A stretch of DNA of 64,000 bases from Alteromonas sp. BL110 (GTDB lineage Bacteria; Pseudomonadota; Gammaproteobacteria; Enterobacterales; Alteromonadaceae). Below are positions 1 through 64,000 of the stretch, piece after piece. The notes under the pieces were generated by a model. It had not been told where the DNA came from and made no database searches. It saw only the letters and a list, made by a program, of their open reading frames with translations. Where the stretch lies: contig NZ_CP031967.1 of assembly GCF_003443615.1 (NCBI RefSeq), positions 2,170,001-2,234,000 of the forward strand. The letters are read 5' to 3'. Numbering within the stretch: position 1 is the first letter of the stretch; each line of letters starts with the position of its first letter. A program made the position numbers and the translations under genes.

Positions 1-421
1 GATGACGATAGGTAAGCTTACATATTTGGTCTTCACCAATTTCATCATTGCTAAAGCCGCTAGTTTGTCTTTCTAGGGTAAAGATAACTTCAGGGGCCGA
101 GCCAGTTAACTTCCAATCGTCTTCGGTGAAGTCTGCTACAAGTTTCAAATTCGTCTGTGTTGCGTAAGGGTAGCCATAGCGTACACGAATACCTGACGTT
201 AGGGTGGTATCAGCGCTGCCTTCAGCCCCTTCAAGAAGTGATTTAGCATAGACAATATCTGAAGAAGCGACTAAGGCTGATTTTAAACCCTGGAGCGCGC
301 CAACTTGCGCATCTTTTTGAATGTTTAAAAGCTTCGGGGCAGCAGTGACAGCAAGTATGCCCAGCACAACAATTACTATAATTAGCTCTATTAGAGTGAA
401 ACCCTTATTCCTGAACTGCAT
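1..421 (-). CDS. mshA: MSHA-type type IV pilin, C-terminus outside window
   Basis: Reading the minus strand from the ATG at 421 gives an uninterrupted 140-residue N-terminal part that runs off the window edge. It begins MQFRNKGFTLIELIIVIVVL, the short basic leader, Gly/Phe cleavage site for prepilin peptidase, Glu+5 and hydrophobic assembly helix of class IV pilins. The continuation (TAAPKLLN, LQG-like GALQGLK, YGYPYAT, DDWKLTG) resembles MshA, the major subunit of mannose-sensitive haemagglutinin pili, more than PilA. Such subunits are cleaved and methylated at the inner membrane and polymerised into a surface fibre used for attachment. The other msh genes are expected beyond the left edge. 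A minor pilin of the same family is the main alternative. Confidence 0.8.
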   Translation of the reverse strand, partial: MQFRNKGFTLIELIIVIVVLGILAVTAAPKLLNIQKDAQVGALQGLKSALVASSDIVYAKSLLEGAEGSADTTLTSGIRVRYGYPYATQTNLKLVADFTEDDWKLTGSAPEVIFTLERQTSGFSNDEIGEDQICKLTYRH

Positions 422-535
422 ACCTTACCGTACTTGAAAGCCCTAAAACCGTTTGCATCCAAGTTGAAGTGTATACCATTGAATAAATGTTTCAATTTAG
501 ACATAAGCCTAAATCTAATTTTAAGGAAAGGTAGA

Positions 536-565
536 TATAAAAAAGCTAGGCAATTACCTAGCTTT
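536..565 (-). terminator. Rho-independent terminator of the TraB/GumN gene
   Basis: A perfect 9-bp stem (542-550 with 557-565, AAAGCTAGG/CCTAGCTTT) closes a 6-nt loop. On the minus strand it is followed by a run of U from the A-tract at 539-544. It lies 30 bp past the stop of the gene at 595-1488. Confidence 0.75.
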
Positions 566-594
566 AATTCTGATAGCTCTAAGCCAAGGGCGAA

Positions 595-1488
595 TTACAT
601 TTGTTCTATTTTGTAACCCTTAGCTTCTAACAGGGCAATTACGCTGTCATCACCCACTAAATGTCCTGCACCAACTAAAACAAACTCTTGGTCTTCGTCG
701 CCGAACATAGCTTCGATTTGAGGTAGCCAGTTTTGGTTACGCTTGGTAAACACATCATCATAAGAAGTCGGTGACTCACGTTTGAACGTATCTACCACCA
801 ACTCATCAATTTGTTCAGTGTCACCATTTCTCCATGCTTTTATAGTGCTTTGTAGCATTTCTTTTAGTTCTGGTAAGGTTTCCAACGTTTCAGAGATTAG
901 ACGATCTTCTTCACCCGCTCCCATGTTCGCAAGCATGTTGATTTGAAAATCTAATGATTCTAAGTATTCGCTTGTTTTACCATCACGTGCAGCTAACTGC
1001 ATAAAATAGGCATCTACACCTTGTCCTGCCATCTGAGAGCGTTGTGCTTCCATAGCAACTAGCATTGATGCGACCATACCTGGCTTAAATCGAGCTAACT
1101 GATCTGCAGTAGCCCCAAAGTTAGTTAAATAAGCATTAAGAGCCTGATAGGTTTCTTCTGAAACATCATCCTTAAGCGACTTGCCTTCTGCATACGCGAG
1201 TCCTGCCATCATTTTTTGCTGACCTTCGATATCTGTTGGATCTGGCATTTTGACTTCAAAAACTAATGTGTCGGCTTGCTCATAAACGTCGGTAAATTCA
1301 CTCGGCAGTGGAAATTCAGAAATGGGTAAAATATGGATGGTGCCACCTAGATATACGGCGTCTTCACCATTAGTTACTTTCCAAACGGACGTTTGGCTAT
1401 CAGTGTCGGCAATAGCAGTTGTTACAGTAGATACAGCGAGTCCAAGCGAGAACAGGAGTTTTTGTATAGAAAAGTTTTTCATCTTCAT
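595..1488 (-). CDS. TraB/GumN family secreted protein
   Basis: The 297-residue product has an N-terminal signal peptide (about residues 1-27, ending TAIA-DT) and the hallmarks of the TraB/GumN family: GGTIHIL near residue 49 and a C-terminal VGAGHLVGDDSVIALLEAKG segment. The GxxH motifs of this family resemble metal-dependent hydrolase (Tiki-like) active sites, but no reaction is established for the bacterial members, so it is best called a TraB/GumN protein of unknown function in the periplasm or on the outer surface. It stands alone, convergent to nothing, with its own terminator downstream. Length is usual for the family. The start is the first ATG of the frame; an alternative Met two codons later would not change the signal peptide. 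Confidence 0.8.
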   Translation of the reverse strand: MKMKNFSIQKLLFSLGLAVSTVTTAIADTDSQTSVWKVTNGEDAVYLGGTIHILPISEFPLPSEFTDVYEQADTLVFEVKMPDPTDIEGQQKMMAGLAYAEGKSLKDDVSEETYQALNAYLTNFGATADQLARFKPGMVASMLVAMEAQRSQMAGQGVDAYFMQLAARDGKTSEYLESLDFQINMLANMGAGEEDRLISETLETLPELKEMLQSTIKAWRNGDTEQIDELVVDTFKRESPTSYDDVFTKRNQNWLPQIEAMFGDEDQEFVLVGAGHLVGDDSVIALLEAKGYKIEQM

Positions 1489-1767
1489 CCCTAAGGTTAT
1501 GTACTTATTATTGTTTAAAGCGTGCGAATCAGTATCCCTTCGCTTTTGAAAAAAGTCTTAATAATTCGAACGGTAGCGACTAAATTATAAGCTAGAATAG
1601 CAGAGTGCAATCTAGATATAACCTGTCCCTAGTGATGTTTTTTCAAGGTAACCACAAAAAGGCGCATCTAGGCGCTAAATGCAGGCGAATGCTAACAATT
1701 GAAGTCGCTATTGATGTACATTAACTCTTAAAGAAAACTACTCATCGACGTTAGGCGTTTATTCATT

Positions 1768-2808
1768 ATGAAGTTTATATACCTACTGATGTCCGTACTT
1801 ACATTCTTGTTTACTCCTACTACATTAGCTACTACAAGCCCTATGCATGATACAAAGCCCCCATTACCGCAAGCAGCCAGTGAGGCACTGATAAAAAACA
1901 TCTCAGCGTTCCCTCACTTCACCAAAGAAGAAGTAATAGCGAATACGCCTCTTACTAATGACGCGTGGAGAAACTATGTTCACGCTAGAAATGGCGAGCA
2001 AAAGAAAAAAATCAAGAAGATGAAGAAAGAGCTTAATGTAGAGGTTGAGCTTATAAATTTAAATGGTGTAGTAGTGCGCAAGTTGACACCTAAGGCGATT
2101 ACATCGGAATTTAAAGGTAAGGTTTATCTAGATATTCATGGCGGGGCGTTTGTCCTTTTTGGGGGGCTGCCTAGTATCGAAGAAGGGCTGCTTGTCGCTG
2201 AAAGGCTAGGCATTGTGGTATATAGCGTTGACTATAGGATGCCACCAACGTTTCCATTTCCAGCTGCACTGAACGACGTAATTGCAGTTTACAATGCTTT
2301 ACTCGACCAAGCTGGGGAAGGAAATGTATTTGTGGGTGGGACATCGGCAGGAGGTGGTTTGGTGCTTTCACTAGTCCAGTCTCTTATCAGCAGTAAAAGT
2401 CCCCTTCCAAAAGCGGTGTATGCAGGCACGCCTTGGGCCGACCTTACCAAAACCAGCGACAGCCTTTATACGAACGAAAGTATAGACAGTGTGTTGGTTA
2501 CCTATGATGGACAGTTAGAAGCTGCCGCTAAATTATATGCCGGCAAAAGAGCACTAACAGACCCTGCTGTATCGCCTCTATACGGTGCATTTGGCGCATT
2601 CCCACCAACTTTACTGGTGACAGGAACACGGGATATGTTTTTAAGCGATACGGTAAGAGTGAGTCGTGCAATACGCGACAGCGGAGGCGTTGCGCAGATA
2701 GAAATTTTTGAAGGGCTATCTCACGCCGAATATTTGATTTTCTATAAAACGCCAGAATCGGAGACGACCTATAGGTCGATGAAATCCTTTTTTCTCTCAA
2801 TCATTTAA
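1768..2808 (+). CDS. Secreted alpha/beta hydrolase, hormone-sensitive-lipase-like esterase
   Basis: The 346-residue protein starts with a signal peptide (about 1-21, cleavage near LATT). It then shows the alpha/beta hydrolase fold signature of the HSL (bacterial family IV) esterases: oxyanion-hole HGGAF in place of HGGG near residue 125, nucleophile elbow GTSAGG near 192, catalytic Asp in GTRDMFL near 287 and His in LSHAEY near 318. The expected reaction is hydrolysis of small carboxylic esters in the periplasm; the natural substrate cannot be told. It is a single-gene unit with its own upstream region. An ATG at 1768 followed directly by the signal peptide fixes the start. Confidence 0.8.
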   Translation: MKFIYLLMSVLTFLFTPTTLATTSPMHDTKPPLPQAASEALIKNISAFPHFTKEEVIANTPLTNDAWRNYVHARNGEQKKKIKKMKKELNVEVELINLNGVVVRKLTPKAITSEFKGKVYLDIHGGAFVLFGGLPSIEEGLLVAERLGIVVYSVDYRMPPTFPFPAALNDVIAVYNALLDQAGEGNVFVGGTSAGGGLVLSLVQSLISSKSPLPKAVYAGTPWADLTKTSDSLYTNESIDSVLVTYDGQLEAAAKLYAGKRALTDPAVSPLYGAFGAFPPTLLVTGTRDMFLSDTVRVSRAIRDSGGVAQIEIFEGLSHAEYLIFYKTPESETTYRSMKSFFLSII

Positions 2809-2892
2809 TTAGACCAGCACGCATACCGTTCAGTATGCGTACTAACATCACCAAAACATAGGCTTGAGTAAACGTATATTGCCAAGCTATAA

Positions 2893-3411
2893 CTACGAAC
2901 CAAACATTACGGTTAACACGGTAACGATAGCTCCGATACCGGCTATTTTTAGCCCGTTCTTGTACATAGGCAGTTTAGGAATAAACATCAAAAACGCGGA
3001 AATAACAAAAAATAGCAAGCCTACGCCAAAGCTTATATTGAGCCAAAATAGAGGACTGTTATTCGTCGCTTTGTGAAGCTTAACCATTTTAGACAAAACG
3101 ATTGGGTAGTCTTTTTTTGTGATAGTCGCTTCACCGGTAGCTTTATCGTAGTTTCCTACATTAAGCACAATCGCATCTGCGTTTTCGCTTGTCACTTTAC
3201 TCCCTCTCATTTTGAGTAAAGGCAGCAGCTCTTCTTTTGTTAAATTAGCTTCAAGCTGCTTAGTATGGGTTTGTTCATACTTTAATATATCGGTAGGGCG
3301 AAATATAAGAAGGATGCCGCTTAAAGCATATACGCCCATAATGCCCGCGAGAAAAAAACCAAGCCAGCGGTGATATTTGCGAAAAGCCATGTGGAATTTA
3401 GGTGATGCCAT
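2893..3411 (-). CDS. PepSY-associated transmembrane protein
   Basis: The 172-residue protein has the pattern of short PepSY_TM proteins: KYHRWLGFFLAGIMGVYALSG with an arginine-flanked first transmembrane helix (about 14-35), a soluble PepSY-like periplasmic segment (about 45-115), the KLHKATNN motif before a second helix (about 122-143), and a third hydrophobic stretch at the C-terminus. The conserved His residues next to the helices could bind haem, as in related iron-reductase-type proteins, but this is inference. It is convergent with the esterase and divergent from cstA. Full-length PepSY_TM proteins are about twice this size; the short form appears complete with normal ends. Confidence 0.65.
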   Translation of the reverse strand: MASPKFHMAFRKYHRWLGFFLAGIMGVYALSGILLIFRPTDILKYEQTHTKQLEANLTKEELLPLLKMRGSKVTSENADAIVLNVGNYDKATGEATITKKDYPIVLSKMVKLHKATNNSPLFWLNISFGVGLLFFVISAFLMFIPKLPMYKNGLKIAGIGAIVTVLTVMFGS

Positions 3412-3542
3412 TGTTTTGCCTACTAAAAAAAAGAGGCATATTTATAAACGAGAATGCATCTTATTTGAAGTGCTGTTTTCTTGTTTGATAGAAAATTTAA
3501 GGTTAACGACATTATTTATTTCTTTTCCATAGAGCCTCCTAT

Positions 3543-3576
3543 AATCATTACACGCTAATAATCAATACACGCTAAG
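3543..3576. repeat. Tandem 17-bp direct repeat upstream of cstA
   Basis: Two adjacent 17-bp units (3543-3559 and 3560-3576, AATCA-T/A-TACACGCTAA-T/G) differ at two positions. They lie in the 332-bp gene-less stretch 3412-3743 between the PepSY gene and cstA, about 170 bp before the cstA start. Nothing else certain was seen in that stretch. The arrangement could be a pair of activator sites, but no known operator consensus was recognised. Confidence 0.45.
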
Positions 3577-3743
3577 TGGTATGAAGAGTCGGAAAAAACT
3601 ACGTCTAAATTAGACTTTAGTCTTACAATGGCGCTAAACCATGGTGACAAATGGTTTAATGTTAAGAGACAGGCTCGGTTTTTTAAGCTTTGTTACTCAC
3701 CAAGGCTTACAAGAGCATATAAAAACAATATTAGGATAATAAA

Positions 3744-5429
3744 ATGCAGTCTATTGCCATAGTAATACTGGGCATCATTGGAATGTTGCTCGGTTGGTTC
3801 GTATATTCGAAGTTTATTGCGAACCGCATATTCAAGTTGGATGATAGTTTTGTAACCCCAGCGCATACCATGCAAGATGGTGTCGACTTTGTTCCTACCA
3901 ATAAAGTAGTGTTATGGGGTCACCATTTTACCTCAGTGGCAGGTGCTGCGCCGATAGTAGGGCCAGCAATTGCCGTTTACTGGGGCTGGGTTCCCGCTGT
4001 ACTTTGGGTGGTATTTGGCACGATTTTGTTTGCCGGAGTACACGACATGGGAGCTTTGTGGGCCAGCGCACGACATAAAGGAAAATCCATGGGGGCGCTA
4101 TCCGAGAGCGTTATTGGTAAACGATCACGCTCCCTCTTCATGATAGTGATCTTCCTCGTTCTCTTAATGGTTAATGCCGTTTTCGGCGTAGTTATCGCTA
4201 ATTCCTTTGTTTCCCAACCTAATGCAGTTTTTCCCGCATGGATGGCAATTGCCGTTGCACTTATTATTGGTCAACTGTTGAAGCGTAACTTCAGCCTTAT
4301 TCCTTTGTGTATTGTTGGTATTATTGTTCTCTATGCATCGGTATATGCGGGTAGCTATATTCCACTGAGCTTGCCAGAAACCATGTTTGGCCTAGCCGAT
4401 AAAGCGAACTGGATAATCATTCTTTTTGTTTATGCAGCTATTGCATCACTACTACCGGTTTGGATGTTGTTACAGCCTCGTGACTTCATTAACGGCATGC
4501 AGTTGCTTGTTGGCTTATTCTTACTTTACGGCGCCGTATTTTTTGCTATGCCGGATATCACTGCCCCGGCATTTAACACGCAAACCGCGGTAGATTCACC
4601 AAGCCTCATCCCGTTGCTGTTCGTCACCATTGCGTGTGGTGCGGTTTCTGGCTTCCACGGCATAGTGTCATCAGGGACCAGTTCTAAGCAGCTTGATAAA
4701 GAAACTGACGCGCGCTTTGTTGGTTATTTAGGTGCAATTGGTGAAGGTTCACTTGCGCTTATTACCATTGTCGCGGTAAGTGGCGTTGCGTTTGCTGCTT
4801 CTCCTGAAGAATGGCACGAAGTATACAGCCACCTAGGCGCTGGCAGCGTTGGCGCATTTATCACAGGTGGTGCGAATCTTATTCAGCAGGGCTGGGGGCT
4901 ACCAGTAGATTTCTCTTCAACTATTCTAGCCGTTATGGTTGTCCTGTTTGCGGGCACCACTATGGATTCAGGTGTACGTCTACAGCGCTACATCATACAA
5001 GAATGGGGCGACATTTATTCTATTGGTGCATTGAAAAACGGCGTAATAGCGACACTTGTGGCGGTCGGCTGCTGTTTGTTACTTGCATTCGGTGCAGGCG
5101 GTGCATCAGGTAGTGGCGGTATGATTATTTGGCCGCTATTTGGTTCGACTAACCAAATCCTTGCTAGCCTTACTCTGTTAGTTATATCAGTTATGTTGAT
5201 CAAGCTGGGCCGTCCTGCAAGGTATACGTTAATACCCATGGTATTTGTATTGATCATGGCTTTCTTCGCTGGTCTGATAAAGCTCAAAGAGTACTACGTA
5301 GAAGGAAACTATTTGTTAGTGTTCTTAGACGCAGTAGTGCTGGTGGTTTCAGTGCTCGTAATGCTCGAAGCCTTCTCTGTAGTGTCTAAGCTTAAAAAGG
5401 AGTCGAAACACAAGGCCCCACAAGGATAA
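3744..5429 (+). CDS. cstA: Carbon starvation protein CstA-type transporter
   Basis: The 561-residue polytopic membrane protein carries the CstA signature: LDDSFVTPAHTMQDGVDFVP near residue 32, followed by WGHHFTSVAGAAPIVGPAIAV, then GVHDMGALWASARHKGKS and FHGIVSSGTSSKQL. CstA homologues take up peptides and, in enterobacteria, pyruvate during carbon limitation. The protein is shorter than E. coli CstA (about 700) because the C-terminal part is reduced; shorter forms are common in other proteobacteria. About 14-16 hydrophobic helices are visible by eye. It is a monocistronic unit with a terminator at 5518-5545. No CRP site could be recognised with confidence upstream. Confidence 0.88.
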   Translation: MQSIAIVILGIIGMLLGWFVYSKFIANRIFKLDDSFVTPAHTMQDGVDFVPTNKVVLWGHHFTSVAGAAPIVGPAIAVYWGWVPAVLWVVFGTILFAGVHDMGALWASARHKGKSMGALSESVIGKRSRSLFMIVIFLVLLMVNAVFGVVIANSFVSQPNAVFPAWMAIAVALIIGQLLKRNFSLIPLCIVGIIVLYASVYAGSYIPLSLPETMFGLADKANWIIILFVYAAIASLLPVWMLLQPRDFINGMQLLVGLFLLYGAVFFAMPDITAPAFNTQTAVDSPSLIPLLFVTIACGAVSGFHGIVSSGTSSKQLDKETDARFVGYLGAIGEGSLALITIVAVSGVAFAASPEEWHEVYSHLGAGSVGAFITGGANLIQQGWGLPVDFSSTILAVMVVLFAGTTMDSGVRLQRYIIQEWGDIYSIGALKNGVIATLVAVGCCLLLAFGAGGASGSGGMIIWPLFGSTNQILASLTLLVISVMLIKLGRPARYTLIPMVFVLIMAFFAGLIKLKEYYVEGNYLLVFLDAVVLVVSVLVMLEAFSVVSKLKKESKHKAPQG

Positions 5430-5517
5430 GCAGCTGAATAGCTAATTGAGCACCGATACGGTTTTTCATGGTTGACCTCTGAGTTTAAAAAGCACACTCA
5501 CGAGATAGTCAACATTC

Positions 5518-5545
5518 GGCCAGTACATTTGTACTGGCCATTTTT
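5518..5545 (+). terminator. Rho-independent terminator after cstA
   Basis: Perfect 10-bp stem GGCCAGTACA (5518-5527) and TGTACTGGCC (5530-5539) with a 2-nt tip, followed by ATTTTTA. It lies 90 bp downstream of the cstA stop. Confidence 0.75.
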
Positions 5546-5698
5546 ATGCTTCCACAATCGACCCAATCAGTTTTGTTGATTTTCTGTCACACCTTATATC
5601 TGTTACTATCTATAGTGTTTAAGACAACGTGACTTTGTCTGCAAGCAGAGCATGTCAACGAGCATCGAAGCTTAAGGCAAGGTTACAAGAGAGGCTAT

Positions 5699-6880
5699 GT
5701 GTCAGATATCATTTTACTAGGGCAAAATTTTCTAGCGCTATTCATGGAATCAGCGCCATGGCTGCTATTGGGATTACTAGTTGCAGGAGTGATGCATGAG
5801 CTAGTGCCTGTTTCTTTTCTTGAAAAGCATATGGGCAGCGCATCATTTGGCTCTATTAGCAAAGCCGCTATTATCGGTGCGCCTTTGCCACTTTGTTCAT
5901 GCGGTGTTATTCCTGCCGCGCTTGGTTTACGTCGAAGCGGTGCTTCTAAGTCATCAACAATTTCCTTTTTAGTTTCTACACCGGAAACAGGTGTAGATAG
6001 TGTGTCAGTTTCCTACGCATTGTTGGGTCCGTTGTACGCTATTGTAAGGCCTGTTGCGGCGGTGGTAAGTGCAATTTACGCAGGTTTAATGGTACGTTTT
6101 TTTGCAGAGCGCAACGAACTAACTGAGCAGAGTGAACCTGTACCTGCTTCAGCCACCTCATCGTGTTGCAGCAGCAAGACAGAGCCAGAGGTTGTAAAGA
6201 AACCCGCAGCCGATGCCCAATGCTGCGACAGCGAGTCTTCGCATCAGCATGCTCACTCTACGCAACAGTATGATCACAATGTATCGCGCGAGCCATCTCA
6301 GGCAGCTAAGGTATTGTCTTATGCAAGCGGGAAGCTGCTCGAAGATATTGTGGTGTGGCTACTGATTGGATTAGCGCTCGCCGCCGCCATTAAAACCTGG
6401 GTGCCTACCGACTTTCTTACCCAATGGGGAGATGGTGTAGTCGCCATGCTTGTTATGGCACTGATAGGCATTCCTATGTACATATGTGCTACCGCGTCTA
6501 CACCGCTTGCGGTTGGCTTTTTGGCTGCAGGGCTATCACCTGGTGCCGTGCTAGTATTTTTAATGGCAGGGCCTGCCACTAACGTATCAACCATGGGCAT
6601 GATAAAACAAGAAATGGGGGCTCGAACTCTTGCGCTATATTTGTTCAGCGTTATCTCTGCAAGTATCGGTTTTGGTTACGCACTAAACTACTTAGTGTCC
6701 TCGCTATCTCTATCTTCAATGATAAAAACAACAAGCCACGTACATGGGCACGGCGCAGGTGTTCAGATAATCTATGGCTTATGTGCAATTTTGCTGGCAG
6801 GATTAATGTTGAGGCTGGGGGTGAAAAAGCTTCGGCAATATCGTCATAATCAAGAGCAGCACTCGGCATGCTGCGGTTAA
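5699..6880 (+). CDS. SO_0444-type Cu/Zn efflux permease
   Basis: The 393-residue membrane protein belongs to the DUF318/ArsP-like permeases. The first half has GAPLPLCSCGVIP with the conserved Cys-x-Cys, and the second half has the mirror motif GIPMYICATASTPLA, as in the SO_0444 family proposed to export copper or zinc. Between the halves is a hydrophilic loop (about residues 150-205) full of Cys and His (SSCCSSK, AQCCDSESSHQHAHS), and the protein ends in HSACCG, both likely metal-sensing or metal-delivering parts. The start is a GTG at 5699 preceded by AGAGAGG; the ATG two bases earlier is in another frame. It is monocistronic; the metal specificity is inferred from the family. Confidence 0.82.
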   Translation: MSDIILLGQNFLALFMESAPWLLLGLLVAGVMHELVPVSFLEKHMGSASFGSISKAAIIGAPLPLCSCGVIPAALGLRRSGASKSSTISFLVSTPETGVDSVSVSYALLGPLYAIVRPVAAVVSAIYAGLMVRFFAERNELTEQSEPVPASATSSCCSSKTEPEVVKKPAADAQCCDSESSHQHAHSTQQYDHNVSREPSQAAKVLSYASGKLLEDIVVWLLIGLALAAAIKTWVPTDFLTQWGDGVVAMLVMALIGIPMYICATASTPLAVGFLAAGLSPGAVLVFLMAGPATNVSTMGMIKQEMGARTLALYLFSVISASIGFGYALNYLVSSLSLSSMIKTTSHVHGHGAGVQIIYGLCAILLAGLMLRLGVKKLRQYRHNQEQHSACCG

Positions 6881-7028
6881 CAGTAACGCTGCAGCTGCCT
6901 TTCCTCATTCAAGCGCTCAAATGATATTTACAGAGCGCTTGTATATCCCGCTCTATTATCCATAATAGTCGCTCAACTTCTTTAAATTAAAACGCGTTTA
7001 AACCTACAGGGACGCTTGGAATTATTAC

Positions 7029-8111
7029 ATGCTTTTACTTATTGTGTACGTCTTCATTGCACTGGGCTTTTCTTTTTTGTGCTCAATCGCAGAGGCTGTA
7101 ATTCTGAGTGTTTCGTCAGCGTATATCTCGGTATTGGAGAAAGACGGCAAAGCCAGCGGTGCATTGCTTCGTAAACAAACCGATAATATTAATACTCCGC
7201 TATCTGCTATTTTAACGCTTAACACTATTGCACATACTATGGGTGCTGCCGGCGCTGGTGCACAAGCAGCGGCCGTATTCGGGGACGCCTATTTAGGTGT
7301 TATCTCAGCAGTCCTTACTCTGCTTATTCTTATCTTTTCAGAAATTATTCCAAAGACACTTGGCGCTACCTATTGGCGAACGCTTGCGCCAGTAACGGCA
7401 TACTTTCTCAAATACCTTTCAATCGTGCTTTTGCCTTTCGTTAAAATGTCTGAACTCATGACTAAGGGCTTTAAAGAAGACAGCCCGCTTCGCGGGTTAA
7501 GCCGCAGTGAACTGCACGCTATGGCTGAATTGTCAGGACAGGAAGGGCAGTTAGCCAATCATGAAGCGGCGTTTTTGCAGAGCTTATTAAGCTTGCACGA
7601 GCTTAGAGTTAAAGATGCTATTACCCACCGAACAGCGCTGTTTAAAGTATCAGAGTCGATGACGGTGGAAGCGTTTTTCCATAAGCACGCCAATATTGAG
7701 TTTTCACGAATCCCCGTGTTCGAAGATAGTGACTCTGAGAACATCACTGGCTACGTCATGCGCTCTGACTTGTTGGTCGCGCAGGCGAGAGGAAACACCG
7801 ACAAGCCACTTTCAGAATATGCCAAAGACATGGTTACCGTGTTAAACACTATGCCGCTGTCAGTCACCTTCGAGCACTTCATCAATAAGCACGTACATAT
7901 GCTGTTGGTAGTCGACGAGTACGGTGGTTTAGAAGGAGTACTTACGCTAGAAGACTTGCTAGAACGCTTGTTAGGTGTTGATATCGTAGATGAAAAAGAC
8001 ACCACGGTAAGCATGCGTAGGCTTGCTAAAATGATGACCAAGCGTAAAGAGCAGATGATGATCAAAAATGTGCCTGATGCCTCACTTGAAAACTCCCCGA
8101 GGAAAAAATAG
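7029..8111 (+). CDS. CNNM/CorC-type membrane protein with CBS pair
   Basis: The 360-residue protein has an N-terminal DUF21/CNNM membrane domain (about 1-165, three to four helices, with the family motifs SIAEAVILS and FSEIIPKTLGA) and a cytoplasmic CBS-domain pair (about 190-320, ending VVDEYGGLEGVLTLEDLLE). The usual C-terminal CorC_HlyC domain is missing, as in the shorter members of the family. CNNM proteins are linked to Mg2+ or Co2+ transport. Only 45 bp separate its stop from the next gene start, so the two may be co-transcribed, though their functions do not obviously connect. Confidence 0.82.
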   Translation: MLLLIVYVFIALGFSFLCSIAEAVILSVSSAYISVLEKDGKASGALLRKQTDNINTPLSAILTLNTIAHTMGAAGAGAQAAAVFGDAYLGVISAVLTLLILIFSEIIPKTLGATYWRTLAPVTAYFLKYLSIVLLPFVKMSELMTKGFKEDSPLRGLSRSELHAMAELSGQEGQLANHEAAFLQSLLSLHELRVKDAITHRTALFKVSESMTVEAFFHKHANIEFSRIPVFEDSDSENITGYVMRSDLLVAQARGNTDKPLSEYAKDMVTVLNTMPLSVTFEHFINKHVHMLLVVDEYGGLEGVLTLEDLLERLLGVDIVDEKDTTVSMRRLAKMMTKRKEQMMIKNVPDASLENSPRKK

Positions 8112-8156
8112 CCTATATTGCAACGAAGGCCTGAACCGTTATTAAGGATGATCGTG

Positions 8157-9365
8157 ATGATTAATACAACATCGAAAACAGAGAAATGGAATAAGGCTCG
8201 AAAAATACACCAAGAATTACACGGTCAAAGAGCTAAGCAAAAGACGCTGGCATTAGCTTTATCCGTGTTACTTACTTCTGGCTATACTATTGAGGCAGCG
8301 GCGCAAGAATTAAGCATTCCCTGCGATGAAGCTGAAGAGAAAGCCCTAGCTGAGGCGAAAGCCAATGAAGTTGAGCGAATAACCGCATTCACACCTGCTA
8401 CTCCTCTTGAGCGAGTGAATCCAAGATACCCGACTACAGCCGTGAGAAAAGGCCGTGAAGGATGGGTTAGATTAAGCTACGTTATCGATGAAGAAGGTCG
8501 CGTGAAAGACCCTGTCGTCGAAGATTTCTTCGGAAGCCCGTCTTTCAAGCGCAGCGCACTATCAGCAGTTAAAAAGTGGCAGTATAACCCTGCATTAAAA
8601 GATGGCGAACCTACTCAACAATGCCATCAAGCGGTTCAATTGGATTTTGCTATTGACGGAAAAACTGGCGCCACTCGCAAATTTATTAAAGCGTATAAAA
8701 ACGTAGATGAAATATTCAAAGCAGGTAATATTGAAGCGGCAGACGAAGCGCTTAAAGAGCTATTGAGTTGGGACACTTTAAATCGCTACGAGAATGCGTG
8801 GTTGCTCAACTTGGAGTCACAGATTGCAAGAGAACAAAGCGACATTGAAAGAGAAGCGAAAAGCCTAACGCGATTACTTTCCAGTAATGGACAAAAGCGT
8901 TTTAACAATGCCGTTTTTGATGACGATTATGTGGCTTACGTACTTCAGAGGAAAATACTTCTTGATGCGCAGCGTGGATATTACGCCGAAGCTCTAAAAT
9001 CGTACAGCAGGCTTCAAGAAATGGAAGAGCAACAACCGCGTATTGAGGAAGTTGCCGCAATAGTAAATCAGATTAAAACATCTATTGCGTCTGAGAAAAA
9101 CCTTCAGGTACCCGTAAGCATGGGAGACAACGGACGTTGGTTCCACACGCTGGTGAGAAACCAGTTTGCTTTTAATAATATACAGGGTGAACTTGATACT
9201 GTTGAAGTACGCTGCGATTCTCATAGAGAAAAGTTCACCGTGGCCGAGGCTCATGTTTGGCATATTCCACAAAGCTGGGGGCAATGCCAGGTGATGGTGA
9301 AAGGGGACAGTGAGACAACATTTGATTTAGTCGAAGTTGCCAAAGGTCTGGCTTCGGCAGGCTGA
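8157..9365 (+). CDS. Periplasmic TonB C-terminal domain protein
   Basis: From the preferred ATG at 8157, with AAGGA 9 bp before it, the product has 402 residues; the frame is open 13 codons further upstream but without a good ribosome site. A hydrophobic segment (about 28-45) followed by AAAQ is a signal peptide or anchor. A TonB C-terminal-type domain follows (RVNPRYPTTAVRKGREGWVRLSYVIDE in spaced form, then SALSAVKKWQYNPALKDGEP). The rest, about 190-400, is a helical region of unknown role. Without the proline-rich spacer and short cytoplasmic anchor of true TonB, it is more likely an envelope protein that borrowed the fold than an ExbB/D partner. Confidence 0.75.
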   Translation: MINTTSKTEKWNKARKIHQELHGQRAKQKTLALALSVLLTSGYTIEAAAQELSIPCDEAEEKALAEAKANEVERITAFTPATPLERVNPRYPTTAVRKGREGWVRLSYVIDEEGRVKDPVVEDFFGSPSFKRSALSAVKKWQYNPALKDGEPTQQCHQAVQLDFAIDGKTGATRKFIKAYKNVDEIFKAGNIEAADEALKELLSWDTLNRYENAWLLNLESQIAREQSDIEREAKSLTRLLSSNGQKRFNNAVFDDDYVAYVLQRKILLDAQRGYYAEALKSYSRLQEMEEQQPRIEEVAAIVNQIKTSIASEKNLQVPVSMGDNGRWFHTLVRNQFAFNNIQGELDTVEVRCDSHREKFTVAEAHVWHIPQSWGQCQVMVKGDSETTFDLVEVAKGLASAG

Positions 9366-9383
9366 GCTTTGAAAGCCTTAAGC

Positions 9384-10610
9384 TTAGAGCTTTGCTGTTA
9401 ACGCCACTTGAAATAGGTGTTCAGTATATTCTTTATTAGGCTGAAAGAAGCGCAAATTTTCTTGATGACCTGAATTTAGCTGCCATTCTGTTGTTACGGA
9501 AAAATGAGAGGTCACGTCGTACTTTACGCTAAAAGTATAGGCGTACCCTCTACTGCCATTTGGGTCGTACATAGTGTTGTCATTATCACTCACTCGATAC
9601 CAGTCTATGCGTGCTGCCGCGTTTAAGCCCTCCAGTCCCAGAGCAGTCAAATCTAAGGAAGCGGCAACATAAGCACTCGCAAAGTCATTATCGACAATAC
9701 TTTCACCCATAAGGGTGTCGCCATACAGAAATTGAGAAAACAGTGTTAACTCGGGGCGGGGCAAATAGCGCAGTGTTAACGAATGAAAGCGTGTATGCCA
9801 TGCGTAGATGCTGTCTGGGTCGACAATATTTTCATCCGCATTGTTGTCGTAATAATAATAGCGCATTTCAGCGCTCCGTTTGTACGCCACATGCGCTCCG
9901 AAATAATAGCCAAAGCGATTGTCTATTTCTCTAAAAGGTTCGGTCCATGCAGGGGCATTTAGTTTATCTTCATCGATAACACCTGGTATAGGCAAAAAAT
10001 TCACTCTATCGTTGTAAAGCGACTGTCTGTCGTGAAGTGCAAAGCCACGCCAAGAGAGCAGCGTTCCAGTGCTATCGTTTCCTTTAAAAAAGCTGGCTAA
10101 TACTTTCCAAGACCAGTTGCTTCGCACTTGTCGGCCATTTTGTCTAACGCTTAGTTCAATGCCACCGGTTCTGAGTTCTTCACCAATCCAACTGTTTATG
10201 GCTGAGTTAGTCAGAAAGTGAGGAGATAGCCAGCCAAAGTCGGTGTTTTCGGCTGAAATAGCAGGGTAAAAGGCACCCATCTTTACTTCTGGCTTTATAG
10301 ATGAGGCGCTAAGGGGCCGATATTTTAGGTATAGCTGAGAAAAGTTAAGCCGTTCTTCGCCGTCGCTGTAAGTGTTTAAAACACCAGATAATGTCCAATC
10401 ATCAGACAAACGCTGCTGCGTTGAAATAATGGCTTGAGAGAGGTGTAAACCATCACCATCAAATCGCTGGTGGTTTTGACCAAAGTTCTGAAAGCTTTGC
10501 GTGTTTTCTTTCAGAGCCCATGTTCCACGCAACAAAAAATCTGTTTCTGCATAGCTTGCTATAGAAAAAACTAACGAAAATAGGGCCAATGGATGAGTGA
10601 CAAACCGCAT
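9384..10610 (-). CDS. Predicted outer-membrane beta-barrel protein
   Basis: The product (408 residues from the ATG at 10610) has a signal peptide (about 1-21, SYAETD) followed by amphipathic beta strands throughout, rich in aromatic girdle residues (YYYYDNN, FSQLYLKYRP, YAYTFSVKYDV). It ends in a strand finishing VALTAKL, that is, without a terminal Phe. It looks like a porin-like or alginate-type barrel of unknown specificity. Its ATG overlaps the stop of the upstream cupredoxin gene by one base (TGATG), so the two are translationally coupled and probably work together, for example as an envelope copper or electron-transfer unit. No family could be named. Confidence 0.6.
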   Translation of the reverse strand: MRFVTHPLALFSLVFSIASYAETDFLLRGTWALKENTQSFQNFGQNHQRFDGDGLHLSQAIISTQQRLSDDWTLSGVLNTYSDGEERLNFSQLYLKYRPLSASSIKPEVKMGAFYPAISAENTDFGWLSPHFLTNSAINSWIGEELRTGGIELSVRQNGRQVRSNWSWKVLASFFKGNDSTGTLLSWRGFALHDRQSLYNDRVNFLPIPGVIDEDKLNAPAWTEPFREIDNRFGYYFGAHVAYKRSAEMRYYYYDNNADENIVDPDSIYAWHTRFHSLTLRYLPRPELTLFSQFLYGDTLMGESIVDNDFASAYVAASLDLTALGLEGLNAAARIDWYRVSDNDNTMYDPNGSRGYAYTFSVKYDVTSHFSVTTEWQLNSGHQENLRFFQPNKEYTEHLFQVALTAKL

Positions 10611-11266
10611 CAATAGTCGCCGAAACCAGAATCGAACCCGTCATCCCTGATTATGTTTGTATTAAGTGCCCATGTTACTTGAGTATCGCCATTCACAGTG
10701 ATGGATTGTGTTGGTAACGCTTTTTCACCTTCCACCTGGGGGTGCCAAAAACGGACGGTGTATTCACCATGAGGAAGCGAAATTGAAGACTGCCCCTCAT
10801 TACCAGTTTTTCCAAAATAAGGAGAGTCGGCGACAACAATATATCCCAGCATCCAATCATGAATATTACAGCCAATATCCACAATACCTGCATTTTCAAA
10901 GCGTAAAGGCTCTGCCGTAAACTCTTTATAAAGCTTTAGTTCGAATTGTTTCGTAGGTGAAAATGAATAGACGTGGTGAAACAAATTGTCCGCATTAGGG
11001 AAAGTCACTTCGGTGCCAGCTTTAACAACAAGGACGTGAGGTACAAATTGTTTATCTATTTGATTCATTACGGCTGCTTCTTGGTGTGGCATCTGATGCT
11101 CACCCACCTCAAATTGAGGCTCAAATAGAAACACGCCGTTGTCGACTGGCTCGCCATCGCTATCATTAAGCGTTATAGAAAACGTTGCGGTTTGATCATC
11201 TTGTCCTAAGACCGTACTTGAACAAGCCATAAAAAGAAGGGCAACGAAAAGTGTTTTGTATTTCAT
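10610..11266 (-). CDS. Periplasmic cupredoxin (methylamine-utilization-like)
   Basis: The 218-residue protein has a signal peptide with a possible lipobox-like Cys (FMACSS) at about 15. Its central plastocyanin-like domain carries a full type 1 copper set: His in FPNADNLFHHVYSF, then GCNIHDWMLGYIVV giving Cys, His and Met spaced C-x2-H-x2-M. A C-terminal segment (SLPHGEYTVRFWHPQ) resembles the carboxypeptidase-regulatory-like fold found in 'methylamine utilization protein' annotations. It is expected to carry electrons or copper in the periplasm; no methylamine dehydrogenase genes are present, so the pathway name should not be taken literally. It overlaps the downstream barrel gene. Confidence 0.72.
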   Translation of the reverse strand: MKYKTLFVALLFMACSSTVLGQDDQTATFSITLNDSDGEPVDNGVFLFEPQFEVGEHQMPHQEAAVMNQIDKQFVPHVLVVKAGTEVTFPNADNLFHHVYSFSPTKQFELKLYKEFTAEPLRFENAGIVDIGCNIHDWMLGYIVVADSPYFGKTGNEGQSSISLPHGEYTVRFWHPQVEGEKALPTQSITVNGDTQVTWALNTNIIRDDGFDSGFGDY

Positions 11267-11479
11267 CCAAGTACCTCATCCACGTACCTTGTCCACGTAC
11301 TGGGACGGAAAGCATTAAAAGAAAGCGCCAGCTGACTTAACCATAGAATAAACCCAGTAATATACAACTGCGCTATACCTTTAGTATAAGACCTTGTCGA
11401 CTGTGACTTTATTTCAGCTACGGTGAACTTTTCGAGGTAGTATTTTTACAAACGAGAAAGCGTTTCTGTAAGGCAGTGG

Positions 11480-12160
11480 CTAAAGCTGAGAGAACTTTCT
11501 TACCAAGTTATGATACACATGATGGAGTCCATCAAGCTGCTCTCGCTCTGCAGTACCGGCGTTAAGTAGCGATTGAATACTTTGGTCAAGCTGAAAAAGC
11601 GTTTCTCGCATTTGCTGGTCGCTCACCATACTTTGCAACCAGGTGATAGCGGCAATACGCTCGCCTTTAGTAACAGGCGTTACCTTGTGTAGGCTTGAAG
11701 ATGGATAGAGTATGGCGCTTCCCGCATCGCATTTAACTTTCTGCTCGCCAAATCCTGTTTGAATAACAAGTTCGCCGCCTTCGTACTCGTCTTTATCGGT
11801 AAGAAAGATAGTCATCGACATATCGCTGCGTAAAACATCGGGCGTATTTGGTATACGCATAATGGCGGCGTCTACGTGATAACCATAGGTTTGTGACTCG
11901 CTATAGCGGTTAAAGCACGGCGGGAAAATACGTTGAGGAAGGGCGGCGGAGATAACTTTGGGATGGCTACCTAATTTACTCAGCAATTGGTTGGCAAGCT
12001 CTTGAACACGTTTGTCTTGTGCATCTGCCTGGCCGTTATTTTTGACGCCTGCAGCCATACCCATTGCCGTATTTTTGCCATCAACAAAAGGAACATCAGT
12101 AAGCTGCTGACGAAACTGAGCAACATCGCTTTTCGTCAATAAGTCATCAATAATAATCAT
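11480..12160 (-). CDS. piuC: PKHD-type Fe(II)/2-oxoglutarate hydroxylase PiuC/YbiX
   Basis: The 226-residue protein matches the PiuC/YbiX family in length and motifs: YGYHVDAAIMR gives the H-x-D pair, SSLHKVTPV gives the distal His, and GERIAAITW contains the Arg that binds 2-oxoglutarate. It is an iron-dependent dioxygenase of unproven substrate, nearly always next to a catecholate siderophore receptor (fiu-ybiX in E. coli, piuA-piuC in Pseudomonas). Here it lies directly downstream of such a receptor on the same strand, with a terminator-like hairpin between, so most transcripts may stop before it and it may be expressed at a lower level. Confidence 0.88.
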   Translation of the reverse strand: MIIIDDLLTKSDVAQFRQQLTDVPFVDGKNTAMGMAAGVKNNGQADAQDKRVQELANQLLSKLGSHPKVISAALPQRIFPPCFNRYSESQTYGYHVDAAIMRIPNTPDVLRSDMSMTIFLTDKDEYEGGELVIQTGFGEQKVKCDAGSAILYPSSSLHKVTPVTKGERIAAITWLQSMVSDQQMRETLFQLDQSIQSLLNAGTAEREQLDGLHHVYHNLVRKFSQL

Positions 12161-12187
12161 GTTTTCAACGCTTTTTAGAATGTTTTT

Positions 12188-12223
12188 GATATAAAAAGAC
12201 CTAGGCAGTTGCCTGCCTAGGTC
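12188..12223 (-). terminator. Hairpin/terminator between siderophore receptor and piuC
   Basis: Perfect 10-bp stem (12198-12207 with 12214-12223, GACCTAGGCA/TGCCTAGGTC) with a 6-nt loop, followed on the minus strand by TTTTTATATC. It sits between the receptor stop and the piuC start, so it could act as a partial terminator inside the operon. Confidence 0.7.
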
Positions 12224-12232
12224 ATGCTAGCA

Positions 12233-14527
12233 TTAAAATTCGTAGCTAACGGTACCTGTAATGTTGCGACCATCACCGATATACATGAAGGCGCCTGAAC
12301 GGTAGGCTGCCGTCCAGTATTCTTCGTCAAACAAGTTTCCAATGTTAACACGGAAAGTCAGTGACTCTGAGTGATAGTAGTTAGCGAATAAGTTAACCAC
12401 TTGATAATCAGGAACTACGATAGAGTACTCGCCGGTTTCAGCGCTATAGCCCGCTGCAGTATCTGGCTGGCCGCCATACATTTCTGACTGGTAGCTGTAG
12501 TCTCCACCAAAGGCAAACTTCTCATTAGGCTGATAGCGCATCTGAATGTAGAAGCTTTCGTCTGCGAAGTTACTTAGCGCAAGGCCGATGTTATCTTCGC
12601 TGTAAGATTCAAGAATCTCAGAATCCATAAATGCAGCAGATGCCTGAATACTAAGCTTATCTGTGATATCACCACTTAAGCCAAACTCAATACCTTCTAC
12701 GCGGTTTTCACCGGTGTTCAATGTACCTAGCGTTGAATAAGCGTCACCTACGCTTTCGTGTACGTCGCTCTTAGTGATGCGGAATAGCGCAGCATTTGCC
12801 ACAAGTTTTTCGTCAAATAGTGACCACTTAGTACCTAGCTCAATATTTTCAACTTGCTCAGGGTCTGCTTGTGCTGCTTGCTCTGGTGTACCACACAAAC
12901 CACCGTAGCCACAGTTTGCACCAAGATCTGATTCACCACCGTTGATGTTAGTTGCTGTGCTATACGAAGCGTAGATGTTGCCGTTTTCAGTGACATCGTA
13001 AACTAGCCCTAAATGCCCGTTGTACAGTTCATCCGAGAACTCGTAAAGCTCGCTAGAAGTTTGGTTACTATAGTCATAGCTATCTATGCGAAGTCCCGCG
13101 AAAACATTAAAGTTATCGGTAAGCTCAAAGGTGTCCATGACGTATAGTGAGTAGGTTTCCATGTCGAATAGGGCATCAGCATCACCACGGGTATAAGCTT
13201 TACCCATTAGCGAGTTGATATTATCAACCATGTTACCTTCACCATCTAGCAAGCAATAGCTTTCAGATACACCGCGGCGGCCACTGGTTAAACAGTTTGA
13301 AGGATTGGTGTAATCCATATTGAACACGCCGTTGTCTACCGACTCATCTGTATATTCAAAACCGAATACGAAGCGGTGATCAACGCCTGCGAAAGCCGTA
13401 TCCCAGAAAAGGTTGAACTGTGTAGTTACGTAATCAACTTCCTGCCAACCTTGGTGGTTACTTAACGATAGTGTGTAGGCACCCGGTGCGGTAGGGTCAG
13501 TCGCGTCACGGTTAGTGCCACTCATACCCGTTGTAATGTATTCGTTTTCCGTTTTACCTACACGAGTTGCGTTATAAAAACGCACGTTATCGCTAATGTC
13601 ATACTCAGTACGCAAGGTGAATGTGGTCACTTCCGAGTTTTGGAAGTCTTCGTCTTGTGCATAAACCGGAATATCTTCAAGCGGGTAGCCTGCATCACGA
13701 TCGTAATAGCTACCTAAGTCAGGAATGTCTTCTGCATTGAGGTAATACAAGTCGCCAGTGAATGACAAGCGGTCGGTAGGCTGGTTGACATAAGAAAGCT
13801 GCACACCTTCACGGTCGCGCTCGATACCTTCACGTCCAGGTTTATCTTCTGATGAGTAAAGTCCGTTTAAACGTACCGCGCTGGTTTCAGTAAGCGTTTT
13901 GTTTAAATCGACGGTTAAACGCGTGTGCTCATCGGAACCAACCGCGGCATCAACACGACCGAAGTTATAAGCGGTCGACGCTTTTTTGGTGATAGAGTTT
14001 ACCGCACCACCTGAAGAACCACGCCCGGCAAAGGTAGAGCTAGGGCCTTTAGTAATTTCAACACGTTCTGTTGCGAAGCTTTCACGGGTTGTCATACCTG
14101 GATCGCGTAGACCATCAACAAATACGTCGCTACGCGCTTCATGACCACGAATAATATAGCGGTCACCAAAAGCATTACCATTCTCACCTGTACCTAAGGT
14201 CACGCCTGCCTGTGCTTGCAGTATATCCTTTAGGTCTGTTCTACCGCTCTCCTGGATTTGGTCTTGAGTAAGAACGCTAATGGTTTGTGGTGTATCAACT
14301 AGGTCAGCCAAGCGACGAGGGTCGCCAGATTTGTTGTAACGGTAGATAGATTGCTGTACGCCGTGAATCTTAATCAACTCTATGGCTTCGTCAGATGCCG
14401 CTTTACATTCAGCTGACGTGGCGTCGCTGCATGTTTCTACTTCTTCCTGCGCCATTACAGCACCACTACCAAATGCCAAAGCGGCGGCAATAGTTTGCGC
14501 GCCCATAGTTAGTTTAGTGTTTTTCAT
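12233..14527 (-). CDS. fiu: TonB-dependent catecholate siderophore receptor, Fiu-type
   Basis: The 764-residue outer-membrane receptor has a signal peptide (about 1-26, AVMAQEE), a plug domain with DTPQTISVLTQDQIQESG, the YIIRGHEARSDVFVDGLRD segment and VEITKGPSSTFAGRGSSGGAVN typical of siderophore receptors, then a 22-strand barrel ending with Phe (GTVSYEF). Similarity in the plug and its piuC neighbour point to the Fiu/PiuA group, which import catecholate-iron complexes using TonB energy. A short acidic insertion containing two Cys follows the signal peptide (ETCSDATSAECKAAS), which is unusual. A Fur box lies 64 bp upstream of the start, consistent with induction under iron limitation. Confidence 0.88.
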   Translation of the reverse strand: MKNTKLTMGAQTIAAALAFGSGAVMAQEEVETCSDATSAECKAASDEAIELIKIHGVQQSIYRYNKSGDPRRLADLVDTPQTISVLTQDQIQESGRTDLKDILQAQAGVTLGTGENGNAFGDRYIIRGHEARSDVFVDGLRDPGMTTRESFATERVEITKGPSSTFAGRGSSGGAVNSITKKASTAYNFGRVDAAVGSDEHTRLTVDLNKTLTETSAVRLNGLYSSEDKPGREGIERDREGVQLSYVNQPTDRLSFTGDLYYLNAEDIPDLGSYYDRDAGYPLEDIPVYAQDEDFQNSEVTTFTLRTEYDISDNVRFYNATRVGKTENEYITTGMSGTNRDATDPTAPGAYTLSLSNHQGWQEVDYVTTQFNLFWDTAFAGVDHRFVFGFEYTDESVDNGVFNMDYTNPSNCLTSGRRGVSESYCLLDGEGNMVDNINSLMGKAYTRGDADALFDMETYSLYVMDTFELTDNFNVFAGLRIDSYDYSNQTSSELYEFSDELYNGHLGLVYDVTENGNIYASYSTATNINGGESDLGANCGYGGLCGTPEQAAQADPEQVENIELGTKWSLFDEKLVANAALFRITKSDVHESVGDAYSTLGTLNTGENRVEGIEFGLSGDITDKLSIQASAAFMDSEILESYSEDNIGLALSNFADESFYIQMRYQPNEKFAFGGDYSYQSEMYGGQPDTAAGYSAETGEYSIVVPDYQVVNLFANYYHSESLTFRVNIGNLFDEEYWTAAYRSGAFMYIGDGRNITGTVSYEF

Positions 14528-14590
14528 CCTGTTTCCCTTGAGTGTGTGTAAGGATGACGAAGTTTATGAGATTAGTAAATTATTGTAAAT

Positions 14591-14609
14591 ATTAATGATA
14601 AACATTCTC
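14591..14609 (-). promoter_or_regulatory. Fur box upstream of the siderophore receptor
   Basis: The 19 bases ATTAATGATAAACATTCTC match the Fur consensus GATAATGATAATCATTATC at 15 positions, including the central AATGATAA and CATT blocks. The site lies 64 bp before the receptor start in an AT-rich stretch, where a promoter is expected. Confidence 0.7.
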
Positions 14610-14754
14610 ATTTAATATATTTAAGGGAGTTTTAAGTAATGCTTAATTTAAGTTTTTATTATATTTCCGACAGTTACATCTGATAGATTGCTTTCAACCG
14701 ATTATGCATGCAGATTTTCTGATAATAGGTGTTTCTTATTGCTTTAGATGAAAA

Positions 14755-16923
14755 CTAAAGAGGCAAACTAACGGTAACGATAACGCCACTGCCATCTTCT
14801 CTGTCATTTAATATGAGCTGACCTTTATGAAAAGTCGCTATCATGTTCGCGATATAAAGCCCAAGTCCCAAGTGGGGTGAGTTAGTCGCGTTTTGCACGT
14901 CATTTTCTTTTCTTACCGACACCATAGATTGGGTAAGCTGACTCTTCATTCCCTTAGGAAGTAAAGGCCCAGGGTTACTCACCGACAACCGCACAGATTT
15001 GTCGTTCTTTTCCAGTTTGACGATAATTTCATCATTGTCTTTGCTGAAGTCCACAGCGTTTGACACGATTTTATCGAAAAGCTGAGCAATAAGTTCAGGA
15101 GATCCTTTAACGAGCAAACTATTGTCAGTGGAAATAAAGGTCCATTTTCTTTGCGCATAAGCGTGCTGATAGCCCTGAACACATCCGTCAATCACCTTGA
15201 TAATATTAAAGATTTCTAAGTCTTCCTGCTCAATCGCTTGCTCTAATCGCGTAGCCTCGCTCATACTGTTTAATATTGTGCTTAGCCGGTTTACGCCCGA
15301 CTGAGCCCTTTCTACAAACACCGCTTGTTGGTTAGCATCATTAACGTGAGAAAGCATATCCAAGGATGATTTGACCACAGCAATAGGTGTTCTTAGCTCA
15401 TGAGACAAACGAGAGGCCATGTTCTCTAGATAAGAGTTGTATTGCTGTAAGCGTGAAAGAACGTCGGCAAATGAACGGGATAAATCGCCGATTTCATCAC
15501 GTTGATTGGATACAGGTAAAGTGCCAATAATTTTACCATTGTCATCAATGACAGCTTCGGTGTTATCGCGAAGGGAACGAATACGGTTCGAAATTCGCGT
15601 AGCGAACAGAAGCAATCCCAGTGTACCTATGGTCATCACTGCTAAAATTACGTGAAAAAGTTGCTCTAGCGCCCGGTTTCGCAATGTTCTTATGCCATTA
15701 GTGGTTTGTTCAACGATAACCGCACCCATTACATTGCCTTCAATAAAAATCGGGTAGGCAGCAGAAAGTACAATAGCTTTGTTATCGGGAGACAAACGCC
15801 ACAGTGAGTCTGGTTGACCATTTAACGCCGTGCCTAAATCCTGCCCCACAAGTGCATAGGCATCGTCTAATTCATCGATAAAGTCAGCGGGCGGACGCGT
15901 AAGAATTTGGTAATAGAGCGGCAGTAACCACTCACTTTCTATCCAATGCCAAACCGCGTTAGAAGGGGGAGCTTTTTCATCGACCTTAATGCCAGTAGCC
16001 GATTGAATATCACCAGCGCGAGCGAGTACACGTTTGTGCTTGTCCACAACCCACACCCTTGAATCGGCATATTTCAAGCCTGCCAAAATACGCTCAATTT
16101 CAGGCGAAGGTGTTATGACAGTTCCCAGCTCAGCGAGTTTTTTTGTATTTGCCGTGCCCAGCGCGTATTGCTTCAACCTGCTGTTCTCATCATCTACATC
16201 GACAAGTGAAAATGCTAAGCCACCTGTGGTCATAGACAGTGGAAAGCGCAATTCAACATTGTAGCCAGTGGCGGTTTCCTGCCAGCGACCTTGAATTGAA
16301 AGGGCATTCTCTACTGCCCGTGTTGTAGACGTGTTGCTAGCTAATTTGTACGCATTTACCCAGCCACTTTCATAAGGCGCAACAACGTATCTTGCCAATT
16401 CGCCTTGTGGGGTTTCCATACCGATAAGTAAATGGTCGCCCGTCTCGACACTTAAGCTATTGGGTTGCCGCCACAGCAAAACGTCATCGCTGACTTCAAA
16501 CATGGCATATAAGAATTGACCGTAGCGCCCCACCATATGCTTAAACCACAAGCTGGTGGGTTCGCCGGCATAGCCATTGTAATACTCAATAACTTCCTCA
16601 CTACCATACTTAGTCATTAGCTCACTGACTTGCTGCCAATCGTTGAGTTCTCCATCAAGTTGAATGGGGGATGGGATAGGTGGCGCGTAAAGGTCTGTTC
16701 CGGGTCGGACGTCTTGAAGGTAAGCTGATTGACTGTCAAATAAAGCTGGTCGTTCGTGTAGTGCTGTGGCAACGGCTCGCGCCGTACCTATCATGGTTTG
16801 CTCTTGACCGTTTCGCAGGTACTGCTCAAGTTCCCACACATAGTTATAACCCAAGTAAGGAATGGTGAATAAGAACAGCGACAGCACCATAAGCTGAAGA
16901 CGAATAGAAAAACGAAAACCCAT
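14755..16923 (-). CDS. pdsS: Sensor histidine kinase of the proteobacterial dedicated sortase type
   Basis: The 722-residue kinase has a transmembrane helix at about 9-29, a long periplasmic part with a carbohydrate-binding-like beta domain (about 85-260; ELNDWQQVSELM, YDVELRFPLS-like strands), a second helix near 430, a HAMP-like linker, and a kinase core with His508 in RLSHELRTP and the ATP-binding G-box GLGLYIA near the end. Overall layout and N-terminus (RLQLMVLSLFLFTIPYLGYNYV) match the histidine kinase family that accompanies the marine proteobacterial sortase system. Its partner response regulator lies 61 bp upstream on the same strand. No sortase or sortase substrate gene is in the window. 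Confidence 0.75.
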   Translation of the reverse strand: MGFRFSIRLQLMVLSLFLFTIPYLGYNYVWELEQYLRNGQEQTMIGTARAVATALHERPALFDSQSAYLQDVRPGTDLYAPPIPSPIQLDGELNDWQQVSELMTKYGSEEVIEYYNGYAGEPTSLWFKHMVGRYGQFLYAMFEVSDDVLLWRQPNSLSVETGDHLLIGMETPQGELARYVVAPYESGWVNAYKLASNTSTTRAVENALSIQGRWQETATGYNVELRFPLSMTTGGLAFSLVDVDDENSRLKQYALGTANTKKLAELGTVITPSPEIERILAGLKYADSRVWVVDKHKRVLARAGDIQSATGIKVDEKAPPSNAVWHWIESEWLLPLYYQILTRPPADFIDELDDAYALVGQDLGTALNGQPDSLWRLSPDNKAIVLSAAYPIFIEGNVMGAVIVEQTTNGIRTLRNRALEQLFHVILAVMTIGTLGLLLFATRISNRIRSLRDNTEAVIDDNGKIIGTLPVSNQRDEIGDLSRSFADVLSRLQQYNSYLENMASRLSHELRTPIAVVKSSLDMLSHVNDANQQAVFVERAQSGVNRLSTILNSMSEATRLEQAIEQEDLEIFNIIKVIDGCVQGYQHAYAQRKWTFISTDNSLLVKGSPELIAQLFDKIVSNAVDFSKDNDEIIVKLEKNDKSVRLSVSNPGPLLPKGMKSQLTQSMVSVRKENDVQNATNSPHLGLGLYIANMIATFHKGQLILNDREDGSGVIVTVSLPL

Positions 16924-16984
16924 GTTTGTAGTCGGTTGCCCTTATTTTTGTAACGGGTGAAACACAGCTTTAGACGCAAGCGCT

Positions 16985-17674
16985 TTACAGCTGCCAGCGG
17001 TATCCCATGCCATACACTGTATCGATATGGTCAAAGTTTGGGTCAATTTGCACAAACTTCTTTCGCATACGTTTTATGTGGGAGGTAATGGTGGTGTCGT
17101 CCACTACCATTCTCGACTCATCCATAAGCTGTTGACGGCTTTTCACGTGACCTGGTCGCTTGATGAGTGCGTGCAGCATCCAAAACTCTGTTACCGTCAA
17201 TAAAACAGGTTGGTTTTGCCAGCTTACCGTCATTCTCGATACATCTACTTTTAAGTCACCTACTTTTAGCTCATCTTTTTGCTCTGTGGGGGCAGCGAGC
17301 AAATCTGTACGTCTAAACAGTGCGGCAATTCGGGCTAGCAGGTGCGCCATGCTGATATCTTTAGTTAGGTAATCATCAGCGCCCATACGAAGACCGCTGA
17401 TAGTGTCTACATCGTTATCTCGTGCAGTAAAAAAGATAATGGGCAGGGTTTGCGATAGGCCTCGAAGTTGCTGGCACAGCATAAAGCCACCTTCTATTTC
17501 ATCTTTCAGACCAATATCAATAATGGCTAAGTCGGGTAGGGTGTGGTTGAACGCTTCGGCCGCAGATGGTCTGTCTTCATAGGCATTTACGCTATATCCC
17601 TGCGCCTTAAGCGCCATAATGTAGTTTTCGCGAATGGCCGCGTCATCTTCCACTAATGCAATTGTCTTTGGCAT
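16985..17674 (-). CDS. pdsR: OmpR-family response regulator of the dedicated sortase type
   Basis: The 229-residue regulator has a receiver domain (1-120) with acidic pair EDD at 9-11, phospho-acceptor Asp53 in LAIIDIGL, and Lys in YLTKDIS, followed by a winged-helix DNA-binding domain (about 130-229; TVTEFWMLHALIKRPGHVKSRQQLMD and DTVYGMGYRW). It precedes the kinase gene by 61 bp and is surely its partner. In the family known as proteobacterial dedicated sortase systems these two genes sit beside a sortase and a membrane-anchored target; here they are alone, so the regulon must lie elsewhere or have changed. Confidence 0.8.
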   Translation of the reverse strand: MPKTIALVEDDAAIRENYIMALKAQGYSVNAYEDRPSAAEAFNHTLPDLAIIDIGLKDEIEGGFMLCQQLRGLSQTLPIIFFTARDNDVDTISGLRMGADDYLTKDISMAHLLARIAALFRRTDLLAAPTEQKDELKVGDLKVDVSRMTVSWQNQPVLLTVTEFWMLHALIKRPGHVKSRQQLMDESRMVVDDTTITSHIKRMRKKFVQIDPNFDHIDTVYGMGYRWQL

Positions 17675-17891
17675 ACATTAACCCACAATTATAATTCTAA
17701 TAGAGCGCACACTATACCTATGAACAAAAGCTATTGCCTAAGTTCGACATAAAATCCTCAAACTTGCCTCATTTGCGCCATATTTGAGAAGCGTCGAGCG
17801 AAATTTTTATCAGTGGGACATTATACAACGCGAGCTTCTATCTGGCTTAGCGTCTTATTGTATTTCTGTGCGGACTGGTAACAAACCATCA

Positions 17892-18242
17892 TCATATTTC
17901 CACGATTAGGCGCTTTTTCTGCCATTTATAGAGTGTTAAATAAACATCGTCTGCCGAACACAGTGCGCATGGCTTCACAACAGGCTTCTTTACGTAGTTT
18001 GCTTTAACCGGTGCTATGTAGTTAAAACAGACTGTGCTGTTGACGCCGCTTTTATTCTTAAGGGGGGAAACAGTACCGTGGAAGCGGTAAGGCTGAACTT
18101 CTATGCAGACTGGTATAAAGCTACCCTTTGCGCTGCGTGCTACCCCAACGGTACGCGGCGCTTTTTTCAAAAGGTTGAAAAAGTGGTTTTCGCTCTCATT
18201 TTCTAACTGTTTAAAGCAACCACTAAACGCGAGTGTATTCAT
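17892..18242 (-). CDS. Hypothetical 116-residue protein, doubtful
   Basis: An open frame in the 720-bp gap between the response regulator (17674) and the ABC transporter (18394). The product resembles no family I know. It has six Cys, including CALCSAD near the end, no signal peptide, and no ribosome-binding site before its ATG. The strand and base composition fit neighbours, and the frame has no stops for 350 bp, but this alone could be chance. The rest of the gap shows only the palindrome at 18327-18358. Confidence 0.3.
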   Translation of the reverse strand: MNTLAFSGCFKQLENESENHFFNLLKKAPRTVGVARSAKGSFIPVCIEVQPYRFHGTVSPLKNKSGVNSTVCFNYIAPVKANYVKKPVVKPCALCSADDVYLTLYKWQKKRLIVEI

Positions 18243-18326
18243 TTAATAGCATGAACTAGGTTACACTTCGTTGGCTATACATTGTTAGCGACAGATAACT
18301 ACATCTCACTAAAGTTGGTTAGGGCG

Positions 18327-18358
18327 TACTGACCTTTGGCTTATATCAAAGGTCAGTA
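18327..18358. promoter_or_regulatory. 12-bp palindrome, candidate operator before the ABC transporter
   Basis: Arms TACTGACCTTTG (18327-18338) and CAAAGGTCAGTA (18347-18358) are perfect inverted copies around GCTTATAT. The centre contains a TATA-like -10 element. The site ends 35 bp before the ATG of the ATP-binding subunit, and there is no U-tract on either side, so an operator is more likely than a terminator. No known regulator consensus was recognised. Confidence 0.55.
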
Positions 18359-18393
18359 TGTCTCAGTAGTCACACTCTCACTACGGGCAAATC

Positions 18394-19326
18394 ATGAAAG
18401 CGTTGGACATTAAAGGGTTAACCAAAACCTACAAAGGTGGCGTTCAGGCACTTAAAGGCGTAGACCTTACAGTACAAGAAGGAGACTTCTTTGCACTACT
18501 CGGCCCTAATGGGGCGGGAAAATCTACCACTATTGGTATTATCAGTTCGCTTGTTAACCAAACTAACGGCAGTGTTTCGGTGTTTGGTTATGATCTCACT
18601 ACGCAAAAAGAACAAGCCAAAGCTTGCATTGGTCTGGTACCACAAGAGTTCAACTTCAACCAGTTTGAGACCGTACTGCAAATAGTACTTAACCAAGCGG
18701 GTTACTATGGCGTGCCTCGCAGTGTTGCGAAAGAGCGCGCTAAAAAATACCTTGCTCAGCTAGATCTATGGGAAAAACGCAATGCCCGCGCTCGTGAGTT
18801 GTCGGGGGGGATGAAACGCCGCTTAATGATTGCTCGTGCGTTAATGCATGAACCAAAGCTACTTATTTTAGATGAGCCAACCGCTGGCGTAGATATTGAA
18901 ATTCGCCGCTCTATGTGGGGCTTTTTAGAAGAAATAAACCGTCAGGGGATTACCATTATCCTCACCACCCATTACCTTGAAGAAGCAGAAATGCTGTGCC
19001 GCAATATCGCCATTATTAATAAGGGTACCATTGTGGAGAACACCAGCATGAAGGCACTATTGTCTAAACTTAATGTGGAAACCTTTGTATTAGATATTAA
19101 AGCTTCAGAAAATGTATTGTCTACCGACACTTTATTGAATGGTTTTGAACACCGTTTGCTTGACGACCACACCCTTGAAGTTGATGTTGAGAAAACGGAA
19201 GGGTTAAACCCCGTTTTCTCCCAGCTAAGCGAAAAGGGCATTCAAGTAATGAGTATGCGCAATAAATCAAATCGCCTTGAGGAATTGTTTGTGCGTTTAG
19301 TTGAATCAGCGAAGCAAGCTAGCTAA
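18394..19326 (+). CDS. yadG: ABC-2 type exporter, ATP-binding subunit (YadG-like)
   Basis: The 310-residue ATPase has Walker A GPNGAGKST near residue 40, the Q-loop in VPQEFNF, signature ELSGGMKRRLMIARAL near 135, Walker B LLILDEPTAGVD, and the switch His in ILTTHYLEEAE. The C-terminal extension (about 225-310) is as in YadG/CcmA-type drug and polysaccharide exporters. It forms an operon with the permease 26 bp downstream. The substrate of the YadGH family is unknown. A strong 12-bp palindrome lies just upstream. Confidence 0.88.
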   Translation: MKALDIKGLTKTYKGGVQALKGVDLTVQEGDFFALLGPNGAGKSTTIGIISSLVNQTNGSVSVFGYDLTTQKEQAKACIGLVPQEFNFNQFETVLQIVLNQAGYYGVPRSVAKERAKKYLAQLDLWEKRNARARELSGGMKRRLMIARALMHEPKLLILDEPTAGVDIEIRRSMWGFLEEINRQGITIILTTHYLEEAEMLCRNIAIINKGTIVENTSMKALLSKLNVETFVLDIKASENVLSTDTLLNGFEHRLLDDHTLEVDVEKTEGLNPVFSQLSEKGIQVMSMRNKSNRLEELFVRLVESAKQAS

Positions 19327-19352
19327 ACCCACTGCAGGTAAAGGTGAAGAAC

Positions 19353-20168
19353 ATGAAAACTGAAAGTACACAAATGAACACAGAAGAAAACGTGGGTTGG
19401 TTTAAGCAAAACTATGTGGCGTTAACCACGATTTGGATAAAAGAGTGCACGCGCTTTTTGCGCATATGGATACAAACCCTGGTGCCTCCGGCTATTACGA
19501 TGAGCCTGTATTTCGTTATATTTGGCAGCCTTATCGGTAACCGTATTGGTGAAATGGGGGGCTTTACCTACATGGAGTTTATTGTACCTGGCCTCATTAT
19601 GATGTCGGTGATCACAAACTCCTACGCCAATGTGTCGTCTTCATTTTTTAGCGCAAAGTTCCAGCGCAATATTGAAGAGCTATTGGTGTCACCTGTACCT
19701 ACCTCAGTTATTATTCTTGGCTATGTGGGCGGGGGCGTGGCTCGCGCTATTCTCATTGGCATAATCGTTACCTTGGTGTCGCTATTTTTTGTTGATGTGC
19801 AAATACATAATTTAGGCATTATAGCGCTGACGTTACTACTTACTTCTACCTTGTTTGCTACCGCGGGCTTGATTAATGCAGTGTTTGCTAAAACCTTCGA
19901 TGATATCAGCGTGGTTCCAACGTTTGTTTTAACACCTTTAACTTATTTAGGCGGTGTATTCTATTCTCTTACGCTATTACCTGAATTCTGGCAATGGGTG
20001 AGCAAAGCGAACCCTGTTGTATACATGGTCAATGGGTTTCGCTATGGCTTCTTAGGTGTATCTGATGTGAACGTGACACTGTCGCTTACTTTGTTATTGG
20101 GCTTCAACGCGTTGCTATTTAGCGTGGCGTACTACTTACTTAAAACCGGTAAAGGTATTCGTAGCTAA
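19353..20168 (+). CDS. yadH: ABC-2 type exporter, permease subunit (YadH-like)
   Basis: From the ATG at 19353, with AAAGG 8 bp before it, the product has 271 residues; a GTG three codons earlier also opens the frame. Six hydrophobic helices are visible, with the ABC-2 signature FVLTPLTYLGGVFYSLTLLP and NPVVYMVNGFRYGFLG near the C-terminus, the positions conserved in YadH. It pairs with the upstream ATPase, two of each forming an exporter in the inner membrane. Its stop overlaps the next ATG (TAATG), coupling it to the methyltransferase gene. Confidence 0.88.
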   Translation: MKTESTQMNTEENVGWFKQNYVALTTIWIKECTRFLRIWIQTLVPPAITMSLYFVIFGSLIGNRIGEMGGFTYMEFIVPGLIMMSVITNSYANVSSSFFSAKFQRNIEELLVSPVPTSVIILGYVGGGVARAILIGIIVTLVSLFFVDVQIHNLGIIALTLLLTSTLFATAGLINAVFAKTFDDISVVPTFVLTPLTYLGGVFYSLTLLPEFWQWVSKANPVVYMVNGFRYGFLGVSDVNVTLSLTLLLGFNALLFSVAYYLLKTGKGIRS

Positions 20169-20845
20169 TGGCGAGCGGTAATTCTAGAGAAATCACCACA
20201 TCGCAGGTGGGTATTCACGATAAGTTAGACGACTTAGTGAAAAAGTACCAAGCGAGTGAAAACAAGCGACCGATTAGCGAACATACACAAGCCGCCTTTG
20301 ATGAAGTAAGTGCCTGGCTTGATGCCGGGAACGGCTTTAATGGCGAGGTTATTCTAGATTCTTGCTGTGGTGTTGGCGAAAGTACGGCGAATATTGCAAG
20401 AGCGAACCCTAATGCCCGCGTTATCGGCATTGATAAATCAGCCATGCGGGTGGACAAGCATGAGCATTACAGCACACAGCAGGATAACTATCGGGTGATC
20501 CGCGCTGATGTGAATGACTTTTGGCGCTTGGTAAAACAGTCTAACTGGAACGTTACGCAGCATTTCTTACTGTATCCCAACCCGTACCCCAAAAAGACCC
20601 AGGTTCAAAAACGCTGGCACGGCAGTGCGGCCATGGTGGATTTAATGTCAATCACCCCTAACATAGAGGTGCGAAGCAACTGGCTCATCTATCTGATGGA
20701 GTTTGCGCAAGCGGCTAAACATTACGGTATGGTGTCAGACTTGTCTGAAGTCACAGGCGATAACCACATGACGCCGTTTGAACGAAAGTACCGGGGTAGT
20801 GGGCAGTCCTGTTGGAAGCTAAATTGTCGCAGTGAAGAAAGCTAA
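20168..20845 (+). CDS. Divergent TrmB-like SAM-dependent methyltransferase
   Basis: The 225-residue protein has a class I methyltransferase fold: motif I ILDSCCGVGESTANIA near 60, acidic end of strand 2 in VIGIDKSAMR, and RADVNDFW. The C-terminal MTPFERKYRGSGQSCWKL matches the T-x-FE-x-R motif of tRNA (guanine46-N7)-methyltransferase TrmB, but the family's FPDPWHK active loop reads YPNPYPKKTQ, so the catalytic Asp is Asn. It is therefore a TrmB paralogue whose substrate may differ. It begins inside the stop codon of the upstream permease gene and is followed by a terminator. Confidence 0.7.
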   Translation: MASGNSREITTSQVGIHDKLDDLVKKYQASENKRPISEHTQAAFDEVSAWLDAGNGFNGEVILDSCCGVGESTANIARANPNARVIGIDKSAMRVDKHEHYSTQQDNYRVIRADVNDFWRLVKQSNWNVTQHFLLYPNPYPKKTQVQKRWHGSAAMVDLMSITPNIEVRSNWLIYLMEFAQAAKHYGMVSDLSEVTGDNHMTPFERKYRGSGQSCWKLNCRSEES

Positions 20846-20885
20846 GTCTGCTATCTAAGCCAGAATTACTGTGAGCTGATTAAAG

Positions 20886-20916
20886 CGGGGCGAGATGAAA
20901 AACTCGCCCTGTTTTG
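20886..20916 (+). terminator. Terminator after the ABC/TrmB-like operon
   Basis: Stem GGGCGAG (20888-20894) and CTCGCCC (20903-20909) with an 8-nt loop, followed by TGTTTTG. It lies between two convergent genes and could serve the plus-strand operon. Confidence 0.55.
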
Positions 20917-20942
20917 CTTGTTAGTTTGGTGCAGTTAGCTTG

Positions 20943-21674
20943 CTAATGTCGCGCAGCGGCTGAACGCACGTTCGCCAAAGGCGGACTGAATACATAACCT
21001 TGCGCATAGCGAATGGGCAGGCGCTTTACGCGTTCTAAGTGTGCCTCATCTTCAACATGCTCGGCTATGGTACTTACGCTATGTCGTTCACACAGCGATA
21101 ATAAATAGTCCACATATTCTCTTACCGCCTCTTGCTCGTCATAATGTTTGATTAGCCCCCCCGCTAACTTTATACCTCGAACTGGCAGGTTCATGAGCGC
21201 CCTTATATTTCCCGGGCAAGAGCCTACATTGTCAATGAACACGCCAAGCCCGGCGTGCATACTTTTTTCTATAAACGCGGTTAAGCTTTTGGGGTTAGAC
21301 AATGCGGTGGATGCACTGACTTCAATGCTCACTCGCTCTGGAGCAGGGTAACTCGCTAAGTGGGTTATAAGTGTGTTGGTGAGCTCCTGATTATATAAAT
21401 CTTTGGCACTTATATTAATATTCCAAGGAATATTCACATCGTGAAAGTAACTCGCACATTGCACGAACATACTCGCTGCAAGTGAATTTACATGCTGCTC
21501 CCGTTCAATAAGATAAAGAAATTCGCTGGGCAGAAAGGTTTTATCCCCTCGCGTAATTAGGCGCGCCAAGCATTCGTACCGCCATACCCCTTGGCTATTT
21601 AAATCAACGATGGGTTGAAAGTAGGGAACGATATCTTCTATGGAGAAATCCTCGGATATTTCGCGTATGGGCAT
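20943..21674 (-). CDS. Degenerate EAL-domain protein
   Basis: The start is set at the ATG at 21674 because AAGGAGGT lies 6 bp before it; the longer frame to 21734 has no such site. The 243-residue product is a single EAL domain: YFQPIVDLNSQGVWRYECLARL (ECL in place of EAL), WNINISAKDL, RVSIEVSAS, AEHVEDEAH and RYAQGYVFSPP. Two metal or catalytic positions are changed: the DDFGTG loop reads DNVGSCPG and the conserved KID reads KLA. Cyclic-di-GMP hydrolysis is therefore unlikely, and a binding or protein-interaction role is more probable. No membrane or GGDEF part is attached. Confidence 0.75.
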   Translation of the reverse strand: MPIREISEDFSIEDIVPYFQPIVDLNSQGVWRYECLARLITRGDKTFLPSEFLYLIEREQHVNSLAASMFVQCASYFHDVNIPWNINISAKDLYNQELTNTLITHLASYPAPERVSIEVSASTALSNPKSLTAFIEKSMHAGLGVFIDNVGSCPGNIRALMNLPVRGIKLAGGLIKHYDEQEAVREYVDYLLSLCERHSVSTIAEHVEDEAHLERVKRLPIRYAQGYVFSPPLANVRSAAARH

Positions 21675-22232
21675 AAACCGACCTCCTTGCAATGATGTGT
21701 CTAATAGCGGCCGATACGTTGTTGGAACCTGCACTCAACAGATATAGCAGGTTACGCATCCGCACTATTCATAAATTAAATATAGTTGAGAGTGCAAAAT
21801 TTTGCGGTACTAATTTGAAAGAAGTATGGTTTGTCTTGCAGGTCACATCAGTAGGCAGCTAAAGGTATAGTGTGTGGCCCATGTCCATGAAAATTGACTA
21901 ACTAGTCTGAATGTTTCACATATGACAGTGAATTGGCGGTTTCTGCCTCTTGGCGAGCCTTGCAATCTGATGTAAAGTGCCACACCCTGAAAGTATTGTG
22001 ATAAGTTTCAGGTTTGGCAACGAATGGACCGCGTCAACGCGCATTGGCCTAGCCGATATCTAGTTTTTATATAGCAACAAGGTATAGGGTTAAATAGCTG
22101 CTGTTTAAGAAGCATGCTAAATGGCTAAAAGGAAAAGTAAGTGTCAGGCCGGTATCCTACAAAACCGCCTGTTTATTTCGCCCAATAAATGTAAGCGAAA
22201 TGTGTGATTGTTTAAAGTATGAGGTGTGTTGA
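21675..22232. other. Gene-less stretch between EAL gene and panP
   Basis: No convincing coding frame is seen in these 558 bp. A bulged inverted repeat (CAGGCCGGT near 22144 with ACCGCCTG, followed by TTTATTT) about 70 bp before panP might be a leader hairpin. The region is divergent and should hold promoters for both flanking genes. Confidence 0.5.
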
Positions 22233-23867
22233 GTGGGTGAAGCGCAAGTTAGTTTAGAGCACCTGTTTAGGGTCTTTACCAAACCTGAACACAAAGACTC
22301 AAAGCTGGCTCAAATCGAGCAGCATTTATCTGACAATATCTTAGATTTCTTGTCGCAACATGTAGTGACAAAAAAGACGTCGTTAGAAGAGATTGAAAAA
22401 GATTTTTCAGACTCTAAGGTGCCTGAGTCACCGGAGTTTGTGTCTACTCATGCTGAGAGCTTACTTGATAAGCTCGTGGCGCACTCTGTAAATACTTACT
22501 CGCCTACTTTTATTGGCCACATGACATCTGCGCTGCCTTATTTTCATCTGCCGCTTTCTAAGTTAATGGTAGGGCTTAACCAGAACCTGGTTAAAATAGA
22601 GACCTCAAAAGCTTTCACGCCGCTAGAACGTCAAGTGCTAGGTATGATGCACAACCTTGTATACGACCAGCCACAAACTTTTTATGATAAGCACTTACAC
22701 AGTGCTGCGCATTCATTAGGTGCATTCTGTTCTGGTGGCACTATCGCCAATATTACTGCTTTGTGGGTGGCTCGCAATAAATTGCTCGGCCCGCAAAAAG
22801 CTTTTTCAGGCGTAGCTAAAGCCGGTCTTGCCGCTGCCTATCGCCATTATGACATTAACAACTTAGGCGTGATGTGCAGCAAACGCGGTCATTACTCGCT
22901 GTCAAAAGCAGTAGATGTTTTAGGTTTAGGTCGTGAGCAGTTGTTGACGGTAGCGGCTCCGAAGCAAACCCTAGATCCAGCCAAAGCCCTTCGCATTGGT
23001 AAACGTTACCAAGAGGAAGGGAATAAGCTTCTCGCTATTGTCGGCGTGGGTGGTACAACTGAAACCGGTCACGTAGACCCGCTGGACGAGCTTGCTGATG
23101 TAGCAAAAGAGCTTGGTTGTTGGTTCCACGTAGACGCAGCGTGGGGCGGCGCTACGCTATTTTCTGCGCGTTATCGAGACCGATTAAAGGGCATTGAGCG
23201 AGCAGATTCAGTTACCATTGATGCCCATAAGCAGATGTACGTGCCCATGGGTGCAGGTATGACTCTTTTTAAAGACCCACAAAACGCCAACGCGGTTAGA
23301 CATCATGCTCAGTATATACTCCGTGCAGGCTCTAAAGATTTAGGGGCAACCACGCTCGAAGGTTCTCGTAACGGTATGGCGATGATGGTGTACTCGGCAC
23401 TGCATATATTTGGTCGCAAAGGTTACGAACTTCTTATTGATCGCAGCATCGATAAAGCCAAAGACTTTTCACAAATGATAGATAAGGCGAGTGACTTTGA
23501 GTTAACTACTACGCCGACGTTATCGCTATTAACCTACCGAGTGTGCCCTGAAGAAGTCCAGGAAAAGTTAAAGCACGCTAACGCAAAAGTGCGCAACGCA
23601 ATTAATGAAAAAGTTGATGCGCTTGTTGTTGCGGTGCAAAAGCAGCAACGTGAAGCGGGTAAGTCATTTGTTTCCCGTACCCGTTTAGAAGCGCCAGATT
23701 ACCCGTCTCAGTGTATTACCGTATTTCGCGTGGTATTAGCTAACCCGTTAACGAGCCATAATGATTTGGCCGCTATTTTGGCTGAGCAGCATTTAATCGC
23801 GAAAGAAACTCAGGCGTGGAAGGACCTTATGGAATTTGTTGGCGAAACAGAAACTCTAGCTTCTTAG
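22233..23867 (+). CDS. panP: PLP-dependent aspartate 1-decarboxylase PanP
   Basis: The 544-residue protein is a group II pyridoxal-phosphate decarboxylase: N-terminal THAESLLDKLVAHSVNTYSPTFIGHMTS, the cofactor stacking region CSGGTIANITALWVARN near 165, HVDAAWGG near 290 and the Schiff-base Lys in TIDAHKQMYVPMGAG near 325. Its length and sequence fit PanP, which makes beta-alanine from aspartate in Vibrio, Shewanella and relatives that lack the pyruvoyl enzyme PanD. The panC and panB genes lie directly opposite on the other strand, supporting the role. Start is a GTG at 22233 preceded by GAGG. A glutamate decarboxylase-like activity is a weaker alternative. Confidence 0.85.
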   Translation: MGEAQVSLEHLFRVFTKPEHKDSKLAQIEQHLSDNILDFLSQHVVTKKTSLEEIEKDFSDSKVPESPEFVSTHAESLLDKLVAHSVNTYSPTFIGHMTSALPYFHLPLSKLMVGLNQNLVKIETSKAFTPLERQVLGMMHNLVYDQPQTFYDKHLHSAAHSLGAFCSGGTIANITALWVARNKLLGPQKAFSGVAKAGLAAAYRHYDINNLGVMCSKRGHYSLSKAVDVLGLGREQLLTVAAPKQTLDPAKALRIGKRYQEEGNKLLAIVGVGGTTETGHVDPLDELADVAKELGCWFHVDAAWGGATLFSARYRDRLKGIERADSVTIDAHKQMYVPMGAGMTLFKDPQNANAVRHHAQYILRAGSKDLGATTLEGSRNGMAMMVYSALHIFGRKGYELLIDRSIDKAKDFSQMIDKASDFELTTTPTLSLLTYRVCPEEVQEKLKHANAKVRNAINEKVDALVVAVQKQQREAGKSFVSRTRLEAPDYPSQCITVFRVVLANPLTSHNDLAAILAEQHLIAKETQAWKDLMEFVGETETLAS

Positions 23868-23964
23868 GTCAAGCATTTAAAATGCTAGCCTCTTAGGTGT
23901 TAGCTTTTTAAATTCGAGTAGTTTCTACGCTAACGAAAAAGCCAACGTTTTAAAACGAACAAAT

Positions 23965-24015
23965 AAAAACGCCCGGTGCAGGCTCTGTTTAAGAGCAATG
24001 CGTCGGGCGTTTTTT
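23965..24015. terminator. Bidirectional terminator between panP and panC
   Basis: Outer arms AAAAACGCCCG (23965-23975) and CGGGCGTTTTTT (24004-24015) enclose a second small stem (GCTCT/AGAGC). A-tract and T-tract at both ends let it act for both convergent genes. Confidence 0.75.
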
Positions 24016-24035
24016 CGTATATAAGTGGCTTTCGC

Positions 24036-24887
24036 TTAGCGTCGCGTTATTTGCATGTTGTCGATTAAACGGGTCTTACCCATAAACATAGCAACTAGCA
24101 GCACTAGTTCCTTGTCGCTATCGCTGGCCGCTTCAAACGTAGCAGCGTTAACCACCTGGCAGTAGTCTTTCTTAAAGCCTTTCGCTTCAAGGTTGGTAAC
24201 CATGGTGCTTTCAAGCTCAACAAAGTTAGTATTGCCACCTTCAATGCTCGTTTTAATACGCTGCATCTCTTCAAAAATAGCGCTTGCTGTGGCTTTTTCC
24301 GCGTCTGTAAGGTAGCCATTTCTGGAGCTCATCGCCAGTCCTGACGCTTCGCGCTCGGTAGGTACGCCATGAACCTTTACTGCCATTGATAAATCGCGCG
24401 CTAAAGCACGGATCACTTGTAGCTGTTGAAAGTCTTTCTCGCCAAAGAAAGCGTCATCTGGCTGTACCATGTTAAACAGCTTGGTAACAACGGTGGCTAC
24501 ACCGCGAAAATGTCCCGGACGACTCGCGCCACAGTGAGAGTCTGATATACCAGGCACTTCAACGAAGGTTTGAGCGTCAAGCCCTGCAGGATACATCTCT
24601 GCGACGCTTGGTAAAAATACGGCATCTGCATCTACAGAAATAAGCTTTGTTTTGTCTTCTTCAATAGTACGTGGATAGGCGTCTAAATCTTCATTTGCAC
24701 CAAATTGCATGGGGTTTACAAAAATGCTTACCACCACTTTGTCGTTATGTGTTTTTGCTTTTTTAACTAGTTTAAGATGACCGTCGTGCAGGTTACCCAT
24801 CGTGGGGACAAAACCTACGGTTTCACCATTTCGACGCCACGTATTTACGGCGTCGCGTAATGCTGAAATACTATCAAGCACCTTCAT
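24036..24887 (-). CDS. panC: Pantothenate synthetase
   Basis: The 283-residue enzyme joins pantoate and beta-alanine with ATP, the last step to pantothenate. Visible motifs are FVPTMGNLHDGHLKLV (HIGH-type nucleotide site) near 27, VSIFVNPMQFGANEDLDAYPR near 54, and DAFFGEKDFQQL with VPTEREASGLAMSSRN containing the flexible-loop SSRN. Length is typical. The gene follows panB by 11 bp on the minus strand, forming the panBC part of a biosynthetic operon that continues upstream with folK. Confidence 0.97.
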   Translation of the reverse strand: MKVLDSISALRDAVNTWRRNGETVGFVPTMGNLHDGHLKLVKKAKTHNDKVVVSIFVNPMQFGANEDLDAYPRTIEEDKTKLISVDADAVFLPSVAEMYPAGLDAQTFVEVPGISDSHCGASRPGHFRGVATVVTKLFNMVQPDDAFFGEKDFQQLQVIRALARDLSMAVKVHGVPTEREASGLAMSSRNGYLTDAEKATASAIFEEMQRIKTSIEGGNTNFVELESTMVTNLEAKGFKKDYCQVVNAATFEAASDSDKELVLLVAMFMGKTRLIDNMQITRR

Positions 24888-24898
24888 ATTGTACCCCG

Positions 24899-25693
24899 TT
24901 ATTCAAAGCTGTGTTCGGCAGAAGGAAACGCACCGCTTTGCACATCTTCAATGTATTTTGATACTGCTTTGCGCATATCTCCGGTTTCTATAAGATAGTT
25001 CTTAGAGAACTTAGGCATGTAGTTAGCGCTTATACCAAACATATCGTGCATCACTAGAATTTGGCCGTCGGTATCTTTACCTGCACCTATGCCTATTACC
25101 GGTATGGTTAAGGCTTCGCTTACTGCTTTTCCTAGTGATGAAGGTACGCATTCGAGCACTAGTAGCTGAATACCGGCTTCTTCTAATGCTTTTGCTTCGC
25201 TAAGCAGCTTTTCTGCTTGGCTTGCTTCACGACCTTGTACTTTGAATCCACCGAATACGTGAACTGACTGCGGCGTTAAGCCTAAATGTCCGCACACGGG
25301 TACACCGCGAAGGTTTAAGCCTTTAATGGTGTCACATAACCAGCTTCCACCTTCCATCTTTACCATGCTTGCACCAGCAGCCATTAACTTTGCCGCATTA
25401 GCGTAGGTTTGCTCTGGTGTCGCGTAAGACATAAACGGCATATCAGCTAAAACGAAGGCGCGCTCGGTACCACGACGCACACTTTTGGTGTGGTAGGCAA
25501 TGTCGTCGATAGTTACTGGAAGGGTGTCGTCTTCACCCTGAAGAACCATGCCTAAAGAGTCGCCGATTAGAAGGGCGTCTACGCCTTGTTCATCGAACAT
25601 TTTGGCGAAGCTGGCGTCGTAAGCCGTTAAAGAGGTGATCTTTTCCCCAGCCTGCTTTTTCTTAAGCAAGCCAGATACTGTTACTTTCTTCAT
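24899..25693 (-). CDS. panB: Ketopantoate hydroxymethyltransferase
   Basis: The 264-residue enzyme transfers a one-carbon unit from methylenetetrahydrofolate to ketoisovalerate. It shows [27 protein letters not shown] (metal and substrate site) near 22, MVKMEGG near 112, and the catalytic Glu in [15 protein letters not shown] near 180, then [20 protein letters not shown]. It belongs to the folate-linked run folK-panB-panC; its cofactor depends on the folate pathway, which makes the neighbourhood of folK meaningful. Start is the ATG followed by [12 protein letters not shown]. Confidence 0.97.
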
Positions 25694-25751
25694 GACATGT
25701 CTCAGATTGATATTTGTTGATATCGTGTGGCGAACTATACGGATTTTGCGG

Positions 25752-26249
25752 CTAATTGGAAGTGCGCAGGCGACTAAGTCCGTCTAGCGAGCAGTTAGCA
25801 ACCCACGCTGAAATAGGCTTTCCGTCGTGCATTACCATATTGGGTGCAATTTCAAACAGCGGTACCATAACAAACTCACGCCCCGCCATACCGTAGTGAG
25901 GAATGATCAGGTCTGCAGTATCGATAGTTTCGCTGCCGTATAGCAATATATCTAAATCCAGCGTGCGCGGACCCCAGCGTTCTCCTTTACGCTCTCGACC
26001 TTCTTCTAGCTCGATGCGCTGAAGTTGTTTTAACAATCCGTGAGGCTTAAGTGACGTTTCTATTAAGCACACCGCGTTGATATAGTCGGGTTGGTCTTGC
26101 GGCCCCATCGGCTTGCTGGAATAAAGCGAAGAGGTTTTAAGTACGCGAGTATCTTCTAATTGGTTAATGGCATCAAACGCACGCTGCGCTTTTTCTTGGC
26201 TATTGCCAAGGTTACTGCCTACGCCAATGTAAACATGCTCTTTATGCAT
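25752..26249 (-). CDS. folK: 2-amino-4-hydroxy-6-hydroxymethyldihydropteridine pyrophosphokinase
   Basis: The start is the ATG at 26249 ([16 protein letters not shown]), which gives 165 residues, as in E. coli HPPK; the longer frame runs back through pcnB. It has the [17 protein letters not shown] start, [10 protein letters not shown], and the signature [19 protein letters not shown] with the pterin and ATP ligands, then [20 protein letters not shown]. It makes the pyrophosphorylated pterin for dihydropteroate synthase. The first 8 bases overlap the end of pcnB (GATGCATAA), the same coupling as in many gammaproteobacteria. Confidence 0.95.
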
Positions 26250-27645
26250 CTGGACCTCGTTTCGCTGCTGGTTTACGCTTGCGTTTGCGCGGAGCACCTT
26301 TTGCGCCACCCTCACTTTTGCGAAGCGCGTTAAGCATGCCTTTTTGTTTACCATTGTCAGCGTGCTGGAAGTGCGTCCACCACTGGGCGAGTTCAAGTAG
26401 GTCGCCGCCTTCTGTTTGGCCACGTACTAGCAAAAAGTCATAACCAGCTCTGAATTTCGGATGGGTAAGCAATTGAAACGCACGACGACCAAAGCGCTTG
26501 GGTAGGCGCTGCTGTAAAATCCATATGTCCCGTATGACGGTAGAGAAACGCTTCGGAATCATTATACGCTGAGTTTGACGGGCAATAACCTCGCCTGATG
26601 CAATATTGAATGCATCAAAAGCATTTAAGCCTGATTCACTTTGCAAACGCTGAGATTGTTCCTCTACTGGGTACCACAATAATGCGGCGTATAAAAATGC
26701 GGGTGTAACACGCTGATTACTATTAATCCGTTCATCTGTGTTCGCTAGTACACGACGGACAAACTGCATCTCACGGCTGTTTTCATCTTTCAAAAACGGC
26801 GCAAGTTGAGGGAATAAGGGCTCAATTAGGCCGTACTCGTGCAGCATTAGGAATGTTTCTTCCCCTTTACCCGATAAAAACAGTTTAAGGGTTTCTTCAA
26901 ACAAACGCGCTGCTGGTATGTTCTGCAAAAGGTTCGCCAGAGATTTAATCGGTAATGCGGTTTTATCTTCGATACTCATGCCAAGTTTAACGGCAAAACG
27001 TACCGCGCGCAGCATACGCACCGGATCTTCACGGTAACGTGTTTCCGGATCACCAATTAGCTCAACTTCACGCTTTTCTATCGCGGCTAGGCCATTTGCA
27101 AAGTCTTTTACTGTAAAGTCAGCCACACTGTAATACATGGCGTTAAAAGTAAAGTCACGGCGCTCAGCATCTTCTTCGATGGTACCAAATACGTTATCGC
27201 GTACTAGCTGTCCGTGTGCGTCACGCTTTGCGACAGCTTTGCCCTTTGGCAGGTTTTCATCTTCGTCAGACTCTTGGTGATGTCCTCGGAATGTAGCAAC
27301 TTCAATAATTTCTCGACCAAATACAATGTGAGCTAAGCGAAAACGCCTGCCGATAAGACGGCAATTTCTAAAAAGCCCCTTTATTTGCTCAGGCGTAGCG
27401 TTAGTTACCACGTCGAAGTCTTTAGGTTCGTGACCCATCAAAATGTCGCGTACACAGCCTCCTACCAAATAGGATTCGAAGCCAGCTCCATTAAGGCGAT
27501 ACATTACTTTCAATGCATTTGCACTTACATCTTCACGAGATATGCCGTGTTCTCCACGGGTCATAGTCCTTGGCTTCAAAGCGTTAGAGGACGAACTCTC
27601 TTTTGAAAAAGCGCGCTTAACAGATTTAAAAACACGATGAATGAT
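26242..27645 (-). CDS. pcnB: Poly(A) polymerase I, probably with an AUC/AUU start
   Basis: The enzyme adds 3' poly(A) tails to RNA and promotes decay. LVGGCVRDILMGHEPKDFDVVTNATPEQ holds the nucleotidyltransferase GG and D-x-D site, with RRDFTFNAMYY and RYREDPVRMLRAVRFAVKLG as in the family, and a basic tail (RKRKRKPAAKRG). A canonical start appears only at TTG 27579, which would cut off the conserved RVFKSVKRAFSKES region. Upstream in frame there is no ATG, GTG or TTG after the gluQRS stop, but GGAGA stands before ATC-ATC-ATT at 27648-27640. E. coli pcnB is known to use AUU. The chosen start (27645) gives 467 residues, close to E. coli; one codon either way is possible. Confidence 0.9.
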   Translation of the reverse strand: MIHRVFKSVKRAFSKESSSSNALKPRTMTRGEHGISREDVSANALKVMYRLNGAGFESYLVGGCVRDILMGHEPKDFDVVTNATPEQIKGLFRNCRLIGRRFRLAHIVFGREIIEVATFRGHHQESDEDENLPKGKAVAKRDAHGQLVRDNVFGTIEEDAERRDFTFNAMYYSVADFTVKDFANGLAAIEKREVELIGDPETRYREDPVRMLRAVRFAVKLGMSIEDKTALPIKSLANLLQNIPAARLFEETLKLFLSGKGEETFLMLHEYGLIEPLFPQLAPFLKDENSREMQFVRRVLANTDERINSNQRVTPAFLYAALLWYPVEEQSQRLQSESGLNAFDAFNIASGEVIARQTQRIMIPKRFSTVIRDIWILQQRLPKRFGRRAFQLLTHPKFRAGYDFLLVRGQTEGGDLLELAQWWTHFQHADNGKQKGMLNALRKSEGGAKGAPRKRKRKPAAKRGPDA

Positions 27646-27652
27646 GATGGTA

Positions 27653-27657
27653 TCTCC
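27653..27657 (-). promoter_or_regulatory. Ribosome-binding site deciding the pcnB start
   Basis: GGAGA on the minus strand lies 4, 7 and 10 bases before ATC (27648), ATC (27645) and ATT (27642). It follows the gluQRS stop closely and precedes no standard start codon, which argues that one of these weak codons begins pcnB. Confidence 0.7.
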
Positions 27658-27662
27658 GCAGA

Positions 27663-28586
27663 CTATAAAGGTCCGCTATAATAAGTGGATTCATGCTGTG
27701 GAACAATAATTTCGGGTGTTTTCACTACTTTTTTCCTATCCCACATCAAAATTGCCGTCTTGAGCACTGAATCAATATCATCAAATTCTGAAGCATTTGG
27801 AAAGGAAAAGCCTAAAAAGTGCATAACACGCACAATATTCGCTAGCGCGGTTTCGTTGTTAACGGGGGCTGCTCGGTTTTGTTTACTCAGCTTTCTGCCT
27901 GGCGCCACAGACGCTACCGGCACATGTCCGTATTGGGGGGCGGTGTAACCAAGTGTTTTATACACCGCGCGTTGCAGTGGCGTTACATCAATAAGGTCGC
28001 ACCCTCTCATTACACAGTTAACTTGCTGAAATACATCGTCCAAAATGACCACAAGGTTATATGAAAACAAACCGTCACGCCGTTTTAGTACAACATCTTC
28101 GGCGTTTGATTTGGCGTTTGAAATAGAGGGGAGTACTTTACCCATGAGTACATCTTCAAAGGCTTCAAGCGGCGCATCTACTTTTAGGCGCAGTGCGCAG
28201 TCCTGTGTAGCTGTGCACACTAATTTATCGCGACAGTTGCCGTTATAAATGCCGCCCATAGCTTTAATCTGCTTACGTGTACACGTGCAAAGATAGGCTC
28301 GCTCTTGAGAAAGTAAATCATCAAGAACCGCTTGATAACGTGGGTGTTGCTCACTTTGATAGATAACATCACCGTCCCAATGGAGCCCATGGGTTTCTAA
28401 AGTGGTAAGAATAGCTTTGTCAACGCCTGCTATACAGCGCGGTTCGTCAATGTCTTCCATGCGAAGCAACCATTTGCCATTATGGCTTTTTGCATCTAGG
28501 TAGCTGGCAACAGCAGTAACGAGTGAACCGAAATGTAGTTGGCCAGAGGGGGAGGGAGCAAAACGCCCTACATAGTGGTTATGCAT
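27663..28586 (-). CDS. gluQRS: Glutamyl-queuosine tRNA(Asp) synthetase
   Basis: The 307-residue protein is a short glutamyl-tRNA synthetase paralogue without the anticodon-binding domain. It has GRFAPSPSGQLHFGSL (HIGH-like), the zinc set CTCTRKQ with a later Y-x3-C (GGIYNGNC), and KLSKQN as the KMSKS-like loop. It attaches glutamate to queuosine at position 34 of tRNA-Asp. The dksA-gluQRS-pcnB-folK order is the standard gammaproteobacterial arrangement. It lies about 75 bp after dksA, separated by a terminator, and its stop is 17 bp before the proposed pcnB start. Confidence 0.95.
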   Translation of the reverse strand: MHNHYVGRFAPSPSGQLHFGSLVTAVASYLDAKSHNGKWLLRMEDIDEPRCIAGVDKAILTTLETHGLHWDGDVIYQSEQHPRYQAVLDDLLSQERAYLCTCTRKQIKAMGGIYNGNCRDKLVCTATQDCALRLKVDAPLEAFEDVLMGKVLPSISNAKSNAEDVVLKRRDGLFSYNLVVILDDVFQQVNCVMRGCDLIDVTPLQRAVYKTLGYTAPQYGHVPVASVAPGRKLSKQNRAAPVNNETALANIVRVMHFLGFSFPNASEFDDIDSVLKTAILMWDRKKVVKTPEIIVPQHESTYYSGPL

Positions 28587-28597
28587 AATTAAGGTTT

Positions 28598-28632
28598 AAC
28601 AAAAAGCCCCATCTTTTTGGGATGAGGCTTTC
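28598..28632 (-). terminator. Terminator after dksA
   Basis: On the minus strand AAAGCCTCATC pairs with GATGGGGCTTT (one G-U) around an A-rich loop, and the right arm runs into TTTTT. It lies between dksA and gluQRS and probably attenuates read-through. Confidence 0.7.
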
Positions 28633-28659
28633 TATATCAACATACTCGGGGTTAGTAAC

Positions 28660-29109
28660 TTAACCTTGAAGTTGCTTTTCTTTGATTTCAGCCATGGTCT
28701 TACAGTCGATACATAAATCAGCTGTAGGACGCGCTTCTAGGCGACGAATACCAATTTCGATACCACATGAATCGCAGAAGCCGAAATCGTCTTCTTCAAT
28801 GCGCTTAAGCGTTTTTTCAATTTTCTTTATTAGCTTACGCTCACGGTCTCGTGTACGTAATTCAAGGCTGAACTCTTCTTCTTGAGCTGCACGGTCTACA
28901 GGATCAGGGAAGTTTGCTGCTTCATCCTTCATGTGCGTTACCGTACGGTCAACCTCTTCACGAAGTTGATTACGCCACGCTTTAAGCAATAGACGAAAGT
29001 GCTCCAATTGGGGCTCGCCCATGTACTCTTCGTCAGCTTTTGGCTCGTACGGCTGCAAACCTGCCAGCGCTAATAGTCCTAGGGATTTTGTTTCTTTTCC
29101 TGTTGGCAT
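28660..29109 (-). CDS. dksA: RNA polymerase-binding transcription factor DksA
   Basis: The start is taken at the ATG 29109 because TAGGAG lies 9 bp before it; an ATG three codons earlier touches that site and cannot use it. The 149-residue protein has the coiled-coil tip with [14 protein letters not shown] (the acidic tip that enters the RNA polymerase secondary channel) and the zinc finger C-x2-C-x17-C-x2-C (CDSCG ... CIDC). With ppGpp it represses rRNA promoters and activates amino acid biosynthesis. Almost identical in length to E. coli DksA (151). Confidence 0.97.
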
Positions 29110-29349
29110 CTGCCACATCTCCTACACTACGACATCCATCTTGTCCTGATTGGACCGATATCTATATCAGACTCGACAGCTTCAGGCAATCGATCGTGTC
29201 TATGTAATTATTATGCTGGTGTGTTGTTTCTAACATTTGCCAGATGTTTAATCATTTATACGACTGGCTACCAGCAAACGCATTAGTGCGTTCTCCCACT
29301 AAAACAAGGCGCAAATATGAAGGCGAAATGAAAAAAATCAACCTATTTT

Positions 29350-30066
29350 TTATAAAATCACAGGGAGTAATTGATTTAATAGGATTTTTTGTTCATCAAT
29401 TATACAGCCTGCGGCAAGCATAGTTACGCCTTCATTAGCGGCAATCTGTACGCTTTGTGCATAGGTTGGATCAATATGCTCTGCAACTTGAACACTTTTA
29501 ATAGCGGTATGTTGCACGCAGAATAACAAGCTGGTCTTTATACCGCTTTGCGCTAAGCGAGCTAGTTCCAAGCAGTGTTTTGCTCCTCGCTGAGTTACCG
29601 CATCGGGAAAGTAACCTTTATTATATTCCGCTAGGGTTACCGATTTTACTTCCATATATTCTGTAAGTTCTTGACGCTGCGCATTTTCTCTGGTCAACGC
29701 GAAGTCGAATCGGCTATTGGCAGTAGGCGGTGTTACTTCTGCTTTCCAACCGCTAATACCGGAAAATTCGCTTAGCACCTTGTTATCTAGTGCTTCTGCC
29801 ACCAACTTATTAGCATTGTGAGTGTTAATGCCGATGAAGTGACCATCGAACGTTTGGGCAAGTTCCCATGTATATTTGAGCTTTCGCTTAGGGTTTGTCG
29901 ACTCACTTAAATAAACCGTGTATCCCGGTTCAGCGCAGCCGGTCATTGCACCTGTATTGGGACAATGAGCAGTAACGATTGAACCGTCGTCTAGCTCAAC
30001 GTCGGCAAGAAAACGCTTGTACCTTTTAATCAAGGTGCCGCGTAATAAGGAAGGTGAAAACTTCAT
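29350..30066 (-). CDS. sfsA: Sugar fermentation stimulation protein SfsA
   Basis: The 238-residue protein fits SfsA: TLIKRYKRFLADVELDDG at the start (an OB-like RNA/DNA-binding part), VTAHCPNTGAMTGCAEPG, a nuclease-like core FMEVKSVTL (here YMEVKSVTL) near 150, and FPDAVTQRGAKHC near 166. SfsA homologues bind DNA and carry a PD-(D/E)xK-like fold; the cellular role is unclear. The gene often lies beside dksA in gammaproteobacteria, as it does here, on the same strand, but 240 bp separate them so it likely has its own promoter. Confidence 0.93.
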   Translation of the reverse strand: MKFSPSLLRGTLIKRYKRFLADVELDDGSIVTAHCPNTGAMTGCAEPGYTVYLSESTNPKRKLKYTWELAQTFDGHFIGINTHNANKLVAEALDNKVLSEFSGISGWKAEVTPPTANSRFDFALTRENAQRQELTEYMEVKSVTLAEYNKGYFPDAVTQRGAKHCLELARLAQSGIKTSLLFCVQHTAIKSVQVAEHIDPTYAQSVQIAANEGVTMLAAGCIIDEQKILLNQLLPVIL

Positions 30067-30256
30067 GTATCGCCTTTTTAAAAAATAAGGTTCACCGCGT
30101 CGAGGTACCCATTAGTTATTCGTGTGCTAAGGCATAGGGTTTATGGGGTAACGAACCACATATACGCGGTATACAGGCAAAAGAGAGTAACAAAGATTTG
30201 AGCAAGCGCAAAAAGTGCTTATCGAAAATATAACGATGTATAAGGAATAAAACGCA

Positions 30257-31540
30257 ATGGCAGAATTTACCGTAAGCCTCTCAACCAATAGCGCTGAAGC
30301 TGTATGGGGCGAAAGCGCTAAGCTTTCTTTCACTGAATCAGGCGCAGTTATACACTTGCCTGATGACAAGCTTAACGAGCGTTTAATTCAGCAAGCGGCG
30401 AGAAAATTAGATGGCCTTGGATTGCCTGCCGTTGCGCTTAAGGGGGATTGGCACAAAGAACAACAGTGGGCGTTTGCACTTAGCTTTACTCGCGCGCTCA
30501 AGCCAGCGTCTATTCAATGGGCGGATACGGCTGACAAAGCTGCGCTAGAGCAAGAGTACGCGGCTTTATTATTTACCCGACAGCTGGTAAACGAAACGCC
30601 GGAAGATCTTAGCCCTGAAACCTTAGCGACACGCGCTGCGCAGTGGCTCAAGTCGTTAGGTGGAGACAAAGTCACCTACTCAATGACAGTAGGTGAAGAC
30701 CTTAAAGAGCAAGGCTGGATAGGAATTTATAACGTAGGTCGCGGTAGTGAGCGCCCGCCTGCAATGCTGGTACTTGATTATAACCCCACAGGCAATGCAG
30801 ATGCCCCTGTCGATGCTGTGCTAGTAGGGAAAGGTATTACTTTCGACAGCGGCGGTTACAGCATTAAATCTAGCGAAGGTATGTTAGATATGAAGTGCGA
30901 CATGGGTGGCGCGGCAACGGTAACCGGTGCGTTAGGGTTATCTATTTCCCAAGGCAGCGAAAAGCGTATCCAGTTAATATTGTGCTGTGCGGAGAACCTT
31001 ATAAGTGGTCATGCTTATAAGCTTGGCGATGTACTTACCTACAAAAATGGGGTAACCGTTGAAGTTGTTAACACCGATGCAGAAGGGCGTTTGGTACTGG
31101 CTGATGGTCTGATGGCGGCAACGGAAACTGGCGCACCGCTTATTATCGATGCCGCAACGTTAACGGGTGCTGCAATGGTTGCATTAGGCTCTGATTATCA
31201 CGGCGTATTCTCGCTAGATGATAATGCGCGCGATCAAATGCTTAAAGCAGCAAAAGCTGAGAATGAACGCTTTTGGCCATTACCCCTTGAAGATTTTCAC
31301 GCAAACCGTTGCCCGTCAGCGTTTGCTGACACGGCGAACAGTCGCCCGATGAAAGGTGGCGGCGGTGGCGGTGCGTCAAACGCAGCGGGCTTCTTATCGC
31401 GCTTTGTTAAACCAGAAGGCTGGGTGCATTTAGATTTGGCTGCTGCTTATCACGGTGGAGCAACCTCTGAAATGCCAGTAGGTGCAACAGCAAAAGGCAT
31501 TCGCTCAATTGCCAGAATGCTGAAAGATTTCAGTGCATAA
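30257..31540 (+). CDS. pepB: Aminopeptidase B, M17 leucyl aminopeptidase family
   Basis: The 427-residue enzyme equals E. coli PepB in length. Two-metal site residues are visible in VLVGKGITFDSGGYSIKSS (Lys and Asp) and NTDAEGRLVLADGL, the M17 signature, with MKCDMGGAATVTGAL between. It releases N-terminal residues from peptides in the cytoplasm, completing protein turnover. The N-terminal 100 residues match PepB rather than PepA. It is divergent from sfsA and followed by a terminator and a small convergent DNA-binding gene. Confidence 0.93.
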   Translation: MAEFTVSLSTNSAEAVWGESAKLSFTESGAVIHLPDDKLNERLIQQAARKLDGLGLPAVALKGDWHKEQQWAFALSFTRALKPASIQWADTADKAALEQEYAALLFTRQLVNETPEDLSPETLATRAAQWLKSLGGDKVTYSMTVGEDLKEQGWIGIYNVGRGSERPPAMLVLDYNPTGNADAPVDAVLVGKGITFDSGGYSIKSSEGMLDMKCDMGGAATVTGALGLSISQGSEKRIQLILCCAENLISGHAYKLGDVLTYKNGVTVEVVNTDAEGRLVLADGLMAATETGAPLIIDAATLTGAAMVALGSDYHGVFSLDDNARDQMLKAAKAENERFWPLPLEDFHANRCPSAFADTANSRPMKGGGGGGASNAAGFLSRFVKPEGWVHLDLAAAYHGGATSEMPVGATAKGIRSIARMLKDFSA

Positions 31541-31551
31541 ATAAACAACAG

Positions 31552-31581
31552 AGGGGGCTTCACAAAGTGTTGCCCCTTTTC
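31552..31581 (+). terminator. Terminator after pepB
   Basis: Stem GGGGC (31554-31558) and GCCCC (31572-31576) with TTTT directly after. It lies 12 bp past the pepB stop. Confidence 0.6.
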
Positions 31582-31586
31582 GTTAA

Positions 31587-31769
31587 TTAGATCCCGCCTA
31601 AGCGTTCAGCCAGTTTCTTATAACGTTCAACGTCACCGCTATCAAAAAGTGGGTTACCGTCGGTATCTTTGTCTTTTGATACTAAAAGGCTTTCGCGCTC
31701 TAGACGCTCTACGCGTACTTCTTGAACACCAAGAAATGCCGCCACTTCTTTTACCGTCATCAAACTCAT
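31587..31769 (-). CDS. Small helix-turn-helix (excisionase/MerR-like) protein
   Basis: The 60-residue protein begins MSLMTVKEVAAFLGVQEVRV, the first helices of a MerR/excisionase-type winged HTH, followed by a wing-like segment (DTDGNPLFDSGDVERYKKLAERLGG). The whole protein is a single DNA-binding domain, without an effector part. AGGAAAA precedes the ATG. Such single-domain proteins can be recombination directionality factors, but there is no integrase or attachment site here, so a housekeeping regulator role is as likely. It is convergent with pepB. Confidence 0.7.
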   Translation of the reverse strand: MSLMTVKEVAAFLGVQEVRVERLERESLLVSKDKDTDGNPLFDSGDVERYKKLAERLGGI

Positions 31770-32266
31770 TACAAAATTTTCCTATTGTGATTGTTATTGT
31801 TAGGTTTTAACAAGGCCTCTACTTTGGACAAGGCTGTGTGACCTCGTCATTACATCAGAAGCGCTTTGTACAAGACATTACCTAAAAGGCGAATAAAATA
31901 CTAAACATCCAGCTATGGTAAGCAGTTTTGTTTACACATTGCATAAACCAAAGGCTAGATAACGTTATAGTTGCTATGCCTGCTTCATACTGCTTCCTAT
32001 TGTTTTAGTTAAGCGCATTTTTGCTATTTTTCGAGTCTTTTTTAACGATTCTTTTAATGTTTACTGGTGATGGGCGCGAGCTTTTTACCTAAAATCTGAT
32101 TTAGATGGACATAACGAGCAACTGCAGTGTGAGTTAAAAGGTGTTTTTAACTCACACTGCTTGGTTTACCATTGCGCGCCAAAACCACCTATCTGCATGA
32201 ATCTTGGGTTATACTTTACCGTTCACGCTTAAATTAGGCTCACGCACTAATCGGAGACAATAAAAA
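31770..32266. other. Gene-less stretch before the MarC-family gene
   Basis: No coding frame was found in these 497 bp. It contains several T-rich runs (32020-32060) and one very strong hairpin at 32124-32160, given separately. The marC-family start has GGAGACAA 8-15 bp before it. Confidence 0.6.
32124..32160. repeat. 16-bp perfect inverted repeat (hairpin) in intergenic DNA
   Basis: Left arm GCAGTGTGAGTTAAAA (32124-32139) and right arm TTTTAACTCACACTGC (32145-32160) are perfect complements around GGTGT. Neither side has a clean U-tract, though U residues are in the right arm itself. It could be a terminator of an unannotated small RNA, an mRNA leader hairpin, or a binding site. Confidence 0.75.
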
Positions 32267-32869
32267 ATGGATACTTGGTCCGCTGCCGTTATGCTTTTTC
32301 TGATCATGGATCCTCTCGGTAATCTGCCGGTTTTTATGTCAGTGCTTAAATCGATTGAGCCCAAACGACGTCAATTTATTCTTATTCGAGAGCTTTTGTT
32401 TGCTCTTGGTATTTTGTTCTTATTTCTATTCAGCGGTCAGTCCGTACTCAATTTTTTGAATGTTGAGCAAGAAACTGTGAGTATTGCCGGTGGCATCATT
32501 TTATTTCTTATCGCGCTTAAGATGATATTTCCGTCGTCTGGTAATCCAAGCGGATTGGCAGTGGGTGAAGAGCCTTTCTTGGTGCCTCTTGCTATTCCTA
32601 TGATCGCTGGCCCTTCAACGTTAGCGGCGTTAATACTTCTTGCTAATCAAGCACCAGATAGAATGGTGGATTGGTCACTAGCGCTTGCCGCTTCGTGGTC
32701 GATTAGCGCAGTGATCTTATTATTTTCAAACGTGTTTCATAAAATTTTAGGAGAGCGCGGGCTAGTTGCGATGGAGCGATTAATGGGTATGATCCTCGTT
32801 ATGATCGCTATCCAGATGTTATTAGATGGCGTTACTAAATATTTCATGCATGCCACTGGAGCCCTTTAA
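32267..32869 (+). CDS. yhgN: MarC/YhgN family inner-membrane protein
   Basis: The 200-residue protein has six hydrophobic helices and the MarC-family start (FLIMDPLGNLPVFMSVLKSI) and a second repeat with VPLAIPMIAGPSTLAALILL. The two halves show the inverted-repeat pattern of this family. YhgN-type MarC proteins have been called NAAT transporters, but the substrate is not established. It ends exactly where the next gene begins (TAA then ATG), so the two are one transcript. Confidence 0.85.
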   Translation: MDTWSAAVMLFLIMDPLGNLPVFMSVLKSIEPKRRQFILIRELLFALGILFLFLFSGQSVLNFLNVEQETVSIAGGIILFLIALKMIFPSSGNPSGLAVGEEPFLVPLAIPMIAGPSTLAALILLANQAPDRMVDWSLALAASWSISAVILLFSNVFHKILGERGLVAMERLMGMILVMIAIQMLLDGVTKYFMHATGAL

Positions 32870-33448
32870 ATGGCAAAGCAAAAACTTAATACCTTTGGGC
32901 GTGTCCGCGCCTTAGAAGGCTGGAAAGCCGTTGCATTCGGCGCTGCGTTACTTGAGCGTATGCTACCTAACTACACGCTTTTCTGTGAGCTTACAGAAAG
33001 CGGTGATGCGAATGCCTTACGCAACTGCTTAAACTTGGTCTGGGAAACGCTAAAGTCTCCTAAAAGTAAATTTAATATCGCTGTGCAGCTTGAGAAGGTG
33101 GAAGTTGCTACCCCGGACACTAGCGAACACGATAACTATGGCGTCTACCCAGCTATAGATGCAGCCATTGGGCTAGCTGGTCTGCTCAACCTAATTGCTG
33201 GTGATGACCCACAAGGTGCTGTGGTTATTAGTAAACTATCTCAAGGTAGCGTTGAAGCTTATTTATTAGAAAGCGAAGAAGCTGATGATGAGACCGTAAA
33301 AGGTCACCCACTTATGGAATTTGAAGTAGAGGTACAAAACGAACTGCTCGATTACGTTGAGCAAGCTAAGTATCCTGCAAAGGCAGCAGACGAAATGAAA
33401 GCCCTCGCACTGGAAGCGGGCATCTCAAACATAGGCCTTGAACTTTAA
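32870..33448 (+). CDS. yjaG: YjaG family protein (DUF416)
   Basis: The 192-residue soluble protein matches YjaG/DUF416: WKAVAFGAALLERMLPNYTLFCE near 18, then FNIAVQLEKVE, and NYGVYPAIDAAIGLAGLLNLI near 97. It is all-helical by appearance; no catalytic residues are evident and no function has been established for the family. It starts directly at the stop of the MarC-family gene. Confidence 0.85.
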   Translation: MAKQKLNTFGRVRALEGWKAVAFGAALLERMLPNYTLFCELTESGDANALRNCLNLVWETLKSPKSKFNIAVQLEKVEVATPDTSEHDNYGVYPAIDAAIGLAGLLNLIAGDDPQGAVVISKLSQGSVEAYLLESEEADDETVKGHPLMEFEVEVQNELLDYVEQAKYPAKAADEMKALALEAGISNIGLEL

Positions 33449-33516
33449 AGTAGCTAGGCCGTGCACTTCAGGTAGGTTCACGGCTTTGCGCTACGCTAAG
33501 CGTACGTACGTTTTAG

Positions 33517-34182
33517 TTAGCTCACTTCTATTAACATGTAGCGCAGTGCGCTGGTGTGTTTTTCTTTAATCACTTGCCAGTGGGTAGGTAACGTAGGTGT
33601 TGTGAGCGTACTCTCATGCTCCAAGTAAACTACGCTACCGTTTTGCACTAAGTTATTTTCTGCAAGCGACGTTAGCGCAGGTGTTACTAAACCTTTGCCG
33701 AACGGCGGATCGACAAATACCACATCGTAAGGTGCCCGGCTAGTTTCTGAAGAGTTTAGCTCTTTCAGGTTTTGTAACGCATCACCTTGGTAAATGTTAG
33801 CTGACGCGACTTCATTTGCTTTGAGCAAAGAAAGGTTGCTCTTTAGCTGTGAAGCAGCCTGATTATCTAGTTCAATAAAATCGCAATGTGCCGCATAGCG
33901 CGATAATGCTTCTAATCCCAAACCACCAGAGCCCGCAAATACATCTAGGCAGCGTGCGTTATTAATATAAGGCATTAACCAGTTAAATAAGGTCTCTTTA
34001 TTTCTGTCGGTAGTAGGCCTTAACCCTTCGGCGTTCAATACAGGTAGTTTTCTACCGCGCCACTGGCCACCAATAATACGTATTTGCCCTGTGCTATTTG
34101 CACGTTGGGTTCTACCATTTTTTGGTGAATAAGGTTTTTTTGCAGAAGATGGAGCCCGAGTAGGGCGAGAAACTCGCTTCAT
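33517..34182 (-). CDS. rsmD: 16S rRNA (guanine966-N2)-methyltransferase
   Basis: The start is uncertain: ATG 34182 (221 residues) or 34215 (232); neither has a clear ribosome site. After a basic extension the family body begins GQIRIIGGQWRGRKLPV, then GLRPTTDRNKETLFNWL, motif I CLDVFAGSGGLGLEALSRYA and catalytic VFVDPPFGKG. It methylates G966 of 16S rRNA. It is divergent from ftsY, the same arrangement as in E. coli. The extension is about 20 residues longer and more basic than in E. coli RsmD. Confidence 0.93.
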   Translation of the reverse strand: MKRVSRPTRAPSSAKKPYSPKNGRTQRANSTGQIRIIGGQWRGRKLPVLNAEGLRPTTDRNKETLFNWLMPYINNARCLDVFAGSGGLGLEALSRYAAHCDFIELDNQAASQLKSNLSLLKANEVASANIYQGDALQNLKELNSSETSRAPYDVVFVDPPFGKGLVTPALTSLAENNLVQNGSVVYLEHESTLTTPTLPTHWQVIKEKHTSALRYMLIEVS

Positions 34183-34269
34183 AGTGGCCGACAATGGTAT
34201 CATGCGTTCATACATTAGGCGGCAAGTGTAGCCGAAATTGCTAAGAATTTATAAGGATTTGTCCTAACA

Positions 34270-36003
34270 ATGTCGAAACTTTTTGGCTGGTTCAGTAAGA
34301 ACAAGAAAGCAGAGAAACAAAAAGCCCAAGCGGAAGAAGAAGCTCGCGCAAAGGCAGAAGCTGAAGCACGGGCTAAAGCCCAAGCGGAAGAAGAAGCTCG
34401 TGCAAAGGCCGAAGCTGAAGCACAGGCTAAAGCGCAAGCCGAAGAAGAGGCTCGCGCAAAGGCGGAAGCCGAAGCACAGGCTAAAGCCCAAGCGGAAGAA
34501 GAAGCTCGTGCAAAGGCCGAATCTGAAGCACAGGCTAAAGCGCAAGCCGAAGAAGAAGCTCGCGCAAAGGCGGAAGCTGAAGCACGGGCTAAAGCCCAAG
34601 CGGAAGAAGAGGCTCGCGCAAAGGCGGAAGCCGAAGCACAGGCTAAAGCGCAGGCGGAAGAAGAAGCTCGCGCAAAGGCGGAAGCTGAAGCACGGGCTAA
34701 AGCCCAAGCGGAAGAAGAAGCTCGTGCAAAGGCCGAAGCTGAAGCACAGGCTAAAGCGCAAGCCGAAGAAGAGGCTCGCGCAAAGGCCGAAGCTGAAGCA
34801 CAGGCTAAAGCGCAAGCCGAAGAAGAGGCTCGCGCAAAGGCGGAAGCCGAAGCACGGGCTAAAGCCCAAGCGGAAGAAGAAGCTCGTGCAAAGGCCGAAG
34901 CTGAAGCACAGGCTAAAGCGCAGGCGGAAGAAGAGGCTCGTTTAAAGGCCGAAGCCGAAGCACAGGCTAAAGCCCAAGCGGAAGAAGAGGCTCGTGCAAA
35001 GGCCGAAGCTGAAGCACAGGCTAAAGCGCAAGCCGAAGAAAAGCCGAAAGAGAAAAAGTCCCTATTTGCACGCTTAAAAGCCAGCCTATCTCGCACAAAA
35101 GAGAATTTAGGCAGCGGTATAGTTAGCCTATTTAAAGGTAAAACCATTGATGACGAGCTGTACGAAGACCTTGAAACACAGCTTTTAGTGGCCGACGTGG
35201 GTATGGATACCACACAAAAAATTATTGACCATTTGACTGATAGTGCGTCTCGTAAAGATCTTAAAGATGCGGAAGCTTTACTGGATATCATGAAGCAACA
35301 AATGTCGGGTATGCTGTCTGAAGTTAACCAGCCTCTTTCTGAAGTCATGAAAGCACATGATTCCAGTGAAGGTCCGTTCGTTATCTTGATGGTTGGTGTA
35401 AATGGTGTAGGTAAAACCACCACTATTGGTAAGCTGGCTAAGCAGTTCCAGCAAGAAGGCAAGAAAGTGATGCTTGCTGCCGGTGATACGTTTAGAGCTG
35501 CTGCCGTGGAACAGCTTCAAGTATGGGGCGAGCGCAACGACATCCCCGTTATCGCACAACATACTGGAGCTGACAGTGCATCGGTACTCTACGATGCGCT
35601 AGAAGCGGCTAAATCGCGCGGCACCGATATTCTTATTGCTGACACCGCAGGACGTTTGCAGAACAAGAACAACTTGATGGAAGAGCTAAAGAAAGTGGTT
35701 CGCGTTATGAAGAAGATCAACCCCAACGCGCCTCACGAAGTGATGCTTACATTAGACGCTGGTACTGGGCAAAACGCTATTAGCCAAGCTAAGTTGTTTA
35801 ACGAAGCTGTGGGCTTAACTGGTATCACCCTTACCAAATTAGACGGTACAGCAAAAGGCGGAGTTATATTCTCTATTGCCGATAAGTTTAAAATTCCTAT
35901 AAGGTATATAGGTGTTGGCGAAAGTATCGATGATTTACGCCAGTTCGACGGCCAAGAATTTATTGACGCGTTGTTTAGCGAAATGGACACACCTGGAAGC
36001 TAA
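34270..36003 (+). CDS. ftsY: Signal recognition particle receptor FtsY with an expanded repeat domain
   Basis: The 577-residue protein has a short amphipathic start (MSKLFGWFSKNKKAEKQ), then thirteen 18-residue repeats (22-255), and the NG GTPase domain (about 260-577) with G1 GVNGVGKTTT at 376-385, DTAGRLQNKNNLMEEL, and TKLDGTAKGG. It docks ribosome-nascent chain-SRP complexes on the inner membrane. In E. coli the acidic A domain before NG is irregular; here it is replaced by a highly regular, probably long helical Glu/Ala/Lys/Arg repeat. The conserved NG domain makes the identity certain. It heads the ftsY-ftsE-ftsX operon. Confidence 0.97.
   Translation: MSKLFGWFSKNKKAEKQKAQAEEEARAKAEAEARAKAQAEEEARAKAEAEAQAKAQAEEEARAKAEAEAQAKAQAEEEARAKAESEAQAKAQAEEEARAKAEAEARAKAQAEEEARAKAEAEAQAKAQAEEEARAKAEAEARAKAQAEEEARAKAEAEAQAKAQAEEEARAKAEAEAQAKAQAEEEARAKAEAEARAKAQAEEEARAKAEAEAQAKAQAEEEARLKAEAEAQAKAQAEEEARAKAEAEAQAKAQAEEKPKEKKSLFARLKASLSRTKENLGSGIVSLFKGKTIDDELYEDLETQLLVADVGMDTTQKIIDHLTDSASRKDLKDAEALLDIMKQQMSGMLSEVNQPLSEVMKAHDSSEGPFVILMVGVNGVGKTTTIGKLAKQFQQEGKKVMLAAGDTFRAAAVEQLQVWGERNDIPVIAQHTGADSASVLYDALEAAKSRGTDILIADTAGRLQNKNNLMEELKKVVRVMKKINPNAPHEVMLTLDAGTGQNAISQAKLFNEAVGLTGITLTKLDGTAKGGVIFSIADKFKIPIRYIGVGESIDDLRQFDGQEFIDALFSEMDTPGS
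34333..35034 (+). repeat. Thirteen 54-bp tandem repeats inside ftsY
   Basis: Thirteen consecutive 54-bp units encode EEEARAKAEAEARAKAQA with Arg/Gln alternation at position 13. The fourth has Ser in place of Ala and the twelfth has Leu in place of Ala. Units 2 and 8 are identical at the DNA level, as are 5 and 7, and the Arg or Gln variant is usually linked to particular synonymous codons downstream, which points to block duplication and exchange. Each unit is itself made of two similar 9-residue halves (both with A-R-A-K-A). All six frames are partly open across the repeats. Confidence 0.97.
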
Positions 36004-36029
36004 AACCAGCAAAGCGGTAGGGAAAAATA

Positions 36030-36743
36030 ATGATAAAGTTTGAGCAGGTAAGCAAAACCTATCCAGGCGGGCAGCGCGCGCTTAGTAAGGTTAATTTTCA
36101 TATTGCCCCAGGTGAAATGGCCTTTTTAACAGGGCACTCGGGTGCAGGGAAAAGTACACTACTTAAACTTATCAGCCTAATGGAGCGCCCAACAGTAGGG
36201 CGCGTTCTTATTAATGGCCACGACCTTAACACCATTACCCGTCGAGATATTGCCTACATTCGCCGCGATATCGGTATGATCTTTCAAAGTCATCAGCTGT
36301 TAATGGATAAATCAGTTTTTGACAACGTCGCCTTGCCGTTAGTGATTGAAGGGTATACGCATAAAGAAATTCGCAAGCGTGTAGACGCCGCGCTTGAGAT
36401 GGTGGGGCTTAGAGACAAAGCCCGTTGCTTACCCATTACGTTATCTGGAGGTGAGCAACAACGTGTGGGTATTGCGCGAGCAGTGGTAAATAAACCTCCC
36501 TTACTGTTAGCCGACGAGCCTACCGGTAACCTAGACCCTAAACTTTCAATGGAAATTATCCGCTTGTTCGAAGATTTCAATCAAGCGGGAGTATCGGTGC
36601 TGATTGCGACTCACGACTTAGGGCTAATCGCTCGTATGCGCTATCGCACGCTTACGCTTAAAAACGGGCAAATGATTACTGATGGTCTAACCGATGATAT
36701 GGGTGGCACGGGTTCAAGCACCGGCGAAGGAGAGTGGTCGTGA
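36030..36743 (+). CDS. ftsE: Cell division ATP-binding protein FtsE
   Basis: The 237-residue ATPase has Walker [10 protein letters not shown] near 36, signature [16 protein letters not shown] near 137, Walker [13 protein letters not shown] and switch His ATHDLG. With FtsX it forms the complex that activates periplasmic murein hydrolases at the septum. It follows ftsY by 26 bp. The C-terminal tail is slightly longer than in E. coli FtsE (222), ending in Gly/Ser-rich residues that overlap the ftsX start. Confidence 0.96.
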
Positions 36744-37720
36744 GCATTTTATTTAAAGGTCGAACACAAGGCGCATCCTCATCAAAAGTAGGCATGGTGC
36801 AAACTGTTATCATGTTCTTTGTTAGCCATGTGCGACAAGCCTTGTCTAGCCTTGGTGAGCTTTGGCGACAGCCCTTAGCCTCGTTAATGACAATTGGCGT
36901 ACTGGGTTTAAGTATAACGTTGCCAAGTACGCTTTATATCATGGTAAAAAACACAGAGAAAATTACCGCAGGCTGGGATCAAGCATCAGAAATATCCCTT
37001 TTTCTAAAGCCTAGTATCAATGCGGCAAGCTCACAACAGCTGGTCGCAAGACTGAATACATGGTCGGAAATAGGCAGTGTAGTTTACATTCCTGCCGATG
37101 ACGCGCTTAAAGAGTTTCAGCACCTATCTGGGTTGGGCGATGCTATCGCATACTTGGAGAAAAACCCGCTACCGGATGTCGTACTGGTTACGCCTGGTGA
37201 AAAACACGCATCACCTACTGCTGCTAAAGCGCTTTTGGACAAGCTTCGTCAGCAGCGCGAGGTAGACATTGGCAAGCTTGATATCGAGTGGTTAGAACGT
37301 TTGTACGCGGTTATTGATATTGCAAGAGACTTAGTTACCTTAATTGGCCTGCTCTTGTTTATTGCTGTAGTGCTTATTATAGGTAACACTATCCGACTGA
37401 ATATACTCAACAAATACGATGAAATTGTAGTAATGAAGCTGGTGGGAGCTACCGATGCGTTTATTCACCGTCCTTTTTTATACACAGGTTTTTGGTATGG
37501 CCTATTGGGCGGATTAATGGCGTGGTTTGCTGTAATTATTATTTTGTGGTGGATGGATAGCAGCATAACCACATTTGCTGCCATGTATCAGAAAGATTTT
37601 AATATTACTGGGTTGACTGGTTCAGCATTGCTAACCATGTTAGGGCTTTCAGTACTATTAGGCTTGCTTGGGTCCTTAATCTCAGTGCAACGTCACGTAA
37701 AAGAGATTGAACCCAAATAA
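36740..37720 (+). CDS. ftsX: Cell division protein FtsX
   Basis: The preferred start is the GTG at 36740, overlapping the ftsE stop (GTGA) with AAGGAGA 7 bp upstream; a GTG at 36734 is also in frame. The product (326 residues) has a cytoplasmic start, a first helix near 50-75 (LASLMTIGVLGLSITLPSTLYIM), a periplasmic domain for hydrolase activators (about 80-205, EISLFLKPSINAAS), and three more helices with NTIRLNILNKYDEIVVMKLVGATDAFI, the FtsX/MacB signature. It completes ftsYEX. Confidence 0.95.
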   Translation: MSILFKGRTQGASSSKVGMVQTVIMFFVSHVRQALSSLGELWRQPLASLMTIGVLGLSITLPSTLYIMVKNTEKITAGWDQASEISLFLKPSINAASSQQLVARLNTWSEIGSVVYIPADDALKEFQHLSGLGDAIAYLEKNPLPDVVLVTPGEKHASPTAAKALLDKLRQQREVDIGKLDIEWLERLYAVIDIARDLVTLIGLLLFIAVVLIIGNTIRLNILNKYDEIVVMKLVGATDAFIHRPFLYTGFWYGLLGGLMAWFAVIIILWWMDSSITTFAAMYQKDFNITGLTGSALLTMLGLSVLLGLLGSLISVQRHVKEIEPK

Positions 37721-37808
37721 ACGTGGTGCAATGAAATCTCTAGCTATTACGCTTACTGGTCTTTGAAAGTCAGTCTAGCGTGAACGCTTAGTCACCCATG
37801 CTTAACTG

Positions 37809-39044
37809 CTAAGCAATCGCGCGCGGGTAGTGTGCGGAAATAGCACTTCGCACACCGTTGCCCCATGTGATTGCTTGGTTGTACAGCATGTGAAGTTGTT
37901 TTTGATCAATGTTCAGCAACTTTGCTTGCTTGATCACGTTCATCCAAAGTGCACTTTCGAAAGCGCGAACTAACGTCATATAGTTGTTCATTTCTAGGTT
38001 TTTACCCAGTAAGGCATCATTCACTTCGTCAGACAGCGGCAGTTGTTTCACAATGTCAGTCATAGACTGGTCGAGTAAACCTTCAAGTAACGAAAAAAGC
38101 CCAACTAAGAAAGATATAGGCGGGTTATTTTTAATGCCCCTGCGCTCGGCCAGTAAATCAAAAAATTTGGCGCGTACAAGTGACATATGTATGATTTCAA
38201 GGGGCTTTTCATCGCCTAAATTAGTTAAACTTAATAACGCGATAAATTTCTTAATCTCAACTTCACCCATGTAATTCAGAGCATGCTTCAACGACGTAAT
38301 TTTGAAACGCTTATTAATAGTTGGGTTATTGATGAACTTAAGCAGCAAGAAACTAAGTGTTGCGTCACGTTCAATAATTTGGCTAATGCGCTCAACATCA
38401 AAGGTAGTGCTCGAGCTCTCTCCCATTAAATCTACAATATTCATTTTAGAGGCTGGGAGCTGCTTAAGAATGCGCGCTTCAGGCTGTGAGAAGAAATAGC
38501 CTTGGAAGAAATCGAAACCTAAGTCAACACAAGTAGAGAAGTTATCTTGAGTATCGACCTGCTCAGCCACAAGTTTCACGTTAGCATCATGATAGCGGGG
38601 GATGTGCTTTTCGATGGTTTCAAAGCGAGTCTTAGTGACATCTACTTTTACTATGTCGATAAGAGGGAAGACATCATGGGTTGCACCTACCATCATAGGG
38701 TCGTCAATTGCAAGCTTAAAGCCAAGCTGTTTGATGTGTTGACATGCTTCATACAGCCCGTTGGTGTTATCGGTAGGGTCTGCCAGTTCAACAACAACCG
38801 ATTCAGGATTAAGCGATGTTGGAAAGCGCGAAATAATGGTATCGGATGAGAAAGTGATAAAGGATGTTTTCTCACCGCTTATATCGTCAAGTCCTAGTGG
38901 ATGAAAGTGTTCAGAAATATACTTAGCTTTCTGATCGTTGTGTTCTGGGTATGCGCCAGATTTACCATCCCGAAACAACAGTTCATAGGCAAATACATTT
39001 TTGCTTTTGTCTAAAATAGGCTGACGGGCTATGAACGCGAACAT
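37809..39044 (-). CDS. EAL-HDOD domain protein (first of a tandem pair)
   Basis: The 411-residue protein has an N-terminal EAL-like domain (about 1-200) in which EAL reads ELL (FAYELLFRDG) and the DDFGTG loop reads DDPMMVG, so cyclic-di-GMP hydrolysis is very unlikely. The C-terminal half is an HDOD domain (about 200-400, FLLLKFINNPTINKRFKITSLKHALNYMG). This is the CdgJ/YuxH arrangement, a signalling adaptor class that affects motility or surface behaviour in Vibrio. Its neighbour at 39199-40425 is a paralogue with the same layout, implying local duplication. Confidence 0.88.
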   Translation of the reverse strand: MFAFIARQPILDKSKNVFAYELLFRDGKSGAYPEHNDQKAKYISEHFHPLGLDDISGEKTSFITFSSDTIISRFPTSLNPESVVVELADPTDNTNGLYEACQHIKQLGFKLAIDDPMMVGATHDVFPLIDIVKVDVTKTRFETIEKHIPRYHDANVKLVAEQVDTQDNFSTCVDLGFDFFQGYFFSQPEARILKQLPASKMNIVDLMGESSSTTFDVERISQIIERDATLSFLLLKFINNPTINKRFKITSLKHALNYMGEVEIKKFIALLSLTNLGDEKPLEIIHMSLVRAKFFDLLAERRGIKNNPPISFLVGLFSLLEGLLDQSMTDIVKQLPLSDEVNDALLGKNLEMNNYMTLVRAFESALWMNVIKQAKLLNIDQKQLHMLYNQAITWGNGVRSAISAHYPRAIA

Positions 39045-39198
39045 AAACTAATCCTGAGGCAACATGGTTTGACGACTTTTTTATCGATATCAGATGGGCT
39101 TAGGAAATAATAAGCCTACACCCTAGTCTATGATATGTAGGCATAGTCTAACAACAAATCAATGATTATTTTGAAAACGTATTCTTTTATTGTGCTAG

Positions 39199-40425
39199 TT
39201 AATCATCTTTCAATGCCGAGCTATGAATGTGTTTTGCCCACTTAATAGCTTCATTGTAGTAGCTGTGTAATAGGCTTTGTTTTATCTCGTACTTAGCTGC
39301 AAACTGTTTAACGCCAGCCCATTTAGCGCGTTCAAAAAACTGAACAAGCGTCAAACAGTTACGCAGCATGCCGGGTGTGCCGCAAAGCGCGTCTTTAACA
39401 TCATCGCTGATGGGAACCTTGCTTACCAGATCATCAATACGTTGCTCCATCATGGCATCAAGCAAAGACAGCAGCCCGGTGAGGAAGCCTTTCAGCGGGT
39501 TGTCAGACGTCTTAAGTTGGGTAAACACTAACTCACAAAACTTTGCACGAACCAGTGCCATCTGCATCAATTCGCTAGGTTGGCCGTCGCTTAAGTTGGC
39601 AAGAGCAAGTAAAGATATAAACTTCTTCACTTCCACTTCACCCATAAAGGTTAGCGCATGTTTGAGTGACGTTATCTTATGGCGCTTATTAACCATTGGG
39701 TTATTGATAAAGCGCAGCAGCAGGTAGGTGAGCGATGGATCTCTTTCAATAATTTTATTCACATCATCGAAATTGAGCTTAGGTTGACTACTTAAGGTAA
39801 GCAGTTCCATCATAGTTAAGCTGCTTGGCCCCAACTTTCTATGCTTAACAATTTCCGGCTTAGCAAGAAAATAGCCTTGAAAGTAATCAAACCCCATATC
39901 TTTGAATTTATGAAATTCTTCATAGGTTTCAATCTTTTCGGCTACTAGTTTAATGTCGTTTGATTTAAAGCGCGTTACTAAGGCTGGAATTTTATCGTGA
40001 GGGAGTTCGGTGATATCAATTTTCACAACACTGGTGAAAGGGATAAAGGCTTCCCATTTGCCCTTCATGTCGTAGTCATCTAGGGCAATAGGGTAACCTA
40101 ATCCGCGGATATGTTTACAAGCCGCGACCAATGCGTCATCTACCTCTACCGTTTCGACGATTTCAATCACAACTTTGTCAGCATCTAACGAAGTGGGAAA
40201 GCGAAACATTAGCGTATCTCGATGAAAATTGATGAACGCTTTTTTGTCTCCGGTAATTTCTTCAATACCCAAGCTTAAGTGGGTAGAGGTGAGTATTTTC
40301 GACGTGGCCTCGTCGGGAGGGATGTCGGGAAAACAATTCTCCTCGCCCACGCGAAAAAGCAGTTCGTAAGCGTAAACTTCTCGGTTTACATCAAATATGG
40401 GCTGTCTAGCGACGTAAGCAAACAT
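39199..40425 (-). CDS. EAL-HDOD domain protein (second of a tandem pair)
   Basis: The 408-residue protein is colinear with its neighbour: YELLFRVGEENCFP at the start, LDDYDMKG in place of the DDFGTG loop, then the HDOD half LTYLLLRFINNPMVNKRHKITSLKHALTFMGEVEVKKFISLLALANL. The two share long identical stretches in the HDOD part and differ more in the first half. The pair lies between ftsX and rpoH, genes that are adjacent in E. coli, on the opposite strand. The genes are 154 bp apart, so each may have its own promoter. Confidence 0.88.
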   Translation of the reverse strand: MFAYVARQPIFDVNREVYAYELLFRVGEENCFPDIPPDEATSKILTSTHLSLGIEEITGDKKAFINFHRDTLMFRFPTSLDADKVVIEIVETVEVDDALVAACKHIRGLGYPIALDDYDMKGKWEAFIPFTSVVKIDITELPHDKIPALVTRFKSNDIKLVAEKIETYEEFHKFKDMGFDYFQGYFLAKPEIVKHRKLGPSSLTMMELLTLSSQPKLNFDDVNKIIERDPSLTYLLLRFINNPMVNKRHKITSLKHALTFMGEVEVKKFISLLALANLSDGQPSELMQMALVRAKFCELVFTQLKTSDNPLKGFLTGLLSLLDAMMEQRIDDLVSKVPISDDVKDALCGTPGMLRNCLTLVQFFERAKWAGVKQFAAKYEIKQSLLHSYYNEAIKWAKHIHSSALKDD

Positions 40426-40750
40426 CGAGTTCCTCTTTGCTTTACTTGCCTTACTCCTTCCTTAAGTATTTCCCTTCCAGTTTTTTATTGTTGTAGTCTG
40501 GAAAATGCCATGTAGCGGTCGTAGTGCAAAATCGATTAATACCATCTAATATTTTCAATTTCCGAAGAGAAAAGCAAGGTTTAAAATACTCGTATGATAA
40601 GTGTATGGTTCTACAGTAAGAGTTAAAAAGAACGCTAGAAGTGCTTATTGCTAATATTTACGTTCGCGCTGATGTATGTGGCGTATAAACGTTAGAATTC
40701 ATATCAGTGAGATTAGTTTTTAATTCTTGCTATGTAATTAAAGTATAATA

Positions 40751-40790
40751 GCGTTGTGGTTAGATGACCTACCCAACTACCACTTAACGC
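40751..40790. repeat. Bulged inverted repeat in the rpoH leader region
   Basis: GCGTTGTGGT (40751-40760) pairs with ACCAC (40779-40783) and AACGC (40786-40790), with two unpaired T. The loop contains TGACCT (40765-40770), complementary to AGGTCA at 40791-40796, so two exclusive structures or a pseudoknot are possible. Confidence 0.45.
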
Positions 40791-40936
40791 AGGTCAGTCA
40801 TTGAACGGATGTGGCGTTAGTGGAGTATGAAGTTAGAAGAGCTGGCGCTCATAAGGAATGGCTAGGGGTTTTGACTGAGACAGAACTAAACGGATAGTTC
40901 TTTCTTCAAGTTGAACTTTTTTTATTATTTTAGGTC

Positions 40937-40964
40937 TTGATATTGTAGAAATAGTCACTATACC
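40937..40964 (+). promoter_or_regulatory. Candidate sigma-70 promoter for rpoH
   Basis: TTGATA (40937-40942), a 16-bp spacer and TATACC (40959-40964). Transcription from here would give a leader of about 80 bases. This is a sequence match only. Confidence 0.4.
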
Positions 40965-41053
40965 TACATATCGGTTAGACTTCATATCTTAATTAGGTCT
41001 CGCGCAGCTTCAGTTACTTTGCTAATATGAAGCGGCAATAAATGAGGTGAACA

Positions 41054-41908
41054 ATGAGCAACAATTTGCAATCTATGGCCCTGTCAGTGCCACACAGCGG
41101 TAGCATCGAAGGCTACATTCAAGCTGTAAGCAGCATTGATATGCTTAGCGCTGAGGAAGAGCGCGAGTTGGCAGTGCGCCTTCGCGAAGACGAAGACTTA
41201 CAGGCCGCTCGTAAGCTAGTAATGTCACACCTTCGTTTTGTAGTGCACATTGCAAAATCTTACTCAGGTTATGGCTTACCACAAGCCGACTTAATTCAAG
41301 AAGGTAATATTGGTCTGATGAAAGCCGTTAAGCGTTTCGACCCTACAGTGGGCGTTCGTTTGGTTTCTTTCGCGGTACATTGGATCAAAGCAGAAATTCA
41401 TGAGTTTGTACTTAAAAACTGGAGAATAGTGAAAGTTGCGACTACCAAAGCGCAGCGTAAACTTTTCTTTAACCTACGCAAGGCGAAAAAACGTCTCGGT
41501 TGGTTTACCCATGCTGAAGTGCAAACTGTTGCGGACGAACTGGGTGTGAGTACGAAAGAAGTGCTTCAAATGGAAGCGCGCATGAGTTCTCAAGACCAAG
41601 CGTTTGATTTATCTGCAGACGAAGATGAAACAGGCAACTTTGCGCCAGTTCAGTATTTGGAAGATAAGTCTTCAGATGTTGAAACAGACGTAATTAATAA
41701 CGACTGGGATACAGCGGCGAGCAAGCGTTTGTATTCAGCGATTAAAACGCTAGACGAGCGTAGCCAAGACATCATTGAAACTCGTTGGTTAGCAGATAAC
41801 AAGATTACACTGCAAGACTTAGCTGATAAATATCAGGTGTCTGCAGAGCGTGTTCGTCAAATTGAAAAGAACGCGATGAAAAAGCTACAAGCAGCTATGG
41901 TCGCTTAG
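41054..41908 (+). CDS. rpoH: RNA polymerase heat-shock sigma factor sigma-32
   Basis: The 284-residue sigma factor has region 2 motif [19 protein letters not shown] and [18 protein letters not shown], then the RpoH box [18 protein letters not shown] near 135 that distinguishes sigma-32 from other sigma-70-type factors, and region 4 with [23 protein letters not shown]. It directs RNA polymerase to heat-shock promoters. One such promoter is seen in this window before hslVU. AGGTG precedes the ATG. A good terminator follows. Confidence 0.97.
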
Positions 41909-41950
41909 CATACGCAGTACATAGCTTACAGATAGCTTAATTTTGAAATA

Positions 41951-41975
41951 AAAGCGCCTTTATGGCGCTTTTTTT
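41951..41975 (+). terminator. Terminator after rpoH
   Basis: Stem AAAGCGCC (41951-41958) and GGCGCTTT (41964-41971) with a 5-nt loop and T-run after. It may also serve the convergent gene because of the A-run on the other side. Confidence 0.8.
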
Positions 41976-42020
41976 ATGCGTTGATTTATACCGTAAGTGA
42001 CAACGTGTGAGCCCGTAACG

Positions 42021-42935
42021 CTACTCTTCTTCGTTTTTAGAAGGGGGAAGAACGTAGAATACACCCTCAAATTCCGCTACTGGCGTATCACCGTCCAAAA
42101 TAGCTACGTTTAACTCAAACCGCGCTTTGTTGTCGCTTTCTAGTGGCTTAAACTTACCCGATAAGGTTTCTATATTACAGATGGCTCTTGGCTTCATAGT
42201 GATAGGCTTGTGGTAATGGATATCACCATCGCCCAATACAATATCGCCGTCTAATCCACGCTCTTTAAGCTGCAAGTAAATCATGCCCCAACCGGTCAGC
42301 GTAGCTAAAGAAAAAATACTGCCTGCGAACATAGTGCCGTGAATATTTATATTTTTATTTAGCGAAGCCCGGGTTTCCAGTGTACGCCCGGTATACTGGT
42401 ATAGTTTTATACCCATGTGCTCGGTAATAGGTATGGTTTCTGACCACGTTTCCTGCAACGATTTACACCATTTAGGGTGCAGCACTAAGGAATTGTTTTC
42501 AGTGAACTTCTTAACCATTTGCTGACGTTTGAGCATACCCAATTCGTTAGGGGCTTCACGCTCAATCTTGAAACCGCACGCACTAAAAAAGTCGATAGAT
42601 ATTTCGCGGCTATTAGTTACTGCGCGCTCAGCACCCAAGTCTTTGGCTACGTTTTCCAGCGCTGCCATGATCATCTGACCTAAGCCTTTGCGTTGATGAT
42701 CCTGATGCACAGCTATATGGCGAATTTGAGCTTCTTCAGCTGTGTTCAAATGAACACGGCCACAGGCTACGATTTCGTTCTTACGGTTGGTAATAATACG
42801 GTGCTCGGCGACCTGTTCATATTCGTCTTTTTCAGAGCCTGGAGGGAAATTCCATGGTTGGCGTAAGTGCTCCCATCGAAAATGAAAATAGGCTTCAAAT
42901 TCGGCGTCGCTTTTAGGCGTAACTACCTTGTACAC
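42021..42935 (-). CDS. fabY: GNAT/hotdog thioesterase two-domain protein (YiiD/FabY-like)
   Basis: The 304-residue protein joins an N-terminal GNAT domain (about 1-140; acetyl-CoA loop HQRKGLGQMIM near 78) to a YiiD-type hotdog domain (about 155-300; NIHGTMFAGSIFSLATLTGWG). E. coli YiiD has the same hotdog part; the YiiD family has been linked to fatty acid initiation through malonyl-ACP. It lies beside dtd on the same strand, as in E. coli. The N-terminal GNAT fusion is common in gammaproteobacteria. The exact reaction here is inferred. Confidence 0.75.
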   Translation of the reverse strand: MYKVVTPKSDAEFEAYFHFRWEHLRQPWNFPPGSEKDEYEQVAEHRIITNRKNEIVACGRVHLNTAEEAQIRHIAVHQDHQRKGLGQMIMAALENVAKDLGAERAVTNSREISIDFFSACGFKIEREAPNELGMLKRQQMVKKFTENNSLVLHPKWCKSLQETWSETIPITEHMGIKLYQYTGRTLETRASLNKNINIHGTMFAGSIFSLATLTGWGMIYLQLKERGLDGDIVLGDGDIHYHKPITMKPRAICNIETLSGKFKPLESDNKARFELNVAILDGDTPVAEFEGVFYVLPPSKNEEE

Positions 42936-43075
42936 AATAAACCGACCTTCTTAAATGAATGAAGGGGTATTTAAACGTAAGAACCCATGAGGTACAAGTT
43001 TAATTATGTAAGCAAACTTGGAATGCCGAAGAAGTAGACAGCCACCTATAACCTGAAGACCTAGCAGTTGCCCAC

Positions 43076-43109
43076 AAAACAGCGAACGACGGGCTTTTTG
43101 CGTTCGCTG
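43076..43109 (-). terminator. Terminator after dtd
   Basis: Stem CAGCGAACG (43080-43088) and CGTTCGCTG (43101-43109) with a 12-nt loop, then TTTTG on the minus strand. It lies 29 bp past the dtd stop. Confidence 0.65.
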
Positions 43110-43137
43110 AGTGGGTGATTATCTATGCTAACGGGTA

Positions 43138-43575
43138 TTATACATTAAACTGGAAAGTGACAGGCCCGTCATTAATAAGGCCAACCTGCATATCAGCACC
43201 GAACTTTCCGGTAGCGACTTTCATACCTTTATTTTCTAGGGCCTGCACAAATTGATCATAGATAGCTTGGCCATGTTCTGGAGATGCACCGCGAGAGAAG
43301 CCTGGGCGATTTCCTTTTTGAGTGTCAGCAACGAGCGTGAACTGGGATACCACCAGTATTTCGCCATCGATTTGCTCAATATTTAAATTCATTTTCCCAT
43401 TTTCATCGCTAAACATGCGATATCGGCAGAGCTTATTCGCAAGCTTCTCTATTTGCGCTTCACCGTCTTCTTTTTCAACGCCTAACAGCACCAACATGCC
43501 TTTGCCAATCTCACCAATAACCTTGCCGTCTACGGTTACATTAGCTTCTGATACACGTTGAATAAGTCCTATCAC
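43138..43575 (-). CDS. dtd: D-aminoacyl-tRNA deacylase
   Basis: The 145-residue enzyme removes D-amino acids from mischarged tRNA. Both family motifs are intact: VVSQFTLVAD near 78 and NDGPVTFQF at the C-terminus, which form the cross-subunit active site of the homodimer; start MIGLIQRVSEANVTVDG is typical. Its ATG overlaps the stop of the upstream pip gene by four bases (ATGA), so they are co-translated. Confidence 0.96.
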   Translation of the reverse strand: MIGLIQRVSEANVTVDGKVIGEIGKGMLVLLGVEKEDGEAQIEKLANKLCRYRMFSDENGKMNLNIEQIDGEILVVSQFTLVADTQKGNRPGFSRGASPEHGQAIYDQFVQALENKGMKVATGKFGADMQVGLINDGPVTFQFNV

Positions 43576-44549
43576 TTAGATGACTCCTGAATAAAGCGTG
43601 ACATGTCGCGAGTAGCGCGGCAAAGGGCGTAACCTATACTGGGTTCGGATGTGCTGTGCCCCGCATCTGGGATGATTTGCAACTGGCTTTGGGACCATGC
43701 TTTGTGAAGTGCTTCAGCAGCTTCCGTTTTGCAAATCATATCGTAACGACCATGAATAATTGTGCCCGGAATATGACTTATTTTATCAACGTTTTCAAGA
43801 ATATAGTTTTCATCTAAAAAGCACTTGTTAGAAAGGAAGTGACACTCCAAAGTTGCTAGGCAAGTGACCAATTGCATGGGGTAATTATCAGTGGAGTCGC
43901 CTACGCCGGGAGGTAAGGTAATGCGAGATAAACGCTCTTCCCATTGATACCAGCGCTTTAAGGCTGCGTGGCGCAGTACATCGTTGCTAGAGCGTACCAT
44001 TGCGCTATAAAAATCACAGACTGCGCTGGAGGTAACCGGTGCCGGGACATCCTTAGTAAATTTGCGGTAGTACTCAGGAAATAACTGCGCAGCGCATCCA
44101 TTTGGGGATAAAAACCAATCTCTGTCTTCTTGCCTGGCTAAAAATACGCCGCGAAGAATGAGACCTGTTACTCGTGGGGTGTATTTAAGCGCATAAAGTA
44201 AGGCAAGCGTTGAGCCCCAGGAACCGCCGAATAATAGAAATTTAGGAATAGAAAGGTGATTTCGTAGTGCTTCTATATCTTCAACGTTAGACCAGGTGTC
44301 GTTGTTTATTGTATCGGCGACGGGGGTAGAGCGGCCGCAGCCACGTTGCTCATAACCTATAATGCGATACTTGTTGCTATCAAAAAAGCATTTGTAGTTA
44401 GGAGGTAAGCCTGCGCCAGGGCCGCCGTGAATAAAAAGCACGGGGATGCCGTTTGGATTACCACTTTGCTCGAAGTAAAGCGAATGCCCACTTCCCACTT
44501 CGATAAATCCGTTTTCATAGTAGGTAACATCGGGGTAAAGTCGTTTCAT
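43572..44549 (-). CDS. pip: Proline iminopeptidase
   Basis: The 325-residue alpha/beta hydrolase of peptidase family S33 removes N-terminal proline from peptides. It has the oxyanion HGGPGAG near 41, GYEQRGCGRS, nucleophile LFGGSWGSTLAL near 108, catalytic Asp in IIHGRYDMIC and His in PDAGHSTSEP near 295. Length and motif order are as in bacterial Pip. It is the first gene of the pip-dtd pair. Confidence 0.93.
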   Translation of the reverse strand: MKRLYPDVTYYENGFIEVGSGHSLYFEQSGNPNGIPVLFIHGGPGAGLPPNYKCFFDSNKYRIIGYEQRGCGRSTPVADTINNDTWSNVEDIEALRNHLSIPKFLLFGGSWGSTLALLYALKYTPRVTGLILRGVFLARQEDRDWFLSPNGCAAQLFPEYYRKFTKDVPAPVTSSAVCDFYSAMVRSSNDVLRHAALKRWYQWEERLSRITLPPGVGDSTDNYPMQLVTCLATLECHFLSNKCFLDENYILENVDKISHIPGTIIHGRYDMICKTEAAEALHKAWSQSQLQIIPDAGHSTSEPSIGYALCRATRDMSRFIQESSK

Positions 44550-44737
44550 TTTGTTTCTGCGCGTTGTGTGAGTGCCTGTTTTAGTTTAGTTTATTGTTAT
44601 TCAAACGTTTGCGTGCTGACTGCTTCAACGCCGTTTTTGCTTTTAAATTAAGCAATTAACGCTAAGTGAATACTATAGAACAAGTGTCATTACGTGCTAG
44701 CTAATCATATTATAGTCATAAATGCGAGGATGTTGAT

Positions 44738-44980
44738 ATGGCAGGTCAAGGATCGGGCGGTAACGTAATTGCCGCAATTTGTAACTTCTTTATTCCTGGG
44801 TTAGGTCACTTGGTACAAGGAAGAATTTTAGGTGCATTGTTCTTTTTCGTTACAGTGGGCGTATGTTATGCCTTAGCTGCAACTGTGGTACTAGCCATTG
44901 TCTTTTGGCCTTTAGGCGCCCTTTTGCATTTGATTTGTATTATAAGCGCAGCACGTTTTAGAGGTGGAGTAACCGCATGA
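44738..44980 (+). CDS. Small membrane protein, two transmembrane helices
   Basis: The 80-residue protein has two hydrophobic helices (about 10-27 with the FFIPGLGHLVQGR turn, and 30-70 with a long VVLAIVFWPLGALLHLICII stretch). The PGLGHLxxGR turn resembles TM2-type small membrane proteins. GAGG precedes the ATG. It overlaps the next gene by four bases and is surely co-expressed with that lipoprotein. Function unknown. Confidence 0.7.
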   Translation: MAGQGSGGNVIAAICNFFIPGLGHLVQGRILGALFFFVTVGVCYALAATVVLAIVFWPLGALLHLICIISAARFRGGVTA

Positions 44981-45615
44981 AGTTAATCGCATCAGCATTT
45001 GTTGCTATGCTTGCCCTTAGTGGGTGTCAGTCTGCATATTACGCAGCATGGGAAAAGGTGGGCGTTGAAAAGCGTGATATCTTAGTTGACCGCGTAGAAA
45101 ACGCAAAAGAATCACAGGAAGACGCACAAGAGCAGTTTAACTCTGCGTTAGAAGCATTCAGTGCTGCAGTTGCGTTTGACGGCGGAGAGCTAGAAGACGT
45201 TTACAACCGCTTGAACGGTCAGTATGAAGACAGCGTTGCCGCTTCAGAAGAAGTGAGTTCACGCATTGATAAAGTGGAAAGCGTTGCTGAAGCTTTATTT
45301 GATGAGTGGGCAGATGAGCTTGAGAAATATGAGAACGCGTCGTTAAAACGGGATAGCACGGCTAAGCTTCGCGAAACCAAGCGTCGCTATTCTTCATTAA
45401 TGTCAGCAATGCGCAAAGCTGAAAGCAAAATGCCGCCAGTATTAAGCGCACTTCAAGATAACGTGTTGTACCTGAAGCATAACTTAAATGCTAGCGCCAT
45501 TGGCGCACTGCAGGGCGAACTTTCTACTATTGAAAACAATGTTGCTCAGCTTATCAGACAAATGAATTCAGCTATCGCTGAGTCTGATGCTTTCATATCT
45601 TCGATGAAAAACTAG
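44977..45615 (+). CDS. DUF2959 family lipoprotein
   Basis: The 212-residue protein begins with a lipoprotein signal (lipobox LSGC, Cys at about 17) and continues as an almost wholly helical, charged protein with coiled-coil character (residues 30-210; AWEKVGVEKRDILVDRVENAK is typical of DUF2959). No enzymatic residues are apparent; a structural or envelope-tethering role is plausible but unproven. It follows and overlaps the small membrane protein gene and ends in a strong terminator. Confidence 0.82.
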   Translation: MKLIASAFVAMLALSGCQSAYYAAWEKVGVEKRDILVDRVENAKESQEDAQEQFNSALEAFSAAVAFDGGELEDVYNRLNGQYEDSVAASEEVSSRIDKVESVAEALFDEWADELEKYENASLKRDSTAKLRETKRRYSSLMSAMRKAESKMPPVLSALQDNVLYLKHNLNASAIGALQGELSTIENNVAQLIRQMNSAIAESDAFISSMKN

Positions 45616-45637
45616 CCATTAGTTAGGCATTAATTAT

Positions 45638-45670
45638 AAAGAAGGGAGCTTGTAGCTCCCTTCTTTCGTT
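45638..45670 (+). terminator. Terminator after the DUF2959 gene
   Basis: Perfect 13-bp stem AAAGAAGGGAGCT (45638-45650) and AGCTCCCTTCTTT (45654-45666) with loop TGT. It can act for both directions between convergent genes. Confidence 0.8.
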
Positions 45671-45732
45671 TCATGCATTTTTTATAGAGCCGAGGCGTAA
45701 GGCTAATCATCATTACGTCCGTTTTAGGTCGG

Positions 45733-46618
45733 CTACTCCTTTGGAACTTTGCGCGGCTCGTTCTCTGCTTTACGGTTTTCAAAAGCTTCGCCTAAACTGC
45801 ACGTGAATTCTGCCCCGAACAGCACAATTATCCACGACAAATACACCCATAAAAACAGGATGGGTACCACCGCTAGGGCGCCATAAATTAACTCATATGA
45901 AGGAAAGTTCGTTACATACAAGGCAAAGCCCGATTTAGTAATTTCAAAAGCTATGGTGGCAACAATAGCGCCTATGAATGCATGGCGGGCAAACACTCTT
46001 CTATTTGGCACTACCATGTACAAAATAGTGAATGCGAGCATGGCAGCGCCGCTTGGCACAAGGCTAAGTAAGAAGGTTCCCAACCCAGGTGTGTACTCTT
46101 CAGTAAAAGCTGCGAGGGCCGGTTAAATATGAACTCACTACCACGCTAGAACCAATTAGCATAGGCCCTAAAGTGATTACCATCCAATAGATAGCAAAGG
46201 TATACACAATGGGTCTGTCACTTTGCGTACGCCAAATTCTATTTAAGGTTTTATCCACATTTGATATGAGCATTAGCGCTACGACCAGCAGTGACAAAAT
46301 GCCAATCGCACTCATTTGCGAGGCGTTGCCAACAAAATCAGTCATGTACTTGTGAACCACGTCGCTAGCGGTGGGAACAAAGTTACTGAATACAAAATGC
46401 TCAAGTTTGCTTCTTACTGAAGCGAAGGCAGGAAAGGCCGACATTATGGTGAAGGTCACCATAATAAAGGGTACTAAAGATAACAAAGTTACATAAGCCA
46501 AGTGCCCAGCAGAGATAGTAATATTATCTTCTCTACAGCGCTTTATAAAGATGCTGAAGAGCTCTCTTAGTTGAGGGGTAACATTGTTATATAAGGTTTT
46601 AACCTTGGCTAAATCCAC
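45733..46618 (-). pseudogene. yihY: YihY/BrkB-family membrane protein, frameshifted
   Basis: Two minus-strand frames are halves of one YihY protein. The first (46618-46100) runs from MDLAKVKTLYNN through ISAGHLAYVTLLSLVPF to [10 protein letters not shown] and stops. The second continues with [22 protein letters not shown] to the end (45733). Between them, moving one base at the C-run 46116-46118 gives [17 protein letters not shown], an exact join. The intact product would be about 294 residues with six helices. This is a real single-base insertion or a sequencing error; there is no sign of a programmed slip site. YihY proteins are inner-membrane proteins of uncertain transport role. Confidence 0.85.
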
Positions 46619-46762
46619 TCGACTTCTCCTGGCAATACCCTCTGGCAGATAAACAGCGCGGTCTTTTGGTGAGAGACCCTAGGGTATCGATAGTTCAATT
46701 CATATTACAGCAAATGGTAACTGGCGTAGGCGTCAGTGGCAAAAGGTTAATGTATTCTTTAT

Positions 46763-46793
46763 ACAACAAAGGCGCATAGTGGAGTGCGCCTTT
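46763..46793 (-). terminator. Terminator after metF
   Basis: Stem AAAGGCGCA (46768-46776) and TGCGCCTTT (46785-46793) with an 8-nt loop; U-rich tail on the minus strand (TTTGTTGT). It lies 40 bp past the metF stop. Confidence 0.6.
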
Positions 46794-46832
46794 AGTCATC
46801 TACTCGTATAGCGGTGTTACCGCGATACAAAA

Positions 46833-47723
<891 letters not shown>

Positions 47724-47749
47724 TTATACTCTCAAAAATGTAATATTAT

Positions 47750-47793
47750 AGACGTTTAGACGTCTAAATTAAAGAATATATGTCTAGACGTCA
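47750..47793. promoter_or_regulatory. MetJ operator (met boxes) between metF and metJ
   Basis: Two adjacent 8-bp boxes, AGACGTTT (47750-47757) and AGACGTCT (47758-47765, consensus), then a spaced pair ATATGTCT (47778-47785) and AGACGTCA (47786-47793). MetJ dimers bind tandem AGACGTCT repeats cooperatively. The cluster begins 30 bp upstream of metF. Confidence 0.85.
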
Positions 47794-47880
47794 AGAGGTT
47801 TACACTGCTCAATTGACCTTTTCGTGAACTTGTTTAGAATTTCTCTTCATAATATAAAAAGAGTAGACCGAGTTAGTACA

Positions 47881-48213
47881 ATGGCAGAATGGAACGGTAA
47901 ATATATTCACCCCTACGCAGAGCATGGGAAAAAGAGCGAGCAGGTAAAGAAAGTCACTGTCTCTATACCTATTAATGTGCTTAAAGCACTTACTGATGAG
48001 CGTACCCGCCGCCAAATCAATAATTTGCGCCACGCCACTAATTCGGAACTGTTGTGTGAAGCGTTTTTACACGCGTTCACCGGGCAACCTTTGCCTAACG
48101 ACGATGACCTGCGTAAAGACAACCCCAATCGCGTGCCGGCTGAAGCTAGACGGATTATGGAAGAAATGGGTATAGATCCAAGCTTCGAAAATGATGTGTC
48201 TGAAGACGACTGA
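47881..48213 (+). CDS. metJ: Methionine regulon repressor MetJ
   Basis: The start is the ATG at 47881 ([21 protein letters not shown]), giving 110 residues; the longer frame to 47824 is not conserved. Most of the first 75 residues equal E. coli Met[27 protein letters not shown] (ribbon-helix-helix strand and first helix) and [20 protein letters not shown]. With S-adenosylmethionine it represses methionine genes, here its neighbour metF and itself. The C-terminal tail is acidic and slightly longer than in E. coli. Confidence 0.97.
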
Positions 48214-48230
48214 TATTTAGCATTAAAGAG

Positions 48231-48278
48231 AAACGGCGCAGTAATGTAAGTTAAGCTTACAATACTGCGCCGTTTTTT
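48231..48278 (+). terminator. Terminator after metJ
   Basis: Stem AAACGGCGCAGTA (48231-48243) with TACTGCGCCGTTT (48263-48275), and an inner stem TGTAAG/CTTACA. T-run follows. It is 18 bp past the metJ stop. Confidence 0.85.
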
Positions 48279-48363
48279 ATTTACTGGTGTTCTTTGAGCG
48301 TACCTTTTACAAGTAATGGTTGAGCGTTAACCCAACCACTATAGTATTTAACTGAACAAGTGC

Positions 48364-48405
48364 AGTCTTGAACTAGACCAATATAGTCTTGAACTAGACC
48401 AATAT
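48364..48405. repeat. Perfect 21-bp tandem duplication
   Basis: The unit AGTCTTGAACTAGACCAATAT occurs twice in direct succession (48364-48384 and 48385-48405), 20 bp beyond the end of the malic enzyme gene. It is non-coding, and its role, if any, is unknown; a slippage product is likely. Confidence 0.9.
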
Positions 48406-48424
48406 AGCCTTATGCGCCAAAATT

Positions 48425-49660
48425 TTACTCTTCTGGAGCTTCAGGCACGCGAGCAACACCCGATTCAATGGCAGCTTTTGACACGGCCGTAGCGATACGT
48501 TCGCACAAACGTGGGTCCATAGGTTTAGGAATAATATAGTCCTTCCCAAACGTTAGGCTGTCACTTTTACTTGCAGTTAATACTTCTTCTGGAACAGGCT
48601 CCTTCGTGATAGCACGAAGGGCTTCAACCGCCGCCACTTTCATTTCATCGTTAATAGCCGTTGCGCGAACATCTAGGGCGCCGCGGAAAATAAACGGAAA
48701 GCACAGCACATTGTTTACTTGATTAGGGTAGTCAGAGCGTCCGGTCGCCATGATAAGGTCTTGACGTACTTCGTGAGCAAGTTCAGGCTTTATTTCAGGG
48801 TCTGGGTTAGAGCATGCAAATACAATTGGGTTTTCTGCCATTAACGAAAGCGCTTCAGGCGGTAAAACATCAGGGCCTGATACACCTACAAAGATATCTG
48901 CGCCTTCCATTACGTCTTCAAGCGTACGCTTGTCAGTATTGTTAGCAAATAGCTTTTTGTGCTCGGTTAAGTCTTCGCGTCGAGTATGGATAACGCCTTT
49001 TCTGTCTAACATATAAATACGCTCACGCTGGGCGCCGCACTTAATAAGTAGCTCCATACAGGCAACCGCTGCTGCACCGGCACCCATACACACGATTTTA
49101 GCGCTCTCTATATTCTTTCCCTGAATCTCTAGAGCGTTGAGCATACCTGCAGCGGTTACAATAGCGGTACCGTGCTGATCATCATGGAAAACCGGAATTT
49201 TACAGCGCTTAATGAGCTCTTGTTCAATTTCAAAGCACTCAGGCGCTTTGATATCTTCTAGGTTTATACCGCCAAATGTGTCAGCAATATTCGCCACGGT
49301 ATTAATAAATTCCTCAGTCGTACGATGCTTTACTTCAATATCAATGGCGTCTAGACCAGCGAAGCGTTTAAACAACAGCGCTTTACCTTCCATGACAGGT
49401 TTTGAAGCTAATGGGCCGAGGTTCCCCAGCCCTAAGATCGCGGTTCCGTTACTAATAACAGCGATAAGGTTGCCTTTACCCGTATACTTATAGGCATTAT
49501 CTGCATCTTCGGCGATTTCTCTGACTGGCTCGGCAACGCCTGGGCTATAGGCAAGAGCAAGATCGTCGACGCTATCTGCTGGTTTAGATAGCTCTACGCG
49601 GATTTTTCCAGGTGTGGGTTTGGCGTGATAGTCGAGTGCGCGTTGTCTAAAATCTGACAT
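48425..49660 (-). CDS. NAD(P)-dependent malic enzyme, short form
   Basis: The 411-residue enzyme decarboxylates malate to pyruvate. Family features are ALAYSPGVAEPVREIAED near 32, VISNGTAILGLGNLGP, the metal and catalytic region KCKIPVFHDDQHGTAIV-type (VFHDDQHGTAIV near 154) and the dinucleotide fold VCMGAGAAAVACMELL near 188. The phosphotransacetylase-like C-terminal domain of E. coli MaeB is absent, as in other short bacterial malic enzymes. It stands alone with a long upstream region. Confidence 0.92.
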   Translation of the reverse strand: MSDFRQRALDYHAKPTPGKIRVELSKPADSVDDLALAYSPGVAEPVREIAEDADNAYKYTGKGNLIAVISNGTAILGLGNLGPLASKPVMEGKALLFKRFAGLDAIDIEVKHRTTEEFINTVANIADTFGGINLEDIKAPECFEIEQELIKRCKIPVFHDDQHGTAIVTAAGMLNALEIQGKNIESAKIVCMGAGAAAVACMELLIKCGAQRERIYMLDRKGVIHTRREDLTEHKKLFANNTDKRTLEDVMEGADIFVGVSGPDVLPPEALSLMAENPIVFACSNPDPEIKPELAHEVRQDLIMATGRSDYPNQVNNVLCFPFIFRGALDVRATAINDEMKVAAVEALRAITKEPVPEEVLTASKSDSLTFGKDYIIPKPMDPRLCERIATAVSKAAIESGVARVPEAPEE

Positions 49661-50270
49661 GTAAAAAGGTATCCTTAGATGTAGGGTTCATCGGTGTTTT
49701 CGTTCACGCTCTGTAGCTATTTTATTATCGTTATAGTTATAGGTAGATAAACGTAAGCGCGTTACAACCACGTAATGACAAAAGTAATTATAAATAGTTG
49801 TTAGCATTGGTGTGGCATGTTGGAAACTGCAGACATGGCGTTAACCCATCCTGACTTTCCTCACACACGGCTATTGGTACTATGTCTAATATTTAGACCA
49901 AGTTTTATACCCAAAAGCGCCACAAGCCTTATCAGTAAAGCATTATTCATAAAATTAATGCTCACTATCAAGGTGCCGATCGCAACTCTAACACAGCCAA
50001 TCACTGTGTACATATCTGATCAGAATTCTCAATTATCAATGTAGGTTAGGCTTACTAATTAGACCAGTAAAATAAGCCTATAATTGCCATTCATAGAATT
50101 TATTTTTACGGTTAAATGTATTTAGGGGGTGTATCTTAAAAGCAGCATAGATAGACGTACTAAAACGACTTTAGAAAATATAAATAAAAAAGTCCTCGTT
50201 AATTTTAGGTTTTATATTTCTGATAAAATACTAAGAAAGCCCTTTCTAATTAGCTTTGAAGACGCAGGAT
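49661..50270. other. Gene-less stretch upstream of the malic enzyme
   Basis: No convincing gene is seen in these 610 bp; a 75-codon frame near 49817 has no family resemblance. An inverted repeat TAGGCTTA (50047-50054) and TAAGCCTA (50073-50080) with an 18-nt loop lies in the middle. The right part is strongly AT-rich. Confidence 0.5.
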
Positions 50271-50588
50271 ATGACAGAAAGAAAACTAATCGCAGTGCTA
50301 ACTGACGTGTGTGAAAATGTAAAGTCTGACGATAGTGGGTTCGTATGGCTAACTCATTTAGGGCATTGGAAAGCCCCGAAAGTAATTGCGGTGTTTAATA
50401 CGGAGCAGAAGAAACAGCAAGCATTGTCTAATGGATGGGATATGGACTTTATAAGTAAGGTGAATATAGCCCTTGAATCTATAAAATCTATTTCTGCTGG
50501 TATCTATTTCGATAGTGAAGAAGCGTGTAAAAAGCAAAGTAGGGGGGACTGGGATAAACACTTGTCAAAACTCGAAAAACTTCATTAA
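50271..50588 (+). CDS. Hypothetical 105-residue protein
   Basis: The frame is open from a TTG at 50256; the ATG at 50271 (MTERKLIAVLTDVCENVK) is the likelier start though AGGA lies only one base before it. The product is small, soluble and mixed alpha/beta (VKSDDSGFVWLTHLGHWKAPKVIAVF; a strand pattern followed by helices, ESIKSISAGIYFDSEEAC). I do not recognise a family by name. It is followed by a terminator shared with rpmE. Composition is slightly more AT-rich than its neighbours. Confidence 0.6.
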   Translation: MTERKLIAVLTDVCENVKSDDSGFVWLTHLGHWKAPKVIAVFNTEQKKQQALSNGWDMDFISKVNIALESIKSISAGIYFDSEEACKKQSRGDWDKHLSKLEKLH

Positions 50589-50710
50589 GTATAATGAGTG
50601 TTTTGATCTTAATTGTAAGCGATATAGTCAATTAGCTCTAAATTAGAGGTGCTTGCATAAGTGGAAGCTGTTCAACAGTAGTTTCTGACATGAATAGTAA
50701 CCTTCAGGCA

Positions 50711-50741
50711 ATAAAAAAGCGCCATATAGGCGCTTTTTTCG
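50711..50741. terminator. Bidirectional terminator between the small gene and rpmE
   Basis: Stem AAAAAAGCGCC (50713-50723) and GGCGCTTTTTT (50729-50739) around ATATA. The tracts on both sides make it usable in both directions. Confidence 0.85.
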
Positions 50742-50756
50742 AACTTGATATCAGGC

Positions 50757-50969
50757 TTACTTTTTGCCCAATGCACCGAAGCGCTTCTTGAAGCGGTCAA
50801 CACGACCACCAGTATCAACGTTACGTTGCTTACCAGTGTAGAAAGGATGGCATGATGAACATACGTCTAGGTTGATGTCTTTACCAAGCGTAGAGCGGAT
50901 GTTAAGCACGTTGCCACATGAGCATGTTGCTTTAATTTCTTCGTACTTAGGGTGGATATCTTGTTTCAT
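50757..50969 (-). CDS. rpmE: 50S ribosomal protein L31 (zinc form)
   Basis: The 70-residue ribosomal protein has the [12 protein letters not shown] start, and Cys residues in CSCGN and [12 protein letters not shown], the zinc-binding (C+) type, and the basic tail [10 protein letters not shown]. It joins the small and large subunits at the central protuberance. A strong sigma-70 promoter is seen 117 bp upstream. priA follows on the opposite strand, the same neighbourhood as in E. coli. Confidence 0.97.
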
Positions 50970-51085
50970 TGGGTTACCTCACATAATAAGGCCGTATCGC
51001 TATACAACCCGAAGTCGCACACCATACGTTACTTAATTCAAATGATAAGTCGTTCAAAGAACAGCCTATCGCAAAAGAGCGGCGC

Positions 51086-51114
51086 ATAATATAGGATGAA
51101 ATTGGCTTTATCAA
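51086..51114 (-). promoter_or_regulatory. Sigma-70 promoter for rpmE
   Basis: On the minus strand TTGATA (51114-51109), a 17-bp spacer, and TATTAT (51091-51086). Transcription would start near 51079, giving a leader of about 110 bases. The other part of the 444-bp gap (50970-51413) shows no gene. Confidence 0.65.
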
Positions 51115-51413
51115 GCGGTTTTTGCCCAAATGTTAGGCAAGTAGGGCTAAATAAGGGGCTTTACACGAGCGACGCAAGAAAGCTAAACCGAAAACATTCC
51201 TTTCATGCTTAACAGTAAAGTATGTTTAAATATTTGTCTTTCAAGGCTAGGTCCATATGCGCCAATAGTAAAAGATGTAGCTAGATGCTAGCAGCACAAA
51301 TTGCTCTAACGTTTGGCTAAGCAAGTAGCCTCTATACAAATAGTTATAGTGTAAAAAACTCAGCAAGCAATTTGCGCGCTGTAAAAGTCATCAAATAAGG
51401 TAGAACGTTCGCA

Positions 51414-53603
51414 ATGGCCTATATTCAAGTCGCCGTGCCAGTGCCACTGCGCCAACTTTTCACATATACCCACGATAAGACACTCAGTGCGGGCGTTAGA
51501 GTGGTTGTGCCTTTTGGCCCACGCAAACTGGTGGGCGTAGTCGTTGAAACCTTACACAAATCCGAAAGCGAGATTGAAAATTCTGACAAGCTAAAAGCCA
51601 TTGAGTCAGTACTTGACGATAGCCCTATTATAGATAATGTGTTGCTGAAAATGGCGCAATGGCTGTGGCAGTATTATCATCATGCGCCGGGTGAAGTGCT
51701 GCACGCCATGCTGCCTGTTTTATTACGCAAAGGCGAGTTGGCCACTCCCACACCACAAGACATGTTAATGCTTACCGAAGAAGGCAAGCAGACAGTTGCA
51801 GATACGTTATCACGGGCGCCTAAACAACAAGCCTGCTTCACTGCCCTGGCTGGTGGTGCTTTGCTAGCCTCGCAGGCGCGTAAACAATATGGTGCACCTG
51901 CAGTTAAAGCGCTTGTTGAAAAGTCTTTGGTACATATCGAAGAAATAGCACCTGAGTTTAAGCCAGGTAGTTGGCTTGCCTCGTTATCGCTTTCTGAAAA
52001 GCCAATTCCCGACACAGAGCAATCGGTTGCCATTGCCGCACTTAATCGTCAGCAAGGTAACTTCGCGGTAAGTTTGCTTGAAGGGGTTACCGGTAGCGGT
52101 AAAACGGAAGTGTACCTTCAAGCCATTGAACCCTTACTGCGCGACGGAAAACAAGTGCTGATACTTGTGCCAGAAATTGGACTTACACCGCAAACCGTGT
52201 CTCGTTTTGAGAAGCGCTTTGGCATTGCTGTGGGCGTTTTGCATTCTCAGATCTCTGATAAAGAACGTTTACATGTTTGGCAACGTGCAAAAGCCGGTGA
52301 ACTCGGTATTATCATTGGCACCCGCTCGGCTATTTTCACGCCGCTGCATAACCCCGGCATGTTGATTGTAGATGAAGAACACGACGAGTCTTTTAAGCAG
52401 CAAGATGGGCTTCGCTATCACGCTCGTGACCTGGCAGCAATGCGTGCCAAGCAGCACAATATTCCGCTGTTACTAGGCAGCGCCACGCCCGCGTTTGAAA
52501 CACTTAACAACGCACTAAATGGCCGCTATGCCCATTTGCAGTTAACCAAGCGAGCGGGAGGTGCAAAAAGCACGCATCAGCATGTATTGGACGCCCGCGA
52601 CCAACCTATTCATTACGGCATTTCACAAGGCTTGCTAACGATAATGCGCCAGCATATTAGCGCAGGAAATCAGGTATTGGTATTTGTGAATCGAAGAGGT
52701 TACGCGCCAGCGCTGCTTTGCCATCGCTGTGGTGAAACCGTCATGTGTAAGCGCTGTGACCGACCTTATACCGTGCATAAAGCGCAGAACCGCTTACAGT
52801 GTCATCACTGCGGTGGCATGCGCTCAATGCCATCGAACTGCGAAGCTTGCCATCACAATGAATTAGTGACGGCGGGTACGGGGACCGAGCAAGTGGAGCA
52901 AGGGCTTGCAAGTTTATTCCCAGGCATCAAGCAAATACGAATAGACAGCGATACCGTGCGGGGGAAAGACAAGCTTCACCAAACCCTTGATGCTATTAAT
53001 CGCCAAGAGTACCAGTTGCTGGTAGGAACCCAGATATTATCAAAGGGTCATCACTTCCCTCATGTAACCTTAGTTGCGGTACTAGATTGTGATGGTGCGC
53101 TTTTTAGTGCCGATTTTAGAGCGCCAGAAAAGCTCGCTCAGCTTGTTACTCAGCTTGCTGGAAGAGCGGGGCGCGCCAGCAAACCTGGTGAAATGTGGCT
53201 TCAAACCCATAATCCTCATCACCCTTTGCTACAAGATTTAGTGCACAATGGCTATGGGCATTTCGCACGGCACGCATTAATGGAGCGTAAGGCGGCGGGG
53301 CTGCCCCCCTTTATTAGCCAGTTTGTTATTCGCGCAGAGGCTACCGATAGCAGTTTGGCTTATCGCTTTCTACAGGAAAGTAAGCAGGTGTTTAATCAAC
53401 AGCACGCCATTGATATAAACGGTCCGTTTCCTTGTTTAATTGAAAAGCGGCAAGGTAGGTTTCGGTTTATGCTGGTATGCAGCCATGAAAAGCGTGCGCC
53501 GCTTCACACTGCGCTACGTTTGGCGCTGCCATTTTTACAGGCCTTACCACAGGCAATGAAGGTAAGGTGGTCAATAGATATTGACCCTACCGATTTCAGT
53601 TAG
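51414..53603 (+). CDS. priA: Primosomal replication protein N', PriA helicase
   Basis: The 729-residue helicase restarts collapsed replication forks. Its N-terminal DNA-binding domain (about 1-105) is followed by Walker A GVTGSGKTEVYLQ near 226, Walker B IVDEEHDESFKQQDG near 322, the zinc-binding insert with eight Cys (CHRCGETVMCKRC ... CHHCGG ... CEAC) near 440-485, and the helicase motif LVTQLAGRAGRA near 580. Length equals E. coli PriA (732). It precedes ftsN as in other gammaproteobacteria. Confidence 0.97.
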   Translation: MAYIQVAVPVPLRQLFTYTHDKTLSAGVRVVVPFGPRKLVGVVVETLHKSESEIENSDKLKAIESVLDDSPIIDNVLLKMAQWLWQYYHHAPGEVLHAMLPVLLRKGELATPTPQDMLMLTEEGKQTVADTLSRAPKQQACFTALAGGALLASQARKQYGAPAVKALVEKSLVHIEEIAPEFKPGSWLASLSLSEKPIPDTEQSVAIAALNRQQGNFAVSLLEGVTGSGKTEVYLQAIEPLLRDGKQVLILVPEIGLTPQTVSRFEKRFGIAVGVLHSQISDKERLHVWQRAKAGELGIIIGTRSAIFTPLHNPGMLIVDEEHDESFKQQDGLRYHARDLAAMRAKQHNIPLLLGSATPAFETLNNALNGRYAHLQLTKRAGGAKSTHQHVLDARDQPIHYGISQGLLTIMRQHISAGNQVLVFVNRRGYAPALLCHRCGETVMCKRCDRPYTVHKAQNRLQCHHCGGMRSMPSNCEACHHNELVTAGTGTEQVEQGLASLFPGIKQIRIDSDTVRGKDKLHQTLDAINRQEYQLLVGTQILSKGHHFPHVTLVAVLDCDGALFSADFRAPEKLAQLVTQLAGRAGRASKPGEMWLQTHNPHHPLLQDLVHNGYGHFARHALMERKAAGLPPFISQFVIRAEATDSSLAYRFLQESKQVFNQQHAIDINGPFPCLIEKRQGRFRFMLVCSHEKRAPLHTALRLALPFLQALPQAMKVRWSIDIDPTDFS

Positions 53604-53734
53604 CTTGTTGGGTAGCAATACGTTAAAATTTCCACAGGATTGAAGGTGCAGGAAAGCTGCCTCTTCATAGTGATTTGGTATATGACGTTTCTTACGCATA
53701 CAAACAACGATAACAAGTAGGAATATTGCCGACT

Positions 53735-54313
53735 ATGGCTCAACGCGATTATGTCTCTCGTGGACGCTCTACTCAAAAAAAGAAGCCCGCTGGTAAAGGT
53801 AGAAAACCGGCTACAAATGCGCAATCTAATGGCCCGGTTTCTGGAAAACTTCCTATCGTACGCCTTATTGGCATTTTTGCTTTGGTGATTGGCTTCGGTG
53901 TATTTTTGTGGTCGATAAAAGACAATGTAGAAGATGAAGTAGACACCCAAGCGTCACGACCTGTGGCTCCCACAGAAGAGTCTTTACCGGAACTACCTGA
54001 AGAAGAATGGGAGTACATTAAGACCCTGCCAGGTTACGAAGTAGAAGTTGAAGTAAGAGAGCAGGAAAAGTCTGACAAGCGTTATTTGATGCAGTGCGCT
54101 TCATTCAGAACCCGCGCTCAGGCAGAAGAGATGAAAGCCAAAATTGCATTCCAGGGATTAGAGGCACTTATCAGGCATAGCACTGGCAGCAACGGCGATT
54201 GGTTCCGCGTAATTCTTGGCCCTTATGAGTCTAAGCGCGACGCGGAAAAAGCCAAGCACAGTCTGCGTAAAGTGAACATTGCCACATGCCAAATTTGGTA
54301 CTGGAATTTGTAA
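53735..54313 (+). CDS. ftsN: Cell division protein FtsN
   Basis: The start is the ATG at 53735 (MAQRDYVSRGRS), with TAGGAA 11 bp upstream. The 192-residue protein has the conserved cytoplasmic MAQRDYV start and basic region, one transmembrane helix (about 37-57), and a C-terminal SPOR domain (about 115-192; YLMQCASFRTRAQAEEMKAKIAF) that binds denuded glycan at the septum. It triggers septal peptidoglycan synthesis. Shorter than E. coli FtsN (319), with the middle linker reduced. Position between priA and hslVU supports the name. Confidence 0.9.
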   Translation: MAQRDYVSRGRSTQKKKPAGKGRKPATNAQSNGPVSGKLPIVRLIGIFALVIGFGVFLWSIKDNVEDEVDTQASRPVAPTEESLPELPEEEWEYIKTLPGYEVEVEVREQEKSDKRYLMQCASFRTRAQAEEMKAKIAFQGLEALIRHSTGSNGDWFRVILGPYESKRDAEKAKHSLRKVNIATCQIWYWNL

Positions 54314-54347
54314 CTTTTGTTGGTACAACTTACTTTAAGAAGGGCGG

Positions 54348-54372
54348 AGTGGAACGAGGAGTGCGTTCCACT
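54348..54372. terminator. Hairpin between convergent ftsN and the cold-shock gene
   Basis: Stem AGTGGAACG (54348-54356) and CGTTCCACT (54364-54372) with a 7-nt loop. No U-tract follows, so termination is only possible in part. Confidence 0.4.
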
Positions 54373-54426
54373 TGCTAAATAGCTTTACTTAGCGAGATGC
54401 TCTAGTCATGTGCAGGCCAACTGTAG

Positions 54427-55068
54427 TTAAAAACGAATGGCTTGAGGAATGGAAAAAGCGTACAAAGCGCCCACATGCACCACTTTAAATACAATAAGTC
54501 CAAGCAAAATAAGGTTAACTACAACCGTCACCCAATAAGCCCTCATAAATGCCGGTTTACTGCGCTTGTGCTTAAACATCTGCTGAGCTAGCAATGCGCC
54601 AGGCCAGCCCCCGAACAAGCTTAATAGGTGCAGTTTAGCCTCTGAAACTCGCCATTTGTCTTTTTTCGCGGCCGATTTGTCTATGCCGTAAAGCAGAAAG
54701 GTAAGCAAACTTACCGCTCCATAAACGATAGGTACTATAGAGGGTAACCGACCAGATAATGTGAGTAGCGCAAGTGCACCTAAGAAAATACTCAATACGA
54801 TAATATTACGCTTTCTTTGCGAGGCTGGCTTATTGGTGCGTGAACGTTTTGCTTTGTGATCTTTAAGTAAGCTGATGTTGTAGGCGCGGTGATTGCCTTT
54901 TCTATCCTGTTCAACTTCATAAACAATAATGTCGCCATTAATGGGTCGCCTAGAGCGCTGTTTAAACGCTTTGATATGAGCAAACGCGCGCGTGCCTCCC
55001 CCATTAGGCTCTACAAAGCCAAAACCTTTAGTATCATCCCACTGCTGTATTCTTCCTTGATACTTCAT
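54427..55068 (-). CDS. Cold-shock domain plus DUF1294 membrane protein
   Basis: The 213-residue protein joins an N-terminal cold-shock OB fold (about 1-68; KGFGFVEPNGGGTRAFAHIKAF, a slightly changed RNP motif) to a C-terminal DUF1294 membrane part (about 85-205; YGIDKSAAKKDKWRVSEAKLHLLSLFGGWPGALLAQQMFKHK). The combination is a known bacterial architecture with unproven role, perhaps RNA binding at the membrane. It is divergent from hslV. Confidence 0.88.
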   Translation of the reverse strand: MKYQGRIQQWDDTKGFGFVEPNGGGTRAFAHIKAFKQRSRRPINGDIIVYEVEQDRKGNHRAYNISLLKDHKAKRSRTNKPASQRKRNIIVLSIFLGALALLTLSGRLPSIVPIVYGAVSLLTFLLYGIDKSAAKKDKWRVSEAKLHLLSLFGGWPGALLAQQMFKHKRSKPAFMRAYWVTVVVNLILLGLIVFKVVHVGALYAFSIPQAIRF

Positions 55069-55265
55069 TTTTACTCCTTTAATTCCATTATGCAGCGACT
55101 TCAGTGTTGCTACTTTATCGGTGCTCTATCACCTAAACATTATTTCAATCGGCCATAGTATGTATCGGCGAGAGTATGCACTCGATAAATGGCATATTCA
55201 ATAAGCACCGAATGCGCTAAGCCCATATAGTAGGCAGTTCTGAGCGCACATTCTTTTGTCTTACC

Positions 55266-55293
55266 CTTGAAATTAAAAAGCCTTCCCCCACTT
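55266..55293 (+). promoter_or_regulatory. Sigma-32 heat-shock promoter of hslVU
   Basis: CTTGAAA (55266-55272), a 13-bp spacer and CCCCACTT (55286-55293) fit the sigma-32 consensus CTTGAA-N(11-16)-CCCCATNT at all but one core position. Two more C precede the -35 element, also preferred. It lies 90 bp before hslV, in the 315-bp gap where nothing else is seen. The matching sigma factor gene (rpoH) is at 41054-41908. Confidence 0.8.
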
Positions 55294-55383
55294 ATTTGTT
55301 ATTGAATTATTACGCTGCTGCCTTAGTTCCGCGAAAAAGGTACATATAAAACGCAGCAGCGCCCAGCTAAACGGGGAATTAAC

Positions 55384-55908
55384 GTGACAACGATTGTATC
55401 TGTACGACGTGGGAATCAAGTGGTAATGGCCGGTGACGGACAAGTATCACTGGGCAACACCGTAATGAAAGGGAATGCGCGCAAGGTGCGCCGTTTGTAC
55501 CACGACAAAATCCTAGCAGGCTTTGCAGGTGGCACGGCTGACGCATTTACCCTATTTGAGCGGTTTGAAGCCAAGCTTGAAGCGCACCAAGGTCATTTAA
55601 CCAAGGCGGCGGTTGAACTTGCCAAAGACTGGCGTACCGATAGGGCGCTACGCAAACTCGAAGCCCTACTTGCTGTAGCTGATGAAACAGCGTCATTTAT
55701 CATTACCGGTAACGGTGACGTAGTGCAGCCAGAACAAGATCTTATCGCTATTGGTTCTGGTGGTAACTATGCACAAGCGGCAGCTACCGCACTTTTAGAT
55801 AATACCGAGTTAAGCGCTAAGGAAATTGCTGAAAAATCGCTGACCATAGCCGGTGATATTTGCGTATTCACTAACCATAGCCAAACGGTTGATGTACTAG
55901 ATTACTAA
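55384..55908 (+). CDS. hslV: ATP-dependent protease HslUV, peptidase subunit
   Basis: The 174-residue subunit begins with GTG and [24 protein letters not shown]; after removal of Met the N-terminal Thr is the nucleophile of this proteasome-like enzyme. Lys in the [10 protein letters not shown] region and [16 protein letters not shown] are as in E. coli HslV (176). Twelve copies form the core capped by HslU. It is the first gene of the heat-shock pair hslVU. Confidence 0.97.
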
Positions 55909-55990
55909 GTAATAGCGAAAGCTGTTATTGGCTTGTTGTCGCTCGTTTGCGTAGCAAGTACAACAAGTATTGTTAGAAAAGGGTTTATTC

Positions 55991-57319
55991 ATGTCTGAGA
56001 TGACACCAAGAGAAATTGTTCACGAGTTAGACCGACATATTATTGGTCAACAAGATGCCAAGCGCGCTGTATCTATTGCACTTAGAAACCGCTGGCGTCG
56101 AATGCAGCTTGAGCCTGAGTTGCGCCAAGAAGTTACGCCAAAAAATATTTTGATGATTGGCCCAACGGGTGTGGGTAAAACTGAAATAGCTCGCCGTTTA
56201 GCTAAACTTGCTAACGCACCTTTCATTAAAGTTGAAGCGACAAAGTTCACCGAAGTGGGCTATGTGGGTAAAGAAGTTGAAACCATCATTCGTGATCTTG
56301 CTGATATTGCGGTAAAGATGACGAAAGAAAACGAAATGAAGAAAGTGAAATTCCGCGCTGAAGAAGCAGCGGAAGAGCGCATTTTAGACGTTTTGCTTCC
56401 TCCGCCAGAAGACGCCTGGGGCAACAAAGAAGATGTTGAAGATCGCGGCACACGCCAAGCATTTCGCAAAAAGCTTCGTCAAGGCGACCTAGACGACAAA
56501 GAAATTGAAATTGATGTGGCACTTCCGCAGATGGGCGTAGAAATTATGGCGCCTCCTGGCATGGAAGAAATGACTAATCAGCTTCAAGGTATGTTCCAAA
56601 ACTTGTCGGGCTCGCAAAAGAAAAAGAAGAAGCTGAAAATTAAAGAAGCGTTCAAACTACTTATTGAAGAAGAGGCAGCACGCCTTGTAAATCAAGAAGA
56701 TTTGAAAGAAAAAGCTATTGAGTCAGTAGAACAGCACGGTATTGTATTTGTAGACGAAATTGACAAAATTTGTAAGCGTGAAGGCAATACGTCAGGCGAT
56801 GTTTCTCGTGAAGGCGTACAGCGTGACCTGCTTCCACTTGTAGAAGGCTCTACAGTATCGACGAAACACGGCATGGTTAAAACCGACCATATCTTGTTTA
56901 TTGCTTCAGGTGCATTCCAAATGAGCAAGCCGTCGGATCTTATCCCAGAACTTCAGGGTCGACTGCCAATTCGAGTTGAGCTTGCTGCGCTGAAAGTAGG
57001 TGACTTTAAGCGTATCCTTACCGAGCCAAACGCGTCATTAACTCAGCAGTATGTTGCGTTAATGAAAACGGAAGGGGTTGATATCAGCTTCGATGATTCG
57101 GGCATTCAGCGCATTGCAGAAGCGGCATGGCAGGTGAACGAGCGTACTGAAAACATTGGTGCACGTCGTTTGCACACGGTACTTGAACGCCTAATGGAAG
57201 ATATCTCATTTGATGCTTCAGAGAAAAGCGGTGAGTCGTTCGTGATTGATGCAGATTACGTTAACAGCCATCTAGAAACCTTGGTAGATAACGAGGATCT
57301 ATCGCGCTTTATCTTGTAA
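55991..57319 (+). CDS. hslU: ATP-dependent protease HslUV, ATPase subunit
   Basis: The start is the ATG at 55991 ([21 protein letters not shown]), giving 442 residues, one less than E. coli; the frame is open seven codons further. Walker A is GPTGVGKTE near 58, the GYVG pore loop near 91 reads VGYVGKEVE, Walker [11 protein letters not shown] near 252, and the C-terminus ends LSRFIL, the tail that activates HslV. It unfolds substrates for HslV. It follows hslV by 82 bp. Confidence 0.97.
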
Positions 57320-57334
57320 TTAATCGCTAAGTAG

Positions 57335-57384
57335 AGGCCTCTTCCTGTAGTTGGGTCATTACCCAATTAAAGAGGAGGCTTTAT
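57335..57384 (+). terminator. Probable terminator after hslU
   Basis: Inner stem TTGGGT (57351-57356) and ACCCAA (57361-57366) is flanked by imperfectly complementary GCCTCTTC and GAGGAGGC, then TTTATT. It lies 30 bp after the hslU stop. Confidence 0.5.
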
Positions 57385-57522
57385 TACTGTTTAAGCACAT
57401 CAAGACGTCATTTTGTGAAACAGAAATTCTATACTGATAGGTATTGTGGTTGGCAATGTCTGAATGTGCCTAAACTTAAAGTAATAGTGAGAGTATTAGC
57501 TAAAAGAAAATAAGCAAGCGGT

Positions 57523-57846
57523 TTAAAGTGGGAGTAATTCATTTTTAGCTGCTTTTAAAAGATCCTCCCTTTCTTTTGGTGGATGACCAGATTTCACCAC
57601 CTTTTCAAAAACTTTATAAGCATCCGTTTTACTTCCATATGCTCGCTTGTTTGTCTCGTCATTCACCCATGCATATACAATAACCTTTGATTCAAGATGG
57701 TAGCGGAAAAAAAGTCGATACTGTTGAAAAAACTTTGCTCGAAACCAGTGTTTATTGTTATCGCCTAATGTATTCCCTTGGCGGAAATTTGCCTGAGGAC
57801 GTAGAGTATTTCGGCTACTAATGTATAGAGGAACTTCATAGTCCAA
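57523..57846 (-). CDS. YhaV-family RNase toxin, probable 5'-truncated remnant
   Basis: The 107-residue product matches the C-terminal two-thirds of YhaV: FRQGNTLGDNNKHWFRAK, QQYRLFFRYHLESKVIVYAWVNDE and YGSKTDAYKVFEKVVKSGHPP. E. coli YhaV is 154 residues; about 45 N-terminal residues have no counterpart. The only start is a TTG with no ribosome site, and upstream the frame runs 25 codons without ATG or GTG to a stop inside the ATP-grasp gene. The PrlF/SohA antitoxin is missing. This looks like a toxin gene cut by the arrival of the neighbouring peptide cluster, though translation of a shorter product cannot be excluded. Its composition is AT-rich. Confidence 0.7.
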   Translation of the reverse strand: MDYEVPLYISSRNTLRPQANFRQGNTLGDNNKHWFRAKFFQQYRLFFRYHLESKVIVYAWVNDETNKRAYGSKTDAYKVFEKVVKSGHPPKEREDLLKAAKNELLPL

Positions 57847-57919
57847 TCCCGTATAAGCTCTTTTAATTTTGAAGCCTGACCTAACCCGAAAGCGTTGGGC
57901 ACTTAGAATTAATCTAACT

Positions 57920-58918
57920 CTAATGTTTTAAAAGCAGTGCCACCAATTTGTCTGTTATATTCAGGCCGGTATCGTTCTCTACTTTCAAAAAGTAAGGGCT
58001 CGGGTTTGCCTCTAGAAAAAAGTACTTTCCTTTCGCACTTTTGCGCCAGTCTATCGCACACCAGTGCATACCTAATGCTTTGCATATTTTAATAGCCAGA
58101 CGCTGGACCTCGTTTGGGATAATAGTCACAGACACACTGGCATTGTCATCGTTTCTATAATCTAGTTCGCTTGAGTCAATTTGTACGCTTAGCACATCAT
58201 CGCCAAGTACATAGCTACGTACATTTTCGCCTGCAATATACTTTTGAAAGGTAACAGGGCGTTCACTTAAAAGCGTATTTAGTAGTGGGCGCATATTCGG
58301 CTGTTTATTCACAAACTGTGCGGTTCGACCGCCGCGTACGGGCTTATATATAACGTCTCGCATATTGCTACAAAACTGCGAAGCAACCTCGGGCGCATTG
58401 CCTATAAAGGTGTAGGGGATATGTGCACCTAGTTTGCCAGCAACGCGTGATTGATAAGGCTTACACTGGTGGCTTCGAACAGCGTCTATAGAGTTCACCC
58501 ATTTTATGTTGGTGTAGCTAAACCAACAAAGTAAAGTACTTGCTCGCTCTTGCTCTACCCATCCTGTGCTTTCTAACAGACGAGACGCTGTGTCATCACG
58601 TTTATTACGCAGTGCTTGAGGATCTGCGTAGCTATCGTTACTAGTATTCTCGCTTGGGGCTTTTAGCGGTAAACCGGGCAAATACTCATGCCAATAAGCA
58701 GCTTTAGTGTTTGAAAAAGTGACTCTAGGTTGGTCGCACAAAGAGGGAGAGCTGAAATGGATTAGCCCGTCATCAAAATCAGGGTCATAGCTAATGGCCC
58801 AAGCTGAACCGAAATGTTGCGTATTGGCAAAGTAAAAAGGCGTAGCCGTTTGACATAGGGCTTTCGCAATATGTTGGATTTGCGGGTCTTGCTCATTTCC
58901 TAATAAAGCTACGTGCAT
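57920..58918 (-). CDS. RimK/MvdD-like ATP-grasp ligase of a peptide cluster
   Basis: The 332-residue protein has an ATP-grasp core in its second half: KPYQSRVAGKLG, then VIYKPVRGGRTAQF (nucleotide-binding Lys and loop), FQKYIAGENVRSYVLGDDVL, and FFLEANPSPYFLKVENDTGLNITDKL (metal-binding Glu and Asn). The NPSPYF...TGLNITD ending resembles graspetide ligases of the MvdC/MvdD type (NPxGQF...TGLPI), which make ester or amide side-chain links in precursor peptides. The first 130 residues are not recognised and may bind the leader. It lies 118 bp downstream of the precursor gene, after a hairpin. A RimK-like tail-adding ligase is the alternative. Confidence 0.75.
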   Translation of the reverse strand: MHVALLGNEQDPQIQHIAKALCQTATPFYFANTQHFGSAWAISYDPDFDDGLIHFSSPSLCDQPRVTFSNTKAAYWHEYLPGLPLKAPSENTSNDSYADPQALRNKRDDTASRLLESTGWVEQERASTLLCWFSYTNIKWVNSIDAVRSHQCKPYQSRVAGKLGAHIPYTFIGNAPEVASQFCSNMRDVIYKPVRGGRTAQFVNKQPNMRPLLNTLLSERPVTFQKYIAGENVRSYVLGDDVLSVQIDSSELDYRNDDNASVSVTIIPNEVQRLAIKICKALGMHWCAIDWRKSAKGKYFFLEANPSPYFLKVENDTGLNITDKLVALLLKH

Positions 58919-58970
58919 TTACGTTCCTTGCTAGCAGGTTAAAAGTTGAAAGAATCTATTCGTTGTAAAG

Positions 58971-59012
58971 CAACACACGGACATCACAAAGCTATGCTCA
59001 ATCCGTGTGTTG
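58971..59012 (-). repeat. 11-bp perfect hairpin between precursor and ligase genes
   Basis: Arms CAACACACGGA (58971-58981) and TCCGTGTGTTG (59002-59012) enclose a 20-nt loop. It lies in the 118-bp gap after the precursor gene. Without a long U-tract it is more likely an mRNA-stabilising or partial-termination element, which would give more precursor than enzyme. Confidence 0.75.
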
Positions 59013-59036
59013 GCTTAAGCCGTTTGTAAGTGAAAG

Positions 59037-59243
59037 CTAAGACAGAATATCCGGTAGCTTGCCGCCGCCTTCACCAATGGCCATGGTTATATAAACCGGC
59101 TCTTTGGGGGTAGGGCCGACTACCGGTACGGTGTCGCTTAAACGAACACGTAGACCGCCGGATACCTCAAACAGCTGAGCTTCAGCTAAAGCAACGGGCT
59201 GAGTGATTGTTGGTGGGTTGTGATTTAGTTGATGGTGTTTCAT
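59037..59243 (-). CDS. Peptide precursor with double-glycine leader
   Basis: The 68-residue peptide has a leader of 30 residues ending LAEAQLFEVSGG. Counting back from the cleavage site, Gly is at -1 and -2, Val at -4, Leu at -7 and Leu at -12, the classic pattern read by peptidase C39 exporters. The predicted core (31-68) starts LRVRLSDTVPVVGP and ends EGGGKLPDILS; it is rich in Pro, Gly and Val with Ser, Thr, Lys, Asp and Glu available for linking, and has no Cys. AAGGAG lies 8 bp before the ATG, a very strong site. Genes for the C39 exporter and for the ATP-grasp ligase flank it. It is not similar to any named precursor I know. Confidence 0.8.
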   Translation of the reverse strand: MKHHQLNHNPPTITQPVALAEAQLFEVSGGLRVRLSDTVPVVGPTPKEPVYITMAIGEGGGKLPDILS

Positions 59244-59290
59244 AAAGTACGCTCCTTGTAATGGCGTGTTGAGTGAAAAAGTGGATGCGC

Positions 59291-59602
59291 CTAAAGCGAA
59301 ACCACTTCTCGGTAAAGGGTTCGAAAGCAGCAGGCAATAAGTGCTGAACGGCTAGTGATATTGAGTTTTTTATAAATGTTGGCGCAGTGAAACTTAACGG
59401 TTCGCTCGCTAATAAATAGCTCAGAGGCGATCACTTTGTTAGAGCGGCCTTCCATTATTTTGTGCACTACCTGTAGCTCGCGTTTCGACAAACAGTCCAT
59501 AGGAATAACGGTGTCACGAGCGGTTATGCCATTTGCATCTATTTGCATGCGCTCAGCAGCTGTCATCAATACTGCGGGTTCTCTTACTTCATGGTTTTTC
59601 AT
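59291..59602 (-). CDS. Stand-alone LuxR-type HTH regulator
   Basis: The 103-residue protein is mainly a GerE/LuxR DNA-binding domain (about 38-95; LSKRELQVVHKIMEGRSNKVIASELFISERTVKFHCANIYKKL in the family pattern), with a short N-terminal part instead of a receiver or autoinducer domain. It overlaps the end of the exporter gene by four bases (ATGA) and precedes the precursor by 47 bp, so it is made in the same operon and may regulate it. How it senses anything is not visible. Confidence 0.85.
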   Translation of the reverse strand: MKNHEVREPAVLMTAAERMQIDANGITARDTVIPMDCLSKRELQVVHKIMEGRSNKVIASELFISERTVKFHCANIYKKLNITSRSALIACCFRTLYREVVSL

Positions 59603-61875
59603 AGTGTTTCTCCGTGTTTAGCAGATGTTGCGCTTCCTGTTACTTCAGAGGGAGAGCATGGGTGTAATGTGCCGTCTTCCAGACGATAAACCTTGTCTGC
59701 CATGGCGATAGATTGGGGGCGATGCGCCACAATAATCCGGGTCATATTTAAAGATTTGAGGTGGTGATTTATCTGAGCTTCATTGGCCATATCTAGATGG
59801 CTACTCGCTTCGTCTAAGAAGAGAATGTCAGGCTCTTGATATAGCGCTCTTGCTAATAGCAGGCGTTGCTTTTGCCCACCGCTTAAACTGCTACCCATGT
59901 CGCCTACCAGCGAATGATATTGCATAGGCATGTGCATAATGTCCCTATGAATACAGGCAAGTTGTGCTACATAAACCATCTTCTTGAGGTTGGGAACTTC
60001 TTCAAAACAACAGATGTTTTGGCCAATAGTGCCACTTAAGCAAGCGTCCTCTTGAAGCACAGAAGCGATGACTGGACTGGTCGTATTAGGATGCTCAATG
60101 CAGCCTTGTGAAGGCCGGTATAGGCCCATTAAGCATTTAAGTAACGTGCTCTTTCCACTGCCACTGCTACCGATAATGGCTACGATTTCGCCAGTATTTA
60201 CTGAAAGTGTCAGGTTGTTAAATACCCACTCACCATTCTCCCCATAGCGGTAGCTAAGTGACCTCACCCTAAGCGCGGTAGCATCTGGCAAAGTGCTATC
60301 GTCGAGCGCGCTATTTTCGGGCAAGACAGCATCAGGCAGGTTAAATAGGGGAGTGCTAGACGAGTCTGAATTGGAAGCCGAGCGATTAGACGCATGTGTA
60401 TTTTGCACGGGGAGCGAACGCTCTGCGCTATATAGCGGGTGAGTTTTGATTTTTTGCTCTACGGGTGTAAGTAAAATGTCGCTTAAGCGGTTAAAGTGAA
60501 CGCCTAACATATTAAGCTCAATAAGCTTATTAACTATCCCGTCGAGCGCACCTACAAACCTCGTCTTATATGCCATAAAAGCCAGCAACATGCCTATTGA
60601 AAGGGAGCCTTGCATGACAAGGTTGGCGCCAATGTAAACCACTACTAGATTTTCAACACCGAACAGCAATTGGTTTGCCAGTGCGCTACCTATGTTAAAT
60701 TTCCCTAAAGTGATGTCTTTATTGAGCGTTGCAACTAGCTTGTTTTGCCAAAGGCTGTGGCGCTGTATCTCTTGCCCATATACGCGAATAGGTAAAATGG
60801 CTCTTACGCTTTCCATAAAGTGACTTTGTTCAGAGGCGGCCAGGGCAATGCGCTCCGTGGTCAACCTTTTAATAAATGGCAGGAGTCCAAGGCGTATGGC
60901 TAAATAGACGAGCATAATCACTACAACAACCATTGTTAGCTTGAAGGAATATAAGCTCATCACTGCCAAGGTGACGATTGCCATTACTCCATCAAGCATC
61001 GCGGTAACGACCCCAGTAGTTAAAAACTCCCGAATACTCGCCACTGAACCAAAGCGCGACACCACATCACCAATATGGCGCTTATCAAAATAGTCTAAGG
61101 GAAGGGCTAAAAGATGTTTAAATACAGAGGCAGACATCTGCAGTTGAAGGCGAGATGAAACGGACAAGATAACGAACTTTCTTATACCGCTTGTAAAGGT
61201 TTCTATAACCAGTAATAGGGCAAAGCCAATAGCGAGCGCTTTGAGCAAGGCATCGTTGTTGTAGATTAATACATCATCCACCACCGTTTGCATGTAGTAA
61301 GGTGCGGCAAGGGCAAATAGCTGCAGCACTATTGATAATGCGAAAAGCGTTAGTAAGTTGCGTTTGAAGCCGATGGCGCGGGAGAAAAACTGTGTAAGCC
61401 CAAGTCGGGGTGCAGACTTTTTAGGGCTGAATGTGTCGCTTGGTGAGACCTCAAGCGCGATACCCGTGATGTACTTCGAGGCTTCTGCAAGATTAAGCTT
61501 TCTCTTTCCTAGCGCTGGGTCATGGATAAAAATATGTTTCCCTTTCACTTTCGTCAAAACAACAAAGTGATTCATATCCCAGTGCAATATGGCTGGGCAA
61601 GATAGCTGCACAAGATGCTCCATTTCTATCTTAACTGCTCGGGGTTGAAACCCCAGTTCACTGGCAATTCGCATTACGTCTTTTAAGGTTGTACCTCGCA
61701 ATGAAACGGATATGCTTTGACGCAAAGTATTAAGATCCCGTTTATCAGAGTAGTACTGTGCAATCATTGCCATACAAGCTAGTCCGCACTCTGCCGCTTC
61801 GCTTTGCAAAATAACCGGTACCCTGCTTCTTGTATGAAAAAGATGTGACGAAAGAGGGGTGGATAAACTCATCAT
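59599..61875 (-). CDS. Peptidase C39-containing ABC exporter (PCAT)
   Basis: The 758-residue protein has an N-terminal C39 peptidase domain (about 15-145): QSEAAECGLACMAMIAQYY with catalytic Cys, HWDMNHFVVL with His, and HDPALGKRKL with Asp. Six transmembrane helices (about 170-450) and an ATPase with IIGSSGSGKSTLLKCL, SLSGGQKQRLLLARAL, DILFLDEASSHLD and IIVAHRP follow. Such exporters cut double-glycine leaders and export the core. A Ser/Asn-rich insertion (about 485-520) precedes the ATPase. It is preceded by an HlyD adaptor gene two bases away, and the neighbouring 68-residue peptide is the obvious cargo. Confidence 0.93.
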   Translation of the reverse strand: MMSLSTPLSSHLFHTRSRVPVILQSEAAECGLACMAMIAQYYSDKRDLNTLRQSISVSLRGTTLKDVMRIASELGFQPRAVKIEMEHLVQLSCPAILHWDMNHFVVLTKVKGKHIFIHDPALGKRKLNLAEASKYITGIALEVSPSDTFSPKKSAPRLGLTQFFSRAIGFKRNLLTLFALSIVLQLFALAAPYYMQTVVDDVLIYNNDALLKALAIGFALLLVIETFTSGIRKFVILSVSSRLQLQMSASVFKHLLALPLDYFDKRHIGDVVSRFGSVASIREFLTTGVVTAMLDGVMAIVTLAVMSLYSFKLTMVVVVIMLVYLAIRLGLLPFIKRLTTERIALAASEQSHFMESVRAILPIRVYGQEIQRHSLWQNKLVATLNKDITLGKFNIGSALANQLLFGVENLVVVYIGANLVMQGSLSIGMLLAFMAYKTRFVGALDGIVNKLIELNMLGVHFNRLSDILLTPVEQKIKTHPLYSAERSLPVQNTHASNRSASNSDSSSTPLFNLPDAVLPENSALDDSTLPDATALRVRSLSYRYGENGEWVFNNLTLSVNTGEIVAIIGSSGSGKSTLLKCLMGLYRPSQGCIEHPNTTSPVIASVLQEDACLSGTIGQNICCFEEVPNLKKMVYVAQLACIHRDIMHMPMQYHSLVGDMGSSLSGGQKQRLLLARALYQEPDILFLDEASSHLDMANEAQINHHLKSLNMTRIIVAHRPQSIAMADKVYRLEDGTLHPCSPSEVTGSATSAKHGETL

Positions 61876-61877
61876 GA

Positions 61878-63131
61878 TTAAAGCTTCCCTTTAATGCTAT
61901 AAAGCGGTTCCATTAACCATTCCATAAGCGTACGTTGGCTTAATTGAACATCCGCGGAAAAGGTCATGCCCGCTTTCAATGAAATACTGTTGCCGTAAGC
62001 CAATACTTCGTTTGTATTTAGGGTGGCAGTAACCAAATAGGCTGGCTCGCTAATTGAAATAGGTACATCGGTAAGTTCTCCCGGTAAGACAAGCGATGGA
62101 GAAATATTTACTATCTCGCCAAACTGCACACCAAACTTTTGATAGGGGAACGCGTCATATCGTATATGTAGAGCTTGTCCTTCTCGCAAAAATCCTGCAG
62201 AGCGCACGGGTACCGCAATTCGCGCTTGAATGTCAGCATTTTGAGGGAGCAGTGTGAGTAGGGGGCGAGAGCTGTCAACGGTATACCCCGTTCTAACATG
62301 AAGGCCTGATATTACGCCGCTGCGAGGCGCATAAATTATCTCTTCTGCATTGCTTTTGTGCGTCACAATTTGTTGAGTGAGATCGCTATAAGTGTTCTTT
62401 ATGTTTGCTAGCTCGTTGGCGTGTTTCTCAGGCAATGTAGCAAGTTCATGACTTATTGCTGCTATGTTGGCTTGCTCGTTACTCCAATCCTTTTTAGCTA
62501 AAGCAAGTTTCTGCTCTGCATTCAAACGTTGGAGCGTATAGGTTTCAAAGTCGGTACGGCTAATATGCCCTTCATCCATTAGGGTTTGTGCTTTTTCCCA
62601 TTGCGTGGATGCCAGAAGCCACTGTGATTGGGTTAAAGTAATAATGTCATGCAACGCCGTTGAGTTATGCTTTGCCTGGGAAAGCTGCTCTTCCAATCGC
62701 TGTTGCTGAGCTAGGTGCAGAGTGCGCAGTCGTTCAATACTTTGGCGAGTTCGGTTTTGTTTCGATTCTAGTTCGGCAAGTAATTGGGTACTGACTCTAT
62801 GGCCTAACGCGTCTTTACTGCTATAGCTGATTTTTAATAGCGGTGCGCCTTTTTCCACTAATTGACCTTCACTGGCTATAACGTCGAGTATCTTTCCTCG
62901 CCTTGCGTCTGAATAAAGCTTGAAGACTCCATGACTGGGTTCTAGCCATCCACTTACCGAAGCTTTTCGTGCGTAACTTTCCATGTTCAGGTAAACAGCA
63001 ACCGCCACAACCCACACGACAAGCAGCCCAGCTAGTGCTAAATAGGCAGGTTTAGGCGTCATTAAAAAACTGCCCTCAACTGTGTTTGATTGCTCATCAA
63101 TAACTTCTTTTCTAAACAACCCTGTTCTCAT
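61878..63131 (-). CDS. HlyD/CvaA-type membrane fusion protein
   Basis: The start is set at the ATG 63131 because AGGG lies 6 bp before it; another ATG two codons earlier touches that site. The 417-residue protein has a single transmembrane helix (about 28-50), a lipoyl-type segment (KLYSDARRGKILDVIASEGQLVEKG), a long coiled coil (about 100-250), and the second half-lipoyl and barrel part with VISGLHVRTGYTVD and IRYDAFPYQKFG. It links the C39 ABC exporter to an outer-membrane channel such as TolC, which must be encoded elsewhere. It is the first gene of the operon. Confidence 0.92.
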   Translation of the reverse strand: MRTGLFRKEVIDEQSNTVEGSFLMTPKPAYLALAGLLVVWVVAVAVYLNMESYARKASVSGWLEPSHGVFKLYSDARRGKILDVIASEGQLVEKGAPLLKISYSSKDALGHRVSTQLLAELESKQNRTRQSIERLRTLHLAQQQRLEEQLSQAKHNSTALHDIITLTQSQWLLASTQWEKAQTLMDEGHISRTDFETYTLQRLNAEQKLALAKKDWSNEQANIAAISHELATLPEKHANELANIKNTYSDLTQQIVTHKSNAEEIIYAPRSGVISGLHVRTGYTVDSSRPLLTLLPQNADIQARIAVPVRSAGFLREGQALHIRYDAFPYQKFGVQFGEIVNISPSLVLPGELTDVPISISEPAYLVTATLNTNEVLAYGNSISLKAGMTFSADVQLSQRTLMEWLMEPLYSIKGKL

Positions 63132-63137
63132 TTTCAT

Positions 63138-63561
63138 CCCTATATACTCCGCTACATGCGCTTGGAGTCTGTTAAAGCACCCCTTTTCTAGGTGCTACTT
63201 CGCACATAAAGAGTATCTGGCTGCCGCTTCCATATCGGCGATTAATCCTTGGCATCGTAATCCGTGACGCCTCCATTTTGTTACTACCAGATACCTTGTG
63301 GTCAACATAACTGCGGTGACGGTGTTTACTTTAGGCGGAGTGAGAACTTGATGAAGGGGGCTTAAGGTCTACTTTTCGGTAGCACGCACCCTCGTTGGGC
63401 TTGGCGCATTTTTGAAAGCGCTTGGCCTAAAATTGAAAGTTGATATTGCGCAAGAAAAAGGCGAAGAAATATAAAGAAGTCATAGAAGTGTATAAAGAAT
63501 GTGCTATAAAAAACAAAGAAATATGAAAATAACACGGTAAGAATACGTAGAAGGACGCCAC
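63138..63561. other. Divergent gene-less stretch at the head of the peptide operon
   Basis: No coding frame is credible in these 424 bp. A small hairpin (AGCACC 63176-63181 with GGTGCT 63191-63196) lies 40 bp before the hlyD-type gene. On the minus strand TTGACC (63305-63300) could be a -35 element, but no matching -10 is clear. Promoters for both directions must be here. Confidence 0.45.
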
Positions 63562-64000
63562 ATGTTTGTACCCAGTATACTTTTAAAGCAACTTTACACA
63601 CGTGCCAGCCTTACGAAGACAGATAAAGGCTTATCTTTCTCTCTGAAAAACAGATTAAAAGACGCGACCATCAAGGAAGTAAAGTGGATTTCTCTTGATG
63701 GAGAAAAAATTCCAGAAGACAAAATTTCACTCCAACTTACGCCTGACTCCTGCATTCCTGTCGATGCGTTAAATAAGTCGGAGGGCGAGCCGTTTGGCTT
63801 GCGTCAAACTATTACCGTGCACCTAGACATTGATGAGGCGCCTTGCCCTGAAAAGCGAAAATTGGGCATTTGCTTTTCGGCATCACCATTTGGGAAGCTT
63901 AAATTTGAGGTAGAAGATAATATTACAGCGCCTGGCCAACGCAGTGTTTTTATCCCCCGAGACGACATGGACGACTATGGCGAAAGCATTATAAAAACAC
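63562..64000 (+). CDS. Possible HMG-CoA reductase, N-terminal part only
   Basis: From the ATG at 63562 (AGGA 8 bp upstream) the frame is open to the window end, giving 146 residues: MFVPSILLKQLYTRASLTKT, then LKNRLKDATIKEVKWISLDG, FGLRQTITVHLDID, FGKLKFEVED and DDYGESIIKT. The segment reads as a beta-rich domain. It resembles, from memory, the extra N-terminal domain of some proteobacterial hydroxymethylglutaryl-CoA reductases, but the catalytic part lies outside the window, so the assignment is tentative. Confidence 0.45.
   Translation, partial: MFVPSILLKQLYTRASLTKTDKGLSFSLKNRLKDATIKEVKWISLDGEKIPEDKISLQLTPDSCIPVDALNKSEGEPFGLRQTITVHLDIDEAPCPEKRKLGICFSASPFGKLKFEVEDNITAPGQRSVFIPRDDMDDYGESIIKT

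Follow-up and report, generated by a model that had tools for sequence, protein, structure and literature searches.

Plesiocin, made by the PsnB-PsnA2 system, is a graspetide of group 2. The core motif of this group is TTxxxxEE, and the plesiocin peptide itself shows TTLAIGEE. Its ring pattern is described as bicyclic. In graspetide synthetases generally the DxR residues have a defining role. Published surveys describe characterised synthetases as typically making several links (PMC13097080), and characterised graspetides as protease inhibitors (PMC8939145). C39/NHLM-type exporters are reported to be frequent beside several graspetide groups including group 2 (PMC13097080, PMC8939145), a single ester bond is given as the only possibility for two new precursor clusters of one survey (PMC8939145), and marinostatins come from marine Alteromonas (PMC5484123). 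Here we describe an operon of Alteromonas sp. BL110, the product of which is very likely a graspetide. Judged by its sequences, the system appears to be a reduced plesiocin-type one.

The window, i.e. the whole stretch of 64,000 nucleotides analysed, comes from a complete genome (4,458,618 bases, one contig). The open reading frames at its end form an operon of five minus-strand genes (57920-63137) in the order HlyD adaptor, C39 ABC exporter, LuxR-type HTH protein, 68-residue peptide and ATP-grasp enzyme. All five genes named in the original prediction are present, and the four larger ones have Pfam matches. We place the HlyD start at 63137, the previously given 63131 being the next in-frame ATG. 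The tiny gaps ascribed to the operon are found between the HlyD and C39 genes (2 bp) and, as a 4-bp overlap, between the C39 and LuxR genes, but not around the peptide gene, which lies 47 bp from the LuxR gene and 118 bp from the ligase gene. The features are as follows.

61878..63137, minus strand: HlyD-type periplasmic adaptor, 419 aa (Pfam HlyD_3, 6.1e-15)
59599..61875, minus strand: peptidase-C39 ABC exporter, 758 aa (Pfam Peptidase_C39, 9.5e-35, residues 19-147; ABC_membrane, 4.3e-35; ABC_tran, 5.4e-26)
59291..59602, minus strand: stand-alone LuxR/GerE-type HTH regulator, 103 aa (Pfam GerE, 4.9e-22, residues 37-89)
59037..59243, minus strand: precursor peptide, 68 aa, GG leader 1-30 and core 31-68 (profile, alignment and codon comparison)
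59154..59243, minus strand: leader MKHHQLNHNPPTITQPVALAEAQLFEVSGG, predicted C39 cut after G30 (sequence reading)
59061..59090, minus strand: reduced plesiocin motif I52-T-M-A-I-G-E-G-G-G61 (conservation, coupling, homology to 7drm_E)
58969..59015, minus strand: mRNA hairpin between precursor and ligase (-23.2 kcal/mol, z -4.71)
57920..58918, minus strand: ATP-grasp graspetide synthetase, 332 aa, with D253-x-R255 (Pfam RimK-like ATP-grasp, 1.9e-10)

The transport genes score below the cut-offs of the curated NCBIfam models: the adaptor reaches 119 bits against TIGR01843 (cut-off 208.65), and the top match of the exporter, TIGR03796, 443 bits (cut-off 853). Residues C30, H103 and D119 of the exporter occupy the positions of the C39 triad, presumably with the corresponding roles. 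The double-glycine leader of the 68-residue peptide is readily recognised in the sequence, as predicted, with hydrophobic residues at -4, -7 and -12 relative to the predicted cut; this is the pattern of GG leaders. A GG leader thus accompanies a C39 peptidase domain carrying the triad residues, as in a GG-leader/C39 system. These features agree with the earlier proposal that the exporter acts on this peptide, the cleavage being predicted. In the LuxR-type protein, Pfam recognises the HTH DNA-binding domain alone, with no sensor domain.

The ATP-grasp ligase belongs with the graspetide synthetases according to both profile and fold comparison, which backs its original assignment to this group; the NPxxxF/TGLxI pattern noted at its end is also seen in the sequence. 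When the ligase family profile is compared with solved structures, PsnB, the plesiocin enzyme, is at the top with 161 bits, and the next solved ligase has 103. The fold alone does not tell PsnB from AMdnB, MdnC or PruB. D253 and R255 are invariant among 29 homologues and align with the D and R of PsnB. The best NCBIfam match is TIGR04187 (ATP-grasp ribosomal peptide maturase) with 103.9 bits, below its cut-off of 350, which none of the three matches in the same genome reaches. The scores for MvdC (TIGR04185, 60.9 of 425 bits) and MvdD (TIGR04184, 58.5 of 475 bits) likewise stay below the family cut-offs.

The peptide core, VYITMAIGEGGG, is homologous to plesiocin PYTTLAIGEE, the end of PDB peptide 7drm_E. 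As the PsnA2(14-38) peptide in the PDB reads LFIEDLGKVTGGKGGPYTTLAIGEE, the cores can be aligned as PYTTLAIGEE for plesiocin and VYITMAIGEG for the window peptide. The core is 38 residues long and ends in VYITMAIGEGGGKLPDILS. It has the inner Thr/Glu pair (T53, E58), and the outer pair is replaced by I52 and G59. Among 24 aligned precursors, T53, A55, G57, E58, G60 and G61 are invariant; T53 and E58 thus provide the conserved donor N-terminal of a conserved acid, in a precursor next to the ligase, that is expected of a graspetide. Since the sequence ITMAIGEG departs from TTxxxxEE, we do not file the peptide as a plesiocin-group member. Its ligase is closest to PsnB, itself a mark of that group, and the system most likely works like a member. 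The original prediction left a choice between a different graspetide class and a new kind of ATP-grasp product. The homology of the core to the plesiocin repeat, together with the full TTxxxxEE repeats that adjoin relatives of the ligase, speaks against both, and a new kind of product is ruled out because the ligase is a relative of PsnB and the core a relative of plesiocin.

In the wider family, cyanobacteria and several proteobacteria have one or more [TS]TxA[LIV]GEEGG copies behind an HPF-type leader. Most Alteromonas precursors have a single copy, in which position 1 is Ile, Tyr or Phe and position 8 is Gly, Asp or some other residue. Read by eye, the 24-row alignment has the HPF leader motif in six of the seven precursors that carry a position-1 donor, and in one of the 17 that do not. 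For the 68-residue peptide, Pfam gave no match and NCBIfam nothing meaningful; seven related precursors gave nothing above any cut-off of either collection. That the peptide ORF is more than a chance frame follows from its presence beside the ligase at 47 of 48 loci and from the mainly synonymous changes: over the last 22 codons of 12 sequences we counted 597 synonymous versus 117 non-synonymous pairwise codon differences, in pairs that are not independent.

Among 146 related genomes, 47 have the ligase with E-values no higher than 1.6e-33, and a separate set of ATP-grasp matches begins at 1.5e-15. A precursor match is present in 46 of these 47 genomes. Of 48 ligase loci, 47 have such a match no more than 1 kb away on the ligase strand; conversely, a ligase adjoins 48 of the 51 precursor matches. 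Since the 24 rows of the precursor profile are themselves ligase-adjacent peptides, in part of the same species, these counts test co-location and not independence of discovery. Ligases without the peptide, or the reverse, had been named as the observation that would break the proposed link. Such cases amount to 1/48 ligase loci and 3/51 peptides unpaired within 1 kb; one of the three peptides is at a contig end by a ligase fragment and two are weak matches (E-values 0.001 and 0.0099). The co-occurrence makes it likely that the peptide is the substrate of the ligase, as had been proposed. The lone ligase exception is in genome G028, an Alteromonas relative (locus L108, 982-1176): an intact ligase there accompanies a GG-leader peptide with an unrelated core, devoid of T..GE..GG.

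Within the genus Alteromonas the operon is present in 43 of the 59 genomes examined. We compared 80 loci. The HlyD, C39, LuxR and motif peptide genes all lie upstream of the ligase in 31/35 loci of Alteromonadaceae versus 0/45 others; with L023 and L026, a LuxR-type gene is upstream of the ligase in 33 of the 35. Within 8 kb on each side, hslU is directly downstream in 27 of these 35 loci and an HMG-CoA-reductase-type gene upstream in 23. The operon therefore occupies a conserved chromosomal site beside hslU. A mobile cluster is rejected, given this conserved site and a protein search of plasmid records, of which 36 in 72,556 match, all with less than 60% identity and the best-covered one with 26%. 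Between ligase and hslU, the window has a further minus-strand ORF (57523-57846) that aligns with the C-terminal portion of a YhaV-type toxin (PF11663, 9.5e-38, profile positions 55-138 of 138), with relatives in loci L006 and L009; YhaV-type toxins belong to toxin-antitoxin pairs.

A motif peptide is found within 3 kb on the ligase strand in 61 of the 80 loci. Nine loci lacking the motif have HPF/GG peptides of variant core (L026, L033, L034, L040, L044, L046, L048, L063 and L066). No convincing precursor candidate was seen in L027, L032, L047, L052, L060, L067, L074, L075 and L076, several of which reach contig ends; a full-length ligase ORF is absent from L068. In three of the variant loci, L034, L040 and L048 of Pseudoalteromonas, the ligase is followed downstream by rows of at least three short MHPFSL...GG peptides; their [VI]T[MQ]AIPEDG cores are another variant devoid of the outer donor. 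In L026 (7717-7914) the motif is shifted (YTIFEFGEGGG), its Thr being one position earlier than usual.

In relatives, the outer donor and the outer Glu tend to go together. The small ORFs lying no more than 3 kb from a ligase on its strand were searched for motif copies by the anchors A-x-G and GG, which are blind to positions 1, 2, 7 and 8; of 154 matches, 12 had no inner pair and were dropped, and the 142 kept include repeats of the same species. Where position 1 is Thr/Ser, position 8 is Glu in 82/84 copies and Asp in 2/84. Where it is not, Glu is found in 0/58, the residues being Gly (34), Asp (19) and others (5). For unique motifs the figures are 27/28 with the donor versus 0/12 without it (Fisher, 2.3e-9), or 28/28 versus 5/12 if Asp is also counted (4e-5). 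A second set, the best 120 of 150 database proteins, partly overlaps the genome loci; six of its 195 motif matches were dropped. In these best 120 of 150 proteins Glu is present in 125/125 copies with the donor versus 1/64 without it, and in 22/22 versus 1/17 unique motifs, which become 22/22 versus 14/17 with Asp also counted (p 0.074). The coupling is weaker with Asp counted because many donor-less copies keep Asp at position 8. Seven precursors combine both kinds of repeat; six of them keep the coupling, which is broken in P0159 by ITLALGEEGG, a Glu copy with no donor.

The ligase tree, from which L086-L114 were excluded as mostly the same species, shows about four changes of the outer pair, so small a number that a phylogenetic test cannot reach significance. 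It gives three independent pairs on well-supported branches, of which two agree, none opposes and one exhibits no difference (sign test, p 0.5). The mixed loci L072 and L079 were excluded from the pair test, and Pseudoalteromonas L034, L040, L048 and L044, missed by the Gly-at-position-6 pattern, were labelled by hand. The outer-pair coupling is thus suggestive and clade-structured, and it is more marked for Glu than for acidic residues as a whole. A published Asp-using synthetase is reported to refuse Glu (PMC12291112). By analogy, a Glu-using enzyme might leave a residual Asp at position 8 unreacted.

The BL110 genome has a second graspetide-type cluster (L115, G000:C1:1575000-1594000, 6325-12391) with HlyD, C39 exporter, ligase and two precursors. 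The latter have MHPFALN leaders and full TTMALGEEGG and TTMAIGEEGG motifs, and so conform to the core motif of the plesiocin group. This cluster resembles the window operon in its HlyD, C39 exporter and GG-leader peptides, and in its ligase, 39% identical over the matched part. It differs in that the two full-motif precursors are downstream of the ligase and no LuxR match is seen. About 2 kb away, at 1320-4469 on the minus strand, lies a full-length lantibiotic-type dehydratase (Pfam Lant_dehydr_N, 3.3e-118; Lant_dehydr_C, 1e-54). In Massilia (L072 and L079), loci with several precursors mix the full TTxAIGEEGG with LTWGIGEAGG or ITYAIGEAGG, from which both outer residues are absent.

The hairpin between precursor and ligase genes has 6 of its 15 pairs changed on both sides among eight close relatives; it is not clear in L012 (z -1.65). 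A promoter/terminator scan did not report the hairpin at 58969-59015. It gave four promoter-like and five terminator-like sites, fewer than in shuffled sequences (10.1 and 7.1). The hairpin is a possible attenuator or processing site, and may hold the ligase mRNA below that of the precursor.

We propose the following scheme. The leader would bind the 68-residue precursor to the ATP-grasp enzyme, which would phosphorylate Glu58 on its side chain; Thr53 would then attack it and close one six-residue lactone (T-M-A-I-G-E). The C39 domain of the exporter would cut after Gly29-Gly30, and the 38-residue product would leave through the C39 exporter and the HlyD adaptor, presumably joined by an outer-membrane channel whose gene lies elsewhere. 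Its predicted mass is 3956.181 Da, i.e. 3974.191 minus one water. We accordingly predict one loss of 18 Da, not the multiple losses originally suggested. The LuxR-type protein probably sets expression. By analogy with characterised graspetides, the target would most likely be an extracellular serine protease. That the product is a reduced plesiocin-type graspetide with one ring at T53-E58 is the reading that we favour, and we consider it quite probable. Two nested esters per repeat, the pattern of the plesiocin group, are not expected, because there is only one donor/acceptor pair at the motif positions.

Other chemistries have to be weighed against this single ring. The core has further donors (S36, T38, T45, K46, K62 and S68) and further acids (D37, E47 and D65), and many precursors have an acid or Pro-acid after GG-x-[LYF]. 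The conserved Asp/Glu after the motif (LPD, with D65 in the window peptide) could therefore be another acceptor. A different or additional ring might then join T53 or an upstream Ser/Thr/Lys to D65 of LPD, or take the form of a lactam between Lys46 and an acid. However, no donor other than T53 and no acceptor other than E58 is invariant across the 24 precursors: K46 gives way to N, T, R and others, and D65, in some rows, to N, I, P, G or H. We regard such rings as improbable. Still further from expectation is a RimK-like activity, by which the ligase would extend the peptide by an amino acid or link peptides to one another, with no ring formed. It would suit the Pfam match, which names a RimK-like domain only, and the scores far below the cut-offs of TIGR04187, MvdC and MvdD, but it is disfavoured by the grouping of the ligase with graspetide synthetases, and we hold it to be very improbable.

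The role of the product is a separate matter. Reports on characterised graspetides (PMC8939145) and the marinostatins of marine Alteromonas (PMC5484123) make a protease inhibitor, by analogy, the somewhat likelier outcome. A signal or an antimicrobial made by the same chemistry seems possible but doubtful. A LuxR-type gene together with a GG leader would fit a peptide signal or bacteriocin, this gene is upstream in most Alteromonadaceae loci, and the fixed chromosomal site suggests a housekeeping-like role. On the other hand, Pfam shows no sensor domain in the LuxR-type protein, none of the operon's genes was recognised as an immunity gene, and it is as protease inhibitors that characterised graspetides are reported (PMC8939145).

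Returning to the one-ring reading, we suggest a family of natural single-ring graspetides whose ancestors were of plesiocin type with two rings and lost the outer Thr/Ser and Glu jointly, probably on more than one occasion. In Alteromonas this family would be an inherited, one-site chromosomal trait beside hslU with its own exporter and regulator. We give this history about an even chance. Loss rather than gain of the outer pair is the direction that we infer, the counts themselves being silent on it. The single-ring cases probably comprise those of Alteromonas and its kin, the Pseudoalteromonas xTxAIPE[DN]G cores and single Massilia precursors. Should the predicted ring prove correct, the product would represent a naturally occurring one-ring counterpart of a two-ring protease inhibitor that is already known; selection could then keep the inner ester alone, and one genome would offer a matched one-ring/two-ring pair of synthetases in which to study what determines the number of rings. 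The coupling of the outer positions would also lend itself to testing, by sequence, how rings pair in other graspetides. Since the operon occurs in 43 of the 59 Alteromonas genomes examined, its product may have an ecological role for a common marine bacterium, as opposed to being an antibiotic peculiar to single strains. The literature searched contained neither this Alteromonas family nor a natural one-ring graspetide; the main 2020/2021 surveys or their supplements, outside that coverage, may list them.

Among known systems, the microviridins and marinostatins (MdnB, MdnC; MvdC, MvdD) differ from the present one, the window peptide having neither the TxKxPSD core nor the PFFARFL leader. The absence of their motif from the 68-residue sequence had been correctly noted, and motif, leader and curated scores together exclude membership. 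The TIGR04187 maturases are the best NCBIfam match, but at a score far under the cut-off. PruB, of prunipeptin type, is the second closest solved ligase (9bou); its core motif presumably differs from that of the window. Exporters of the C39 type are common near graspetides, so that the exporter here is not new. The closest system is plesiocin: PsnB is the nearest solved ligase, the cores align position by position, and both leaders have V-[ST] before the GG doublet. Plesiocin differs in having four repeats, as it is described (PMC12291112), versus a single motif copy in the window peptide. The latter is devoid of the outer donor and acceptor, and its operon has dedicated HlyD, C39 and LuxR genes in a fixed order.
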